This document shows positions 1 to 64,000 of a stretch of 64,000 nt of DNA, piece by piece. The notes below the pieces were generated by a model, which was given only the letters and a program-made list of their open reading frames with translations, did not search any database and was not told the DNA's origin. The position numbers were made by a program, and so were the translations under genes. Each line of letters opens with the position of its first letter. The first letter of the stretch is position 1. The DNA comes from Sycon ciliatum. Its lineage: Eukaryota > Porifera > Calcarea > Leucosolenida > Sycettidae. The DNA lies in contig NC_088644.1 in NCBI RefSeq assembly GCF_964019385.1, positions 15,141,531-15,205,530 on the forward strand, written 5' to 3'.

Positions 1-639
1 GAAAAACTATGAAACTTGCTTATACAGTCTTCAAGCAGATGTGAACTGCTGTGTTGCTAGACGATGTCTGAATCAGGGCACTGGTTGGACGTTTCGTATT
101 GGGAAGGGATTCGGAACACATCTTGGGAGGTAGAGTTATCACATGCTAGTTCCAGTACTACTCGAAGCAGAGAACCAGTTATTTAGGCCTCGACATGGCG
201 AGTGGCGTTGACGCCAACTCAGAAATGGCTGTGATTACCTGTCAAAAAATCTAGCCAAAGAAGTAGACAAGGAGCAGACGCATTTACATGGACAACGTAC
301 GATGGTGGTTTGCAACATGCTACCACTGCTGGAGCGACGTTGAGTGCAGGGACGATCGTTGATCATCTACGTATCAGGTGTGGTTGTCAAACGCTTGTGG
401 CCTTTGATGTGGATATGAAGATTTTATGCCCACTGTGCGTTCGTTATGCACCACATCTGCTGTACACGTGGCATTACCCTATCTTAGGGAGAAATCATCA
501 ACCCAGTCATTCTGGATATAAAACTATTCCTGATAGCTGTGCAGGCCAGCACAAGAACCAGTACGCTGGACTAAACAAGGTGCGTATGTTCGTGTGCTTG
601 ATGGTCAATGGAATGAGTTCAACTGAAAGCAACAGTTCC

Positions 640-1115
640 GCAGGTCTTCGACAACCTCAGCAAGGTGGTCGGCCCAGCAACAGTGGTGACGGTACTTGGC
701 ATAGAAGTCGACAGCATGGAGCAGGTGATGCGGCTACCTGACCAGAAGTTATTTGCCTTTCTAGCGGCTTTGAGTGAGTAGTCCACGCGCACTAGCTACA
801 CAACGCGGGAACTGCTGTCGCTGATCGGAACCTTGTCCTTGCCGCCAAGGTGGTTCCTCCTGGCAGGACCTTCATCCGCCAACTCCTGTATAGCTGGACA
901 ACTCCGTTTCTTCAGTTAGTAGTCAACATCGACACAGAAGCTCACTTGGACATCGAATAGTCGCGCTCCTTTGCCGCAAACTGGAATGGCCAATCCTTCT
1001 TCTACGATGTCGAGTGTTCAAAGTCCCCTGACCTTGAGCTATTCACGGATGCCTCTGATGTTGGCTTCTGCGGTTTCTATCAAGGACATTGTTTTTCGGG
1101 GGCAATGGGCCGCTG
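640..1115 (+). pseudogene. Decayed DIRS/Ngaro-type reverse transcriptase - RNase H
   Basis: Conceptual translation across several frameshifts and stops gives blocks typical of tyrosine-recombinase retrotransposons. One is the end of the RT, with LGIEVDSMEQVMRLPDQK (about 691-745). Next is TTRELLSLIG (about 800-830), then PPGRTFIRQLLYSW (about 857-900), then an RNase H start, ELFTDASDVGFCGFYQGH (about 1032-1090). The block order matches the RT-RNase H linker of DIRS/Ngaro elements, including the intact-looking one at 29-31 kb. Multiple lesions show it is dead. Sequence to the left (1-640) is probably the same relic, but I cannot place domains in it. Confidence 0.6.
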
Positions 1116-1267
1116 AGATGCAACATGAACCTATTATGAATACTCGCTTCCAAGAACTGGCTTCCACAGCCAACCAACGCCTGGTGCCAACTCCTCCGCT
1201 CAACTCGCCGCCCTGATTGCTGCCAGCAATGATCTCATGAGCGACTCAGACCTTTAAGCCCGGTATT

Positions 1268-1519
1268 TTGCGCACACATAATCTGATGTACCCAGTTTCG
1301 GCTATGGCCGAGTTCCGGTCCCTGACCGCTACTGCCGGCAGCTCACGGCCAGTGTTCGTGTTCGTCGACGGCAGCTACTTCTCCCGAGTTTGCTCGACTA
1401 AGATCCTCAACTGCAACCGGGTGAGCTCCCATTCTGTGCGCATTGGCGGGGCCACACTCATGGCTCACCGGAGTACAAGTGTCTGTGAAGCAGCCATATG
1501 CCGTGCAGGCTGCTGGTGA
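1268..1519 (+). pseudogene. Decayed tyrosine recombinase fragment of the same DIRS/Ngaro relic
   Basis: An 83-codon open stretch contains FVFVDGSYFSRVC followed by SSHSVRIGGATLMAH, which resembles the H-x-x-R box of DIRS/Ngaro tyrosine recombinases. It lies downstream of the RNase H remnant, so RT, RNase H and YR are in the order expected for this element class. No terminal Tyr box is recognisable and the fragment is truncated. The assignment is an inference from motif order. Confidence 0.45.
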
Positions 1520-1873
1520 AGTGCAGCATCCGATCACTATGTCAGGCGTGCAGCCGGTATGCCCTCTGTGTAATGGCTAGCAGCAAAGACTGGAACAGCC
1601 CACGCCCATGTGGTGTTGAGAACACAAGTGAGGTACATTTGTAGTGTTGTACAGTGTTGTGCAGTCCGCGTGTTGTGCAGTCCGCGTGCCGCTGTGGCTC
1701 TGTGGGTACCACAGAGGGGTTTGCCATGGTTACTTGTAGGAAGTTATGCTAATGAGCGATGCCGTGAGAAATGCTTGGTCGTGAACACTGGTTTTTGGGA
1801 GGGTCAAATGCATTTGCCTCTCAGTGTTGTGCTGTACTGTCTCAGTGTTGTGACATCTGTATGTTGTTGTGTT

Positions 1874-2168
1874 GTTGACCCGCCGGTTTGAGGCATGGGT
1901 GGTCAACTGTGTATGTTGTATCGGTGTGTTCCCGTTTGAAGTTGCCGGGCCACCATGTGGTTGACCCGCCGGTCTGAGGCATGGGTGGTCAACTGTGTCT
2001 GTTGTATCGTTGTGTTCCCGTTTGAAGTTGCCGGGCCACCACGGTTGTTGACCCGCCGGTTTGAGGCATGGGTGGTCAACTGTGTCTGTTGTATCGGTGT
2101 GTTCCCGTTTGAAGTTGCCGGGCCACCATGTGGTTGACCCGCCGGTTTGAGGCATGGGTGGTCAACCG
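1874..2168. repeat. Tandem repeat, unit about 86 bp, 3.4 copies
   Basis: The string GTTGACCCGCCGG recurs at 1874, 1960, 2047 and 2133. Each is followed by the same spacer, ending in TTGCCGGGCCACC. The copies differ by a few substitutions. No coding role is apparent, although the repeat is open in several frames. The flank 2170-2590 is AT-rich and shows nothing recognisable. Confidence 0.9.
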
Positions 2169-2729
2169 TGTATGTGTATCATTGAAGTTGCAATACGTAC
2201 ATTGCTGTGACTCGCCCGATTGCTGTTGCCGGGCACCTACGCATTTATTTGCCTACTTGTGAAGATATATCTCTTCTGGTTTATTGCATAATTCTTGGCT
2301 CAATGTTATCCACGGTGTCGCTCGATGCAAAGTCTCATAAATATTTATCAGACAAACTTGAAAGAAAGAAAAAACTATGGCAAACCCCACTACCTTGTAT
2401 TCTATCTGCTTGGTGTACATGTGTCCACGTTTTGTATGTTTGGCACGCACATGCGTGTGTGTGTATGTGAGAGCGTGTCTGGATAAATGTGCATATTGAT
2501 GTTTTGTTTGTTTTAAGTTTTATTGTGTGTATGCGTGCATGCATGTGGGTTAATGTATATTGTTAAGTATGTACAGTACTAAAAATAAAGAAAATAAAGG
2601 GTTTGCTCCCCACACTGGAGCTCGCGCTATTTCGACGACTTTACTTGACACTTGACTGACTCACGACTGCCATCCAGAGCACACGAGAAGTCCATCGAAC
2701 CTTCGACTCGGCAAACCTGCAAGAAAGCA

Positions 2730-2793
2730 CCACTCCCTACTCAATACACAGTGTTTCGGGGAATTCACCCCTCATCAGTTGAGCTTGAGTAGG
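2730..2793 (-). ncRNA. Type I hammerhead ribozyme (left arm of foldback)
   Basis: On the minus strand: GCTCAA (stem I), CTGATGA, GGGG-TGAATT-CCCC (stem II), GAA, then the short stem III ACACTGTGT, the cleavage base A, and TTGAGT (stem I). The sixth stem I pair is a G-T wobble here; in the array copies it is G-C. All invariant core bases are present. Confidence 0.85.
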
Positions 2794-3022
2794 CTGAGGA
2801 AGATTGTGCCTGAAGAGCACCACTTATATAGTGCTCTCCAGGCACAAACATCAACGTCTGTTCTCACCGTCCAGGAGCGACACTGACTCACGCTGCTATC
2901 TGGTGTTCACGAGGTGTTTGTCTCGCTGGAAACGGAGCGTCTTTGTAAGTTTGTATCCCTGGTGATGTTTGTGCCTGGAGAGCACTATATAAGTGGTGCT
3001 CTTCAGGCACAATCTTCCTCAG

Positions 3023-3086
3023 CCTACTCAAGCTCAACTGATGAGGGGTGAATTCCCCGAAACACTGTGTATTGAGCAGGAAGCTG
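3023..3086 (+). ncRNA. Type I hammerhead ribozyme (right arm of foldback)
   Basis: CTGATGA at 3038-3044, stem II GGGG/CCCC, GAA at 3059-3061, and predicted cleavage after A3071. Proximal stem I is GCTCAA (3032-3037) with TTGAGC (3072-3077), six perfect pairs. The distal part of stem I has decayed relative to the array copies, so tertiary contacts may be weaker. Confidence 0.88.
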
Positions 3087-3316
3087 TGCTTTCTTGCAGG
3101 TTTGACGAGTCGAAGGTTCGATGGACTTCTCGTGTGCTCTGGATGGCAGTCGTGAGTCAGTCAAGTGTCAAGTAAAGTCGGCGGAATAGCGCGAGCTCCA
3201 GTGTGGGGAGCAAACCCTTTCTTACAAATCATCGCCGAAGTCGCAACCACTACTTCGTATTCTGTACAGTACTGCTAAATGAAATCCAATCGTACTAGTT
3301 CACACCCAAGTGTTCA

Positions 3317-3530
3317 CAGGTCTGGGGCTGCACAGCTCCCAGCATGACATTGACTAACATGATCGGATTTCTAGTATCAGACACAGGTCTGGGGCTGCAC
3401 AGCTCCCAGCATGACATTCACTAACATGATCGGATTTCTAGTATCAGACACAGGTCTGGGGCTGCACAGCTCCCAGTATGACATTCACTAACATGATCGG
3501 ATTTCTAGTATCAGACACAGGTCGGCTAAG
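3317..3530. repeat. 67-bp tandem repeat, three copies plus a partial copy
   Basis: CAGGTCTGGGGCTGCACAGC starts at 3317, 3384 and 3451, and a truncated copy starts at 3518, giving an exact 67-bp period. The copies are nearly identical, so the expansion is recent. It lies about 100 bp upstream of the first CCP exon acceptor. Confidence 0.92.
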
Positions 3531-3618
3531 GCTGAAACCATCGTAAATGCCCAGCTATGGCCTTGGAAAATACGCTATGTTTGTTGCAACGGTAATTTGA
3601 TCTTTTCTTTCGTTGCAG

Positions 3619-3816
3619 CCCGCCAATGTCCTGGTCCAGGAAAACCAACATCTGGACAGTTTAACGTAGAACGGAAAGGACAGCAAGTCGGGAGAGGAGG
3701 TCCTTTCCAATATGGTGACAGAGTTAGATGGGTGTGTGATACAGGATTCACAGGAAATACCAATGCTGCATGTCGAGCAGATAGTACATGGAGCAAGAAC
3801 ACACCAACCTGTACAC
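3619..3816 (+). CDS. Sushi/CCP-domain exon 1 of the left CCP gene
   Basis: This exon encodes one complement-control-protein (Sushi) module of an extracellular protein. It is bounded by TTGCAG|CC and CAC|GTACGT and is phase 1 at both ends, 198 bp. The translation begins RQCPGPGKPTSG and contains FQYGDRVRWVCDTGFTG, then AACRADSTWSKNTPTCT. This gives the four Sushi cysteines, the GDxVxxxC strand and the Trp before the last Cys. No start codon or signal peptide is visible upstream, so the gene probably begins before this window. Ligand and function are unknown. Confidence 0.88.
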
Positions 3817-4381
3817 GTACGTATACAACATACTTTTCTGACGCAGTGTTTGAGTAACGCAGGCATATATGCCTGGAGCAGCCTGACGGCAGTATTACGA
3901 ATTGACCTTTCTTGAAAGGGTTATGAATACTTATTCGCACACTTGTGCATAAGCATCAGATAGTATGAAATCAGCCACCGCAGCCTGATAATTGCCTCTT
4001 TTTGCCCAAAACGTGAAGTACTTGAAGTAGCAGCAAGATTAATTTAAATTTGTCGATTAGCCCGTATTCTTGTGCCTCACTGTTAAAAAAAGAGACGCAA
4101 GAAAGCATGATCATGATGATGTATCATAGCAGCTTAATAGCGTATTTAGCAAGTAAACAATCAGAAAAAAACATAACCATGGAGTCCGAAGGAATGTTCA
4201 CAAAGTCTGCTGGAATGACGGCTACTCCAACACTTAGTGGTAGAGCATTGCTGGCCAAAATCAAGGCTCCCTTTTTTGATTCCTGATGGTGGCAGTCATT
4301 CTTTTCTTCCTTTTTTCAACTCTATTGAACTTTACAATATTGACATGCTATTGGCTGACTCTCTTCATACATGGTCTACAG
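3817..4381. other. Intron of the left CCP gene
   Basis: AT-rich sequence between two phase-1 exons, starting GTACGT and ending TCTACAG. I see no repeat or RNA gene in it. Confidence 0.7.
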
Positions 4382-4567
4382 GTATAAGCTGTCCTGACCC
4401 TAGTGCACCTACCAATGGTAACTACATAGTGACTGGGTTGAAGTACGAGGATACAGTTACGTACACCTGCAGACTGGGCTTTGACATGCTGAACCATCCA
4501 AATCGTCCTATTACCGGGGTGTGTATGGCCAACAGGATGTGGTCCAGCACCCAACCCACATGTGAAC
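4382..4567 (+). CDS. Sushi/CCP-domain exon 2 of the left CCP gene
   Basis: Bounded by TCTACAG|GT and GAAC|GTAAGT, phase 1 at both ends, 186 bp. The translation is a textbook Sushi module: ISCPDPSAPTNGNYIVTG, then YEDTVTYTCRLGFDML, then ITGVCMANRMWSSTQPTCE. The Cys spacing, the NG turn, Y-x-C-x-x-G-F and the terminal W...P-x-C all fit. It splices in frame to the exons at 3619 and 7421. The donor is a perfect GTAAGT. Confidence 0.92.
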
Positions 4568-5080
4568 GTAAGTACAGTACACCCTGATTATCTCGGCAAA
4601 CTCCAACTATCCAGGTGCTCAATTATCCTGATTGTCTGTGCAAGTGTGGGTTGTGTAGGGTGAAATACAAACAATGCAAATCACTGAGTATGTGCAGAGG
4701 GTCAAAGGTTTTTGTTTTAATGTACCAACAGTATAGTAAGTATTGCCTCAAGAACACAAAAATCTCCCTCTTTATTTCCACGGTATTTGTTTGTTCTTGA
4801 TGAAAATATGGCATCGCCTGTGTATACTAGTTTAATTTGAAAGAAAGAAGACAAAGGAAGAGAACAAGCAGGATTCGAACCCACAACAGTATGAATCTCA
4901 AGCAACCCCTTATACCACCCAGCCACTGTGCTGCAGTTGCTGAACCCTGTTGTTCTTACAGTCTTGTACCCAAAATAGGCAACATCCTATGTACACTATA
5001 GTGCAAATGCTATACTAAAAAGGTTAAAATAGCTCCTAAAAATTCAAATTTTGGGGTTATGGCAAAGGAATCGTGATAAA
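4568..5080. other. Intron segment
   Basis: Mostly AT-rich, unrecognised sequence, apart from the tRNA-like stretch listed separately. Confidence 0.5.
4863..4935 (-). repeat. tRNA-related sequence (SINE head or tRNA pseudogene)
   Basis: The reverse complement contains a box A-like TGGCTGGGTGG and a perfect box B GGTTCGAATCC about 50 bp apart, with tRNA-like spacing. The acceptor stem does not close convincingly, so a functional tRNA is unlikely. A tRNA-derived SINE or pseudogene is the better reading. Confidence 0.5.
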
Positions 5081-5205
5081 TAGGATATTGACCTCGACTT
5101 CGGTCTATATGGGAAATATAGACTTCGTCTTGATCAATATCCTATACATATGTAAAACAGAGAGGTTCCAGGCTGTCCAAGAGAGTGTTCAATACCGAGA
5201 CATAG
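5081..5205. repeat. Hairpin and flanking dispersed repeat
   Basis: 5086-5148 forms an imperfect hairpin, with TAGGATATTGA pairing with TCAATATCCTA. The adjacent 5150-5205 (AGAGAGGTTCCAGGCTGTCC) recurs inverted at 52603-52660, so both belong to a dispersed element. The stretch 5205-5680 shows nothing recognisable. Confidence 0.55.
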
Positions 5206-5680
5206 CCAGCAATCGCATGTCATCACGTACATTGAAAATCAACATAATTTTGCGAATCGACCTTTTTTTCAGGATCACTTTTCAACGAGGACGAAGCAAA
5301 GTCGGCCGAACGAAGCCTAGAGGAAGAAAATCACCCTCTCCACTTCACCATCACGATACTGACATAGATACGAGATGAAACAACTAAAACATCCACAAGA
5401 AAACTCTACGGCCATCATCTTTTTTGGTCTGACTTTGGTCTGAGAATTTCTATCATGATCAAAAATGTACGAGGAGCACTCAAAAATAAGCCACAGACGT
5501 ACCTTTATCGCTCTCTACTCCTTTTTCAAGGCACAAAAGTCGACTCTCCACTTTCAAACCAGGAACCAGACATACCAGTGGTCCTTTTCAGCTGCTCCAC
5601 GAGCGCAGGAAATGTTCACCAAGGGGCGCAGAGCAGCATCCATTCCAGAAAAAAGAGCTAAAATACGAGTGAGACTGCAT

Positions 5681-6830
5681 TTATTTATTTATTTATTTAT
5701 TCAACATCTCCTGGCCCGTCCGAAGACTGCCAATAAACATGAGAGGTCAGGTGATAGCCAACCACGGCAAGCTAAAAGGGAAAAAAAGAAAGATGCTGTC
5801 AGAGAGGGAAAGGAGATAGGGAGAAAAAAAGAAAGGGAGGCACATTAATAATACATGGGATCACTTCGGATGAGACAGTGTGGAAAGCTGGACTGTGAAT
5901 TTCCTGATATCCTGGCATGTCTTAATGCTAGTAGGCAGGTTAGACCAAAGGGAGTATGCTGAGAAGAAAGGGGATTTCAAAAACAGAGAGGAACTAGCTC
6001 GGGGCAGTGATAAGGCATTGCGTGTTGGTCTAGTGGTAACAAACCAGTTGTACTTGGCAATATGTTTCGGGACTTGGGCTAGGAAGATTTTTTGCACAAG
6101 GATACAAAGATGCTGCTGATGTCGGGCAAGAAGAGGGTGCGTGGAAGCAAGTTTATAAAGACAAAGGGAGGCAAATGTTTGGTCTTTTCGAAACAGAATT
6201 TTCAGAAGCAAGCGTTGATGTACCTCCAGTCTGTGGAGTAAAGTCTGAGACAACCCGCACCAAGCTATATCGCAATAGTCAAATATAGGCAAAATGTACG
6301 ACTTAAAGAACAATTCTCTGCAGTTATCATTCAAGTGTTGGCAGTGGGGTTGTAGCATACCTAAGGACGCACTCGCACGCTTGCACACAGACTGGACTTG
6401 TGGAGACCAGGAGAGTTGGCGGTCGAGAATAACGCCCAGGTGCTTGTGCTCGTTAACAACTTTAATAGGTGTACTATTTAGACCAGGAAAATACAGAAGT
6501 TGAGTGGGGGGCGAGGGAGAGAAGAACATGGCCTCGGTTTTGGCGAGGTTAGGCTTCAGTTTCCAGGTTTCCATCCATGTTACTGTAGCGTTGACCCCGG
6601 ACTGCATGGAGGCCGTGAGGTTGTCTGCCGAGCTGTCGGAGCACATCAGAGCAGTGTCGTCAGCAAAAAGACTTACATTTGGTACAAGGGCTGGCAAGTC
6701 ATTAACGTACAGTAGAAATAGGAGCGGCCCAAGTATGGACCCCTGGGGTACCCCAGACACGACTAGTAATGGGTCTGATAGGGAGGTAGATACTCTGACA
6801 GTCTGGTGCATGACTGAGTACATGAGTACA
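5681..6830 (-). mobile_element. 5'-truncated LINE (CR1/L2/Jockey-like group), with ORF2 C-terminal part
   Basis: The element reads leftward: the end of ORF2 (5861-6823), a short 3' UTR, and a tail that is (AAAT)n on the element strand, seen as (TTTA)n at 5681-5703. A related 3' UTR and the same tail type occur at 21352 and 28290. It lacks the endonuclease and the front of RT, as expected for a 5'-truncated insertion. The clade name is an inference from RT motifs. Confidence 0.82.
5861..6823 (-). pseudogene. Non-LTR reverse transcriptase fragment (ORF2 C-terminal half)
   Basis: A 320-codon open frame with RT block VSGVPQGSILGPLLFLLYVN, the catalytic LFADDTALM box, the thumb region, and a C-terminal domain ending before the 3' tail. 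The GVPQGSILGP and FADDT motifs are those of non-LTR RTs, and the frame is similar to the ORF at 23060-24420. The N-terminal RT blocks and endonuclease are missing because of 5' truncation, so it is inactive although still open. It lies antisense within the CCP gene intron. Confidence 0.85.
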
Positions 6831-7063
6831 TGTATGAGTACATGCAGAAAATAGTCAATTTAGGCGTTTCTGCTCCAAACAGCAACTAGCTTCGACTAGA
6901 AACAAAGATTACACCAAAGGATCAAACAACAACCATTTTCTGCAGTTTTTTTGCAGATGGCTTCCTTGTGCTTGGCCCAGCACGCCAAAAATCACACCTC
7001 GGAGGAGTACAAAAATTACAACTCTCAGATGTCCTCGATTGCTGGCCATGGGCAGAGCTGGTT

Positions 7064-7163
7064 TAAACCATAAGAGGACAGAGAAAGTGTTTTAACACTG
7101 ATGATTGCTTAGTGCGTGAAACTCAGAGTTAAAAAACACTTCCTCTGTCCTCTTATGGTTTTA
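7064..7163. mobile_element. Short palindromic MITE with hammerhead-like loop
   Basis: Arms of about 33 bp, AACCATAAGAGGACAGAG at the left and its complement at the right, flank a 35-bp loop containing CTGATGA and GAAAC. A diverged copy of the loop is at 52515-52560. The element is too short to code. Confidence 0.7.
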
Positions 7164-7329
7164 TATGAGTATATGGCATGGCTCATGTTATGGCTAGCAG
7201 CAGGACCTTTTTACAACTTTGACAAATATATGAATTTTGGGACTATCAGACTTCCCATAGCATTGAACCCAAAACCTGACGGAAAGAAAACCGGTGACAA
7301 GCTCTGCTGATCTTCAGTGAGTCAAATAG

Positions 7330-7397
7330 CCATGTAGAGTCTCTCACTGGCTGAATGTGTATGCCATGTAGAGTCTCTCACTGGCTGAATGTGTATG
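7330..7397. repeat. 34-bp tandem duplication
   Basis: Two identical 34-bp units beginning CATGTAGAGTCTCTCACTGG lie directly upstream of the CCP exon 3 acceptor. Confidence 0.9.
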
Positions 7398-7420
7398 CCT
7401 CTACCTATTGTCATATGCAG

Positions 7421-7609
7421 GAAAACTCTCCTACTGTGAAAGCTATTCTCCCATTCAGAATGGCAACGTTAACTGTTCTGGCCGGCGAATCCATGACATC
7501 TGTCAGTATCAATGTGATTCTGGATATGTAAAGGAGCGCCATTCTTCCATTCGCTGCATACCGGGCACCGAGGTCAATGGTAGATGGTCGGAACGAGGAT
7601 CATGCAGCC
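7421..7609 (+). CDS. Sushi/CCP-domain exon 3 of the left CCP gene
   Basis: Bounded by ATATGCAG|GA and AGCC|GTAAGT, phase 1 at both ends, 189 bp. The translation YCESYSPIQNGNVNCSG, DICQYQCDSGYVKE, IRCIPGTEVNGRWSERGSCS has the Sushi pattern: NG turn, Y-x-C-x-x-G-Y, then W...C. An extra cysteine pair (NC, IC) suggests one additional disulphide. The protein is probably extracellular. No stop codon or further clear CCP exon follows. Candidate downstream exons at 19035 and 20340 could belong to it. Confidence 0.88.
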
Positions 7610-8035
7610 GTAAGTACTCTGTGCATTCTTGAGATAACGCATTGATGAAAAGTGTGGGGAGTTGAGATAAAGAGCACTTAACATGTTGGCCGGGTGATGG
7701 GGATTTCCCATATTTCGGGCTTTCACGCGTGTATTGGTGAGTAGTGCAGATCATATAGATCCTCCAAGTCAATCAGTGCACGCTGTTGTGTTGCAGACAC
7801 TGGTTTATGCAAGTACATAATTATGATTGGGATTCACAGATGTCGAAACATGAATGCATATGCTTTGAAGTACTGTCACACTCATTTCTTTAATCTAGAT
7901 GTAATACTGCATTTAATTCTATAGCAAGCACAGGATTATACCAATAGTATCCGTGGTCAGGGCATTGCTTGTCGTATTTCTCATCATTAAAAAACCAGGC
8001 TTGTAGCCCCAGGTCCATTTGGACTGGTTCCCGGC
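7610..8035. other. Unassigned, intron or intergenic
   Basis: No coding exon, RNA or repeat recognised. Confidence 0.4.
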
Positions 8036-8437
8036 TACAGTAGGCACGTACGCCCAAGAACGTGGCGCCCAAGAACGTCCAGGCTGGAAATCTAAGAACG
8101 CCCCAGCCTGGATTTAGGAACGAACTCCAAGCCGGTTTGTTTTGCAAGCGGATTGCACCTTCATGATCTTGTCCGAGTACACGAAAAACAAGTCCGCAAC
8201 CACAAACTCTTGTCGGGTCCTCGCGAAAACATCACCCAGTGCAGCGCCACATACTACACATGCATGTAAAGTGTACAACCGGTACATGTAGCGCAAAGTG
8301 CATTGTACATGAGCGTCACGGGTCATGTTGGACGCGTAAGAACGCGAAATAAGAACGTAGCCTGGGGCGCTGAAAAATAAGAACTTTGCTAGGCTGGCCC
8401 TCTGAAACCGCGTTCTTGGGCGTACGAGTCTACTGTA
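8036..8437. mobile_element. 402-bp MITE with terminal inverted repeats
   Basis: The element begins TACAGTAG and ends CTACTGTA. A further perfect 16-bp inverted repeat, CGTACGCCCAAGAACG, lies at 8047-8062 and 8411-8426. The interior carries several AAGAACG motifs and no ORF of substance. TA-flanked CAGT termini suggest a Tc1/mariner-type non-autonomous element. Confidence 0.8.
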
Positions 8438-8449
8438 TGTAGTTCTGGC

Positions 8450-9394
8450 GGCATGCCTGGCACCAGCCCACATTGCACCAAACTTGGCAGAGTCACTTGG
8501 TTGCTGAGAAAGTCACGGATCAGTCTACCTACACCCCTGCAACCTATCCTATTGGATCGGACTGGGACCACTTATGATCGTATGTCACTTGTTCTGCATG
8601 CTCCAGGCTTCTTCCTCCACCTTTGCTTGTTTTACCTGTTCAGTATTTCTACTGAGTCTCCAGTGGCGGATCCAGGGGGGGGGGGGGGGGTTCCGGGGGT
8701 TCCATGGAACCCCCTAAATTTTGCAAAGTGTACTGCTGAGAAATATCGGAAAATGTCATGTGTGCACAAAACTTCGTCCGTACGTCCGATCACAGTGCAG
8801 TCACTAAGTCAAGGAGTACAGTGCACTGCATGCGGTAGATCGATACTGTACGTAGTCTGTACTGGCGTTCACGTCTGTGATTTACAAACGAACACTGTAG
8901 TGTAGACAACATTGGGTGGTTGTTTCCTTTTTGATCTTTGGAGACGATCCAAACTTACCTCCATTGCCATTGGCGCTGTCGTCACTGCTGCTCTGGATGG
9001 GTGTGGTCAGTATTCCTTGGACAAGTTTTTTTCCGGAAGAGAAAGGATGTTCCGATTGATGACACTCTTCAACGAACTTCGAATCGTACACGTAGAGTTC
9101 AAGCTCCTCAGAAGATGAGGGCTCCGACATCCAAGCAAAGTCAGTAATCTCTACCTGCTGCAGCATGCAGTAGTGACTAGTTGTTCCTCCGCAGCAGCGG
9201 AGTGCTGCGCCAGCGATGTGTTTTAGATGGCATTGGAAGGATTGTCGACACTGTTTCGCTTTTGTTGTTTCTGTCAAGTGAAGACAATGCTCCTGTGATT
9301 ATAGAGCATTTCACATCGTAAAAATGCTAAAAATTTCCGAAAGTACAAACGGTCAGGGAAAGTTGTCATTTCGGCATTTCATGCTCTCAACGTG
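8450..9394. other. Unassigned region with a poly-G tract
   Basis: A homopolymeric G run of about 16 (8674-8691) precedes a palindrome, GGGGGTTCCATGGAACCCCC, beside GTGGCGGATCCAGG. This looks like the end of a DNA transposon. The rest shows nothing recognisable. Confidence 0.4.
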
Positions 9395-10340
9395 GAAGGG
9401 GCAGCTAAGAGGTTAGGCTTACACCGCACTTCCACATGGTAGGACAACACGGTTACGCTTACACCCTGACAACCGCATGGTAGGACGAATGCGGTGGGGC
9501 TGGTAACCTGGAGTTAACTGACCAGCTCAAAGGCTTATGGAGTGCTTTGCAGGCCACCTAACAAATACCACCATGTTGTGAGTCCCTATTTATTTGTAAC
9601 GTTGATGTGAGTTGCTTTTGTGGTGAGTCTGGCACCATAGAAAGCGTTAAAGTTGGGTGGGTTTGGGATGGGGAAAATTCTGGCAGAGAGCTAGTTTGTG
9701 AGAAAACAGCGAGCCAGAGCAGCAGGCAAGCGTGGAACAACAAATGCTTGAAAGGAGAATCGGTATGCACAGGCAGTTTGGTGAGCCAGCTGCCATGCTA
9801 AGCTGACGTCAGTGAAGCGCGCGCAGCCCCCGGTCGTGCTTGCAAAATGTGCACGTGGTCGCATGCACAGACAGTGACAAGGCCAGCGTATCAGCTGTGG
9901 TATGGGTAAGGAACAAGTTCAACGTGGACCCTATGCAAGAGAGCCAGCTGAGAGGGTGTTACGTGACTGTTAACATCCCACTGCACACACAGACATTCAA
10001 GACCAGGTTTGGGCTAGATCGGGACTCACAGTGGGTGAAATGATTAGGCTTACACCGCGCTTCCACATGGTAGGACATATGTGGAAGGGGCAGCAAAGAG
10101 GTTAATCTTACACCGCACTTCCACATGGTAGGACAAATGTGGAAGGGGCAGCTAAAGAGGTTAGGCTTACACCGTGCTTCCACATGGTAGGACAAATGTG
10201 GATAGGCTGCTAACACGGTTACGCTTACACCTTGACAACCGCATGGTAGGACGAATGCGGCGGGGCTGGTAACCTGGAGTTAACTGACCAGCTCAAAGGC
10301 TTATGGAGTGCTTTGCAGGCCACCTAACAAATACCACCCA
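9395..10340. repeat. Repeat module with direct terminal copies of about 170-200 bp
   Basis: 9395-9572 and 10136-10340 are near-identical direct repeats, sharing GGTTACGCTTACACC and AACCTGGAGTTAACTGACC. They flank about 560 bp that include a 303-bp dispersed repeat (9672-9974, also at 18632-18934). The direct-repeat layout recalls an LTR or Ngaro split repeat, but no polymerase is seen inside. Confidence 0.6.
10044..10215. repeat. Tandem repeat, period about 57-59 bp, three copies
   Basis: GGCTTACACCGCGCTTCCAC and close variants recur at about 10047, 10104 and 10163, each followed by ATGGTAGGACA and GTGGAAGGGGCAGC. Confidence 0.8.
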
Positions 10341-10689
10341 AAAATAAGACCGCCTATGGCGGCTTGAGCCCTGAACTAGCTGTTCAAACCGAGAGCGAAG
10401 CCATGCTCAGTGGGTTGCAATCAAGATGTGAGAGAGCAGCTGGAATAGGCTTAACGTTATACCCAGTCAGCTACATAGCTAACATATGCCCGCTAAAGGT
10501 AAGTCTGTCGGAAACGTTGCGAGCCCTAGTTTAGCTACCTCTATACGCCAGGCACAGCAGCACGATCAGGGAATGCTAACGAGATACGTAGAGTGCAAGG
10601 GGAGCAGAGCAGCCACTCTTACAGAGGCCGTACAACAGTGTTCAACTAGTCTGATCTCACCCGTGCTTTGGTGATTATTTCCTTGAGCC

Positions 10690-12330
10690 AACTATGCCTT
10701 GCGCTTCGGTGGCTATGGGGATGGTTGCCGCATCCCCCTTGCTTGCGAATCCAACTCCATGCCCAAAAATGTGATGACGGGCAGATCATGGTAGCGCCGT
10801 CCGTTGACCTGCAAGCCGTTTCCCGGGAGTGGGTTGCAGTTGTGTACTGGATGGATCTGGAGATGTTGGATCACGGTGGTAGATTAAGTTCAATACGCAG
10901 AAGGTACCGTCGCTGGTGCAATCTGTGTGGCCGTAGGTACAACGGCCCGGATCTTCCTCTTCTGGCACGACCACCACCACGCCGTGTATGCACCACGGGA
11001 ATGTGAAGCCAGCTGATGACGCTTTAGACACATGTGAGGTCACGTTCTTGGATCAGATGAAGCTGGACAAGTGCGTACACCTCTCTGGACTCGCTGGGTG
11101 TGATGTCGAGCTGGTGTATCTCCAGCTACATTGTGCCCAGCTCCAGTAACGGGATGGAACCTTCTCCGAATGCCACTGAAACCCGTAGCTAGGAAAGCAT
11201 GTTGAGATGTTGTAAATTACACGATTGTCCAAGAGTAAGACGAGAGGCGATTCCAATGACTACTAAGTGAAACTGCAGGCGCGCCCAACTTCATTACTGG
11301 GGATGGCAAAGGTAGCTGAGAAATGAGCTTGGTTGCAATGGTTAAGCAGGCTATACTGGCCTCTAAGATAATGAGTTTGAGATAAAATTGCCAGAAGATA
11401 CACAATAGTGGCGTTGTGCACGCTCGAACCATCTAGTGTTGAAAGATGGTGAATTAGTCCAAGATAACTGTCTCTCTTCGGAGAAATGCCTAGCCAAGAT
11501 GACTGCCCCGGACGGAATGGTGGGGTGGACACGGGCCGGCTGTCGTACCATCCGCCACTGCCGGTTGTCTTATCCATACTGGGTGAATGGTGCCACAGGC
11601 TCATGCACTGTGCCCGGGGCTTTTGCAGGTGCTGCATTGATGGTTAATCTACGAATTGATGGGCGACGATGTGGTCGATAGTGCTCTCGGGTAGAGTTGC
11701 CCCGATTGGAACAGGTTTAGCGTGATGCAGGTGACACCGGACGAAGGGCGCCGGCTGGACGTACATGGCCATTAGATGGGGTATTGTTTAGTGCAGTGCA
11801 GCCGGTCAAAAGACGTTAGGATCTCCAGAAACATGTGGAACGTTAATTATGACAACAGTTTGGAGGATGCCAACAAGTGAATACGACAGAGATTGGGCTG
11901 TCCTGACCAAATCGCTGGACGGCATCATGGTTCAGGTCTCCGAAAATTTGTGAACGTGTTGAGTCCGACAAACGTCCGGAATTCTGATGCTCTGCTGGGG
12001 TGTGCATCCAGATTCCCAACAGCAAATAATGCCAAATATTGTTCCCACCTGCAGCTAGGTTGCCTTTGCCCGAATTGCGAGAGGACAAACGTTCCAATGC
12101 TGAGAGATAGTGGATTAGGCCATGGCGGCTGTCTTTCTTAGGTGAGATGCTTTATGAAGATGACTTCGTTGGGCTGAATGGTGGAGTGGATACGGAACGG
12201 CTGTCGTCTCATCCGCCATTGCAGGTAGTCGGAGATATACTGGGTGTATGCGACAGAGACGTTAGGTCCGGCCGAACATCATCTTGCACTGGCCTCTTAG
12301 CCAATGGAGAAATCATGTGGATAGTGCTGT
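10690..12330 (-). pseudogene. Decayed coding region with an internal diverged duplication
   Basis: On the minus strand, about 10690-10775 encodes ITFLGMELDSQARGMRQP, resembling the RT-RNase H linker of DIRS/Ngaro elements. Two segments, about 11380-11600 and 12040-12260, are diverged copies that still align as protein. Both read DSR-x-VSTPPF...ISPK-x-DS...GLIH-x-LS. All frames are broken. This is probably an old retroelement, but I cannot name the duplicated part. The stretch 12330-12600 holds only a pyrimidine-rich run. Confidence 0.35.
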
Positions 12331-12636
12331 GCGGTTGAGAAGCATGTATGGCTTATGCCGACGTTGCCATGATTTTGGTCCAAACATATCCAGCGCAGTG
12401 GGCGTAGACGGGGTACGAAGCTGACGCGAACCAGACAGGCACCTACTGCCATGGGGTGAAGACACCGTGGGCATAGTTCGTGATCCACATGATTATGCTG
12501 CTTTTTGTCCTGTCCATCAATCACATCTGGTGTTCTGGTGTTGGGCTGACTGCTCAGCGTTCTTTATTCTCTCTCTCTCCTATCTTTCTTTCTTTCTTTC
12601 CTCTATCTAACTCTTTGTCAACGCTCCTAGTCAACA

Positions 12637-13727
12637 ATGAACACTCAACGACAACTGCTAACGTTACGTATCGCGACGTTCAACGTCCGTGGAATATCAT
12701 CTGTGACGAGGCAACAGCAGCTGACGAACGATTTGAAAAATTATCGTGTTGACTTCTGCGGCCTACAGGAGATGAAGCTTCGGGACAGCTTCGACAAGCA
12801 GATTGGTGAAGGCTATCGGCTTGTGGGCTTTGGACAGGACAGCGGCCGACATGGCGGCATTGGCTTTGCAGTTTCACAATATTTATCTCCGTTCCTTACC
12901 AGATACAAAAAACTGTCGGAACGCGTCGGATACGCCGACTTCAAGATCCCCCAGGACCGGCGGGCACGACAGAGTCGACTGACGGCACTGGACATGAGAT
13001 TCATCGTGGCCTACGGCCCAACCACCCCGACGGCCACTGCTAACCCTGCTCTCCGAGACGAATTCTACTAAACACTTTCACGAGCATGGAAGACTCCGAG
13101 CAGTAGAACGCTCAAAATCTGCGCCGGAGATTTCAACAGCAAAGTTGGTTCAACTCCCAGCGTTTGTGCCGGCCAATACAGCAAAGGAGTTAGAAACGAG
13201 AATGGCGCTGCGCTGGTGGAGTGGGCTGCTTCTCAACAACTCCTGCTGGCAAACACCGTGTATTCCGATATTCAATGCGTTACAGGACTATCTGGACAGG
13301 CCATGTCAAGGTCAAGGGAACAGGCCAAACAAAGAAAATCTACAACATTATTGACTACGTGCTGCTCCCTACGCACCTGCGTCCGCAGCTGATTAGGGCA
13401 CGCTCGTACGGAGGGACACAGCTTGCCAGTGATCATACGCTCGTTATTGCCGATCTGGAGACAAGCCGCTTGTTCAGAGCATACGATGCAAAATCTACAA
13501 AAAGTATGGAGAAACCTCTTGCTGTGGCGGAGCTTGCGAATCCTGAAAAGAGCCTCAAATACCGAGAAAACCTAAAGCTGAAGCTCCAATCCTCTCTACT
13601 GTTCTCTAGTGTGGCAGACAGCATTCCCGTTGTGGATTTCTGGAAATCTACAACCAACCTAATGAGGGAGTCAGCCAAAGAGGTTGTTGGACACATGATA
13701 CGCTCAAATCGTGGCACTCTGATATAA
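12637..13727 (+). pseudogene. LINE AP-endonuclease region, disrupted
   Basis: The N-terminus LRIATFNVRGISSVTRQQQ, then FCGLQEMKL (catalytic Glu), CAGDFNSKVG (GDFN box, about 13120-13155), IDYVLLP and SDHTLVIAD (terminal Asp-His, about 13430) follow AP-endonuclease order. An in-frame TAA at 13069-13071 and a frameshift near 13290 break it, and a further stop at 13725-13727 separates it from the RT frame. It would nick target DNA for target-primed reverse transcription if intact. Confidence 0.78.
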
Positions 13728-13922
13728 GAAAGTGCGGAAATTCAAGAACTATCCTGTGAGCAAAGTGGGCTCAGGGTTCTGATCAACTCTGGGCCGAGCA
13801 ACGCAGCAGAGCTAAAGAAAGCAAGAAATCAAGTTCTCCATAAAATCAGAAACACCCAGCTTTCAGAAGCCAATGATCGCCTCGACAAAATTGCTGAACA
13901 AATCGATAACGCTCCTGATTCG

Positions 13923-15503
13923 GTGAAGATGTTTCAGGCGGCGAAGGCCCTGAAACGGAAGTCTGCAGATAGTTCGGTGAAGGTTGAGTCTACCGACGGT
14001 GAAGTTGTTGCCCAGAGCCAGGGAAAAGCGGACATAATCGCGGCGCACTTTCGACAGCAGTTCTATTCTGCGCTGATATCAACAGTCGAACGCCCAACGC
14101 CCCATAAGCTGGAGGTTCCCGTGGCCATTGCTGAGGTGAGCCGAGCCCTTCAGCGGTTGAAGAACCAAAAGGCCTGTGGAGAGGACCTGGTACATGGAGA
14201 GCTGCTGAAATATGGCGCAGAATATACCGGTCCTATAGTTGCAGATCTCCTGAATACCAGCATCACCCGAGGCCTAGACTTCTCGAGCGTCGTCGGCCCA
14301 GGCGTCCTAATCCCGTTGGCCAAACCAAACAAACCCCGCGGACCACTCACGAGTTTGAGACCGATAGTCCTACTCAATACAATAAGGAAAGTATTCTCAC
14401 TCGTGATACTGGCACGGATATCAACAACAGTGTCAGAATTTCTCCGTTCCTTACCAGATACATGTCTAGACATGTCAAAGGCATTTGACACCATCAACAG
14501 AGCCAAGCTCCTGGATGTTATGAGTTCGTTCCTTGGCCGCGATGAAGTCCACATGATACAGCATCTTCTGTGTGGCACCAGCATATCTGTTCGTATGTGC
14601 AGCTCCACTTCCAAGGCATTCCAGACCACCATCGGCACGCCCCAGGGGAACAATCTAAGTCCCGTGCTTTTCGTCTGTTACCTTGAAGCCGCCCTGCAAG
14701 AATGTCACCCAAGACTCCCACAGCGACCTATAACTGATGGAGGCATCCCTCCAGAAACCGGGTACGCTGATGACATAACGTTCTACTCTACCAGTAAACC
14801 TTGGCTCGAGGAATTACTACCCGTCATATCCTCGACACTGCAGTCTTGGAACCTAAAAGTAAATGAGCAAAAAACGGGATGGGTGCACTTTACGTCAGGC
14901 GATTCATCCTGGCGGAGCATCAGGCAGCTTGGCTCTCTTATGGGGAGCGCTGAGGATATCGACAGGCGGATTTCGCTGGCATCCCAGGCATACGGTAGTA
15001 TGTGCAGCCTCTGGCTGGGGCGCAAGCATGTGTCAGAAAGGTCCAGGCTCAAGCTGTACAGCTCGCTTGTGCTGCCTGTCCTCCTTTACAACTGTGAGAC
15101 TTGGGGAGTACCCCAGGCAGTCTTTCGGCGACTGGACTGTTTTCACCGCCGACAGCTCAGAAACCTGGTGGGAGTGCGATATCCAGACAGAATTACGAAT
15201 GATGATCTGTATTCCAGATGTGGCTCGCAGCCACTGTCGGAGCTTGTTGACAAGCGACGCCGTAGCCTCACTGGCCATGTGCTGAGGATGAGTGAGCAGT
15301 CACCCGCTTGCCTAGCGATGTCCTGCTATTTTCAAGCGGGGTCACGTGGACGAAGGGGCCGTCCCGCGGCTACTCTCCCTACCACCATCATGAAGGACCT
15401 GGCAGGGCACGACATCCCTTTGAAGAATGCCAGCGACCTAGAAGGAGCACGAGCATTTGCTGCAGACAAGTCGAAATGGAGATCAGACATTGTTTATGGA
15501 TGA
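13923..15503 (+). pseudogene. LINE reverse transcriptase, internally deleted
   Basis: The 526-codon frame carries SLRPIVLLNTIRKVF, then DMSKAFDTINR, GTPQGNNLSPVLF, and the catalytic GYADDITFYS. A C-terminal region with YNCETWGV...GHVLRMSEQ is typical of LINE ORF2 tails. The distance between RPIVLLNT and DMSKAFD (about 14360-14475) is too short for a non-LTR RT. The palm block with GFR-type motifs is missing, and a 22-bp stretch copied from the endonuclease region sits at the junction. So it is catalytically dead although open. Confidence 0.8.
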
Positions 15504-15680
15504 GTTTTTTGTTGACTGGAGACAGAAGCGGACTTGGCTTAATTTCAGTGTATTCTCATGCATTGTTCTTTGGCCTTTGTACGGGTGCTGTGGTAATATT
15601 ATTATTATTATTATTCAAACAGTAGTTTGGAGGCGGTGGGAAAAACAGTTTCGTAATACGTATTCGCATGCAACGACGCA

Positions 15681-16601
15681 AATCCACACAATTCAGTAGA
15701 CACTTTTTCTATCAAACGTTTTCTTTCCCTTCTCTTCAGGATAGTACAGGGAATGTTGGAAATTAGAAAAACACATAACTATATAGAGAATGAAAGAAAG
15801 AAAAAGTCAACACTTCAACATAGGTGTTAAAAATGATGAAAGTGTTAAAACTCAAAAACAAACAGCTGCAAGTTGTAGACAAACACGTTGAACACATCAG
15901 GGAACACTTGTCACACTTTCACGAGGTGAAGAGACGGAGTACTGGGGATCTGAATACGTCGATAATGGAAGTGACAACAACGATCAACAAGAGGAAACGA
16001 GGAAGACCAAGAAGTGACACGAAAACGGCCATGAAATCAACAAAAACGGACATGAAATCAACGGACGTTGGAGGTGTGGACCGGAGCAACCAACCAAACA
16101 AGCCTAACGGAAGAGAACAACGGCAGGCGTCGAAGGTGACAGAGCTAAGTGATCGGACATCGTCCATCAAGCGTCATTTGTCGGGCAGTGCTAGTTGTCG
16201 TAAGTTGTATAGTGATGATATCTTTTCGATTTTGACTCGTGGAAGGTCTAAGTTACATCTTGCTGTGTTAGAAGCTCTGTATATTCGTAAACTAGATCCA
16301 GAACTATGTGTACAGAAGGAGAATGTGTTATCGTTGCAGTTGTTTGGTGTCACACCTCGTGAAAGTGTGACAAGTGTTCCCTGATGTGTTCAACGTGTTT
16401 GTCTACAACTTGCAGCTGTTTGTTTTTGAGTTTTTAACACTTTAATCATTTTTAACACCTATGTTGAAGTGTTGACTTTTTCTTTCTTTCATTCTCTATA
16501 TAGTTATGTGTTTTTCTAATTTCCAACATTCCCTGTACTATCCTGAAGAGAAGGGAAAGAAAACGTTTGATAGAAAAAGTGTCTACTGAATTGTGTGGAT
16601 T
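15681..16601. mobile_element. 921-bp foldback element with 249-bp inverted arms
   Basis: The arms 15681-15929 and 16353-16601 are almost perfect inverted copies, from AATCCACACAATTCAG inward to TTTCACGAGGTG. They flank a unique 423-bp core. The element sits between (ATT)n runs. A 186-codon ORF crosses core and arms. Confidence 0.9.
15824..16384 (+). CDS. Hypothetical basic protein of the foldback element, GIY-YIG-like tail
   Basis: A 186-codon ORF starting in the left arm and ending in the right arm. It has a Lys/Arg-rich middle with an AT-hook-like KRKRGRPRSD. The C-terminal part is SSIKRHLSGSASCRKLYSDD, then ILTRGRSKLHLAVLEALYIR and KLDPELCVQKENVLSLQLFG. The H...C...L-x-x-LEALYIRK-x-x-P-x-L pattern resembles the C-terminus of GIY-YIG endonuclease domains attached to some retroelement RTs, but no GIY or YIG box is present. 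It could be a transduced fragment. Expression is uncertain. Confidence 0.4.
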   Translation: MLKMMKVLKLKNKQLQVVDKHVEHIREHLSHFHEVKRRSTGDLNTSIMEVTTTINKRKRGRPRSDTKTAMKSTKTDMKSTDVGGVDRSNQPNKPNGREQRQASKVTELSDRTSSIKRHLSGSASCRKLYSDDIFSILTRGRSKLHLAVLEALYIRKLDPELCVQKENVLSLQLFGVTPRESVTSVP

Positions 16602-16620
16602 ATTATTATTATTATTATTT

Positions 16621-16712
16621 TGTCCTGGTGGTGACAGTCAATTTTTTCTTCAGACTTTTCCTGTTTGTCTCTTTCCCTCAAACCAGTTAATATTATTATT
16701 ATTATTATTTTA
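16621..16712 (+). mobile_element. SINE 3' half with (ATT)n tail
   Basis: TCCTGGTGGTGACAGTCAAT to CCTCAAACCAGTTAATATT is the 3' half of the SINE described for 16712-16985, in the opposite orientation, followed by (ATT)n at 16691-16709. Confidence 0.75.
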
Positions 16713-16985
16713 ACTGGTTTGAGGGAAAGAGACAAACGGGAAAAGTCTGAAGAAAAATTGACTGTCACCACCAGGACTCGAACCAGGGACCCTCGCTTGT
16801 AGCCAACGATGCTCTAACCACTGAGCTATGGTGTAATCGTCATCCCAGCAGAGACCGTTCAACGTTTTCTTCAGACTTCGTAACTCACACTTCCTGTAAA
16901 TCCACACAGGCGGGTGGGACGCAGCCCTCACTGTAACCCACACACTTCACGTACAAACTAGCACGCGGGGAGCCCCAAGTCATAA
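16712..16985 (-). mobile_element. tRNA-derived SINE, full-length-like copy
   Basis: On the minus strand a unique head (about 16860-16985) precedes a tRNA-like module (about 16766-16835). The module has box A ATAGCTCAGTGGTTAGAGC, a plausible anticodon arm, and box B GGTTCGAGTCC. A 3' domain follows, ending CTCAAACCAGTTAA, then an (ATT)n tail. RNA polymerase III would transcribe it. Mobilisation presumably needs a LINE with the same tail. Confidence 0.85.
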
Positions 16986-16989
16986 AATA

Positions 16990-17165
16990 TGAACTGGTTT
17001 GAGGGAAAGAGACAAACGGGAAAAGTCTGAAGAAAAATTGACTGTCACCACCAGGACTCGAACCAGGGACCCTCGCTTGTAGCCAACGATGCTCTAACCA
17101 CTGAGCTATGGTGTAGTCGTCATCCCAGCAGAGACCGTTCAACATTATTATTATTATTATTATTT
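16990..17165 (-). mobile_element. tRNA-derived SINE, 5'-truncated copy
   Basis: Same tRNA-like module and 3' end as 16712-16985. On the plus strand it is cut off just after CAGCAGAGACCGTTCAAC, where an (ATT)n run (17144-17163) begins. Confidence 0.82.
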
Positions 17166-17167
17166 GA

Positions 17168-17409
17168 AACTCGGGTATTGAGCCAATAATAAAAGTTACG
17201 GAGATGTGTTGAAGCTAGGTGTCAGGACGTCGAATGTCTCAGTACTCTGTCAGTTTTGTGCCTAGTTGTTGCACTTTCTGACTGTATATAGTATCTAGTT
17301 ACAGTGGTGGAGAGTTACTCTTAACTCGTTTCCATAATATATTATGTCCTTTTCCTTTCTACTATTATTATTATTATTAGTATTTAAATAGGCGTCGAGG
17401 CGACAATAG
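17168..17409. other. Unassigned spacer
   Basis: Contains one (ATT)n run (17362-17380) and nothing else recognisable. Confidence 0.4.
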
Positions 17410-17624
17410 TTTTAGAATTGCGATCAACAGAACGAGCTGAACCGACATTTTCACAAAGGCTTTTATTGTATTCAAAAAACTTTTTTGTTCATCATTTCTT
17501 CCATATCACATTTTTTCTTTCTTCCATGTTCTTCACTGCCTTCGTATACACTCGTTTTTTGAATACAATAAAAGCCTTTGTGAAAATGTCGGTTCAGCTC
17601 GTTCTGTTGATCGCAATTCTAAAA
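17410..17624. mobile_element. Palindromic MITE with perfect 71-bp arms
   Basis: 17410-17480 and 17554-17624 are exact inverted copies (TTTTAGAATTGCGATCAACA to TTCAAAAAAC) around a 73-bp loop. The right end abuts (ATT)n. No coding capacity. Confidence 0.92.
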
Positions 17625-17648
17625 TTATTATTATTATTATTATTATTG

Positions 17649-17885
17649 ACTGGTTTGAGGGAAAGAGACAAACGGGAAAAGTCTGAAGAAAAAATTGACT
17701 GTCACCACCAGGACTCGAACCAGGGACCCTCGCTTGTAGCCAGCGATGCTCTAACCACTGAGCTATGGTGTAGTCGTCATCCCAGCAGAGGCCGTTCAAC
17801 ATTTTCTTCAGACTTCGTAACTCACACTTCCTGTGAATCCACACAGGCGGGTGGGACGCAGCCCTCACTGTAACCCACACACTTC
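17649..17885 (-). mobile_element. tRNA-derived SINE, third minus-strand copy
   Basis: Nearly full-length: head with GGGTTACAGTGAGGGCTGCG, tRNA-like module with box B at about 17713-17723, and the 3' domain. (ATT)n runs lie on both sides (17625-17646 and 17886-17903). It lies directly beside the 71-bp-arm palindrome. Confidence 0.85.
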
Positions 17886-17904
17886 TATTATTATTATTAT
17901 TATC

Positions 17905-18631
17905 AATCACATCTATAGCAAAGCCTTGATAAAGTTGAGAAACTAGCAAGGACTAGATACGACAGACGTGTGTATGGCGTGTAGGCCGTGGTCTGCTAAG
18001 GACAAACATTTCCCTCCACTGTCGAGAAGGATCTCAAGTGACTCAGGGTAGGCCCGAGTGTGCAGGTCCCCTTGTCGCGGGGTAGACCGACTCGGCTTGT
18101 CGCAGAGCCGTGATGAACTAGCAGTTAGAGTCCAGCATGCCTGCCGACCTGAATTGGCGAGTCGAATGGGCGACCATTCCTTGATAGGGCCAACAGCTCC
18201 GACAGATCTATGTGTGCCATACTGGTCACTATCGGCAAGCATTGTGAATGTCTCGATTTACGTGAGAAGATCGTGAACACCCTCGCGCTCTTTCTTGAGC
18301 AATGTGAGCGGATCATGGTGTGAAGCGGGCTCATGCCGAGAGCAGCGCCATCATCCACACGGCTCACGTCCGCCGCTTCCAAAGCCATCAGTCTGCCGCG
18401 GTGTGGCGTTCTCCATTCTCAGCAGGAGAGTCCTATGAGGACAGTTTTCCGGCCTGAAGTGTCCATTCAGGCTGTCGATGTTTGAGAGCGAGAAAGTTCG
18501 CTTCCGCTGACGATTGCAGGATTACTCTTGTGGACTCAGGATAGGATTTGAAGAACAAGGGCGGCTTTCTGGCCCGAAAAGTCCGTTCCAACGAACGAGA
18601 GCTTGCCGCGGAAAAAAAATCCTGGCAGAGA
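17905..18631. other. Unassigned region
   Basis: Higher GC than its surroundings, with a few short open frames on the minus strand. No domain, RNA or repeat recognised. A decayed retroelement is possible. Confidence 0.35.
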
Positions 18632-18934
18632 GGAAAATTCTGGCAGAGAGCTAGTTTGTGAGAAAACAGCGAGCCAGAGCAGCAAGCAAGCGTGGAACAA
18701 CAAATGCTTGAAAGGAGAATCGGTATGCACAGGCAGTTTAGTGAGCCAGCTGCCATGCTAAGCCGACGTCAGTGAAGGGCGCGCAGCCCCCGGTTGTGTT
18801 TGCAACATGTGCACGTGGTCGCATGCACAGACAGTGACAAGGCCAGCGTATCAGCTGTGGTATGGGTAAGGAACAAGTGCAACGTGGACCCCATGCAAGA
18901 GAGCCAGCTGAGAGGGTGTTACGTGACTGTTAAC
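18632..18934. repeat. 303-bp dispersed repeat, second copy
   Basis: Matches 9672-9974 over its whole length with few differences, in the same orientation, from GGAAAATTCTGGCAGAGAG to GTGTTACGTGACTGTTAAC. Confidence 0.9.
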
Positions 18935-19034
18935 TACAGTTAATGCTCAGCATAAACTGATATTTGTGTCAGGTTTCCGACACTCCAGTTCCATCTTACA
19001 TTTTGTTCATCTTTCATGCTTGCTGTATTTTCAG

Positions 19035-19138
19035 GCATTAGGCGCAATTCAAGCAATGCAAAGCTCGTTACTCGGATGAAACAAGAGGTCCTCAGCACAT
19101 ATGGGAGCATCCTCCAGGCATTATCGGATCTTCAAGTC
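19035..19138 (+). CDS. Candidate coding exon (unassigned)
   Basis: A good polypyrimidine acceptor (GCTGTATTTTCAG|GC) and a perfect donor (AAGTC|GTAAGT) bound a 104-bp stretch open in only one frame. It enters in phase 1 and leaves in phase 0. The peptide IRRNSSNAKLVTRMK...EVLSTYGSILQALSDLQV looks helical. It could splice in frame from the CCP exon ending at 7609. No homology is recognised, and its exit phase does not match the candidate exon at 20340. Confidence 0.3.
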
Positions 19139-19382
19139 GTAAGTTAATTGCAGTGCTGCTGCCAACATGAAGAGACCACATGTTCACAGTCCCAAAATTC
19201 ACTCTTGATCGGAAAACTGATGGAAAAAGAGCCGCTCAAATGTTGACAGAAGCACCAAAGATTGTGCTGCATGTGTAACTGTATAGCAGTATGGTTGAAT
19301 AGTCTTGCGATGAAACGAACACAATTTATCAGTAATCGAACGTTCCTGATGCTAACGAAGGAACGAACGAATATTCTTTATT

Positions 19383-19997
19383 CCCGTAGCTATGCAAAAG
19401 ACGTTACTTCAGTAACGTCAGGCGCTAGCCAGGGTCCACACAGCTTTAATTTGGTGTTTGTTTGTTTGTGCAATCGGCATGCCTGGCGCTATCCCGTACC
19501 TGTCCCATACCGTACCGTACTATCAAAGACAGCTGACCACAATATTCAAATAGGGCTTTCAAATGCAAGATCATAACGTGAAGCAACTTGGAAGAATGAG
19601 TATGTATGCGAAGTGTATCGGGGGAATGCATGCAGGGCGAAAGTGCATGTTCGAATCCTAGGTTATGTCTTGAAAAAATAGGAGAAATGAAAAATTTATA
19701 ACATCCCTATGCGTTTTTTGCCTAGGTCATCGAGGTGGTAGACAGTGTCGTATTACCCTCGAATGCAAAAAGAACGTTTATTTCTTTCACTCAGGGCCCT
19801 ACGGTATGCTTTTTTGCCTAGCTCATCATGCATGTTATTCGAACAGATGGAATTTTTTTGCAATACAATGATGTAGCCGATCAGTTCATTGTAGTATGGT
19901 TGGGCATTGTAGCCGTCATGGTCGACGTAAAACACTATAACCAACCAATGGAAAAAAAACATTTCCATCAGTTCTCATAACATCCATGATGAGCTAG
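19383..19997 (+). mobile_element. Dispersed repeat family R1 (provisional name), copy 1
   Basis: Starts CCCGTAGCTATGCAAAAGAC and includes the perfect hairpin AGACGTTACTTCAGTAACGT. Next come a TTTG-rich stretch, a tRNA-like module with a degenerate box B near 19649, and an ending near the GATGAGCTAG motif. Related copies lie at 21.5-23 kb, 46.9-50.9 kb and 52.0 kb. Confidence 0.75.
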
Positions 19998-20339
19998 AAA
20001 GAGTATGTGATGAATATGGATGCTATAGTGTGTCAAACAAAAGTGTAAATATCAAACCTGACATTCAGTTCTACATACACATTAAAACTTTAGTATGATC
20101 ATAGAGCACTGCATGGATATACGATGGTATTGGGTATAAAGTACTATTTTGTTGCTGGTGCATAATGCTATAGGAGTCATTTGTTCTCAGGTAATGTTGT
20201 ACAGTACCTTGGACATAATGTACAGATTTGTATGCCCTTGCAGTTAAGTTTCATGTATACTCAAGTTGTACTGTATTGTGTTCAGTTTCACATTACTATT
20301 TCTATCACAGTGTAATCGGCCTTCTCCTTTTCCCTACAG
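19998..20339. other. Unassigned
   Basis: AT-rich sequence without recognised features. Confidence 0.4.
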
Positions 20340-20401
20340 GTTGTGACCAATTCTGCTCAGAAAATGCTATCATGGAGCTAGACACACCCGGGCATTGCCC
20401 T
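20340..20401 (+). CDS. Candidate small cysteine-rich exon
   Basis: The acceptor CCTTTTCCCTACAG|GT and donor CCCT|GTAAGC bound 62 bp, open only in the phase-1 frame. It encodes CDQFCSENAIMELDTPGHCP, with three cysteines. It might be an alternative 3' exon of the left CCP gene, but it is short and unsupported by homology. Confidence 0.25.
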
Positions 20402-20490
20402 GTAAGCCATCTCTCAAACGTTTGAATATTTTCGGAGCAATGTCACAGTCCACTCTGCCACCCACAGCACTCTCCAGAGTGTATCAGTCT

Positions 20491-20567
20491 ATGCACAGTA
20501 GTGGCACGTCACCGCATAATCCATGCACAGTAGTGGCACGTCACCGCATAATCCATGCACAGTAGCC
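20491..20567. repeat. 32-bp tandem repeat, two copies plus a partial copy
   Basis: ATGCACAGTAGTGGCACGTC begins at 20491 and 20523, and a truncated copy begins at 20555. Nothing recognisable lies in 20568-21350 except weakly supported open frames. Confidence 0.88.
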
Positions 20568-21466
20568 TATACACTGTAACCACACTCCGTCTGATAGTCT
20601 ACACAGCATATTCTTAGTTTTGCTTGTATCATGTGAGTGCACCATGTCTGCTCATAGTCTCACACCTGCAAACATACTAAGTACTGTAGTTTCATTAGAA
20701 AAAAAAGATAATATACACAATCGGTTTTGTTCCATTTCTAAAAGCTATTCACTTTATTTCAATTTCGCACCACTCTCGCAGAATCTCAAAACCTTCAACG
20801 GTGTTTAGTTTTTAGCCTGTCTATTCTTATGAATATGTTTGCTTCATTTTGATTTCGTTTTCTATCGTTTGAGGCAGTGCAATTCGTGTATCTTGTGTTG
20901 AAACTGCTGTTGTTTGTTTCTTTGCACCTATCGGGATTTGCAGAAGCATACATAGGAAGTACAATGAACAGTTTGGCGACAAGGAGACAAATTTTAATCC
21001 GAATCGATAAAGAATATGCACAGTCATTCTATGCAATCATGCATCTACACACATCACCCATGGAACAGTTCGTTGGCTCAAGAGCCCGGTCACACATGCA
21101 CTGGAGTTCCGCTTTGGCGGCGAGGTTCTGCGGCAGCGAGCCTGATGTCTCTCCAGCGAAACCACTTGTGTATGGTCACACATATGGCTGCGTTTACATA
21201 CAAACAGGTCAAACTCCTACTTTGGCGGAAATGAGAGTGAAGTGGACTGTGGTGCATACGGTACGGAAAATAGACGAGGTCAATGACCATCTTGCACGCA
21301 TGTTTGTTGCATGGAAATCATACACATACAAATGTGTCATAGCAAGTCCAAAATTTATTTATTTATTTATTTATTTCACCTTCCCGTGGCCAGAGAATAT
21401 AGGCCAATATGGAGGGAAGGGGCGGTAGCCAGCCATGGCAGTAAACAAAAACAAAGCAAAAATAAA

Positions 21467-22997
21467 CGAGAGAGCTTGGAAGCTCAGGGCCCTACGCTAT
21501 GCTTTTTTGCCTTGATGACCTAGACAAAAAAAGCATAGGGATGTTATAAATTCTTTAAAAAAATCCTTTTTTTTAAGACATAACCTGGGATTCGAACCCG
21601 CACTATCGCGCGCCCTGCATGCATCCCCCGATACACTTCGCATACATACTAATTCTTCCAAGTTGTTTCACATTGTGATCTTGCATTTGAAAGCCCTATT
21701 TGAATATGCATAGTGGCCAGCCGTCTTTGATGGCACGGTACGGTAGTGGATAGGTACGGGACAGGTACGATCGAGGGTAATACTACACCGTCTCCCGTAC
21801 CGTACCGTACCATCAAACACAGCTGGCCACATACAGCTGCCCGCAATGTTAATAGGGCTTTCAAACGCAAGATAATAACGTGAAGCAACTTGGAAGAATG
21901 GGTATGAATGCTAAGTGTATGGGGGAATGCATGTAGGACGATAGTGTGGGTTCGAATCCCAGGATTTGCCTGGGAATAAAATAGGAAAAATCGAAAAATT
22001 TATAACATCCTATGCTTTTTTGCCGTCAGATACGGATAGCACCAGGCGTGACACAAACAAACAAACAAACACACAAACACACAAATACCAAACGAGAGAG
22101 CTTGGAAGCTCAGGGCCCTGCGCTATGCTTTGTTGCCTAGCTCATCGTGCATGTTGTTAGAACTGATGGAAAAGTTTTTTTCCTTTGATTAGCTACATCA
22201 TTGTATTGCAAAAACGTTTCAATGAGTTACTGAAGTAACGTCTTCTGCATAGCTATGGGACCGGCGCTGACTCTGCCGATCACGGGCGTTCTGGAGTCGA
22301 CGGGATGTCTGTCGTGCCGTTTCCTGGGACCGGCGCTGACTCTGCCGATCACGGGCGTTCGTCTTATTCTTATTATTATACTGTCGGCAACTAACATCCA
22401 TTCTAATTGCATTTACTCGTCTCCCTACTTCGTATTTCTTTCCAGAAAATCTCCCCATACAGCAGGGAGTCGTTTACATAATATGACTCCCTGCTATACA
22501 TCTACATGACTGTATACACGTTATAATTATTATGCTATCGGCCTACATGCGATTCCCGGGCTGTTCGACAGGCGGCCCAGCCAGCCTGCTAGTGGGATCT
22601 CGGCCTCGCACACAAATCCACACAAAATGTTACTGCGCTGAATGCATTCCCCGATACACTTCGCATAATATACTCATTCTCTTGATGGTACCGTACACTT
22701 GATGGTACGGGACAGGTACGGGATAGCGCCAGGCATGCCGATGGCACAAACAAACAAACATATTGTGGCCACCTGTCTTTGTTGGTACGGTACGGTACGG
22801 GACAGATACAGGATAGCGCCAGGCGTGACACAAACAAACAAACAAACAAACAAACACCAAATTAAAGCTGTGTGGACCCTGGCTAGCGCCAGACGTTACT
22901 GAAGTAACGTCTTCTGCATAGCTACGGGAATTAAAGCTGTGTGGACCCTGGCTAGCGCCAGACGTTACTGAAGTAAGGTCTTCTGCATAGCTACGGG
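21467..22997 (-). mobile_element. R1 composite insertion in the LINE 3' UTR, with AATAAA target duplication
   Basis: The insert begins CGAGAGAGCTTGGAAGC and ends in the reverse complement of CCCGTAGCTATGC. It is flanked by AATAAA at 21461-21466 and 22998-23003. Inside are two tRNA-like modules (box B at 21598-21608 minus and 21949-21959 plus), TTTG-type runs and two tandem copies of the 69-bp hairpin unit (22862-22997). It also has a large inner segment that recurs at 48.7-49.3 kb. Confidence 0.8.
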
Positions 22998-23059
22998 AAT
23001 AAATATTACAAATTACTGGAGGCAAAGAGAACCAAATCTGGATGAAGAATTAGCAGTTA

Positions 23060-24425
23060 TTAGAACACGAGCTTCATGTTGGCCTTGAAATCCTTTAGCG
23101 TACAAGACGATTTTACTGATAGAGGCAGGGCCAGCCAGAGAGAATAGGCAGCGAAAAACGGAGATCTGGTATAAGCTGAGGTTCGGGCTTTAGGTAAAGT
23201 GCAGGGATTGCGCGTAGGACGAGTGGGAAGAAACCAGTTATATTTACGCAAGTGTGGCGGGGCTTTGTCGAGATGAATAGAATGAACAACAATACACAGT
23301 TTTCGATCCGCTTGACTAGAGATAGGGAAGGTGTTAAACATATCATACAGCTCGGCAGAAGGAAAGTATGATGGTTTGCGGAAAAGGACTTTGAGTATCC
23401 TCTTATTGTGGACTTCCAGGGTACTCATTAACGATTTGCTTAGTAGGGATGACCAGGCGGTTGAGCAATAGAGAAAAATGGGGAGAATATAGCAATGATA
23501 AAAAAGGCGAATGCATTCAAGCGGTAGGTGGGAGCAGTGAGACACGAGGTGGCCAACAGCTTTACTGACTTTGCTACAGATATAGTCGACATGTCTACTA
23601 AACGATAAGTCTGAGTCAATGACCAAACCAAGATGTTTGTGTTGTTTTACCACTGTGAGGTCTGAGAGGGATCCGGGAAGAGTGAATGCATAGGTTGGCT
23701 CTGAGTTCGGCAGGAATAATATCTCAGTCTTGCCGATATTAGGTCTTAGTCTCCAGGTAGTCATCCACTGATGGACTTCGTTGATACCGCGCTGGAGACT
23801 GTCTCGCAGCCTGTCTAGACCCTCATTGAACCGGAGCAGTGCAGTATCGTCAGCAAATAAGGACACACCTTCAACATGACTGGGAAGATCATTTATATAC
23901 ACTAGGAAAAGGAGGGGCCCTAGGATGGATCCCTGGGGCACTCCGGACAGAACAGGTGAAGCATCTGAGAGAAGTCCACCTACAAAGACAACTTGCGTTC
24001 TGTCGGATAGGTAGTCTGTAATCCACTCAAGCTCTGAGTCACACACACCAAAAACTTTGGAGATTTTAGCAAGTAATGCACGGTGCCACACGGTGTCGAA
24101 AGCTTTCTCGAGGTCGAAAAAGCACATGGCAACTTTCCGCCCCATATGGCGATGGTCGGCAATGTTTTGGATCAGCTTGGTGAGCTGTAGAACGGTCGAG
24201 TCACCACGACGAAACCCAGATTGCGCGGGATCCAGAGCACGAGAAATATGATTATATAATTGATTGAAGAAGAGCCGTTCACAAAGTTTGGAAATACAGG
24301 ATAGGAGGGAAATTGGGCGATAGTTACTAGCTTGAGATTTGCTGCCTTTGCACTTGTAAATAGGCACAATTTTAGCCAGTTTCCAGTCAGTAGGGAACTT
24401 GCCTGTGGTAAAGGAGAGGTTAACT
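23060..24425 (-). pseudogene. LINE ORF2 reverse transcriptase domain
   Basis: The open frame carries the expected blocks in order: ASNYRPISLLSCISKLCERL, then SGFRRGDSTVLQLTKLI, CFFDLEKAFDTVWH (first catalytic Asp), LSGVPQGSILGPLLFLVYIN, and SLFADDTALLRF (catalytic DD). The thumb and C-terminal domain follow. A one-base frameshift near 24420 separates it from the N-terminal RT part. It would carry out target-primed reverse transcription in an intact element. Confidence 0.88.
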
Positions 24426-25092
24426 TAAATAGGCGGCTAAGTGGAAAAGAAATCGCAGGAGCTAGCTTCTTTATCATATTGTTCGTGATACCGTCTAGCC
24501 CTGGCGCTTTCCCAGATTTCAGGTTTGAGATGGCTTTACGAACATCTGCTGAAGTGATATGAACGCGGGTGAATTGGCGAGTAAGACGAGTGTCATATTA
24601 GAGAGGGGGTATTACTAAACGTGGGTCATCAGGCACTGCGACAGAGGTAAACTGCTTGTTGAGGATGGTTGCTTTTTGGAAGCTGTCAGACACCAGCAGC
24701 CCATCAGGGCTTTCAATGTCAGGGATGCCAGGTTTTACTTTGTGCGATCGCTGACTGCGGACAAACTGGTGAAGCGTAGTGCTGCCTGAGGTAAGTGTTG
24801 TTTTGATTGAACGAATGTACTGGCGGTGGCACCAGCGGGAGAGATGTCTCACCTGGTTCCGCTGTGCCTTATATGCTGATAGGTTGTAGTCCGTAGGGAA
24901 TTTTTTGGAGAGGCTGAATAGGTCACGCTTCAACTTGATAGCCTTGCATAGTTCAGTGGAAACCCATGGATGATATTTGCGCGTAGACCCTGGGGTTGAG
25001 GGAGTTCGATTTGGTTTGCGGGAGCTATGAAGGGGAACATACTTGGACAGCACAGTCTGCAGGACACTGCCAGTGCAGGTTACTACGTGCAC
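24426..25092 (-). pseudogene. LINE ORF2 linker and N-terminal RT region with an in-frame stop
   Basis: Encodes HPWVSTELCKAIKLKRDLFS, then, after an in-frame TAA at 24598-24600, VRKAISNLKSGKAPGLDGIT, the RT entry block of non-LTR elements. The frame is the same on both sides of the stop, so the stop is a point mutation. Confidence 0.8.
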
Positions 25093-26065
25093 TGTCCACG
25101 TCTGAGGATATTAATGAGTTCCAAGGTACTGAGTCTAAGTCTGCATTGACCGCCTCCCACACAGCAGGTGTGACGTGTCGGAGATCGAAAGACATAGGGT
25201 TAGGCTCCTGAGCTTGAGACGTTGTTTCGCGGGGAGACTGAGGCAGGGGGATGTCGAACTGGCAGTACACAATGGCATGGTCTGAGGCGCCCAGAGGGCA
25301 GTCAGTTTCGACGCAAGACGAGAGATTGGCACGGTTACTAAACACCAAATCCAAGCAGGCTTGGACACCAGAGGGTGACGTGTATGTACATGTGTTGACG
25401 AGTTTGTGAAGACCAAATGGACTGAGCGTGCGATACAATTCAGCACCGGCAGTATTGGTGGAATCTGTCGAACACCATGACGTGTGCTTGCTGTTAAAAT
25501 CACCTGTCAAGATAACGTGAGAAGATGAAAGAGGAAGAGTAATGAGTACGTCTTCGAGAGTCTGGCAGTACCTTGCTATATCTGTTGGCTTAGCAGAAGG
25601 TGGACGATAACTGCAGCAGAGGAGGATCGGCTCAGCTGCAGCCGGATACGGCTGCAGTTGAACCCAAACGGCTTCGCACCCATCGCGAGCTAGATCGAGA
25701 CGCATGGCAACAGACTTAAACTTATTCTGTCGAACAAGGATAGCGACACCACCATAACCTCTTGCACTTGTCCCGGACTTATTCTCTGCAGGGGGCCTGT
25801 CCCTCCGGAAGGTGTCATAACGCGTAATATTAAGTGCAATATTCGGGTCGAGCCAGATTTCAGTTAGGCAGATTATGTCAGGCTGCCACTCTTCAGCAAC
25901 AATAGTAAGCTCTGTACACTTATTCACTACAGAACGACAGTTTGTTGATAGGAGTGTGAGCTGGGGTGGTGTAGAATGCTGGTGAGTGGGAAGGGAGTGT
26001 CTGGTAGGAAAGAATGGGTGTGCGTGTGGGTTCAGTGAGGAAGGTGGGTATGGGTCCAATTGCAT
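25025..26065 (-). pseudogene. LINE ORF2 AP-endonuclease domain
   Basis: About 320 codons with LLSTNCRSVVNKCTEL (catalytic Asn), then DIICLTEIWLDP (catalytic Glu), ILTGDFNSKHTSW, and LGASDHAIVYCQF (terminal Asp-His). These are in the order of LINE AP-like endonucleases that nick the target site. The frame runs out near 25025-25090, where a frameshift joins it to the linker frame. All catalytic motifs appear intact. Confidence 0.87.
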
Positions 26066-26068
26066 GGT

Positions 26069-27048
26069 TTAGTTACTAGCAGACTGATCCAAGGTTATGC
26101 TGTCAGATGCAAATCTCCATTCCCTGATGGAAACTTTGCTTGGCCAGAAATCTTCTTCGAGAACCTGGTCAGCATGCTCAGCCGGAACGACAAGGTGAGC
26201 ATAAGCAGTACCAAAGTACTTGGACTCCGAAATTGAGCAACTGAGGACGTCAACTGCTTTCTTTTTGCACCACTCCCTGATAGAGTCAGCCTCACACCCA
26301 GGATCGACATTTCCGAGGTAGAAGCACTTCCGCTTGATCCTTTCTGCCCCCTGGAGGCTGCCTCGCTTACTGGACATCGGCTTTTTGTACTGTGATGTAA
26401 TAGAACGCTGCAGTGCGGGAGCACGAGTCATGTGTCGGCGTGGAGGATACTGCCAACCATTACGGTCAGTGTCACCAGGAGTGCCAGAGCTGGTCATTCG
26501 CGTGCCATGTTTGGGTGCGGTAGGTGCGTACTGGGAACCTACTTGTACAATGCATTAATGGGCTCTGTAGAGGATGCGCCAGGAATGGTAGAAGTGTACA
26601 TATTTGGACCTACTTGTACATTGGGCTCTGTAGTAGATGCACGTGAAAGGGTGGCAGCGTACGTATTCGGTTGGTACCGAGTGGTTAGTGGCACTCCCGG
26701 GGCTCGCACTTGCTGACTTTTGAGCTCCCCCATCTCTTCCCGCAATCGTGACAATTGGGCTTCGAAGTTTTCTTGCGAAGACTTACTTGTTTCAATCACA
26801 TTTCGTAGTTGCGAAATCTCATTTGAAAGTGCTCGGACTACGTCTAACAGTTCTGATACAATTGGTACCATACCGGTTTCAGATGGCGCTCCTCTGGCTG
26901 GTGCGCTGGCTACCTGGCCCTGCTTACGGAGAGCGAACGCGAGGTCCGCCCTGGATAGGTCGTCCCATCCTGGAATTCGGGCGTCCTTGGCTACCTGCTG
27001 CAACACATTGAACTCGATCAGGGCTAGGTCTAGGGTTGAGTCAGCCAT
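26069..27048 (-). pseudogene. LINE ORF1 (coiled coil plus RRM-like), broken by a small insertion
   Basis: Starts at MADSTLDLALIEFNVLQQ (ATG at 27046-27048). An upstream in-frame start at 27129 is possible. A central coiled coil (SNEISQLRNVIETSK... LSRLREEMGELKSQ) and a Ser/Thr/Pro-rich repeat precede a C-terminal domain with RIKRKCFYLGNVDPGCEAD and FWPSKVSIREW. This is RRM-like and probably binds RNA as a nucleic-acid chaperone. A roughly 8-bp insertion near 26555 shifts frame between 26497 and 26539; removing it would rejoin the frames. Confidence 0.78.
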
Positions 27049-27130
27049 AGCTGTGCTTCCTTGGTCAGTGCTCGACAAACAAAACAAAAGTAAGGAGCCG
27101 ATTGGTGGAGCAACAAAATTTGTTTCCACC

Positions 27131-28070
27131 TACTACCACACCAAAAAAGGAATGTCATGGATATATCCGGAAAATGCGAAAATTTTTCAAAAAGACCTAC
27201 GGAGGACCAACGTAGGAAATCCATAGAGAAATTTACGTATGAAAGTTGCCCTCGATCCCCGGCGCGTACAACATCCGGATTTTCATACGTAATAACGTAG
27301 AGCAAAACCTCCCCACAGTCTATTTAGAAAAAGATGATATCCTAGCTTTTGGCCATAAATGGGTCAAATTTTGAGTTTTCGTCACAATTTTTTTGGCAAT
27401 CCCCCATGGAATGCTCTTCCAATTGTGTTTTTGAAGTCTATTTCTGCAAAAAGCAAGCCATAACAAGAATAGGATTTCGGCCAGGTTTTGCCCACAAAGC
27501 ACTGAATTGGGTAAAAGCCATGAAAATCCAGGCCGTTCACTCCACTTGCATAACAGTACATTTGCGTTTCGAACCCCAGCTGAGGTGCCTTTTTTGGACC
27601 CTTTTTCAAGTTTCGAATCGCGCGGCACTGCACAGTGTACCACAAAATCGCCAAACATGAGAGCTCTCCAGATCAGCAGAGCCAGCGCTCATCCTTTTCT
27701 GAATGGACTGTAATCAGCAGACCGTCGTGTTTTCCGATGAAGCGAAACCGCAGAAGCGAGAGTGCCGCTCCCAAAAGTTTTGGAGGCAGCGGATTTGAGT
27801 TTCCGCTACAGCGGTAGTTCTGCTTCTCGCAGTTGCCATGGCATTTCCGCTCCTGCTAGCTGCGGCGTCGCTTCAGCGGAACCGCTACTTTTGAGTGCAT
27901 GTGTGACCGTTTTCTTGTGACGTTCATCAGTAAGAGCACATCACTGGGTGGTGGACCAAGAATATCACGGTTCTAAACAAGTTGATGTACAAAGTGAACG
28001 TATATACATGTAGTAAAAACAATACTCAATAGTGGTGAACACACATGCAGTTCTGAAATTTGAGTGTGAT
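27131..28070. other. Unassigned, possible LINE 5' UTR and an unclassified repeat
   Basis: 27131-27310 may be LINE 5' UTR. 27320-27720 shows no domain in any frame. 27730-27900 is rich in GCGG and GCTTC alternations, and its reverse complement starts CGGTCACACATGCACT, as does 21090-21105. This suggests a dispersed MITE. Confidence 0.4.
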
Positions 28071-28292
28071 AAAAGGCCAACATGAAGTTTGTGTTCTAAG
28101 AACTGCTAATTCTTCATCCAGATTTGTTTCTTTTCTCTTTGCCTCGCCCTGTGTAGGTTATTGCCTCCAGTAATTTGTAATTGTTTTGCATTGTTTTTGC
28201 TTACTGTCATGGCTGGCTATCGCCCCCCCCCCCCCCTTCCCTCCATATTGGCCTATATTCCATGGCCACGGGAAGGTGAAATAAATAAATAT
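28071..28292 (+). mobile_element. Extreme 3' end of a CR1-like LINE
   Basis: Contains the last codons (KANMKFVF, then TAA) and the entire 3' UTR of the family seen at 21352-27130, ending GGTGAAATAAATAAATA. A C11 homopolymer lies at 28226-28237. It shows the uninterrupted UTR and so proves the insertion in the other copy. Confidence 0.85.
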
Positions 28293-28344
28293 AAAAAATC
28301 TACGTCAGTATGTGTAAGAAAAGAGAAGGAGAGAGGGCGAACAA

Positions 28345-28509
28345 AAATGTCACTTCTCTGCGGTTGACGTCACAGTATAAGAATTAGCAGAGAAGTAGTG
28401 TTCTCTGTCCACCCGGGAACGGGTACGAGGGAGCACGGTGTGGGATAAAAGGAGGTGACGAGTGCAGGGTCGGCCTCTTTTGTCTTTGTGCGGAGAGTTG
28501 AGTGAGAGT
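28345..28509 (+). repeat. Ngaro repeat A1
   Basis: 165 bp, identical to 33295-33459. It contains TGACGTCA-like and GGGATAAAAGG elements and precedes gag by 32 bp, so it probably carries the promoter. Confidence 0.9.
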
Positions 28510-28541
28510 TTGTGAATTATTTAATTTGAAAGTTTTATTTT

Positions 28542-29384
28542 GTGAAAAGAATGTCGAGAAGTGTGTCGCCGAGTGGTAGTGGTAGTGAGAGTGAAGGGTA
28601 TGTTGAGGAGAGTAGGAGGATGAGAGAGATGGCTGCGAGATTGGAGACGTTGGAGAGGAAGTTGGAGAAGTCTAGTCGTAAGAGGAAAAGAGAGGATAGG
28701 AGTGACAGTGAGAGCGAGAGTGAGTCAGAGAGGAGCAGGAGAAGTGGCAGGAGTAGAAGTAGCAAGAGGAGAAACAGCAAGAAGAGCAAGAGGAGCAAGG
28801 AAAGTAAGCAGGTGAAGAGGGAGAGACAGGACGAGAGGATGGCGGCGGCAAGAAAGAGAAGTTGGAAGGCCAAGGCTCACGAGGAGCAGTTCTGCGTGAT
28901 AAGTAAGGCGTTGGAGCCTCTAGCCAAGGCAAGGCAGAAGGCAGAGCGTCGAGGCGAGAAGGACATCGCCAGAAACATAGAGGAAGGTGAGAGCGTCCTC
29001 CAGCGGCGAGTCAAGTTATTGCTGTTTGCGGACGCCGAAGGGTGGTCGGCCGCAAACATTTATGATGGTAAAATGGAGTGCGGGTCCGATACGGACGATG
29101 AGCGGAGGATGAGGAGGGCCAGGGCGGAGGCCAAGGAGGGGAAGAGGAGCAGTGGCAAGCCCTTTCCAGGAGGCCGCCCAGCCGGGGTCGGGCTCGGAGC
29201 GGCTGCTCGAGCTCAGACCATGCCGGCCGCACCGAAGCCACCCGGATTCGGCGCCCCGTTCAAGGAGCTGGCCTGTTGGCGGTGCGGAGGGAAGGGGCAC
29301 GTGCAGAGGGACTGCACGCAGCCTGCCCCAGGCCCAGCACCTGCCAGGTCATTCCCGATGCAACAGCAACAGCAGCCACGATGA
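28542..29384 (+). CDS. Ngaro Gag-like protein with CCHC zinc knuckle
   Basis: 280 codons from ATG 28542, 32 bp after repeat A1. The N-terminal third is very rich in Ser, Arg, Glu and Lys (predicted coiled coil and RS-like region, residues about 20-110). Residues about 115-175 (EEQFCVISKALEPLAKARQK) look like a structured core. Near the C-terminus CWRCGGKGHVQRDC is a perfect C-x2-C-x4-H-x4-C knuckle for RNA binding. It would package the element RNA. It overlaps the RT frame (+1), suggesting programmed frameshifting or re-initiation. Confidence 0.85.
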   Translation: MKRMSRSVSPSGSGSESEGYVEESRRMREMAARLETLERKLEKSSRKRKREDRSDSESESESERSRRSGRSRSSKRRNSKKSKRSKESKQVKRERQDERMAAARKRSWKAKAHEEQFCVISKALEPLAKARQKAERRGEKDIARNIEEGESVLQRRVKLLLFADAEGWSAANIYDGKMECGSDTDDERRMRRARAEAKEGKRSSGKPFPGGRPAGVGLGAAARAQTMPAAPKPPGFGAPFKELACWRCGGKGHVQRDCTQPAPGPAPARSFPMQQQQQPR

Positions 29385-31461
29385 ACAAGATAAGTTTGAT
29401 GTGCATGTTGTTGATGATGATGAGGATGAGGATGATGAAAAGAGTGTTCAAACTTATTCAGATGTTGTGGCTGAAAGCGGATATGGTGCGGAAGGGGAAG
29501 GGGAAGGGGAAATCTGGGCAGAGGGTGAAACTGTGATGCATGGGAGATTGAAGCGGTGCATACCGTTTTGGAGGGAGATGGGGGCTTCATCTTGGATTAT
29601 TAGTATTTTGGAGGTCGGTTATGCGTTGCCGTTTGTAACAGACCCTCCGTCTGGTTTTTTAAGGAATCAGAAAAGCTGTTGGAAGCATGTACAATTTGTT
29701 GATGAGGCAGTGAAGGGGCTGGTAGACTGCGGGAGTGCGATGAAAGTAAACGAATCTGAGTTAAATTGTGTTAGCCCGCTGGGAGTGGTGGAAGGTGCTA
29801 GGAAGCTGAGACTGATTTTAGACTTGAGGCAAGTGAATGAATGTTTGGCAAAATTCAGGTTTAAATTGGATGATATCAGGATGGCAGTGAAGCTTTTTCA
29901 GAAAGACGACTTTGTTGTAACATTCGATTTGAAGAGTGGTTATCACCATGTTGATATGGCAAGGGACCATTGGAAATATTTGGGTTTCTCATGGGGAGGT
30001 GAATTTTATTGTTTCAAGTCATTGCCGTTTGGGCTCTCCACTGCTCCGTATCTTTTTAACAAACTGGTCCGTGTGATGGTTCGTTACTGGAGGGCTCAGG
30101 GCATTAAGTGCATGATGTTCTTTGACGATGGCTCTGCAGGAGCGGGCACTGTGGAAGAGACAGTGAGGGTAGCAGGTGTGCTCACGGAAACGTTGGAAAG
30201 AGCGGGTTGGAAGATCAATGTGGAGAAATCGTGTCTTGTGCCTTCTCAGAAGCCTACCATTCTGGGTTTTGTGTTGGACCTGGTTCACGGGAGAGTAAGT
30301 GTGGCGGAGGCAAGAGTTCTGAGGTTTTTGGAGCATTTGAGGGTTTTGCATAGCAAGAGGAGACCGAATGCCAAAGAGTGTGCTAGGCTGGCTGGGTTCA
30401 TCATTTCAATGTCTTTCGCCATTGGGCCAGTTGCAAGGTTGAGAACCAGGGCATTGTATGACATGATTCTCAGGAGGAAAAGCTGGTTTCATAGACAGGA
30501 GTGGTCTGATGAGGCTTATGCAGAAGTGAGCTTCTGGTGGTATTGTTTCAATGAGTTTCATGGAAGATTGGTTGTGGGTGATCCAAAGATAACAGCAGTT
30601 GTAGACACGTGGTCAGATGCTAGCGATGTAGCCTGGGGAGGTTTTGCGGTGTCCTGCGGGGAAACGATTGCAAGAGGGAATTGGCCAGAAGAGGTGTTAG
30701 AGGCTCAGAAGAGTTCTACGTGGAGGGAATTGAGGGCTACCGAGTTGGTGCTGCAATCGGTGGTCCAAGAATTGGCAGGCAAGGAATGTAGGCACCGGAC
30801 GGATAATCAGGCGGCAGCTCGTATTCTGCAGGTGGGCAGCAAAGTTCCAGAACTGCAGGAGATTGCATGTCGGATTTTCAGGTTTTGCAGGCAAAATTGC
30901 ATTCGACTTGTGCCAGAATGGGTTCCAAGGGAGGAGAATGTTCTGGCAGATTTTTTATCCAAGGTAGTGGATACTGATGACTGGAAATTGTCGTCTGAGG
31001 TATTCGACGAGATAGACGGTTTGTGGGGCCCGCACACTGTTGACTGCTTTGCCAGTGCAGAGTCGGCACAGTTGCCTCGTTTCTGCTCACGTTGGTGGAA
31101 TCCAGGATGTTTGGCCGTGGATGCTTTCACGATGTGCTGGGAAGGGGAGAACTTATGGTTGTGCCCCCCCATTTACCTTATTGGAGACGTTATTAGCAGA
31201 ATTTCAGTGATTGTCAGTCATGGGACATTGGTTGTCCCAAAATGGACATCTGCATGGTGGTGGCCATACTTATTCAAAGGTACTGAAAGCTCCACGTTGG
31301 TGAGGAGTTTTATTTTCCTGCCTAGAATATCAGGTCTGTTTGACAGTGGCTCTTGCCAATGGAATTGGTTTGATGGGAAGGTGCCAAGGTGTGAAGTCAT
31401 GGCAATCAGGTTCTGTAGTATCATGGGCTGTCGGTGCTGTGAGACAGAATGTCGGGAATGA
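29152..31461 (+). CDS. Ngaro reverse transcriptase - RNase H polyprotein
   Basis: 769 open codons; roughly the first 78 overlap gag and may not be translated. RT blocks: LRLILDLRQVNECL, VVTFDLKSGYHHVDM (first Asp), KSLPFGLSTAPYLF, and MFFDDGSAG with the catalytic Asp pair at 30124-30129. RNase H blocks: VDTWSDASDVAWGGFAV (about 30600), STWRELRATELVL, and HRTDNQAAARIL, then ADFLSKVVD. The DIRS-group tail WGPHTVDCFASAESAQLPRF and WWNPGCLAVDAFTM follows. No lesions are visible, so it is potentially active. Confidence 0.92.
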   Translation: MASPFQEAAQPGSGSERLLELRPCRPHRSHPDSAPRSRSWPVGGAEGRGTCRGTARSLPQAQHLPGHSRCNSNSSHDEQDKFDVHVVDDDEDEDDEKSVQTYSDVVAESGYGAEGEGEGEIWAEGETVMHGRLKRCIPFWREMGASSWIISILEVGYALPFVTDPPSGFLRNQKSCWKHVQFVDEAVKGLVDCGSAMKVNESELNCVSPLGVVEGARKLRLILDLRQVNECLAKFRFKLDDIRMAVKLFQKDDFVVTFDLKSGYHHVDMARDHWKYLGFSWGGEFYCFKSLPFGLSTAPYLFNKLVRVMVRYWRAQGIKCMMFFDDGSAGAGTVEETVRVAGVLTETLERAGWKINVEKSCLVPSQKPTILGFVLDLVHGRVSVAEARVLRFLEHLRVLHSKRRPNAKECARLAGFIISMSFAIGPVARLRTRALYDMILRRKSWFHRQEWSDEAYAEVSFWWYCFNEFHGRLVVGDPKITAVVDTWSDASDVAWGGFAVSCGETIARGNWPEEVLEAQKSSTWRELRATELVLQSVVQELAGKECRHRTDNQAAARILQVGSKVPELQEIACRIFRFCRQNCIRLVPEWVPREENVLADFLSKVVDTDDWKLSSEVFDEIDGLWGPHTVDCFASAESAQLPRFCSRWWNPGCLAVDAFTMCWEGENLWLCPPIYLIGDVISRISVIVSHGTLVVPKWTSAWWWPYLFKGTESSTLVRSFIFLPRISGLFDSGSCQWNWFDGKVPRCEVMAIRFCSIMGCRCCETECRE

Positions 31462-31970
31462 TATTGAACTTAAAGACAAGGTGTCTGCAGATGGTTCTGT
31501 GTTTTGCTGTGTGTTGGTTGTTGATTGGCTGCAGATTCTAGAGGCTAGTTCTGCAAGACGCACATGGTGCATAGCCTGAGGCAGGCTGGACGGTCCTGGG
31601 GGCTGTGCTGGTGGATCCAGCGCCAAGGAGCTGCCAACATACCAACAGAGGGAAGTCTGGTTTGGTACTTGCCTTGTATTATTATTAGCTGTGTTTTGCA
31701 TGTTCCAAGGTGTGAAGTCATGGCAGCCAGGTCCAGTAGTATCATGGGGTGTCAGCGCGGTGGGACATGATGTCTAGGTATCTGCAGAAGGTTCTGTGTT
31801 CTGCTATGTGTTGTTGATTGGCTGCAGAATCTAGAGGCTAGTTCTGTAAGACGCACAGGGTGCATAGCCTGAGGCAGGCTGGAGGGTCCGGAGGGAATGT
31901 GTAGGTGGATCTTGCACCACGGAGCTGTCAACATATCAACACAGGGAAGTCTTGTTTTGGTTCTTGCTTA
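31385..31970. repeat. Diverged tandem duplication between RT and YR, unit about 318 bp
   Basis: Segments beginning AAGGTGTGAAGTCATGGCA (31385 and 31701) each contain CTAGAGGCTAGTTCTG and GCATAGCCTGAGGCAGGCTGG in the same order. The first copy overlaps the end of the RT ORF. An (ATT)n run follows at 31969-31991. Confidence 0.8.
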
Positions 31971-32143
31971 TTATTATTATTATTATTATTAATGTTGTGA
32001 GCTGTATTTTTTGGCAGGTCATGTGGTTGTGTATGGCTGGTGCATGTTAGCCATTATTATGTAACATGGCATAGGAGGAGGCTTGTAGCTGGAGCACAAG
32101 CTTGTGCGGTCTGAATAACGAGGCTTATATTGTGGTTCTTTCC

Positions 32144-33157
32144 ATGTGCTTGCTAAAAATTTTAGAGATCTGGGACCAGGGGTGCTGGAAGGAGCTACAG
32201 GAAGTAGCTGAAGGCAAGGGCCTAGTGAGTTTGTCGGAACGAGCCAAGGACTTGGTGATGGAGACACATGCGTCATCTACGGTGAAGACCTACAAGTCGG
32301 CATTTTCGCGTTGGAAAAGCTGGGCTATGGAGCATGGGTTTGTGGCGATACCCGCTACACCGGTGGCAGTCAGTTTGTACCTGATCCACCTCGTAGAGAC
32401 GAGCGCATCCGCAAGCCCAATTTCTGCAGCTCTGTCCGCAATCAAATGGGCTCATCAGAAGGCATGCGTACAGCTTCCTGTCAATGCCATGGTGGAGCAG
32501 ATTGCAGCAGCGGCAAAAAGGAGGTTAGCTTGCACCCCCAGGCGGAAAGAGCCCCTCAACAAGAAGCAGGTGGCTACGATCGTGGGTCAACTTGCCGGGA
32601 GCGACGATTGTCTGAAGCTGCGGACAGCGGTTATGTTTGCCATTGGATTTGCTGGCTTCATGAGGTGGGACGATTTGGCGAGAATCCGGGTGCGGGACAT
32701 TGCATTCCGTCAAGACTACATGGAGGTTCGTTTGGATAAGCGCAAGAATGACCAGCTCAGAGAAGGCAGCTTGGTCCTCATAAGCACGCAGCCTGGTGAG
32801 CTGGGAGCGGTAGCTCTGACGCAGAGGCTGATCGAAGAAACGAACCTTCAAGCTGATGATCATTTGCTGAGTAACTTGGTGAAAGCGAAGTCTGGCTGGA
32901 AGACGAAGAAAGGGTCACTCCAGTACTCCAGAGCAAGAGAGCTGTTCCTAGAGGCAGTGTCAGGAGCAGGCCTACAGGCAGAGATGTTCGGCCTGCACAG
33001 CCTCCGATCGGGGGGTACGACGGCAGCGGCCGCAGCCAAGGTTCCACAGCGACTGTTGAAACGGCATGGTGGCTGGCACAGTGAAGCAGTCAACTCCTAC
33101 ATCAAAGAGAGTCTGGACAATATGCTCTTGCCATCTAGTGCCGTTAGCTGGCACTAG
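32144..33157 (+). CDS. Ngaro tyrosine recombinase (YR)
   Basis: Catalyses integration of the circular cDNA without a target duplication. The frame is open from 32102; the first ATG is at 32144. An N-terminal core-binding region (HASSTVKTYKSAFSRWKSWA) precedes the catalytic domain. Catalytic residues in order are Arg at codon 32663 (GFMRWDDLARI), His 32996 and Arg 33005 (HSLRSGG), His 33065 (RHGGW) and the nucleophile Tyr 33098 (NSYIKES). The complete R-H-R-H-Y set is present, so activity is plausible. Stop at 33155-33157, 27 bp before repeat B1. Confidence 0.92.
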   Translation: MCLLKILEIWDQGCWKELQEVAEGKGLVSLSERAKDLVMETHASSTVKTYKSAFSRWKSWAMEHGFVAIPATPVAVSLYLIHLVETSASASPISAALSAIKWAHQKACVQLPVNAMVEQIAAAAKRRLACTPRRKEPLNKKQVATIVGQLAGSDDCLKLRTAVMFAIGFAGFMRWDDLARIRVRDIAFRQDYMEVRLDKRKNDQLREGSLVLISTQPGELGAVALTQRLIEETNLQADDHLLSNLVKAKSGWKTKKGSLQYSRARELFLEAVSGAGLQAEMFGLHSLRSGGTTAAAAAKVPQRLLKRHGGWHSEAVNSYIKESLDNMLLPSSAVSWH

Positions 33158-33184
33158 ATTAGAGGCCCCTGGCTATGCTTTGCT

Positions 33185-33296
33185 GCTGTGCTGTGGTGGC
33201 CCCCACTGGCAGTGTTCACGTGTTCAATAGTGGTGTACACGTATGAGTGAGTGTGCGGATGTGTGCGCAACGAGTGAGTGCAGGGTGGACAGAGAA
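33185..33296 (+). repeat. Ngaro repeat B1
   Basis: 112 bp, identical to B2 at 34354-34465. It directly follows the YR gene and abuts A2. Confidence 0.88.
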
Positions 33297-33459
33297 ATGT
33301 CACTTCTCTGCGGTTGACGTCACAGTATAAGAATTAGCAGAGAAGTAGTGTTCTCTGTCCACCCGGGAACGGGTACGAGGGAGCACGGTGTGGGATAAAA
33401 GGAGGTGACGAGTGCAGGGTCGGCCTCTTTTGTCTTTGTGCGGAGAGTTGAGTGAGAGT
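33295..33459 (+). repeat. Ngaro repeat A2
   Basis: 165 bp, identical to A1, starting within the last bases of B1. Confidence 0.9.
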
Positions 33460-33621
33460 GCCCACCCACCCACCCCAGTAATCATCATGTAATTTCATAC
33501 ATCATCGCTTTGATTATTCTAGTGATTTGATTATTCTAGAGTGTGCGGATGCATAATGGTCGGGCGTGGTTTTCTGGTTGTACGTAGCTGGAGTTTTTGG
33601 TTAGACTAGGCAATGGTTCGG

Positions 33622-34311
33622 TATCTCTTAGCCTGTCACCAGGAAACCCTATATATAGGGTTTGACATAACGCTACACATAAAGACCCTATATATAGGGT
33701 TAGGACCCCTAAAGAAAGGGTTTGATCAGTCCTCACAACTGGGCACACAATACACACAGTTTCACTTGTGTTTTTTTTTGATATTTTCACTGCATTGCCA
33801 TTGATGTTAGCAGGAGCGCTCCTACGACGTGCGCGAGTGTCGCCACATTTGCTGCTTCCGACCCACGTGTGGATCAGCTGATGCAGAAACGGCAATGGCG
33901 GGAGCGGCAGCTGCGACAGCCGCTGTTGATGCTTCGCCTTCTTCTTCAGGAGCATCCGACGCTGCTGGAACATCGACATCATCATCCTGAGTCGACACCA
34001 GGTCGCCAGGAACATTCTCATCGCCCGAGTTCGTCTCCACTAACTCAAGTTGCTCTTCCTCCATCGTGAAAAATCAAACCCTAGATATAGGGTCTAGAAA
34101 ATGTTACGACAGCGCTGCACTAAAACTAACCGTACTCGAAGAAAACAGCAACAAAATGATCACGGTCTTCAGCAAGAGAACCGTACGTACATTCTACGTA
34201 TGTAGGCCCAGGCGTCTAGTTGCCATAGCAGCCAAGTGGGCTCTCAAGAGAGCTCAAGATAGAACGCGCGGCTGAAAACCCTATATATAGGGTTTGACAG
34301 GCTAAGAGATA
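33622..34311. mobile_element. 690-bp TIR transposon T1 (provisional name), copy 1
   Basis: Perfect terminal inverted repeats, TATCTCTTAGCCTGTCA, and TA at both ends suggest a TA target. Subterminal palindromes AACCCTATATATAGGGTT occur near 33646, 33688 and 34275, with a variant near 34077. The interior has a short acidic minus-strand ORF. The copy at 45063-45751 is almost identical, differing by a one-base indel and about one substitution. Confidence 0.9.
33822..34064 (-). CDS. Short acidic ORF of transposon T1
   Basis: 80 codons starting MEEEQLELVETNSGDENVPG, rich in Glu, Asp and Ala (residues 1-60), ending VGRKQQMWRHSRTS. It may be the N-terminal piece of a lost transposase or only a decoy. 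No domain is recognised. The same ORF is conserved in the second copy. Confidence 0.35.
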   Translation of the reverse strand: MEEEQLELVETNSGDENVPGDLVSTQDDDVDVPAASDAPEEEGEASTAAVAAAAPAIAVSASADPHVGRKQQMWRHSRTS

Positions 34312-34353
34312 GTCATGACCGCGGAATTGTGTGCAAAGACAATAAGTTGGGGC

Positions 34354-34465
34354 GCTGTGCTGTGGTGGCCCCCACTGGCAGTGTTCACGTGTTCAATAGT
34401 GGTGTACACGTATGAGTGAGTGTGCGGATGTGTGCGCAACGAGTGAGTGCAGGGTGGACAGAGAA
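34354..34465 (+). repeat. Ngaro repeat B2 (right end of element)
   Basis: 112 bp, identical to B1, ending GTGGACAGAGAA. The T1 insertion and about 200 bp of element sequence separate it from A2. Confidence 0.88.
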
Positions 34466-34671
34466 CAAACACTGAGGTGCAAAATATAGTTTACATGGTT
34501 ACAGTACGAACTTAGAAGTTGCGACTTCGGCGGTAATAGTCATGAAGTTGGTTGCTCAAACGAGGAGCACACGCTTCTTGCCGAACTTGACACTTGACTG
34601 ACTCTCGACTGCCATCCGGAGCACACGAGGAGAACGTCGAACCTTCCGCTCGGCAAACCTGAAAGAAAGCA

Positions 34672-34735
34672 CCACTCCCTGCTCAATACACAGTGTTTCG
34701 GGGAATTCACCCCTCATCAGTTGAGCTTGAGTAGG
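34672..34735 (-). ncRNA. Type I hammerhead ribozyme, array unit 1
   Basis: Minus strand: ACTC/GAGT distal and GCTCAA/TTGAGC proximal stem I, separated by an AA/AGG internal loop. Then CTGATGA, stem II GGGG-TGAATT-CCCC, GAA, stem III ACACTGTGT and cleavage after GTA. All invariant hammerhead bases are present. Confidence 0.92.
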
Positions 34736-35147
34736 CTGAGGAAGATTGTGCCTGAAAAGCACCACTTATATACTGCTCTCCAGGCCAAACAATCACCAGG
34801 GATACAAACTTACAGAGACGCTTTGTTTCCAGGGCGACAAACACCTCGTGAAGCCCCAGGTAGCAGCGTGAGTCAGAGTCGCTCATGGAGTGGTGCTAAA
34901 CAGACGTTGGGAGCCAGTATAGCTATTCACAACGCTGTCACCTCCAAGAACTAGTCGCACGTCCACGTGAGGGACAACAATACGAACTTAGAAGTTGCGA
35001 CTTCGGCGATAATAGTCATGAAGTTGGTTGCTCCCACGAGGAGAACACGCTTCTTGCCGAACTTGACACTTGACTGACTTACGATTGCCATCCGGAGCAC
35101 ACGAGGAGCACGTCGAACCTTCCGCTCGGCAAACCTGAAAGAAAGCA

Positions 35148-35211
35148 CCACTCCCTGCTCAATACACAGTGTTTCGGGGAATTCACCCCTCATCAGTTGA
35201 GCTTGAGTAGG
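35148..35211 (-). ncRNA. Type I hammerhead ribozyme, array unit 2
   Basis: Same sequence and fold as unit 1, with no core change. Confidence 0.92.
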
Positions 35212-35624
35212 CTGAGGAAGATTGTGGCTGACAAGCACCACTTATATACTGCTCTCCAGGCCAAACCATCACCAGGGATACAAACTTACAGAGACGTTTT
35301 GTTTCCAGCGCGACAAACACCTCGTGAAGCCCCAGGTAGCAGCGTGAGTCAGAGTCGCTCATGGAGTGGTGCTAAACAGACGTTGAGAGCCAGTATAGCT
35401 ATTCACAACGCTGTCACCTCCAACAACTAGTCGCACGTCCGCGTGAGGGACAACAATACGAACTTAGAAGTTGCGACTTCGGCGGTAATAGTCATGAAGT
35501 TGGTTGCTCCAACGAGGAGCACACGCTTCTTGCCGAACTTGACACTTGACTTGACTCACGACTGCCATCCGGAGCACACGAGGAGCACGTCGAACCTTCC
35601 GCTCGGCAAACCTGAAAGAAAGCA

Positions 35625-35688
35625 CCACTCCCTGCTCAATACACAGTGTTTCGGGGAATTCACCCCTCATCAGTTGAGCTTGAGTAAG
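35625..35688 (-). ncRNA. Type I hammerhead ribozyme, array unit 3
   Basis: Core identical. One change in the outermost stem I strand (GCTTACTC instead of GCCTACTC) does not affect the core. Confidence 0.9.
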
Positions 35689-36101
35689 CTGAGGAAGATT
35701 GTGGCTGAAAAACACCACTTATATACTGCTCTCCAGGCCAAACCATCACCAGGGATACAAACTAACAGAGACACTTTGTTTCCAGCGCGACAAACACCTC
35801 GTGAAGCCCCAGGTAGCAGCGTGAGTCAGAATCGCTCATGGAGTGGTGCTAAACAGACGTTGAGAGCCAGTATAGCTATTCACAACGCTGTCACCTCCAA
35901 CAACTAGTCGCACGTCCGCGTGAGGGACAACAATACGAACTTAGAAGTTGCGACTTCGGCGGTAATAGTCATGAAGTTGGTTTCTCCAACGAGGAGCACA
36001 CGCTTCTTGCCGAACTGGACACTTGACTTGACTCACGACTGCCATCCGGAGCACACGAGGAGCACGTCGAACCTTCCGCTCGGCAAACCTGAAAGAAAGC
36101 A

Positions 36102-36165
36102 CCACTCCCTGCTCAATACACAGTGTTTCGGGGAATTCACCCCTCATCAGTTGAGCTTGAGTAGG
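36102..36165 (-). ncRNA. Type I hammerhead ribozyme, array unit 4
   Basis: Same sequence and fold as unit 1. Confidence 0.92.
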
Positions 36166-36577
36166 CTGAGGAAGATTGTGGCTGAAAAGCACCACTTATA
36201 TACTGCTCTCCAGGCCAAACCATCACCAGGGATACAAACTTACAGAGACGCTTTGTTTCCAGCGCGACAAACACCTCGTGAAGCCCCAGGTAGCAGCGTG
36301 AGTCAGAGTCGCTCATGGAGTGGTGCTAAACAGACGTTGAGAGCCAGTATAGCTATTCAAAACGCTGTCACCTCCAACAACTAGTCGCACGTCCACGTGA
36401 GGGACAACAATACGAACTTAGAAGTTGCGACTTCGGCGATAATAGTCATGAAGTTGGTTGCTCCAACGAGGAGCACACGCTTCTTGCCGAACTTGACACG
36501 TGACTGACTCACGACTGCCATCCGGAGCACACGAGGAGCACGTCGAACCTTCCGCTCGGCAAACCTGAAAGAAAGCA

Positions 36578-36641
36578 CCACTCCCTGCTCAATACACAGT
36601 GTTTCGGGGAATTCACCCCTCATCAGTTGAGCTTGAGTAGG
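36578..36641 (-). ncRNA. Type I hammerhead ribozyme, array unit 5
   Basis: Same sequence and fold as unit 1. It is the last minus-strand copy before the inversion point. Confidence 0.92.
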
Positions 36642-36901
36642 CTGAGGAAGATTGTGGCTGAAAAGCACCACTTATATACTGCTCTCCAGGCCAAACCATC
36701 ACCAAGGATACAAACTTACAGAAACGCTTTGTTTCCAGCGCGACAAACACCTCGTGAAGCCCCAGGTAGCAGCGTGAGTCAGAGTCGCTCATGGAGTGGT
36801 GCTAAACAGACGTTGAGAGCCAGTATAGCTATTCACAACGCTGTCACCTCCAACAACTGGTCGCACGTCCGCGTGAGGGACAACAATACGAACTTAGAAG
36901 A

Positions 36902-36957
36902 AACCTGAAAGAAAGCACCACTCCCTGAGCAGGGAGTGGTGCTTTCTTTCAGGTTTG
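36902..36957. repeat. Inversion junction of the array (snap-back hairpin)
   Basis: AAACCTGAAAGAAAGCACCA...CTCCCT is followed at once by AGCAGGGAGTGG and the exact complement, a near-perfect palindrome centred near 36929. The right arm enters the unit within two bases of the predicted ribozyme cleavage site (TTGAGCAGGG). Confidence 0.85.
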
Positions 36958-37351
36958 CCGAGCGGAAGGTTCGACGTGCTCCTCGTGTGCTCCGGATGGC
37001 AGTCGTGAGTCAGTCAAGTGTCAAGTTCGGCAAGAAGCGTGTGCTCCTCGTTGGAGAAACCAACTTCATGACTATTACCGCCGAAGTCGCAACTTCTAAG
37101 TTCGTATTGTTGTCCCTCACGCGGACGTGCGACTAGTTGTTGGATGTGACAGCGTTGTGAATAGCTATACTGGCTCTCAACGTCTGTTTAGCACCACTCC
37201 ATGAGCGACTCTGACTCACGCTGCTACCTGGGGCTTCACGAGGTGTTTGTCGCGCTGGAAACAAAGCGTCTCTGTAAGTTTGTATCCCTGGTGATGGTTT
37301 GGCCTGGAGAGCAGTATATAAGTGGTGCTTTTCAGCCACAATCTTCCTCAG

Positions 37352-37415
37352 CCTACTCAAGCTCAACTGATGAGGGGTGAATTCCCCGAAACACTGTGTA
37401 TTGAGCAGGGAGTGG
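37352..37415 (+). ncRNA. Type I hammerhead ribozyme, array unit 6
   Basis: GCTCAA 37361-37366, CTGATGA 37367-37373, stem II to 37387, GAA 37388-37390, cleavage after A37400, TTGAGC 37401-37406. A TATATAAG box lies upstream at 37315-37322. Confidence 0.93.
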
Positions 37416-37827
37416 TGCTTTCTTTCAGGTTTGCCGAGCGGAAGGTTCGACGTGCTCCTCGTGTGCTCCGGATGGCAGTCGTGAGTCAGTCAAGTGTCAA
37501 GTTCGGCAAGAAGCGTGTGCTCCTAGTTGGAGCAACCAACTTCATGACTATTATCGCCGAAGTCGCAACTTCTAAGTTCGTATTGTTGTCCCTCACGCGG
37601 ACGTGCGACTAGTTGTTGGAGGTGACAGCGTTGTGAATAGCTATACTGACTCTCAACGTCTGTTTAGCACCACTCCATGAGCGACTCTGACTCACGCTGC
37701 TACCTGGGGCTTCACGAGGTGTTTGTCGCGCTGGAAACAAAGCGTCTCTGTAAGTTTGTATCCCTGGTGATGGTTTGGCCTGGAGAGCAGTATATAAGTG
37801 GTGCTTTTCAGCCACAATCTTCCTCAG

Positions 37828-37891
37828 CCTACTCAAGCTCAACTGATGAGGGGTGAATTCCCCGAAACACTGTGTATTGAGCAGGGAGTGG
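37828..37891 (+). ncRNA. Type I hammerhead ribozyme, array unit 7
   Basis: Identical core. Predicted cleavage after A37876. Confidence 0.93.
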
Positions 37892-38304
37892 TGCTTTCTT
37901 TCAGGTTTGCCGAGCGGAAGGTTCGACGTGCTCCTCGTGTGCTCCGGATGGCAGTCGTGAGTCAGTCAAGTGTCAAGTTCGGCAAGAAGCGTGTGCTCCT
38001 CCTTGGAGCAACCACCTTCATGACTATTACCGCCGAAGTCGCAACTTCTAAGTTCGTATTGTTGTCCCTCACGCGGACGTGCGACTAGTTGTTGGAGGTG
38101 ACAGCGTTGTGAATAGCTATACTGGCTCTCAACGTCTGTTTAGCACCACTCCATGAGCGACTCTGACTCACGCTGCTACCTGGGGGACTCACGAGGTGTT
38201 TGTCGCGCTGGAAACAAAGTGTCTCTGTAAGTTTGTATCCCTGGTGATGGTTTGGCCTGGAGAGCAGTATATAAGTGGTGCTTTTCAGCCACAATCTTCC
38301 TCAG

Positions 38305-38368
38305 CCTACTCAAGCTCAACTGATGAGGGGTGAATTCCCCGAAACACTGTGTATTGAGCAGGGAGTGG
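38305..38368 (+). ncRNA. Type I hammerhead ribozyme, array unit 8
   Basis: Identical core. Predicted cleavage after A38353. Confidence 0.93.
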
Positions 38369-38723
38369 TGCTTTCTTTCAGGTTTGCTGAGCGGAAGGTT
38401 CGACGTGCTCCTCGTGTGCTCCGGATGGCAGTCGTGAGTCAGTCAAGTGTCAAGTTCGGCAAGAAGCGTGTGCTCCTCGTTGGAGCAACCAACTTCATGG
38501 TTACAGTGCTAAGGAAAAGGGTGTAAGTCTTGTGTTAAGCCTAAAATCCAATTTTCACCAGTTGTAGTCTTCGGGGTGCAGGCGACAACTTTCACACCAA
38601 GGTTCAACTCGAGTGACAGAAACTCGCTCAAACATGCTGTAAGTAATTAGTTGTAGCCTGCAGGAACGGTGACCAGGTGACTAGTGTACACACGAGCATG
38701 TGACCGCTTGTTCAGCCATGTTC

Positions 38724-39149
38724 GATTGGGATTAAAGCGGGATTCACAGAAGCTTTTTTTGCGATGCGGATGATGCGACGCGATCTGCGATGGACGCGTG
38801 CGATGCGAACTCGCGAAATACCATTCACAGAAGAAGTCAGCGATGCGACAAAGTCTTGCTGATTTGGGTACGTCACCAAGGTATTCGCGCGGTTCGGTAC
38901 AACTTGTACAAATTTATAGGTAACTCTTGAACCTTTGTACAACTTTGCTATTGAAAAGGCCAACATCGTACGCCAAATCGCTTGTCGCATCGCAAAAGTT
39001 GAGCCAAGCTCAACTTCGGCGATGGCCGTGTTGCGGCAGTTGCGTGGGGTCCGCGATGGTTGCGATTTGGGGATTTCCCGGTTTCGCGGATGTTGCACCG
39101 CGTGTCGCATCGCAAAAAAGCTTCTGTGAATCTCGCTTAAAGCCCGATT
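38724..39149. mobile_element. MITE, about 36-bp TIRs
   Basis: The ends GGGATTCACAGAAGCTTTTT (left) and AAAAAGCTTCTGTGAATC (right) are inverted. The interior is rich in GCGATGCG-type motifs. Confidence 0.82.
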
Positions 39150-39150
39150 G

Positions 39151-39444
39151 ATTCACAATACAACTTTCTGCGACGCGACATGCGATTTGCGACAAGAAAC
39201 TGCCTGTCGTAATGCACCTGTTGCAGAAGTTGAAGAAAGTTAGTTCAACTTTTGCGACATGCGACACGCGACATACACAAATGGAGTACAGTTTTGACCC
39301 TGGGTGCACGTGCATAGTACCACTTGTGCATGAGGATGTCGCAAACGTTAAACATGAAGAATATTGTGAACCGTGTTTCGCTGTCGCAGCTCGTCGCATG
39401 TGTCGCAAGTCGATTGTCGCGTCGCAGAAAGTTGTATTGTGAAT
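39151..39444. mobile_element. MITE, perfect 29-bp TIRs, abutting the previous one
   Basis: ATTCACAATACAACTTTCTG (39151-39179) is exactly inverted at 39416-39444. The interior also carries CGACATGCGACA motifs, so it is a relative of its neighbour. Confidence 0.88.
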
Positions 39445-39511
39445 CGGCCTTAAAAGGGTCGAACGCTACATCGCAGCCTTTTCGGACCAAAACCAGTCGA
39501 CTCAAGGTTTT

Positions 39512-39757
39512 TTTCTTGAAAAGCACATAACCACCAGGAAAGCTGACAAAGAAAAAAGAGTAAGAAAAGACAGATAAAAAGAGAGCTGAGACTGAGAGAG
39601 AGAGAGTTGGGGTACGGTTAGAGGAGGACGAGACATTTTTTTTTACTTGAAAAGCACATAACCACCAGGAAAGCTGACAAAGAAAAAAGAGTTAGAAAAG
39701 ACAGAAAAAAGAGAGCTGAGAGAGTTGGGGTACGGTTAGAGGAGGACGAGACATTGA
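39512..39757. repeat. Tandem duplication of about 134 bp
   Basis: CTTGAAAAGCACATAACCAC...GAGGACGAGACATT occurs twice in direct orientation (39512-39634 and 39648-39755). Confidence 0.88.
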
Positions 39758-41003
39758 ATGGCGGTCACCACAGTCACAGATAGTAGCAGTGCTGGTGAGG
39801 CTACAGGCACTCCACTGACCATAGGTCTCAGTATCACCATGCCGGTTGTTGTGAACCCTCTGGTTCTCTATAGTATCAGGAACGAACGACCCCACACGGC
39901 ACGAGGACGACTATTTATTCTCAACAGTATATTTCACTTCCATCGACTAATAACAATGAACAATGAATGGAACAACTGAACAACTAACACTAAAACCACC
40001 AGGTAGTTATAGCGTGAAAATGTCACAGCGTATATGAGAAAAGCATACAACTACAGCGCACACAGCAAACCGCACATAGCGCCTGTAGCGTATGCCACGT
40101 CGTAAACATCAGCGGTACGGCGGAGTCGGGATACAGCTGCATTGAAACGAACACAATGTCACAAGCGAGAAGGCCTTTCACTCTCGAGAACTTGTCGTTT
40201 CACAACACCGGTGACGCACCAAAAGACAAAAACGGAAGAAAATCTAAAGCGCATTACATGAACAATAAAGGTAATAGGGAGAGTGGTGACCAAGAGAGGA
40301 CAGTATAGACCGTTAGTATGGGGTGCTTCATCCCCACATCCCCAAACCGAGAGGTGCGATCTGTAAAGAACAGTGAGACGATCAACATGAAGGGCTTTAA
40401 AGCACGTCCCAAGACCATGGCTGGTCTGAGATGTGTTTGTTGACACCTGTGAGTGGAGAGTGATTGGCCAGACGGGGAAAGACGTCCTCGGGGTGGCTGT
40501 TCCACACGCGTCCAAAAGATTACAACATATGGGCCAATCGCGGTCATCCATGCTTATAAGAACGAAATGGCGCTTTTAGTGACATTTTGCATACAAATCC
40601 CCATCTAGTAGGGCGCAGTCACCCAGTTTCGGTGGAAGTCCGCGAGTTCGATTGGGAATAGAGGAGGAATAAGAGGGGAGCATCTCAGCTTCCTCGGACC
40701 AAGACCATTCGACTCAGCACCCCGAAGACTACAACTGTGGACAAAACAACTAATGAACTGATTTCGAAGGACATAATTATACTCGTGCGTGCATATTGAT
40801 TCCCTCCGCCAAAGCGTTACAATTACCCTATATAACTAGCGAATAGCATCATTATGTTTTATCGTCTGATGAGTACTCGAGTGTTTATGAACACGAAACT
40901 CCAAGTTACGAGAAAGATTTTTGGTCCCTGTTGTTCTGCCTTTGGGTACGTAGATCTATGCATTTTAGCGCACAGACCTTGCAAGTGCTAGCGCATAATC
41001 AAC

Positions 41004-41187
41004 TACAGTCAACTTCGCTAATAACGACTGCGGATATAACGACAATTCGCGAATAACGACAGCATTTCCATGCCCAGAGCAAAGTCCCTTCCATCTGTAA
41101 TACATAATGAGACTTCGGGTATAACGACACTTCGCGGACACTTTTTTGATTCCCCAGCGAGTGTCGTTATAAGCGAAGTTGACTGCA
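41004..41187. mobile_element. Tc1/pogo-like MITE, about 184 bp
   Basis: TACAGTCAACTTCGCTAATA and the inverted TATAAGCGAAGTTGACTGCA end the element. TA-CAGT termini suggest a pogo/Tigger-like source. Confidence 0.82.
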
Positions 41188-43309
41188 TCAACGAGTTGCT
41201 AAAACTAAATTTAGGCAATGGGCATATGGGGAACGGGTCACTCGTTTTCGCTCTCAATCTCATTCACGAGTCATTCACGAGTCGCTAAAACTCCCCACTG
41301 TAAATACCAGTACCACGACCCACTGCATGCAGCCAGATCTCACAGACTCAAAATCAGTCACACAGTCATCTGGTCTTCACTTCCGTTGTCGGTGAGAGCG
41401 TGGACGTAGTCGTAGATCTACTATCGTGCATTCGTAATCATGGTAATGCCTACTGATGCCTGCCTGCTGCAGTGATGGCGCGAAAGTACGAACCTGGCCT
41501 TTGCCCGTTTAGAAACTTTAGTTGCACAGAGTCGGTGACTGTGTAGACTAGTAGAGAAGATGAGCGAAGCAGGCGCTGACCTCAACAAATATTTTTTGGT
41601 CAGCCGCAGATCATCCACTCAGCAAGGCTTCCAGGGGCGTACATAGGGCGGTTCCCGGGATGCCCGGGAACCAGTAAAAAGATTCCATGTGGGCACAGAG
41701 AATTTGTTGATCCAGGCCCAGCGCTCACAGTGCAAGTGCATGCCTGGCATCCGCCTGACGGTCCGATCGAGGACGGTGACTAGCCCAGGTGTGAAAGTAG
41801 TGCTGGGACACAGCGTACTGAACTGAGGACGGTGACTAGCCCAGGTGTGAAAGCAGTGCTGGGACACAGCGTACTGAACTGGGTTCAACAAAGTCTCTAC
41901 TGTAGTTACATCGCCGGATTCCTCGATCTCAGAGTAAAATTTTCCTTTGGAGTTTGTTTTGACAAAGTAATTAGTTGGTCGTGTTTTGACAATGCTTTCG
42001 CTTTGTGGAAAAGAAAAAATGAAGCGTCGACATCCAGAGGGCCAGCGCTCTATTCAGAGCTATTTTGAGCTGCAGACAAAGCGTGTGGCCAGTGCTAGTG
42101 GCGAAGGTCAAGCGATAGATGAGAATGCAGACGCACCTGACTTGCAAGCGAAGTCTGCATCCAACGAGCAGCGTTGAGGAAGGAATCGTCGGCGAAGCTG
42201 TAGAGCGACCGTTGTTGGAAGCTGCTGGATCATCCAAAACAAACTTCAATGACATGGGAGTGTGTTGGACGGGATATTCTGAAAGTCGACGTCCACAGCG
42301 GAATCCAGTCCCCCGAAATTTGCTTGACACGGAAAAGATTTCCGTCATCGACAATCATTGTGCGCCACCGAAGGCGAAGGATTTCGTTTCCTGTGCGTGT
42401 CCAGACGGATGGCAAACAGCGCCACTTTCAACTACCCTTGTTAGAGGAGTTACCCTGGGTAGCCTTTTGACAGGCATGCAATGGTGGCTTCTGCTTGCCC
42501 TGTGTGATGTTTGCTCCAGATGATTCGAAACTTAGGCAGCTTTCAAGACCGCATGCAATCGTCATGTTGAACAAAACATCCATAAAACGGGGAAAAATTC
42601 TGTCCTTTAAAATCATAAATGCGTAGCAATGACATCATCGTCCAGCAGCTTGTGGATGTTAATTTCACCCAGTCTGAGGAGAATATGCAGAAACTCCGTG
42701 GGATACGAAAAACAGCACTTCAATTGTGTGGAATGTTGGTGCATCAGTTGGCATGGGAACCACTCCTGGAGGCGAGCGGCGTACGCCCCTGGCTTCTGAG
42801 TGAAAATAGCCTTTTTCGGATCCACAGATGGGAACAGCTCGTGTATTCATGGTGTGGAAGTCCAGAAGCCACCTGCTCAGCTTATACTAGTTATAGAAGG
42901 CAGAGATGGAAAGGTGTTCTTTGTGACGGCAGCAGTGCAGCGCGCTGCTCAACGAAATATCGGTCACGGATTTGCAGTCGTTACAATCTGCTGGTTACGG
43001 CTGAGTGAACTAGTTCATGGGTGAATGAACGGCGCAAGAAGACTACATCTGTCCAATGTCTTGTTTGATGTGTCGAAGAAGCAAGCCAGTTGTCTCGGCC
43101 GCAGAACACGCGCCAACTTTACCAAGAAAAATGAATCCGGTTAGTGGACGAGTTTTTTTCTCAGCCGATGCCTATCCTGTTTCCCACTGCAAACGCTGTT
43201 GTCATAACCTTTCCAACACCTTTCTCTTGTATGTTGAAGGTGGTGTTCGTTGTCCAGCGAATTCTGCAGTGCCCGAGGACTAGGGTGACTCCAGAAAGAG
43301 TGAGCCACT
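41188..43309. other. Upstream region of the right CCP gene, with transposon remnants
   Basis: 41640-41680 has a palindrome (GGTTCCCGGG-AT-GCCCGGGAACC) beside CAGGGGCGTACATAGG, probably a transposon end. 41756-41880 holds a direct repeat of GAGGACGGTGACTAGCCC. 42000-42175 encodes MKRRHPEGQRSIQSYFELQ, resembling the start of hAT-family proteins, then breaks. No promoter motif is convincing before 43310. Confidence 0.4.
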
Positions 43310-43358
43310 ATGGCGTGGCGCGCAGCAATGGTCCTAATTGCGTTCCTGGCACTGGCAG
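43310..43358 (+). CDS. Signal-peptide exon of the right CCP gene
   Basis: ATG at 43310 opens a 16-codon exon, MAWRAAMVLIAFLALA, a textbook signal peptide core, followed by a perfect donor GCAG|GTGAGT in phase 1. It fits the phase-1 acceptor of the exon at 44645. The preceding context ACTATGG is acceptable for initiation. This marks the start of a secreted or membrane CCP protein distinct from the left gene. Confidence 0.82.
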
Positions 43359-43922
43359 GTGAGTAAGCTGAGTGAACTGTTCGTTTGTGACAACAAACTC
43401 CTCTCACATTATTCAATATGGAGTGAAATTTTACATGCAGAGTCATAGATGTATGTGTTGATAACTATGACCAATATCATCAGGCCTGGCCTCTGTAGGT
43501 GTAGGGGGTCCGAGGCTATTAATATTTCAAGCTGTCGAAAGTATTCTTCTAATAGCATAACCACGAAATGGAGGGTTAGCTTAGGGCAAAGCAGTAACAC
43601 CAGTGCACTCTGACGAAAATACCTCAGGGTTTATAGAAATACATGTCGCGTACCTCCATATCTTTTTCCGCGGGGGGGGGGGGGAGGAGTACGAGTGCAG
43701 CCTTGCTCAGACGTCTAATAGTGGTTGTGTTGTTGCAGTGTGAAGCCGAGATAGTTTTATAGCCAGGACTATCTACTGAAACAGCACAGCTAATTGGTAG
43801 ACCGTTTTCATTAGACATCTCGTCCTTTTTCCTATTGTAGCGATACATCCTGAGCTAGAAAAACTACAGTTTTGGCCAGAGAAATCCAACCTCATGAATA
43901 ATGTAGTGCTGTGTTCAGAGTG

Positions 43923-43973
<51 letters not shown>

Positions 43974-44007
43974 CAGAGTGTTGTGTGTGTATGTGTGTGT
44001 GTTCAGT

Positions 44008-44073
<66 letters not shown>

Positions 44074-44101
44074 TGTGTGTGTGTGGGGGGGGGGGGGGGG
44101 T
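43923..44101. repeat. (GT)n microsatellite with G run
   Basis: About 160 bp of nearly pure GT with a few interruptions, ending in a G run of about 17 (44085-44100). It lies in intron 1 of the right CCP gene. Confidence 0.97.
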
Positions 44102-44644
44102 GATATTGCTGCGTCACACTCAGCGCTATCGTAATCATTAGGTTGGATTTCTCTGTTCAGGGCTGTAGACAAATTGCTTTGTGATCGCATACTACAATGG
44201 CTGTGTATGCTTTGACGGTGACAGATTGTTACAAGGCGGAGGACGTACGGCAGTGCTATGTAGTAGCCAGAAATAGGTCATCTCAACACATACTAGTAGC
44301 TTGTGGGTCAGTTACTGGGAGAAGTGATATTTTGCCTGATTGTTGTGCTGTAGGCCATGAAGAGGCAGTGTTCTGGATCCACAGTTTTGGCAAGTGAAAT
44401 CTGCCCTCGTAAATAATTATAACAGCTCCAGGCTGCATGTCCCTGCCACTATAGGAAACTATGCTCTTCAGAGAACGTGGCTCATTCATCGCGTTGGACT
44501 TTACCACCACTAGAATGACTGTGTTCTATTGCACATAAATAATGACGATTATTACTACTCAGAGTGCTAAGGTTGTGCTAAACAATGTGAAGTTTTAATC
44601 CCTCTATCCTGTTCCTCTTCACTCTTTCTTTGTACAATTCGCAG

Positions 44645-44935
44645 CGGATCGTCAGTGCTGCAGTGGGAGTGAAAACGTGACCTTTGAACAGAATTGTACA
44701 AGTGGAGACTTGCAAAACACACCCAACACTACACCAAGCAATGCCTTTCATCAGGCAATGCAGACAAACACATTCAAATTTGATGCAACGTCGAACAAGT
44801 GTGTTATCACTTCCCAATATAAATGCAACCCTGGATATGGTTTCAGGAAAGGCAGTGCCCAGACTGATTGGGGTCAGAAAATCAAGTTCGAATCAAATGA
44901 TGGCATTGAGTGGACTGTTCAGAAGGAATGTACTG
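44645..44935 (+). CDS. Cysteine-rich, CCP-like exon of the right CCP gene
   Basis: Bounded by AATTCGCAG|CG and TACTG|GTAGGT, phase 1 at both ends, 291 bp. The peptide begins DRQCCSGSENVTFEQNCTSG. It continues CVITSQYKCNPGYGFRKGS and ends IEWTVQKECTG. The C-x-x-G-Y and W...C features match Sushi, but the module is longer than usual and has a CC pair near its start, so it may be a divergent domain. It splices in frame to the signal peptide and the exon at 53834. Confidence 0.78.
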
Positions 44936-45062
44936 GTAGGTGTGGTAAATTATACCTTTCCTCCATTTAAATAGACTGTTTTGACAATGGGTGACTTCTG
45001 GGCCAGTAACGTCATAATTTTGCAAGTGATTATAGTCGACCTACTCTTATAACGATAACCCC

Positions 45063-45751
45063 TATCTCTTAGCCTGTCACCAGGAAACCCTATATATAGG
45101 GTTTGACATAACGCTACACATAAAGACCCTATATATAGGGTTAGGACCCCTAAAGAAAGGGTTTGATCAGTCCTCACAACTGGGCACACAATACACACAG
45201 TTTCACTTGGTTTTTTTTTGATATTTTCACTGCATTGCCATTGATGTTAGCAGGAGCGCTCCTACGACGTGCGCGAGTGTCGCCGCATTTGCTGCTTCCG
45301 ACCCACGTGTGGATCAGCTGATGCAGAAACGGCAATGGCGGGAGCGGCAGCTGCGACAGCCGCTGTTGATGCTTCGCCTTCTTCTTCAGGAGCATCCGAC
45401 GCTGCTGGAACATCGACATCATCATCCTGAGTCGACACCAGGTCGCCAGGAACATTCTCATCGCCCGAGTTCGTCTCCACTAACTCAAGTTGCTCTTCCT
45501 CCATCGTGAAAAATCAAACCCTAGATATAGGGTCTAGAAAATGTTACGACAGCGCTGCACTAAAACTAACCGTACTCGAAGAAAACAGCAACAAAATGAT
45601 CACGGTCTTCAGCAAGAGAACCGTACGTACATTCTACGTATGTAGGCCCAGGCGTCTAGTTGCCATAGCAGCCAAGTGGGCTCTCAAGAGAGCTCAAGAT
45701 AGAACGCGCGGCTGAAAACCCTATATATAGGGTTTGACAGGCTAAGAGATA
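45063..45751. mobile_element. TIR transposon T1, copy 2
   Basis: 689 bp with the same perfect TIRs and AACCCTATATATAGGGTT palindromes as copy 1. Near-identity implies recent transposition. It inserted at TA inside the MITE. Confidence 0.9.
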
Positions 45752-45824
45752 ACAATATCACCTGTATAACGATATTTTTCTGTCAAACCGAATCACTCCA
45801 TTGACTTTTGTATACAATGGCTCA

Positions 45825-46622
45825 GTGTTACCAAGTGCCCTCTACCCCCATGCGTACTGCCCAGTGCCATTTTGTAGATTTTTTCAGAGTTTTGCGTACT
45901 CGTTTTTTTCCGGGTCAACATTTTGACAGATTATTAGTGTAATTTCCCCCCAAATGGCGAAGAGATCGATCAAATATTTAGATATAACCAGTACTAGTAT
46001 TTACAGAGATGAAAATACGGCGCGCGATATCTCTGGAGTCCGACATCGTCACTCTTCGGTGATTATTGCATTGGACAGATGGATGTTTTCGCTACCACGT
46101 AGACGCTTCGATTGTTGAATTTGCATAAGAAACGATGGAGTTACGAAGGTTTTAGTACCGTACTGGCAATATATGTTGCCGCGTAACGCGTAACGCAGGG
46201 GGGTGCGGCGTAACGCGCGACCAGGCTAGTGCGAAAAATTTTCGTTGCGTTCGTAACGCGCGTCCGGCGGGGTGAGGCGATCTTTTCATTGCAAAAAAGG
46301 CTGAAAACTGTGAAAGCACGTGTACCGCGTGGTGAAAAGTTCAAAACTGGACGCAGCAGGAAGTCCTGCAATAGCAAAAAAAGGAATGCGGCAATATAGA
46401 AACCTGTGTAACGGCTCCTGTGCGACTTTGCATGTAACGCCCTGCGTGCGGTAAACATGTGCCAATGTAACGCTTCATGGCCTCACTGCGACCATATATA
46501 ACGCCAGTACGGTAATCGATAATACATGATCGTTTGCGAGATAATTCGATTGAAATCCGTACTGCGGACAAACCTTCGTTTTTCCGTAAAAAATACGGAC
46601 AAAAACGGGCGGTTGGCAACAC
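45825..46622. mobile_element. About 0.8-kb TIR element nested in the MITE
   Basis: The ends GTGTTACCAAGTGCCC and GGGCGGTTGGCAACAC are inverted with four mismatches, and similar TGGCT strings flank both ends. The interior is rich in AACGCG and has no ORF of note. Confidence 0.6.
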
Positions 46623-46938
46623 CATTGGCTAACCTCTATAACATTATTGCTATAAGTTTAACGATATTACCCCCATATATTGACCTTTGATAAGTACCCA
46701 CACTCATTAGTGGCCACACCATCAACAGTATGAAATTCAAATAAATTTGCTTGACTCAATAAATACCAGTGCGCTTTTCCATGCAACACAGCACGTTTTC
46801 CTAAAAAGGAGTATTTTATAAAAAGTATGTATTGGCCTTAGTGGCATTTTAAATAAAAGGGGGTTTGTCAACTGACAACCGCTCTATTTTGTTGCTATTG
46901 ACTCTTGGCGCGTGCGCTGGATGAAAAAATATTTTATT

Positions 46939-47621
46939 CCCGTAGCTATGCAGAAGACGTTACTTCAGTAACGTCTGGCGCTAGCCAGGGTCCACACAGC
47001 TTTAATTTGGTATTTGTGTGTTTGTGTCACGCCTGGCGCTATCCCATATCTGTCCCGTACCGTACCGTACCATCAAACACAGCTGGCCACATACAGCTGG
47101 CCGCAATATTCAAATAGGGCTTTCAAACGCAAGATCATAACGTGAAGCAACTTGGAAGAATGGGTATGAATGCGAAGTGTATGGGGGAATGCATGTAGGG
47201 TGATAGTGCGGGTTCGAATCCCAGGATACGCCTGAAAAAAAAATAGGAGAATTGAAAAATTTATAACATACCTATGCTTTTTTTTTTGCCGTCATCAAGG
47301 CGGTAGACGGTGTCGTATTACCCTTGATCGTACCTGTCTCGTACCTATCCCGTACCGTACGGTACCATCAAAGACGGCTGGCCACAATGCATATTCAAAT
47401 AGGGCTTTCAAATGCAAGATCATAACGTGAAGCAACTTGGAAGAATTAGTATGTATGCGAAGTGTATCGGGGGATGCATGCAGGACGCGCGATAGTGCGG
47501 GTTCGAATCCTAGGTTATGTCTTTATTTTTTAAGAATTTATAACATCCCTATGCTTTGTTTTGTCTAGGTCATCAAGGCAAAAAAGCATAGCGTAGGGCC
47601 CTGAGCTTCCAAGCTCTCTCG
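46939..47621 (+). mobile_element. R1 family copy with two tRNA-like modules
   Basis: Runs from CCCGTAGCTATGCAGAAGAC with the hairpin, through two modules with box B at 47211-47221 and 47500-47510, to AGCTTCCAAGCTCTCTCG. Upstream (46860-46938) is a leader, ACTGACAACCGCTCTATTTT, that recurs inverted at 52200-52250. Confidence 0.8.
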
Positions 47622-47668
47622 TTAGTGATGTCGAATTGGCGCGTGCGCTGGATGAAAAATTATTTTAT

Positions 47669-49262
47669 TCCCATAGCTATGCAAAAGACGTTACTTCAGT
47701 AACATCTGGCGCTACCCAGGGTCCACACAGCTTTAATTCCCGTAGCTATGCAGAAGACGTTACTTCAGTAACGTCTGGCGCTAGCCAGGGTCCACACAGC
47801 TTTAATTCCCGTAGCTATGCAGAAGACGTTACTTCAGTAACGTCTGGCGCTAGCCAGGGTCCACACAGCTTTAATTTGGTGTTTGTTTGTTTGTTTGTTT
47901 GTTTGTTTGTTTGTGTCACGCCTGGCGCTATCCTGTATCTGTCCCGTACCGTACCGTACCAACAAAGACAGCTGGCCACAATATTTTTGTTTGTTTGTGC
48001 CATCGGCATGCCTGGCGCTATCCCGTACCTGTCCGGTACCATCAAGTGTACGGTACCAGTGATCTAGCCAAAGCCGGCTCAGCCGGCATTTTGCCGGCTG
48101 GGAGGGCGACCCGCCGGCTGAGACAGCTCCAAGGGTAATTTTGGCCGGCTGCAGTCACCAGGTCACCCCCATGTAGACTGTAGTGCACTGCACTAGCACT
48201 TGAGTGGAGATGGTGGAGTACAACCCATATCCTAGGCTCGAGTAGGTATGTACTACAGTACAGTACGTAGCACTGGCTACTCAGGCTCAGTGCTAGCTCT
48301 TCACTCAAGATCAAGCTCAAATGCACTTGAGTATGCACTTGAGTACGTCAGTAAAATGTAACAGGTTGGGTCATGGTTCGCTGCTTCTGGTGGTGTACAG
48401 GCTGTGGCTAGGCTGGGTCTTGTCAGATGACCAATGTACACTGCATGCAGACATGACGTTGGTGAACACATGATCCATGCTCATGTAGCTGTTTGCTTCC
48501 TTTTTCATATTTTGTTAATTTACCTATAATCACATTTTCACAACTGCCTGATAAATGCCCATAATTGGACGAAGCGAAAGGAGATGCAAGCTGCAATGAA
48601 AGATTTGTAGTGGTGTGTGTGTGTCTGTGTGGATACGTGACTGACGGCGGGGTCTGGGGGCGCAGCCCCCAGAACGATGCATTTTAACTAGAACGTTGGC
48701 CGGCTGGCATAAAATCCTGGCTAGACCTCTGGGTACCATCAAGAGAATGAGTATATATGCGAAGTGTATCGGGGAATGCATTCAGTGCAGTACCATTTTG
48801 TGTGGATTTGTGTGCGAGGCCGAGATCCCACTAGCAGGCTGGCTGGGCCGCCTGTCGAACAGCCCGGGAATCGCATGTAGGCCGATAGCATAATAATTAT
48901 AACGCGTATACAGTCATGTAGATGTATGGCAGGGAGTCATATTATGTAAACGACTCCCTGCTGTATGGGGAGATTTTCTGGAAAGAAATACGAAGTAGGG
49001 AGACGAGAAAATGCAATTAGAATGGATGTTAGTTGCCGTCAGTATAATAATAAGAAGAAGACGAACGCCCGTGGTCGGCAGAGTCAGCGCCGGTCCCAGG
49101 AAACGGCAGGACAGACATCCCGTCGACTCCAGAACGCCCGTGATCGGCAGAGTCAGCGCCGGTCCCATAGCTATGCAGAAGACGTTACTTCAGTAACTCA
49201 TTGAAACGTTTTTGCAATACAATGAAGTAGCTAATCAAAGGAAAAAAACGTTTCCATCAGTT
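47669..49262 (+). mobile_element. R1 composite copy homologous to 21467-22997
   Basis: Begins with three tandem 69-bp hairpin units (47669-47875), then (TTTG)n, then the inner segment shared with the 21.5-23 kb composite (48738-49260). A 674-bp element at 48058-48731 interrupts it. Confidence 0.82.
48058..48731. mobile_element. 674-bp insertion with GGTACC target duplication
   Basis: Flanked by GGTACC at 48052-48057 and 48732-48737. The homologous R1 composite at about 22690 has a single GGTACC and no insert. The ends AGTGATCTAGCCA and TGGCTAGACCTCT are inverted imperfectly. GCCGGC motifs cluster at both ends. Confidence 0.82.
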
Positions 49263-50878
49263 CTAACAACATGCACGATGAGCTAGGCAACAAAGCATAG
49301 CGCAGGGCCCTGAGCTTCCAAGCTCTCTCGTTTGGTATTTGTTTGTTTGTGTGTTTGTTTGTTTGTTTGTTTGTGTCACGCCTGGCGCTATCCGTATCTG
49401 ACGGCAAAAAAGCATAGGATGTTATAAATTTTTCAATTCTCCTTTTTTTTTCAGGCATATCCTGGGATTCGAACCCGCACTATCGCCCTACATGCATTCC
49501 CCCATACACTTCGCATTCATACCCATTCTTCCAAGTTGCTTCACGTTAATCTTGCGTTTGAAAGCCCTATTTGAATATTGCGGGCAGCTAGACGGTGTCG
49601 TATTACCCTCGATCGTGCCTGTCCCGTACCTATTCCCTACCGTACCGTGCCATCAAAGATGGCTGGCCACAATGCATATTCAAATAGGGCTTTCAAATGC
49701 AAGATCACAATGTGAAACAACTTGGAAGAATTAGTATGTATGCGAAGTGTATCGGGGGCTGCATGCAGGGCGCGCGATAGTGCGGGTTCGAATCCCAGGT
49801 TAAAAAAAAGGATTTTTTTAAAGAAAACATCCCTATGCTTTTTTTTGTCTAGGTCATCAAGGCAAAAAAGCATAGCGCAGGGCCCTGAGCTTCCAAGCTC
49901 TCTCGTTTGGTGTTTGTGGCGGGCGGGCGGACCTTTGTCTGGCGCTATCCTGTATCTGTCCCGTACCGTACCATCAAAGACAGCTGGCCACAAACAGCTG
50001 GCCACAATATTCAAATAGGGCTTTCAAATGCAAGATCATAACGTGAAGCAACTTGGAAGAATGAGTATGAATGCGAAGTGTATCGGGTAATGCATGTAGG
50101 GCGATTGTGCGGGTTCGAATCCCAGGTTATGCCATAACATCCCTATGCTTTTTTGCCTAGGTCATCAAGGTGGTAGACGGTGTCGTATTACCCTCGACCG
50201 TACCTGTCCCGTACCGTTCTGTACCATCAAAGACGGCTGGCCACAAACAGCTGGCCACAATATTCAAATAGGGCTTTCAAATGCAAGATCATAACGTGAA
50301 GCAACTTGGAAGAATTAGTATGTATGCGAAGTGTATTGGGGGATGCATGCAGGGCAATAGTGCGGGTTCGAATCCCAAGTTATGTCTAAAAAAATAGGAG
50401 AAATGAAAAATTTACTATGCTTTTTTTGCCTAGGTCATCAAGTCAAAAAAGCATAGTTTAGGGCTCTGAGCTTCCAGGCTTTCTCGTTCCGTGTTTGTTT
50501 GTTTGTGGCATCGGCATGCCTGGCGCTATCCCGCACCTGTCCCGTACCGTACCATCAAAGACAGCTGTCCACAATATTCAAATAGGGCTTTGAAATGCAA
50601 GATCATAACGTGAAGCAACTTGGAAGAATGAGTATGTATCCGAAGTGTATCGGAAAATGCATGCAGGGCGATAGTGCGGGTTCGAATCCTAGGTTATGTC
50701 TATAAAAAATAGAAGAAATGAAAATTTCCCTATGCTTTTTTTGCGTAGGTCATCAAGGTGGTAGATGGTGTCGTATTACCCTCGAATGCAAAGAGAAAGT
50801 TTATAATAACATGCATGATGAGCTAGGCAAAAAAGCATAGCGTAGGGCCCTGAGCTTCCAAGCTCTCTCGTTAGTGAT
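49263..50878. mobile_element. Cluster of R1 tRNA-like modules
   Basis: Box B sequences lie at 49465-49475 (minus), 49785-49795, 50112-50122, 50365-50375 and 50679-50689 (plus). Each is preceded by GCAACTTGGAAGAA...GCGAAGTGTATCGG. Blocks alternate with GAGCTTCCAAGCTCTC ends and TTTG runs. Confidence 0.78.
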
Positions 50879-52028
50879 GTCGAAAAAATATTGACTTTTC
50901 GGGCCAGTCACCCATCGTCAGAACACACACACAACACCACACATACAAGGGGCGAACCTGGCCTTTTATAACGAAAGCAAGCAAGAGTGAATGTATGTCC
51001 ATGTACAAAACAAACGAAACACACAATAGCCATATGCAATTGAGTGTATGAATTTGCATGTACAACAGACAAGGAGAAGTGCGCTGAAAGAGTGGGTATG
51101 CAGCAGCTCAGCAGATAAAGTGCAGGAAATGTGTGTACGAAGGTGTATACCACAATTTGTGCGTGTACAACCCTATACAGACACAGCACGATTTAGCAGT
51201 TTCACTGTGAGGGTGCTAGCGCCTTCAATGGCCATCCGAAGGAGATATTGATCTCCGGACGACGCTCTCGAATCTCGATGGACTCCCTGATTTTTCTTCT
51301 TGCCATCTGTGTTTCCACAGCCAGTACTTGTGCCTCAATGAAAATCACATCTGTGCTCTTGATGGTTCCGTGCTGCTGGTGATCAGTAGCCATGTGGCAG
51401 TTGCGGGCCGCGGTGGCCATTTGTGCGCCCTTGGAGGGCAGATGCTAGTTTCAGGCATGCATCTTTACTCAATCAATTATCAATTAACGCATGCTCCGTA
51501 TTCGGAAGCATACACGACCCACACACAGACACAGCAGTAGTTGGTACAAGAAAACACGGAGCAAGAGTCATGCAAGCCAATGCAACTAACAAAGAGAGCC
51601 AGGCACGAAGGCTGCTGAAAGGTGTACATATGCCAAGCGAGCTGCTGAGAGAGTTTGCGCATGCGCACAACGGCGCATCCGTGGGCTGGCGTGAACACGC
51701 GCGTGATAGACATCAGCATACAGTGAAAACATTAAGTCACCGCGTTAACATACTTTAGCTACGCAAAACTTGCAAGAGCATATTCTTGAATATTTGAATT
51801 GTCCAAAAGAAATCATGGCAACCCCCAACCCAAGGTGTCTATTGTATATTTGTGCACGCCATAGTGAGCGGTACGTTGTGCGGGTGTCTGCGTGTCAGAG
51901 CATGGGTACACCAGTGGCGTGTGCGTGCATGTGTGCGCTTGTGTCTGTCTGCGTAGGTGCACGAGTGCCCAAGCTGGGCGTGCGGGTGCACTTGGAGGTG
52001 CTTGCATGTTCACGGGTGCAGGGGCTAA
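50879..52028. other. Unassigned insertion-like block
   Basis: Interrupts the R1 cluster. CA-rich in places. No domain, RNA or inverted end recognised. Confidence 0.4.
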
Positions 52029-52290
52029 TTGAATATTGTGGCCAGCTGTCTTTGATGGTACGGTAGGGGCAGGTACGGGATAGCGCCAGGCATGCCGACG
52101 GCACCAACACGGAATTAAAGCTGTGTGGACCCTGGCTAGACGTTACTGAAGTAACGTCTTTTGCAGAGCTACGGGAATAAAAGAATTTTTCATTCAGCGT
52201 ATGTGCCAAGAGTGAATAGCAACTAAATAGAGCGGTTGTCAGTTGACAAACGGTTTGCCAATTGAAACCCCCTTTTTTACAATGCAGTTG
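52029..52290 (-). mobile_element. R1 terminal fragment and leader, inverted
   Basis: The minus strand reads leader, CCCGTAGCTCTGCAAAAGAC with the hairpin, then the GGTACGG region, without the tRNA-like module. It mirrors 46860-47060. Confidence 0.78.
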
Positions 52291-52311
52291 CGTGATGTCC
52301 ACCACTTTCTG

Positions 52312-52425
52312 AATTAGTGGTATTTTATAAACAGTATTTTATTGGCTTTTGAGCAAATAAATGCTGTTTTTAAAATACCACTATTAAGGCCAATAAAAAC
52401 TGTTTATAAAATACTCCTTTTTTGG
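52312..52425. repeat. Inverted-repeat element, about 114 bp
   Basis: GTGGTATTTTATAAACAGT and the complement AACTGTTTATAAAATACTCC form arms. A related single arm is at 46802-46850. 52430-53139 holds only a fragment of the 7.1-kb MITE loop and the inverted repeat shared with 5150. Confidence 0.7.
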
Positions 52426-53139
52426 GAAAGTGCAGGTCAACATAATGTATAATAAATGTAGTAGCATGTAGATGATTAATTGCAGATGCAGACTGATCCA
52501 GAGTTACTCATTACTGTTTTCCGACTGATGATCGCTTAGTGCGTGAAACTCGGAGTAAAAACACATTTTTCCTCCTCTTTTTATTGTTTGAACTAGCTCT
52601 GCCTCTCGGTATTGAGCACTCTCTTGGACAGCCAGGAATCTCTCTGTTTTACAGTCAGATAGACAGTCATAACTAAGTCTTGTAACGTATTGATCCTTTC
52701 TTCTTTCTTAATAGATTTGATACTCTTTGCTCAACATCCGAGGTTTAAAAAGAATGGAGTGGCCACATTTCTAGGTTGAAAACAAAGTAACTATTTCGTC
52801 TATGTACAATTCATAAAACTGTGAACGGTACAATTCGGCGTTTCCCTTTTAAAATACATGAAACTCTCCTCCTCCAATATGCTCCATGCGCTCTAAAGCT
52901 GACCACTGCGACCATTGCTACTATTGTTACCCGTGACCCCTTTGTTGTTTGAGATTATTGATGTGAGTAATGGCTACCGAGGGTAGCAATGGCCGGCTTT
53001 AGAGCGCATGCAGGAGGAGAGTTTTATGTATTGTAACAATTCATCAAAGAAGAACAATTCATGGACCTTGCAAACCATCTGAAGAGCAGTACTGAGGAAG
53101 AGGACGGATGGGCATGGACGAATGTGTTAGTTTGCTGTG

Positions 53140-53721
53140 CAGGGGCGTCACCGGACCCCTTCACAGGGGGTGCACAGAAATTTTGCACAGGAAAACACGG
53201 AAAAGTTCACTGACAGCAGGCCCGTTGCACCGACTTTGGAGGTGGGGCGGCCATGGCCCTCACCCGGGAAAAGTTTCAAAAATTGAAGCCAATTGCAAGC
53301 ATTTCCGGGCATTTGGTGCCATTTCAGTGTAACTACGATAAAGACTTTTTGATTCTGCAACAAGCCAAGAAGACGCTACGATCGGGGACAAGAATTCTTC
53401 ATTATCCTCCCCCCGGGAAACATTTTCAAAAATTAAAGGCAATTGCAAGCATTTTCAGGCATTTGGTGCCATTTCAGGCATTTGGTGCCATTTCAGTGTA
53501 ACTACTGAGTGTACGAGTCGTACTGCCTACTGGTCATGTACTTGCACTCACGCCGCGTCACGCGATCGCGGCAGCGCAGTACAACTAGTTTTAGTGCATG
53601 CAGTTTATTAGTAGATTCTACCAGCACTACACTTTTCATAACCAAGAGTTCGCAAAAAACCAAGGTCGATCTTTTTAGGGGGGTGCACGTGCCCCCATGC
53701 CCATCACGGGTGACGCCCCTG
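53140..53721. mobile_element. hAT-like non-autonomous element, 582 bp
   Basis: Perfect inverted ends CAGGGGCGTCACC, and a short direct repeat CTGTG on both flanks. The interior has a partial duplication of GGCATTTGGTGCCATTTCAG (53308-53500). CAGGGG ends are typical of hAT elements. Confidence 0.75.
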
Positions 53722-53833
53722 CTGTGGTGAACTGCGCTTTATGTCTTCCATTTTAGCATCGAACTTCTACTTTGCAGGTTGTTGGTGAGTGTTGGGACAT
53801 GATGCTCAGTTTTGTCTCATTATATTTCCATAG

Positions 53834-54037
53834 AGATCACTACATATTGCCCAGAGCCTGAAAGTGTGCTGAATGGAATGCTGGTTGACACTGACAACAC
53901 TGGCCGTACACTAGGTTCAACACGTACTTTCCGGTGTCAAGATGGATACATGCTGGGAGCTGAAAGTAATGCTGTCATAACATGTATTGAAGATATGGGC
54001 AGAACGGGGCTCTGGACACAGCTTCCTGTGTGCGAAG
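53834..54037 (+). CDS. Sushi/CCP-domain exon of the right CCP gene
   Basis: Bounded by TTCCATAG|AG and CGAAG|GTGAAT, phase 1 at both ends, 204 bp. The peptide ITTYCPEPESVLNGMLVD, then STRTFRCQDGYMLGAES, AVITCIEDMGRTGLWTQLPV and CE is a standard Sushi module with all four cysteines and the Trp. The GTGAAT donor is weaker than GTAAGT. It joins the 44645 and 58819 exons in frame. Confidence 0.9.
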
Positions 54038-54158
54038 GTGAATAAACTATTACAAGTGATTCTATTTTGGAAATACATACATTTTTTGTTTTATTTCCAG
54101 TTATCTTCTCAAAATCAATACCACTCCCACGGTCTTACGTTGCAATTTTACAAGTTAC

Positions 54159-54201
54159 TATCTCCTAATGTTCACCCTTGGGGCTTCATCAGGGAGTATA
54201 C
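54159..54201 (-). ncRNA. Degenerate hammerhead-like motif
   Basis: The minus strand reads TATACTCC, CTGATGA, AGCCCCAAGGGT, GAAC, ATTA, GGAGATA. The core is recognisable and CTCC/GGAG gives a short stem I, but one A of GAAA is missing and stem III is absent. Probably a decayed ribozyme, inactive. Confidence 0.35.
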
Positions 54202-54550
54202 CAGTGTCATAACAAATGTAAACTGGGTCTTTACATGACTAGCATGACATGCAAATGCACGCTCACGGACTCAGAAGATATTGCAGGGGGAGAATTGAAT
54301 GTTTTACATTTTCACAGCTTAGCATAGCGAAATAGTGCACACGATGTATTTGTTTTCCACGTGGTAGTTGAAGTTGCCCACCCACCCAACCAGGCTAGAT
54401 GTGTTTTCCGATGTTCTTGATATTCTATGCCTATGCGTATGGCTTTGTAGTTTGTTACTTTTTTTAAAATTCTTTATTCCTGGTTTAGGACCGTCACTGG
54501 TCTGGTAACTGATCGCCTTGGCTCTTTTCAGCTGTTGATGGCTTGAAGAA

Positions 54551-55375
54551 TCATTCCCGGATGGTGATTTTGCTAGGCCAAAAGTGCGTGGCAGTGGCTA
54601 TGCTTGCACAGTTAGCATCGACTGAAGGTCTTGCACAGCAAGTGCCGAAAACCTTCTGGGATTGGAAAAGGGTGCAGTTGGTGACAGTGACTTCGTTGTC
54701 CTCGCAGTATTTAACCACATCCTGAACTGTTGACTGTAACCTGATGCCCTGCATGCAGAAAACAGCCCGCTTGATCCTGGTAGCCCCCGCAAGCCCAGGT
54801 CTCCGAACTCCACCAGCCCGACCCCGCTCAGCATCTCTTGCCTGGCGCATAGTATGTAACATTGAGTAGGAGTCCTTAGACTTAGAGACATGACATTTAC
54901 CCATTGTGGGTTCCGGTGTGTTGCAGAAATGTGTCTGCTGTGCAACCTCTGAGTACGAGTTGTGCACCGACTGGCCAGGGAGTGCATGCGTGCACGTACT
55001 GCTTGCGGTAGTAGCACTGGGACTAATGGTTGCTTTCCCCTGTACCTTACCCATGTGGGAACTGGGCAATGGTGGGGCACATGATTCATAATGGTGTCTT
55101 ACCAGCTGGAGACTTGCTGTGAGGTCCCTCACGGCGTTCTGGAGGTCGGCAACTGCGATCTTGAGAGCTGCGATGTCGTCTAGTGACGCCTCCGCGAGCA
55201 GGCTTGCACAGGGGCTGGTCCTCCACCATAGTTCCTGTCGAACCCGGCTTTACGGAGAGCAGCTACAAGCTCGACTCTTCCTAGTCCCTTGCAATTTTTA
55301 CAAGCCCGTCCTGGGTTACAATTGCTAAATCAAATATACGGCTGGGTCCTTCTGCCTCATCTGGCATGGTACTGG
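54551..55375 (-). pseudogene. Decayed LINE ORF1 of a second subfamily
   Basis: The C-terminal RRM-like domain RIKRAVFCMQGIRLQSTVQD...KVFGTC...HFWPSKITIRE aligns with the ORF1 at 26069-26400. Upstream DIAALKIAVADLQNAVRDL is its coiled coil. RVELVAALRKAGFD and MSEAPSTMPDEAEG in other frames represent the N-terminus. Frameshifts between 55132 and 55375 break it. No ORF2 is present nearby. 55380-55830 is unrecognised. Confidence 0.65.
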
Positions 55376-55834
55376 GAGCCTCTGACATCCTAAGGGACAG
55401 TCAGGCGGTGCTCAGGGGCACAAACATGCGCCCACATGACCTACACGGGCTAGAGTACTCGAGGATTGAACACACGCCACCCACAGCCCGTCACCGGCGA
55501 AGATACAGATACCAGGTACTACTACTAGGTGTGAGCGCCTGGGCCGCCAGGGCCAGGAAGCAACGACAAGGTTGCGTGCAGAGCGCGGCACGTGAGCCAA
55601 TCCCAGGCAGTCCGGCAGAACGTAGTTGGTATGGCAACTAGCGTCTCCGAAGTACGAGGCTGGTGAGGAACGATACACACAGACAACCAGCCTCAATAAA
55701 CGAGAGGGGGCATCCGAAAAACTGGAATGGCGAACCGGCAGGACAATGAATAACCTGGGTCCCAGGAATAGCAGGGCAGGATGGATCACTACCAATAAAA
55801 CCACTACAGCGGACTCAAAAGGTCAACCTGAAGG

Positions 55835-56149
55835 TACAGTCGACCTACCCTTATAACGATAACCTCTATAACGATATTACCCTTATAATGATATTTTTCT
55901 ATCAAACCAAATCACTCCGTTTACTTTTGTATACAATGCCTTACCATCATAACAACATTGTGTACATAATGTGCATAGAACATACTTGTATGCAAGTTTT
56001 TATGCTCTGAAGAGTGTAAAACATGACCAAAAATCATGAATTATTACGTACATGTATGAAATGAACCAGTACCGTTTTAACAATATTGCCCTTATAACAA
56101 TATCACTTGGTCTGACGCAAATATCCTTATTAAGTGTAGGTCGACTGTA
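55835..56149. mobile_element. pogo/Tigger-like MITE, 315 bp
   Basis: The ends TACAGTCGACCTAC and GTAGGTCGACTGTA are inverted. Internal TTATAACGATATT motifs are repeated. It is the uninterrupted relative of 45031-46690. 56150-56489 has no recognised feature. Confidence 0.85.
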
Positions 56150-56489
56150 ATAACGCAAGCTACATGCCAGTAGAATGAATCTACAGGATGGAAAATTTCA
56201 AATCTAGGGAGAGGCAAAACTGCATCCGCTCAGTACAGGTACAAGCATGAACATGTACTAGTAGTGTTACTACTTTGCACTTCCCCAGGCTAGCACTAGC
56301 CTTTCTAGAAGCAGATGTACTGTGATTTGTGCCTTCAGTTGTGCTCGAAAGTGAAAATACAGGATTTCTACAGAGGAAAGTACTGATCCCTGACAATTTT
56401 GGCTGCTTTTCGGACGTATCCTTTTCGGACCGGTTTTCAGAAGAGCCTTCAATAATCGGACACAGCCCGAAAAATCAGAAGGTTTGGCA

Positions 56490-57020
56490 GCACTGCACTC
56501 ATTACATTAGGGTTTGCTGGGTTCCTCCTCAGGGACGATCTTTCTCATGTCCGAGTAGATTCCCCTGTCCATTCATCGAGACTCTATGGCAGTTTTCCTG
56601 GAATGCAGAAAGAACGACCAGTTTCGGGAAGGTAGCTGGGTGTTCATCAGCCGTTGGGAACAAGACCTCTAACCAGTACAACTAGTTGAACAGTTTCTCG
56701 CCAGCGGTGATCACTCACCAAACTCAACATTGTTTGGCAGAGTCCGAACCCACCATGGGCGGAAGGTTGTTCGGTCCCAAATGTCATACTCCAGAGCAAG
56801 GGATTTAGTACTGGCGGCAGTTGGAGAGGATCCTGACAAGTATGGTGTACATAGCTTCCGTTCCGGGGTGTCTCCGTGGCGGCTGCTGCAGGTATCCCAG
56901 ACCGTCTAATTCAACGCCACGGAGGATGGAAGAGTGAGTCCGGTTTGAAGTCATATTTCTCGGAGTCCAAGCCCAACCTCCTAAGAGTCTCAAGTGCCAT
57001 TGGGCAGGTGGTCGTGTGAA
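56490..57020 (+). pseudogene. Decayed Ngaro-like tyrosine recombinase
   Basis: With frameshifts allowed it reads GFAGFLRRDDLSHVRV (Arg box), then MSYSRARDLVLAAVG, YGVHSFRSG (H-x-x-R box), and IPDRLIQRHGGWKSE (His/Trp box), then LKSYFSESKPNLL (Tyr box). It parallels the YR at 32144-33157 block for block. No RT precedes it, so it is a truncated relic inside the right CCP gene intron. Confidence 0.75.
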
Positions 57021-57553
57021 CAGCGGACATGTGATCATATTGTATATTCTTGGTCCGCGTCAGCAATATTGTCGCTTATCTTTCGATAATTTAAACTTAG
57101 ACTTTGGACATCAACGCGAGCACTTGAGACGATAAAACTTGGTATGATGGAAGGTATGGTATAGAATGACAACTGGCCATGAGGAGTTTGTTGTCGAAGG
57201 AAGGGTTAATACTTTTTTGGTATTCTTCGTCGCTGCTCTCGGTGCTGGTGACAAGTATTTTTTGCTCAGGATGGACAGTCTCGCTTTCGCAGGCTCATCT
57301 CTCTTCCTCTCCGCTGCCTGGCACCAGCCCGTTTTGCTGAAAAGAAAAACAAATCTTGCTTGCCCTGTTGTGCTCTTCCAGACAACGCATCGTGCTTCAG
57401 CAGTGTTTCCTTTCCCACCATCCCTCCCTATCCAACTTATTCACACCATCATTATAATTATCGTACCCACTAATCGGGTCCACTCTCACAACTGGTGATA
57501 TCTAGCTATTTGCTGCGGCTCTGCCTTGCGCGATATTACATCCATTTAGCATT
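57021..57553. other. Unassigned
   Basis: One open frame on the plus strand (57166-57498) has no recognisable domain and is probably chance. Confidence 0.4.
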
Positions 57554-57880
57554 GCAGCTCTACGTTGAGCTAACAGCAGCTCTACTTTGAGCTAACAGCA
57601 GCTCTATATTGAGCTAACCGCAGCTCTACTTTGAGCTAACAGCAGCTCTACTTTGAGCTAACAGCAGCTCTACCTTGAGCTGACAGCAGCTCTACTTTGA
57701 GCTAACAGCAGCTCTACTTTGAGCTAATCGCAGCTCTACTTTGAGTTACCAGCAGCTCTACTTTTAGCTAACCACAGCTCTACTTTGAGCTAACAGCAGC
57801 TCTACTTTGAGCTAACCGCAGCTCTACTTTGAGCTAACACCTGCTCTGCTCTGAGCTAACAGCAGCTCTACTTTGAGCTT
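57554..57880. repeat. 22-bp minisatellite, about 15 copies
   Basis: GCAGCTCTACTTTGAGCTAA repeats with an exact 22-bp period and scattered substitutions. Each unit contains paired AGCT sites. Confidence 0.95.
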
Positions 57881-58798
57881 CAAACCAGTTGTTTTGAAAC
57901 CAGCACTCCTCATGATCCAAAAATGCCTCTTTGTTGACTTGTTTGTGTGAGGGATGGGGCTAAAGGGAAGTCGATCGCGACGGTCGCCTTCTCTATAGGA
58001 AGTTTGCGTGGGCAGCACGACTGCCTGTGTGGTTCATATCAGTCGCCGCTCGTTGCAAGATTTATTTTGAACGACGATGACGCGTACAGTACTTGCAAAT
58101 CTCCACGATACGCTGGATACGCATTGAGCTGGAGGTGAGAGAACTGCGATCTCAGCTTTGCGAGCGATCCCGCAGGTGAGCGATCTCGGCCGTTTTGCAA
58201 AATGGAACTGATTCCGAGTAGCCGACTACTTTCTTGTGCGTCGCGCTGCTCTTGCCTGCGCAGTGTGACAAGAAAATTTATTTTGATGCGGTGCTGTATC
58301 AATCTGAATCACCCACCCGTCGCTTTCGAAATCCACTCGAAATCTAGCTAGACCTTTCAGGTACTAGTTAACTAACTTACGTCACATCATTGTTGAGCGA
58401 GCGCTGTGGAACAGTGCTTGCGCAAGAAGATTGTCCTTCTTTTTGTCTTGCTTGTCAAGAGCCCACCCACCCGCCCCATGTATTTACTTTGTTCTGAATG
58501 CGGTGGTTTCTTTGCTGTATTTTTCTGCACTGCTGATTTTATAAGTTCTATTTGCTTATTTTTTTTATCTGGGTGGTTATTCTGCAGTTGCTGTATCATT
58601 TGCCTCCATTCTGGCAACCCTGATTTTCCCTTGAAACAAGGCAATGTGGCTGTCCGCAGCCGACCCTGCACTGTGGTTTTTGCTGTTTCAAATGTGAGGT
58701 GTGCGAGAGAACACAAACTCCAGACAGTAGCGTGAGTCAGTATCACCCATGCGCTGATGACCATGTCTGATAAAGCTTCTCATAAAAACTGTATGGAA
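57881..58798. other. Unassigned intron sequence
   Basis: No repeat or exon recognised. Opposed open frames at 58387-58764 have no known domain. Confidence 0.4.
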
Positions 58799-58818
58799 TT
58801 GTGTTGTTGTTCTAACAG

Positions 58819-58995
58819 GGATAATTTGTGAAGATCCTGGTCAACCTACTAATGGTCAATATGTACAGAGAGGATTTGAGTTTGGAAAGACTGTAAGATA
58901 CACTTGTAACAGAGGTTATGAGATGCCACAAGGTACACTCACAGTGACATGTTTAGGAACTGGACAATGGTCTCAAGCCAAACCTACATGCCAAC
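58819..58995 (+). CDS. Sushi/CCP-domain exon of the right CCP gene (duplicate a)
   Basis: Bounded by TCTAACAG|GG and CCAAC|GTAAGT, phase 1 at both ends, 177 bp. The peptide IICEDPGQPTNGQYVQRGFE, then FGKTVRYTCNRGYEMPQG, LTVTCLGTGQWSQAKPTCQ is a perfect Sushi module. It is nearly identical to the exon at 61750, with five nucleotide differences, all amino-acid changing. Confidence 0.95.
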
Positions 58996-59040
58996 GTAAG
59001 TGTTATCAGTATGGTATACACACATACATACACTGTGCAT

Positions 59041-59433
59041 GTACAGTTGTGGCAAGTGAAATCCGACAATTGCCATAGGGGACCGCGCCGCAAATCGACA
59101 CCAATGATGTAATGCACTGCACCTAAGTTGTACAATAGAGCCGTATGCATCCCAAACAGATCGAAAGGTCACAGCGTAGATACACGCAGTTCACAAACAT
59201 GGTACACATAAGGAGTATTGGTGTCCAATCCTCATTCATTTTTCAATTTTGCCAGCACCTTTTGAACCTTGACTGTGAACCTTGACTGTGATGAGTACAA
59301 GTTTTGTCATCAGAGAGATGAAGTTGTATGTAAATGCAACGCAGTGTACTACGTATGCAGGGCTGCAGGGACTGCAGACTGCATGGTCCAGTCCCTTATG
59401 TCAAGTGTCGGATTTCACTTGCCACAACTGTAC
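59041..59433. mobile_element. Intronic MITE, copy in duplicate a
   Basis: GTACAGTTGTGGCAAGTGAA (59041-59068) is exactly inverted at 59406-59433, 28 bp. It predates the segmental duplication because the same element is at 61972-62364. Confidence 0.88.
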
Positions 59434-60111
59434 ATACATACTCAAATTCATACACTGTACACTGTACATACATACCGTATCATCTCTATTACAAGCTCAG
59501 TCTCTTGTAGAAACCCAGTCTCTATTATAAGCGCTCTCCAAGATGGCTTCGAAGATATACAAGCGCAGTTGAAACACACAGTGGTGACACACAGGTCACC
59601 CTGCCCACGGTTCTTCCAAGCACCTAGGTGACAGCATTGAACTGTCTCTTTCCCATCGTTGCCATGCGCCAGGCTGAGAAAGCAAGAGATACTCTACGCC
59701 ACCAGCTAGACACACAAGCAGCCAGCTCAAGTAACCGCAGCTCGAGTGATGCAGAGTCGATTGAACTCTGGGCCTGTAACAGCGTGGGTGCAAGAACGCG
59801 CTCCATCACTGTTTTATTTTGTACATTGCTTGTAACCTTGCTTCCTTTCTTTGACTCGCTACACCAGATTCCGTTACGGATTTCTATCTCGTATAGCATA
59901 GAAGTTTGACCCTGATGATAGGCCAGACGCGACAATTTGGTGAAATGTGAAGATATTCGTAGCTAAAATACCGTTTTTTGGGTGTCGGAGAAGAGAAAAG
60001 TTTTAGTGTGCAGGCAATGCGATAAGAATCAGGGTTGCTCTGACATAATGTCCTGACACTTCAATTGGTCGGACATACCCGGACATACCATTTTGCCATA
60101 CTTGTCTTTAA

Positions 60112-61055
60112 CCCTTTGGTGCCTGACTGAATTTTAGATTTTTCGTAGTTTTGGCTCAATTTCTTGGAAAGCCTATATCTCCGCAACCGTTTTGATGATG
60201 TAGCGACAAAAGTATGTATTCTTAATGGCAAGACACAGCAAAATCCGATTTTTGAATTTTCAAGTCAGAAAAATTTACAATAGCGTCAGGGTACTGCGCT
60301 GGTCCAAGAACATTTTGGTCGCCAGCACCACTCAGCACTCCGAATCCACTACCTCGTCCACGGCCTCCGCCACACGCGCCACGCACGCCACAATCAGCTG
60401 TTCCATCAGCTGGCTGAGCTCGACCAGCGCCGCGAGCAATTCCTCCGCGCAGCGCGAGCGGAGCACGTCCACGAACTGGCTGCGCTTGCCCTCGCCCTAC
60501 AGCTTCTTGAAGCTCATCGTCGGAAATTTTGTCCTCATCTGAAGAGCTGCCGTTCTCAAGAAATTCACCGAAAAACAAATCATCGTTGAGTTGGTCTTCC
60601 TCATCTGATGACGGCAGGTTTCCGTCAGAGAAAAGAGCGTCAGATTTTTCACCATCGCCGTCTTCTGATTCTTCTTCTACAGGGGCATCATCGGCCTCCA
60701 GCTCTTCAAACAACTCAAGCGCTCCTGCAGAATCCATGACGGAGGTCAGCTGTAGTAGCCATGAACTGTACTAGTCGAAAACGAAGCGAAACAGCAACGT
60801 TTTGTTCATGTTGCGGGACGCGTGCAAAGGCTGCCACGCTCGATTGACTTCCGCTGATCTGCGCGATCGTCGTTGATCACGACTCGACTTTTTCAAATGC
60901 AACCCCCCTACTTTCTCTATTGCTATCTACAGGCCAGCTACTGAAGGGTCTCTGTACAAAAAATCAGGCACCTGCGATGTACGAGACTGGCTCTGTGCTC
61001 GATTTTATTATGCACTGTCAGCATAGGTCGAAATCGACCTACCGGCACCTAAGGG
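60112..61055 (-). mobile_element. piggyBac-like element, 944 bp, TTAA-flanked
   Basis: TTAA at 60108-60111 and 61056-61059 flank inverted ends CCCTTTGGTGCC and GGCACCTAAGGG (11 of 12 match). TTAA target sites and CCCTT ends are diagnostic of the piggyBac superfamily. The minus strand holds the acidic start of a transposase only, so this is an internally deleted, non-autonomous copy. It is absent from duplicate b. Confidence 0.88.
60222..60737 (-). pseudogene. piggyBac transposase N-terminal remnant
   Basis: 171 codons beginning MDSAGALELFEELEADDAPV. A long Glu/Asp/Ser-rich stretch follows (residues 10-75, with SSDEEDQLNDDLFFGEF), then a Gly/Arg/Ala-rich segment. An acidic N-terminus is usual for piggyBac transposases. 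The DDD catalytic domain and C-terminal zinc finger are absent. The assignment depends on the TTAA and TIR context. Confidence 0.55.
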
Positions 61056-61749
61056 TTAAAAGCCGACATTTTCAATTTTCTCCCTCAACGAGGAAGGACT
61101 CCAAGATGGTTTTGGATGATCAAATTTTCTCGGCGAACCGCTCACAAACCTTCCATCTAAGCACTTCACCCCTGCGCGATCATCTTTGTATCTCTCATAC
61201 TCCAACCAAATGGATGTCGAAAGGTCCTTGTCTCACTCAGCAGTCCACTTGTCACAAGTGGCCACTCGCACAGCACGGAGCTTCTTTCCTGAAAATGCGA
61301 ACTCTATTCCCAACATTACTTTGGTTCTACTTGACCGATTTTGATGATCTTGGGCTCGTTGGAAAGCTCTTAATGAGAGAAATACAATGAGCCCAAATTC
61401 GCCTAGAGCACAACTCATTGTCCACCACAACGCGCTCCAAACGGGAGTCCAGTTCCTGATCTGAGACGAAATTGGTCTCCTTCAATCAGTCATTTCACTG
61501 AATCTAGCTCGGAACTACTCGAATTTTTGCGAGTGGTAGCCTGTCTGGCTGCTTGCATGTGTTAGCATAATAACACTCGCGTGCAGATCTGCTCAATGAA
61601 ATCCTGATGTGTGAATCCAATTTGCACCCTGCAATGCACTTGATCCTACATAGAACATTTTCACTAAGCCATGCAAAGAGTAAGTTTACAACATTTAACA
61701 TAAGAATGATAAAATTATTTTGAAAAGGATTGTGTTGTTGTTCTAACAG

Positions 61750-61926
61750 GTATACTTTGTGTAGATCCTGGTCGACCTACTAATGGTCAATATGTACAGA
61801 GAGGATTTGAGTATGGAAAGACTGTAAGATACACTTGTAACAGAGGTTATGAGATGCCACAAGGTACACTCACAGTGACATGTTTAGGAACTGGACAATG
61901 GTCTCAAGCCAAACCTACATGCCAAC
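61750..61926 (+). CDS. Sushi/CCP-domain exon of the right CCP gene (duplicate b)
   Basis: Bounded by TCTAACAG|GT and CCAAC|GTAAGT, phase 1 at both ends, 177 bp. The peptide ILCVDPGRPTNGQYVQRGFE, then YGKTVRYTCNRGYEMPQG, LTVTCLGTGQWSQAKPTCQ is a Sushi module. Compared with duplicate a: I to L, E to V, Q to R, F to Y, plus a change in the split codon. Both exons can be included in one transcript without a frame change. The gene continues past, or ends after, this exon; no stop exon is seen. Confidence 0.95.
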
Positions 61927-61971
61927 GTAAGTGTTATCAGTATGGTATACACACATACATACACTGTGCAT

Positions 61972-62364
61972 GTACAGTTGTGGCAAGTGAAATCCGACAA
62001 TTGCCATAGGGGACCGCGCCGCAAATCGACACCAATGATGTAATGCACTGCACCTAAGTTGTACAATAGAGCCGTATGCATCCCAAACAGATCAAAATGT
62101 CACAGCGTAGATACACACAGTTCACAAACATGGTACACATAACGGGTATTGGTGTCCAATCCTCATTCATTTTTCAATTTTGCCAGCACCTTTTGAACCT
62201 TGACTGTGAACCTTGACTGTGATGAGTACAAGTTTTGTCATCAGAGAGATGAAGTTGTATGTGAATGCAACGCAGTGTACTACGTATGCAGGGCTGCAGG
62301 GACTGCAGACTGCATGGTCCAGTCCCTTATGTCAAGTGTCGGATTTCACTTGCCACAACTGTAC
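61972..62364. mobile_element. Intronic MITE, copy in duplicate b
   Basis: Same 28-bp perfect TIRs (61972-61999 and 62337-62364) as the copy in duplicate a. Confidence 0.88.
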
Positions 62365-63527
62365 ATACATACTCAAATTCATACACTGTACACTGTACAT
62401 ACATACCGTATCATCTCTATTACAAGCTCAGTCTCTTGTAGAAACCCAGTCTCTATTATAAGCGCTCTCCAAGAGGGCTTCGATGATATACAAGTGCAGT
62501 TGAAACACACAGTGGTGACACACCGGTTACCCTGCCAACGGTTCTTCCAAGCACCTAGGTGACAGCATTGAACTGTCTCTTTCCCATCGCTGCCATGCGC
62601 CAGGCTGAGAAAGCAAGAGATACTCTACGCCACCAGCTAGACACACAAGCAGCCAGCTCAAGTAACCGCAGCTCGAATGATGCAAAGTCGATTGAACTCT
62701 GGGCCTGTAAAAGCGTGTGTGCAAGAACGCGCTCCATCACTGTTTTATTTTGTACATTTGCTTGTAACCTTGCTTCCTTTCTTTGACTCACTACACCAGA
62801 TGATTCCGTTACGGATTTCTATCTCGTATAGCGTAGAAGTTTGACCCTGATGATAGGCCAGACGCGACAATTTGGTGAAATGTGAAGATATTCGTAGCTA
62901 AAATACCATTTTTTGGGTGTTGGAGAAGAGAAAAGTTTACGGTGTGCAGGCCATGCAATAAGAAATCAGGGTTGCTCTGACAAAATTTCTTGACACTTCA
63001 ATTGGTCGGACAAACCCGGACATAACATTTTGCCATACATGTGAAAGCCGACATTTTCAATTTTCTCCCTCAACAAGGAAGGACTCCAAGATGTTTTTGG
63101 ACCAACAAATCTTCTCGGCGAACCACACACTAACCTACCATCTAAGCACTTCACTCCGGCGCGATCGTCTTTGTATCTCTCATACTCCAACCAAATGGAT
63201 GTCGAAAGGTCCTTGTCTCACTCAGCAGTCCACTTGTCACAAGTGGCCACTCACACAGCACGGAGCTTCTTGCCTGAAAATGCGCACTCTATTTCCAACA
63301 TAACTTTGGTTCTACTTGACCGATTTTGATGATCTTGGGCTCGTTGGAAAGCTCTTGATGAGAGAAGTACAATGAGCCCAAACTCGCCAAGAGCACAACT
63401 CATTGTCCACCACAACGCGCTCCAAACGGGAGTCCAGTTCCTGATCTGAGACGAAATTGGTCTCCTTCAATCAGTCATTTCACTGAATCTAGCTCGGAAC
63501 TACTCGAATTTTTGCGAGTGGTAGCTT

Positions 63528-64000
63528 TACCTTTCATTGAATTCGCGTTCCTGCCAGCACTGCTGCCTGTCCTCAATTACAAGAAAAATCTGCTGACTCA
63601 ACTCGCAGCACGCAGCCCAGAGAATTCAAAGTGTTCGATCGATCGCCACTCACTCAAACTTCATCAGGGAGACTTCGGACCTGTTCGAGGCGATAGCGGA
63701 GAGTTTTCTCTGCCACTTAGATCTATGGATTATTGAATTCGATCAAGATTTGGCCGAGTAACAAAAGTTTGACTGCGCCTGCGTTCATACAAATGCCCAT
63801 GGAGTATTTTTTCGTATCGGTTCGATCGGACACTTTGTCCGTCGTCCGGATATTTCGCCCGGACAACGACCAAAAACAGTCGGAAAATGTCCGATGTCCG
63901 ACTGTTATTTCATGCCCTGGTGTTCATGTGGGTGCGTTTTTGACACTCACTCAGTGTCATCGTGCTTCTACTTCGTGATTTCCCATTATGATAATGATGT
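63528..64000. other. Unassigned right end of window
   Basis: Contains repeated CGGACA and GTCCG motifs (63825-63905) but no recognisable exon or element. Confidence 0.4.

Follow-up and report, generated by a model that had tools for sequence, protein, structure and literature searches.

A cluster of hammerhead ribozyme motifs in the genome of the sponge Sycon ciliatum raises the question of what kind of element it represents and how it acquired its present form. The window, i.e., the whole stretch of DNA analyzed, comprises 64,000 nucleotides of contig NC_088644.1, and a sequence-only reading of it had described a single tandem array of hammerheads, likely a metazoan retrozyme. Arrays with a 476-bp period were indeed found at 34501–36900 (97% matches) and 36926–38499 (98% matches), with units of 476–477 bp and a GC content of 51.9% for the consensus unit. 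However, they do not form one tandem array, as five minus-strand hammerheads and three plus-strand ones are placed head to head. The left array (M; 34506–36900, sense minus) carries its cores, from the outermost and fifth from the joint to the nearest, at 34696–34720, 35172–35196, 35649–35673, 36126–36150, and 36602–36626. In the right array (P; 36926–38495, sense plus), the second and third cores from the joint were located at 37843–37867 and 38320–38344, again by core search and descriptor. Both heads meet at a joint (36901–36956) consisting of a perfect 27-bp palindrome with a 2-nt centre. The right array begins within this palindrome at unit position 2, and the inner end of the left array corresponds to position 169.

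The complete type I hammerhead at 37353–37415 (plus strand, core 37367–37391) may serve as an example. All core residues are present, and the pairs of stems I, II, and III, G10.1-C11.1, GAA-A15.1, and U16.1-A17 are arranged as the sequence-only reading had described; the predicted cut lies between 37400 and 37401 (GUGUA^UUGAG). A TATA-like box (TATATAAG, e.g., 37315–37322, plus strand, unit position 391–398) precedes the ribozyme core by 45–52 nt. The eight identical cores (CTGATGAGGGGTGAATTCCCCGAAA) reported for the arrays were confirmed, and the whole window holds 10 such cores with the same sequence at 10/10 loci, compared to 0.09 expected and none of 100 shuffles reaching this number. A type I hammerhead descriptor picked exactly the same 10 loci, none in 100 dinucleotide shuffles, and found the motif in every array unit. 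The reported invariance holds for the cores and not for the ribozyme as a whole, since the outermost stem I pair changes from C-G to U-G in one unit.

Whether this motif works as a ribozyme is less clear from the covariance search, for which a score below threshold had been named in advance as the outcome speaking against it. With Rfam 15, the hammerhead score was indeed below threshold, and no hammerhead match was returned for the whole window at gathering, for 4.2 kb at E ≤ 10, or for 101 bases around one core. The weak matches that did appear were discarded: on the 4.2 kb, they all lay on the joint palindrome (mir-142 twice, mir-488), and those on the 101-base stretch (three snoRNAs, CLRN1-AS1) had a chance-like appearance. 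A non-working hammerhead would explain the missing match even at this permissive setting. It would equally agree with a stem III of 3 bp that adds no stability (−18.5 with versus −18.7 without; local pair probabilities of 0.06–0.09), and with the folding of the 67-nt ribozyme stretches from two insertions in the window, which was not better than that of shuffles (z of −0.36 and −0.11). Nevertheless, the complete set of core residues at 10 loci stands against this explanation, the hammerhead fold is at most 0.5 kcal mol−1 from the optimum, and a dimeric stem III of 8 bp is possible (ACACUGUGU). Moreover, only 1 of the 38 sites that vary among the units, namely the stem I pair mentioned above, falls inside the 63-nt ribozyme, where about 5 would be expected (calculated by hand). 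A non-working motif is quite improbable, and we lean towards a blind spot of the Rfam models rather than evidence against the motif. Conservation was also seen between insertions: when the right half of the second insertion was compared with the main consensus, the longest identical run measured 73 nt and spanned the ribozyme (0/20000 shuffles), with an identity of 45/45 in the inner ribozyme and 244/311 outside ribozyme and leader. The unit RNA, folded as a circle, reached −175.6 kcal mol−1 (z of −3.3, 0/200 shuffles equally low) at a paired fraction of 0.68 versus 0.66 in shuffles.

Judged by its flanks, the DNA from 34494 to 38507 looks like a single insertion between direct repeats of up to 12 bp. 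The left duplication CATGGTTACAGT (34494–34505) is repeated exactly at 38496–38507; as CATG and the last T occur in the element too, its length is 7 to 12 bp, and at least 11 shared nucleotides were seen in only 4 of 2991 pairs of randomly drawn 31-nt stretches. The outer end of the left array corresponds to unit position 181–182 (site A) and that of the right array to position 142 (site B), or up to 146 given the CATG common to the duplication. The segment between both sites (unit 143–182, internal example at 37543–37582, plus strand) holds CGCCGAAGTCGCAAC, which is shared with a second, smaller insertion at 2570–3273. The latter has the same layout with two hammerheads and an 11-bp duplication TGTACAGTACT (2570–2580 and 3263–3273). 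Its left half (2596–2853, minus strand, core 2754–2778) and right half (2851–3262, plus strand, core 3038–3062) overlap by 3 nt, TCA, and both contain the TATA-like box. The left outer end AGCAAACCCTTT aligns to position 142 (site B), with the last nucleotides judged by eye, and the right outer end to position 184 plus one nucleotide (site A); 15 extra A-rich nucleotides are found at one junction (2581–2595). Both insertions in the window are therefore head to head and flanked by direct repeats, with one outer end at about 142 and the other at 181–184, about 40 nt apart. The sequence-only reading had not noted the second copy, the inversion, or the duplications at the flanks, which are the most informative parts of the locus.

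Reading frames on other public contigs show the same two sites again. Here, 53 of the 70 informative ends (residues 50–77) were located at residues 57–60 or 69–72, the same places as sites B and A, and a scan with two four-residue windows gave a value of 54 versus a maximum of 40 in 3000 uniform draws, although these copies are related, possibly from a single genome, and do not count as independent draws. A stricter, identity-only count of these related copies placed 39 of 69 ends in two three-residue windows (scan value of 41 versus a maximum of 34 in 5000). Ends below residue 50 made up 26 of 96 informative ones, 22 of them at 41–44, where the other subtype shifts frame. In the subtype of the second insertion, 7 of 10 copies leave homology at the GSKPF region (by eye), where the B end of that insertion is located, and the remaining three continue into the tail. 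Six of 45 copy flanks, compared to 2 of 77 control windows, had runs of I, L, Y, or N, which only suggests an ATT-rich flank preference like that of Penelope-like elements (PLEs); the targets of both window insertions are not ATT-rich. Exact-pattern scans of viral contigs and of genome contigs yielded 0 stretches each. The ends at A and B are observed features, and reverse transcription would have started at these positions.

Twin priming by a LINE enzyme, as for the inverted human L1 copies, is described as yielding inverted copies between duplications as well. The window contains RVT_1 and LINE-type endonuclease frames (Pfam scan), and the A-rich nucleotides at one junction of the second insertion would fit such an event. 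In L1 twin priming, the tail is on the true 3′ end only, and the inverted part begins at variable internal positions of the RNA. In the present insertions, however, both outer ends are at two fixed internal sites, which are reused in other copies and resemble the PLE tail (PMC11167929), and a LINE enzyme appears an improbable mover of this element.

The variation among the units was considered with regard to the template. Five of the 38 variable sites, two of them CpG transitions, are common to different units, e.g., M1 with M4 and M2 with M3, while uniform mutation would give about 0.5 such coincidences (by hand). This disfavors one monomeric circle as the sole template, with rolling copying followed by random mutation, although gene conversion at a later time is another possible cause of the sharing. 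If one multimeric RNA had served both arrays, variants should agree when counted from the joint; those at alignment columns 155 (M1, P1, also M4) and 345 (M2, P2) match in this way, whereas those at columns 134, 88, and 199 do not. The start of the right array 2 nt from the cut site would occur by chance in about 1% of cases (hand estimate), but was rejected as a fossil of cleavage, as it is a single event and the second insertion has its joint elsewhere. Shared variants are also what an ordinary satellite would give, if unequal exchange or conversion together with inversion had made the arrays and the ribozyme were a relic. This origin is very improbable, since both insertions lie between direct repeats and have one pair of ends in common, the ends in other copies cluster, and the ribozyme cores stayed identical at all 10 loci despite divergence elsewhere.

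With regards to coding content, no RT or GIY-YIG frame was found within the element. For the whole window, a narrow regular expression for GIY-YIG gave no match in six frames, and the domain was absent by Pfam from all 20 open frames scanned. As it has no telomerase-like RT and GIY-YIG frame, the element is not itself a PLE. It could, however, be what is left of an autonomous PLE of this genome whose pLTR is the 476-bp unit, the arrays being pLTR arrays without an ORF. Among ATG frames in sense orientation, the longest one in the arrays has 80 codons and reads through the cut site as well as through sites A and B; it begins with an ATG of the hammerhead core, and a start at stem II is also described for the ORF of the Anolis PLE (PMC11167929). 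PLE pLTRs are moreover described to carry unrelated sequence to new places (PMC3846280). On the other hand, the ATG is inherent to the CUGAUGA of the ribozyme, and the frame closes after 80 codons, with a frameshift in two units that leaves 68 aa. Two units also have open antisense frames of 137 aa, which were taken as chance, and no ORF-bearing copy was seen among proteins of up to 140 aa. We consider such an origin unlikely, and reading the 80-codon frame as the beginning of a PLE ORF had no support beyond chance. For two RT frames, the highest-ranked named relative carries a type identifier of Sycon, a calcareous sponge, at 51–53% identity over 56% of the query. While a retrozyme-like element is well supported by motif, conservation, and anatomy, the attribute "metazoan" from the sequence-only reading leans on these weak matches.

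The layout, the flanking repeats, the two end sites, the ribozyme conservation, and the joint structures, as read directly from the DNA, point to a non-autonomous retroelement of 476-nt units, each probably with a type I hammerhead downstream of a TATA-like box. In our view, a PLE-type enzyme that primes on both target strands likely mobilized this ORF-less, retrozyme-like element in trans. We infer cleavage, circularization, the identity of the enzyme, and the order of the steps as follows. The arrays would be transcribed, and the weak hammerheads would cut some sites, partly as dimers because stem III can pair with that of a second copy. This would release monomers, multimers, and probably 476-nt circles, with UUGAG as the 5′ end. 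A PLE-type reverse transcriptase with endonuclease would then cut both target strands in trans and start copying at the internal RNA sites B (142) and A (181–184), one strand each. Copying of each strand would proceed through one to several units in the direction of the RNA 5′ end; microhomology or a short snap-back would then link the two cDNA heads, leaving a head-to-head pair and a duplication of up to 11–12 bp. Several observations count against mobilization by a PLE-type enzyme: the searches described above found no PLE gene in the window, the ribozyme lacks an Rfam match, folds no better than shuffles, and gains nothing from stem III, more than a quarter of the informative ends in the non-independent copies are below residue 50, and neither window target is ATT-rich. 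Furthermore, some published PLE insertions come without duplications (PMC3846280), and inverted copies could also stem from twin priming by a LINE.

A trans-acting PLE enzyme would be of interest for two published questions. The retrozyme work of 2020 named PLEs as no more than a strong candidate for the mover, based on shared hammerheads, tandem copies, and co-existence (PMC7229834), and structural evidence for this mobilization was not found in the main texts of the open-licence literature. The ends and inversions described here provide structural evidence for the retrozyme–PLE link, and they offer an exact prediction, namely that copying starts at two sites separated by about 40 nt, with each strand using one of them. 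The second question is the origin of head-to-head PLE insertions, on which the ends and inversions bear as well and which the Adineta paper of 2013 explained by self-priming on an antisense template, leaving a sense template possible (PMC3846280). More tentatively, and stopping short of favoring it, we propose that the hammerhead retrozymes of this genome are PLE satellites, and that dual-site, dual-strand priming over several units of uncut or circular RNA, not antisense self-priming, makes the PLE-type head-to-head architecture.

Compared to known systems, the Schistosoma W-elements share satellite-like repeats, four families of which have hammerhead-like sequences, but form long W-chromosome satellite arrays, and the passages considered from PMC8490949 describe no head-to-head insertion. 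The hammerhead repeats of newt and axolotl, as summarized in PMC7229834, similarly combine a short stem III favoring dimeric cleavage with multimeric RNAs; they differ in their vertebrate hosts and units of 330–350 bp, and that summary mentions no inverted layout. Metazoan non-LTR retrozymes (Cervera and de la Peña 2020, PMC7229834) are closer, with a type I hammerhead per unit, a weak stem III in some hosts, dimeric to multimeric tandem repeats, no coding region according to that description, and duplications, if present, of more than 4 bp (7–12 and 11 bp here). This class is further characterized by highly self-paired unit RNA and by the lack of LTR, PBS, and PPT. However, the unit of 476 bp is just outside their repeats of 150–450 bp and RNAs of 170–400 nt, and with a GC content above 50%, compared to under 50% in these retrozymes, the element is not classed as a plain metazoan non-LTR retrozyme, although GC is a descriptive and not a mechanistic trait. 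Head-to-head arrays with two fixed 3′ ends set it further apart, the word "inverted" being absent from PMC7229834, as does the conserved TATA-like box, since retrozymes seem to be without promoters according to a 2020 review (PMC7761336). Retrozyme expression is reported as linear and circular RNA (PMC7229834), whereas the present element is known from its DNA. The endonuclease-bearing PLEs differ by their RT and GIY-YIG genes, which are missing here, whereas our element has as many as five consecutive hammerhead units on one side. In Adineta Penelope, the pLTRs are inverted, most often head to head, one of them with an optional 31-bp tail, and several copies have 8–10 bp duplications (PMC3846280). 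For Anolis Poseidon, the purified enzyme was shown to cut both strands and extend them, and its two internal start sites account for the tail of 30–40 bp (PMC11167929). Head-to-head repeats, an optional tail of 30–40 nt, short duplications, a TATA box, a palindrome at the inverted junction, and, in Anolis only, a hammerhead in the repeat are thus features that these PLEs (PMC3846280, PMC11167929) share with the element described here, in which the unit segment 143–182 is comparable to the PLE tail.

Repeats with a period of 476 bp occupied 34501-36900 and 36926-38499, with full units of 476 or 477 bp. The left array (34501-36900) has its sense on the minus strand and contains five hammerheads, and the right array (36926-38499) contains three on the plus strand. 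In total, ten identical hammerhead cores were found in the window compared with 0.09 expected, two of the ten belonging to a second insertion at 2570-3273. Sense strands point outward in both insertions, which places the RNA 3' sides next to the target and brings the heads together in the interior. Units were numbered from the first nucleotide 3' of the predicted ribozyme cut (GUGUA^UUGAG).

Within the ribozyme, stem I consists of GCUCAA/UUGAGC and is extended past an AA/AGG loop, stem II of GGGG/CCCC, and stem III of ACA/UGU closed by a CUG loop. A descriptor of the conserved residues retrieved exactly the ten core loci in 64 kb and nothing in 100 dinucleotide shuffles. The canonical type I hammerhead claimed by the sequence-only reading found no hammerhead match among Rfam covariance models, which counts against the motif, the check being run without a positive control. 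Two further results count against it: the folding energy of the 67-nt ribozyme stretches was no better than that of shuffles (z -0.36 and -0.11), and including stem III did not make the fold more stable (-18.5, against -18.7 without it and -19.0 for the best fold). The local probabilities of the stem III pairs were 0.06-0.09. Two copies of ACACUGUGU are predicted to be able to form 8 bp around a U.U, so that dimeric cleavage would be expected, by analogy with amphibian hammerheads, for which it is reported in excerpts of PMC7229834. In two similar stretches, at 7098 and 52525 (plus strand), CTGATGA...GAA is present, stem II has a U.U at its base and stem III is ACU/AGU. A hammerhead at 7098, within a fold-back (MITE-like) repeat, is doubtful because stem I there is not directly adjacent to the core.

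The main insertion comprises ten units, of which four are partial, and aligning them gave 38 variable columns. One lay inside the 63-nt ribozyme, where approximately 5 were expected by hand estimate; it affects the outermost pair, C-G to U-G, in unit M2 of the left array. From unit position 430 through the cut to 34, these units had no variable column. When the right half of the second insertion was aligned with the main consensus, 45/45 positions running from the inner part of stem I to immediately beyond the cut were identical, as were 56/61 in the upstream leader with its TATA-like box, compared with 244/311 outside ribozyme and leader. The longest identical run of this comparison measures 73 nt and extends across the ribozyme; no run of that length arose in 20000 shuffles.

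The main insertion (34494-38507) is flanked by the direct repeat CATGGTTACAGT, a duplication of 7 to 12 bp, since the element itself also contains CATG and the final T; the second insertion is flanked by TGTACAGTACT. As a chance control, 2991 pairs of 31-nt stretches were drawn at random, and 4 of these pairs shared at least 11 nucleotides. The main insertion ends at unit 181-182 on the left and at unit 142, ambiguous up to 146, on the right. The second insertion ends on the right at unit 184 plus one nucleotide, while its left end aligns to unit 142 plus 15 A-rich nucleotides. Both insertions thus end at site B (142) on one side and at site A (181-184) on the other, the two ends being separated by 35-42 nt.

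An 80-aa frame through the ribozyme gave 146 protein matches at E<=1. All 120 matches listed were labelled 'ena', and many came from contigs >100 kb, so that copies of the family are scattered through at least one public assembly. Anchoring was possible for 118 of these 120, and 96 extended at least 3 residues into the flank; homology was lost between residues 50 and 77 in 70 of these 96 informative ends. Residues 57-60 (unit 140-149) accounted for 32 of the 70 and residues 69-72 (unit 176-185) for 21. The best two four-residue windows held 54 ends compared with a maximum of 40 in 3000 uniform draws, the copies being related and hence not independent samples, and the allele list being derived from the very hits tested. 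Under a stricter identity-only rule, 39/69 ends of the matches listed fell in two three-residue windows (scan value 41, maximum 34 in 5000 draws). This rule also yielded 13 ends at residue 54, mostly variant copies (TINF for ATNF) actually extending to approximately residue 58. The other 26 of the 96 ends lay before residue 50, including 22 at residues 41-44, the frame-shift point of the second insertion's subtype. Ten listed copies of this subtype reached the GSKPF region by motif count; by eye, seven lost homology there and three continued into the tail, the segment between the two sites. Main-type frames among the matches listed numbered 26 with and 38 without tail in a crude motif count. 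Flanks resembling ATT repeats (6/45 compared with 2/77 control windows) are only suggestive of a preference for ATT-rich sites.

The joint of the second insertion is a 3-nt overlap, TCA. Because the halves differ in both inner and outer ends in both insertions, priming on both target strands would be a better fit than a single self-primed copy. Each array, like each half of the second copy, runs through uncut ribozyme sites, and the template RNA was therefore multimeric or circular. A 476-nt circle is plausible; its predicted fold has low energy (z -3.3), with a paired fraction near that of shuffles. That 5 of the 38 variable columns are common to more than one unit is better explained by a heterogeneous multimeric template, or by later conversion, than by one monomeric circle. 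The right array starts at unit position 2, adjoining the cut, and copying may have run off a cleaved 5' end; this start represents one event and is absent from the second copy.

Several other features share the window. Just upstream of the array, 28530-33157 (plus strand) carries zinc knuckle, RVT_1 and Phage_integrase frames in that order, which we take to be a DIRS-like retroelement. At least 300 nt are 100% identical between 33770-34069 and 45210-45509, 11.4 kb apart, the former copy stopping approximately 425 bp before the array. The 615-nt arms 22053-22667 and 48756-49370 are 98% complementary and 26 kb apart, and 69-bp repeats with the palindrome GTTACTGAAGTAAC lie near them (22860-23000 and 47663-47876). 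Three tRNA matches within approximately 1 kb (16766-17770, minus strand), each in a 196-nt repeat, are either a tRNA cluster or a tRNA-derived SINE, and 57554-57879 is a 22-bp minisatellite of 14.8 copies. For two reverse transcriptase (RT) frames in the window, the top-ranked named relative was a protein with an scpid identifier, at 51-53% identity across 56% of the query; this prefix marks Sycon ciliatum identifiers according to excerpts of PMC6526912. Lower-ranked named matches include coral and amphioxus, and two RT matches, on contigs of 0.35 and 1.0 Mb, reached 94-95% over part of the query. The host is probably a sponge.

The element works like a metazoan non-LTR retrozyme as described in excerpts of PMC7229834, and is classed as a variant because its unit exceeds the reported size and its GC is not under the reported 50%. 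Among the openly licensed papers searched, none combines 'retrozyme' with 'head-to-head' or 'hammerhead ribozyme' with 'Porifera'. The excerpts of PMC7229834, a 2020 paper, present Penelope-like elements (PLEs) as no more than a strong candidate for mobilisation. In Adineta, Penelope copies are described in parts of PMC3846280 with inverted pLTRs, usually head to head, 8-10 bp duplications that several copies have and others lack, a 31-bp tail that one of the inverted repeats may carry, a TATA box in the described pLTR, and palindromes at inverted junctions. For the Anolis PLE enzyme, excerpts of PMC11167929 report that both strands are cleaved and extended, and that initiation occurs at two adjacent internal RNA sites, accounting for a 30-40 bp tail that its authors regard as specific to PLEs. 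Like PLEs, the element described here carries short duplications, a TATA-like box and two ends, one on either side, that lie approximately 40 nt apart in the unit. The joint of the main insertion (36901-36956) likewise holds a perfect 27-bp palindrome, which may be a short snap-back by which the right array ended. Unlike PLEs, it has neither an RT nor an endonuclease gene, and it is therefore not a PLE itself, though its insertions look like PLE insertions.
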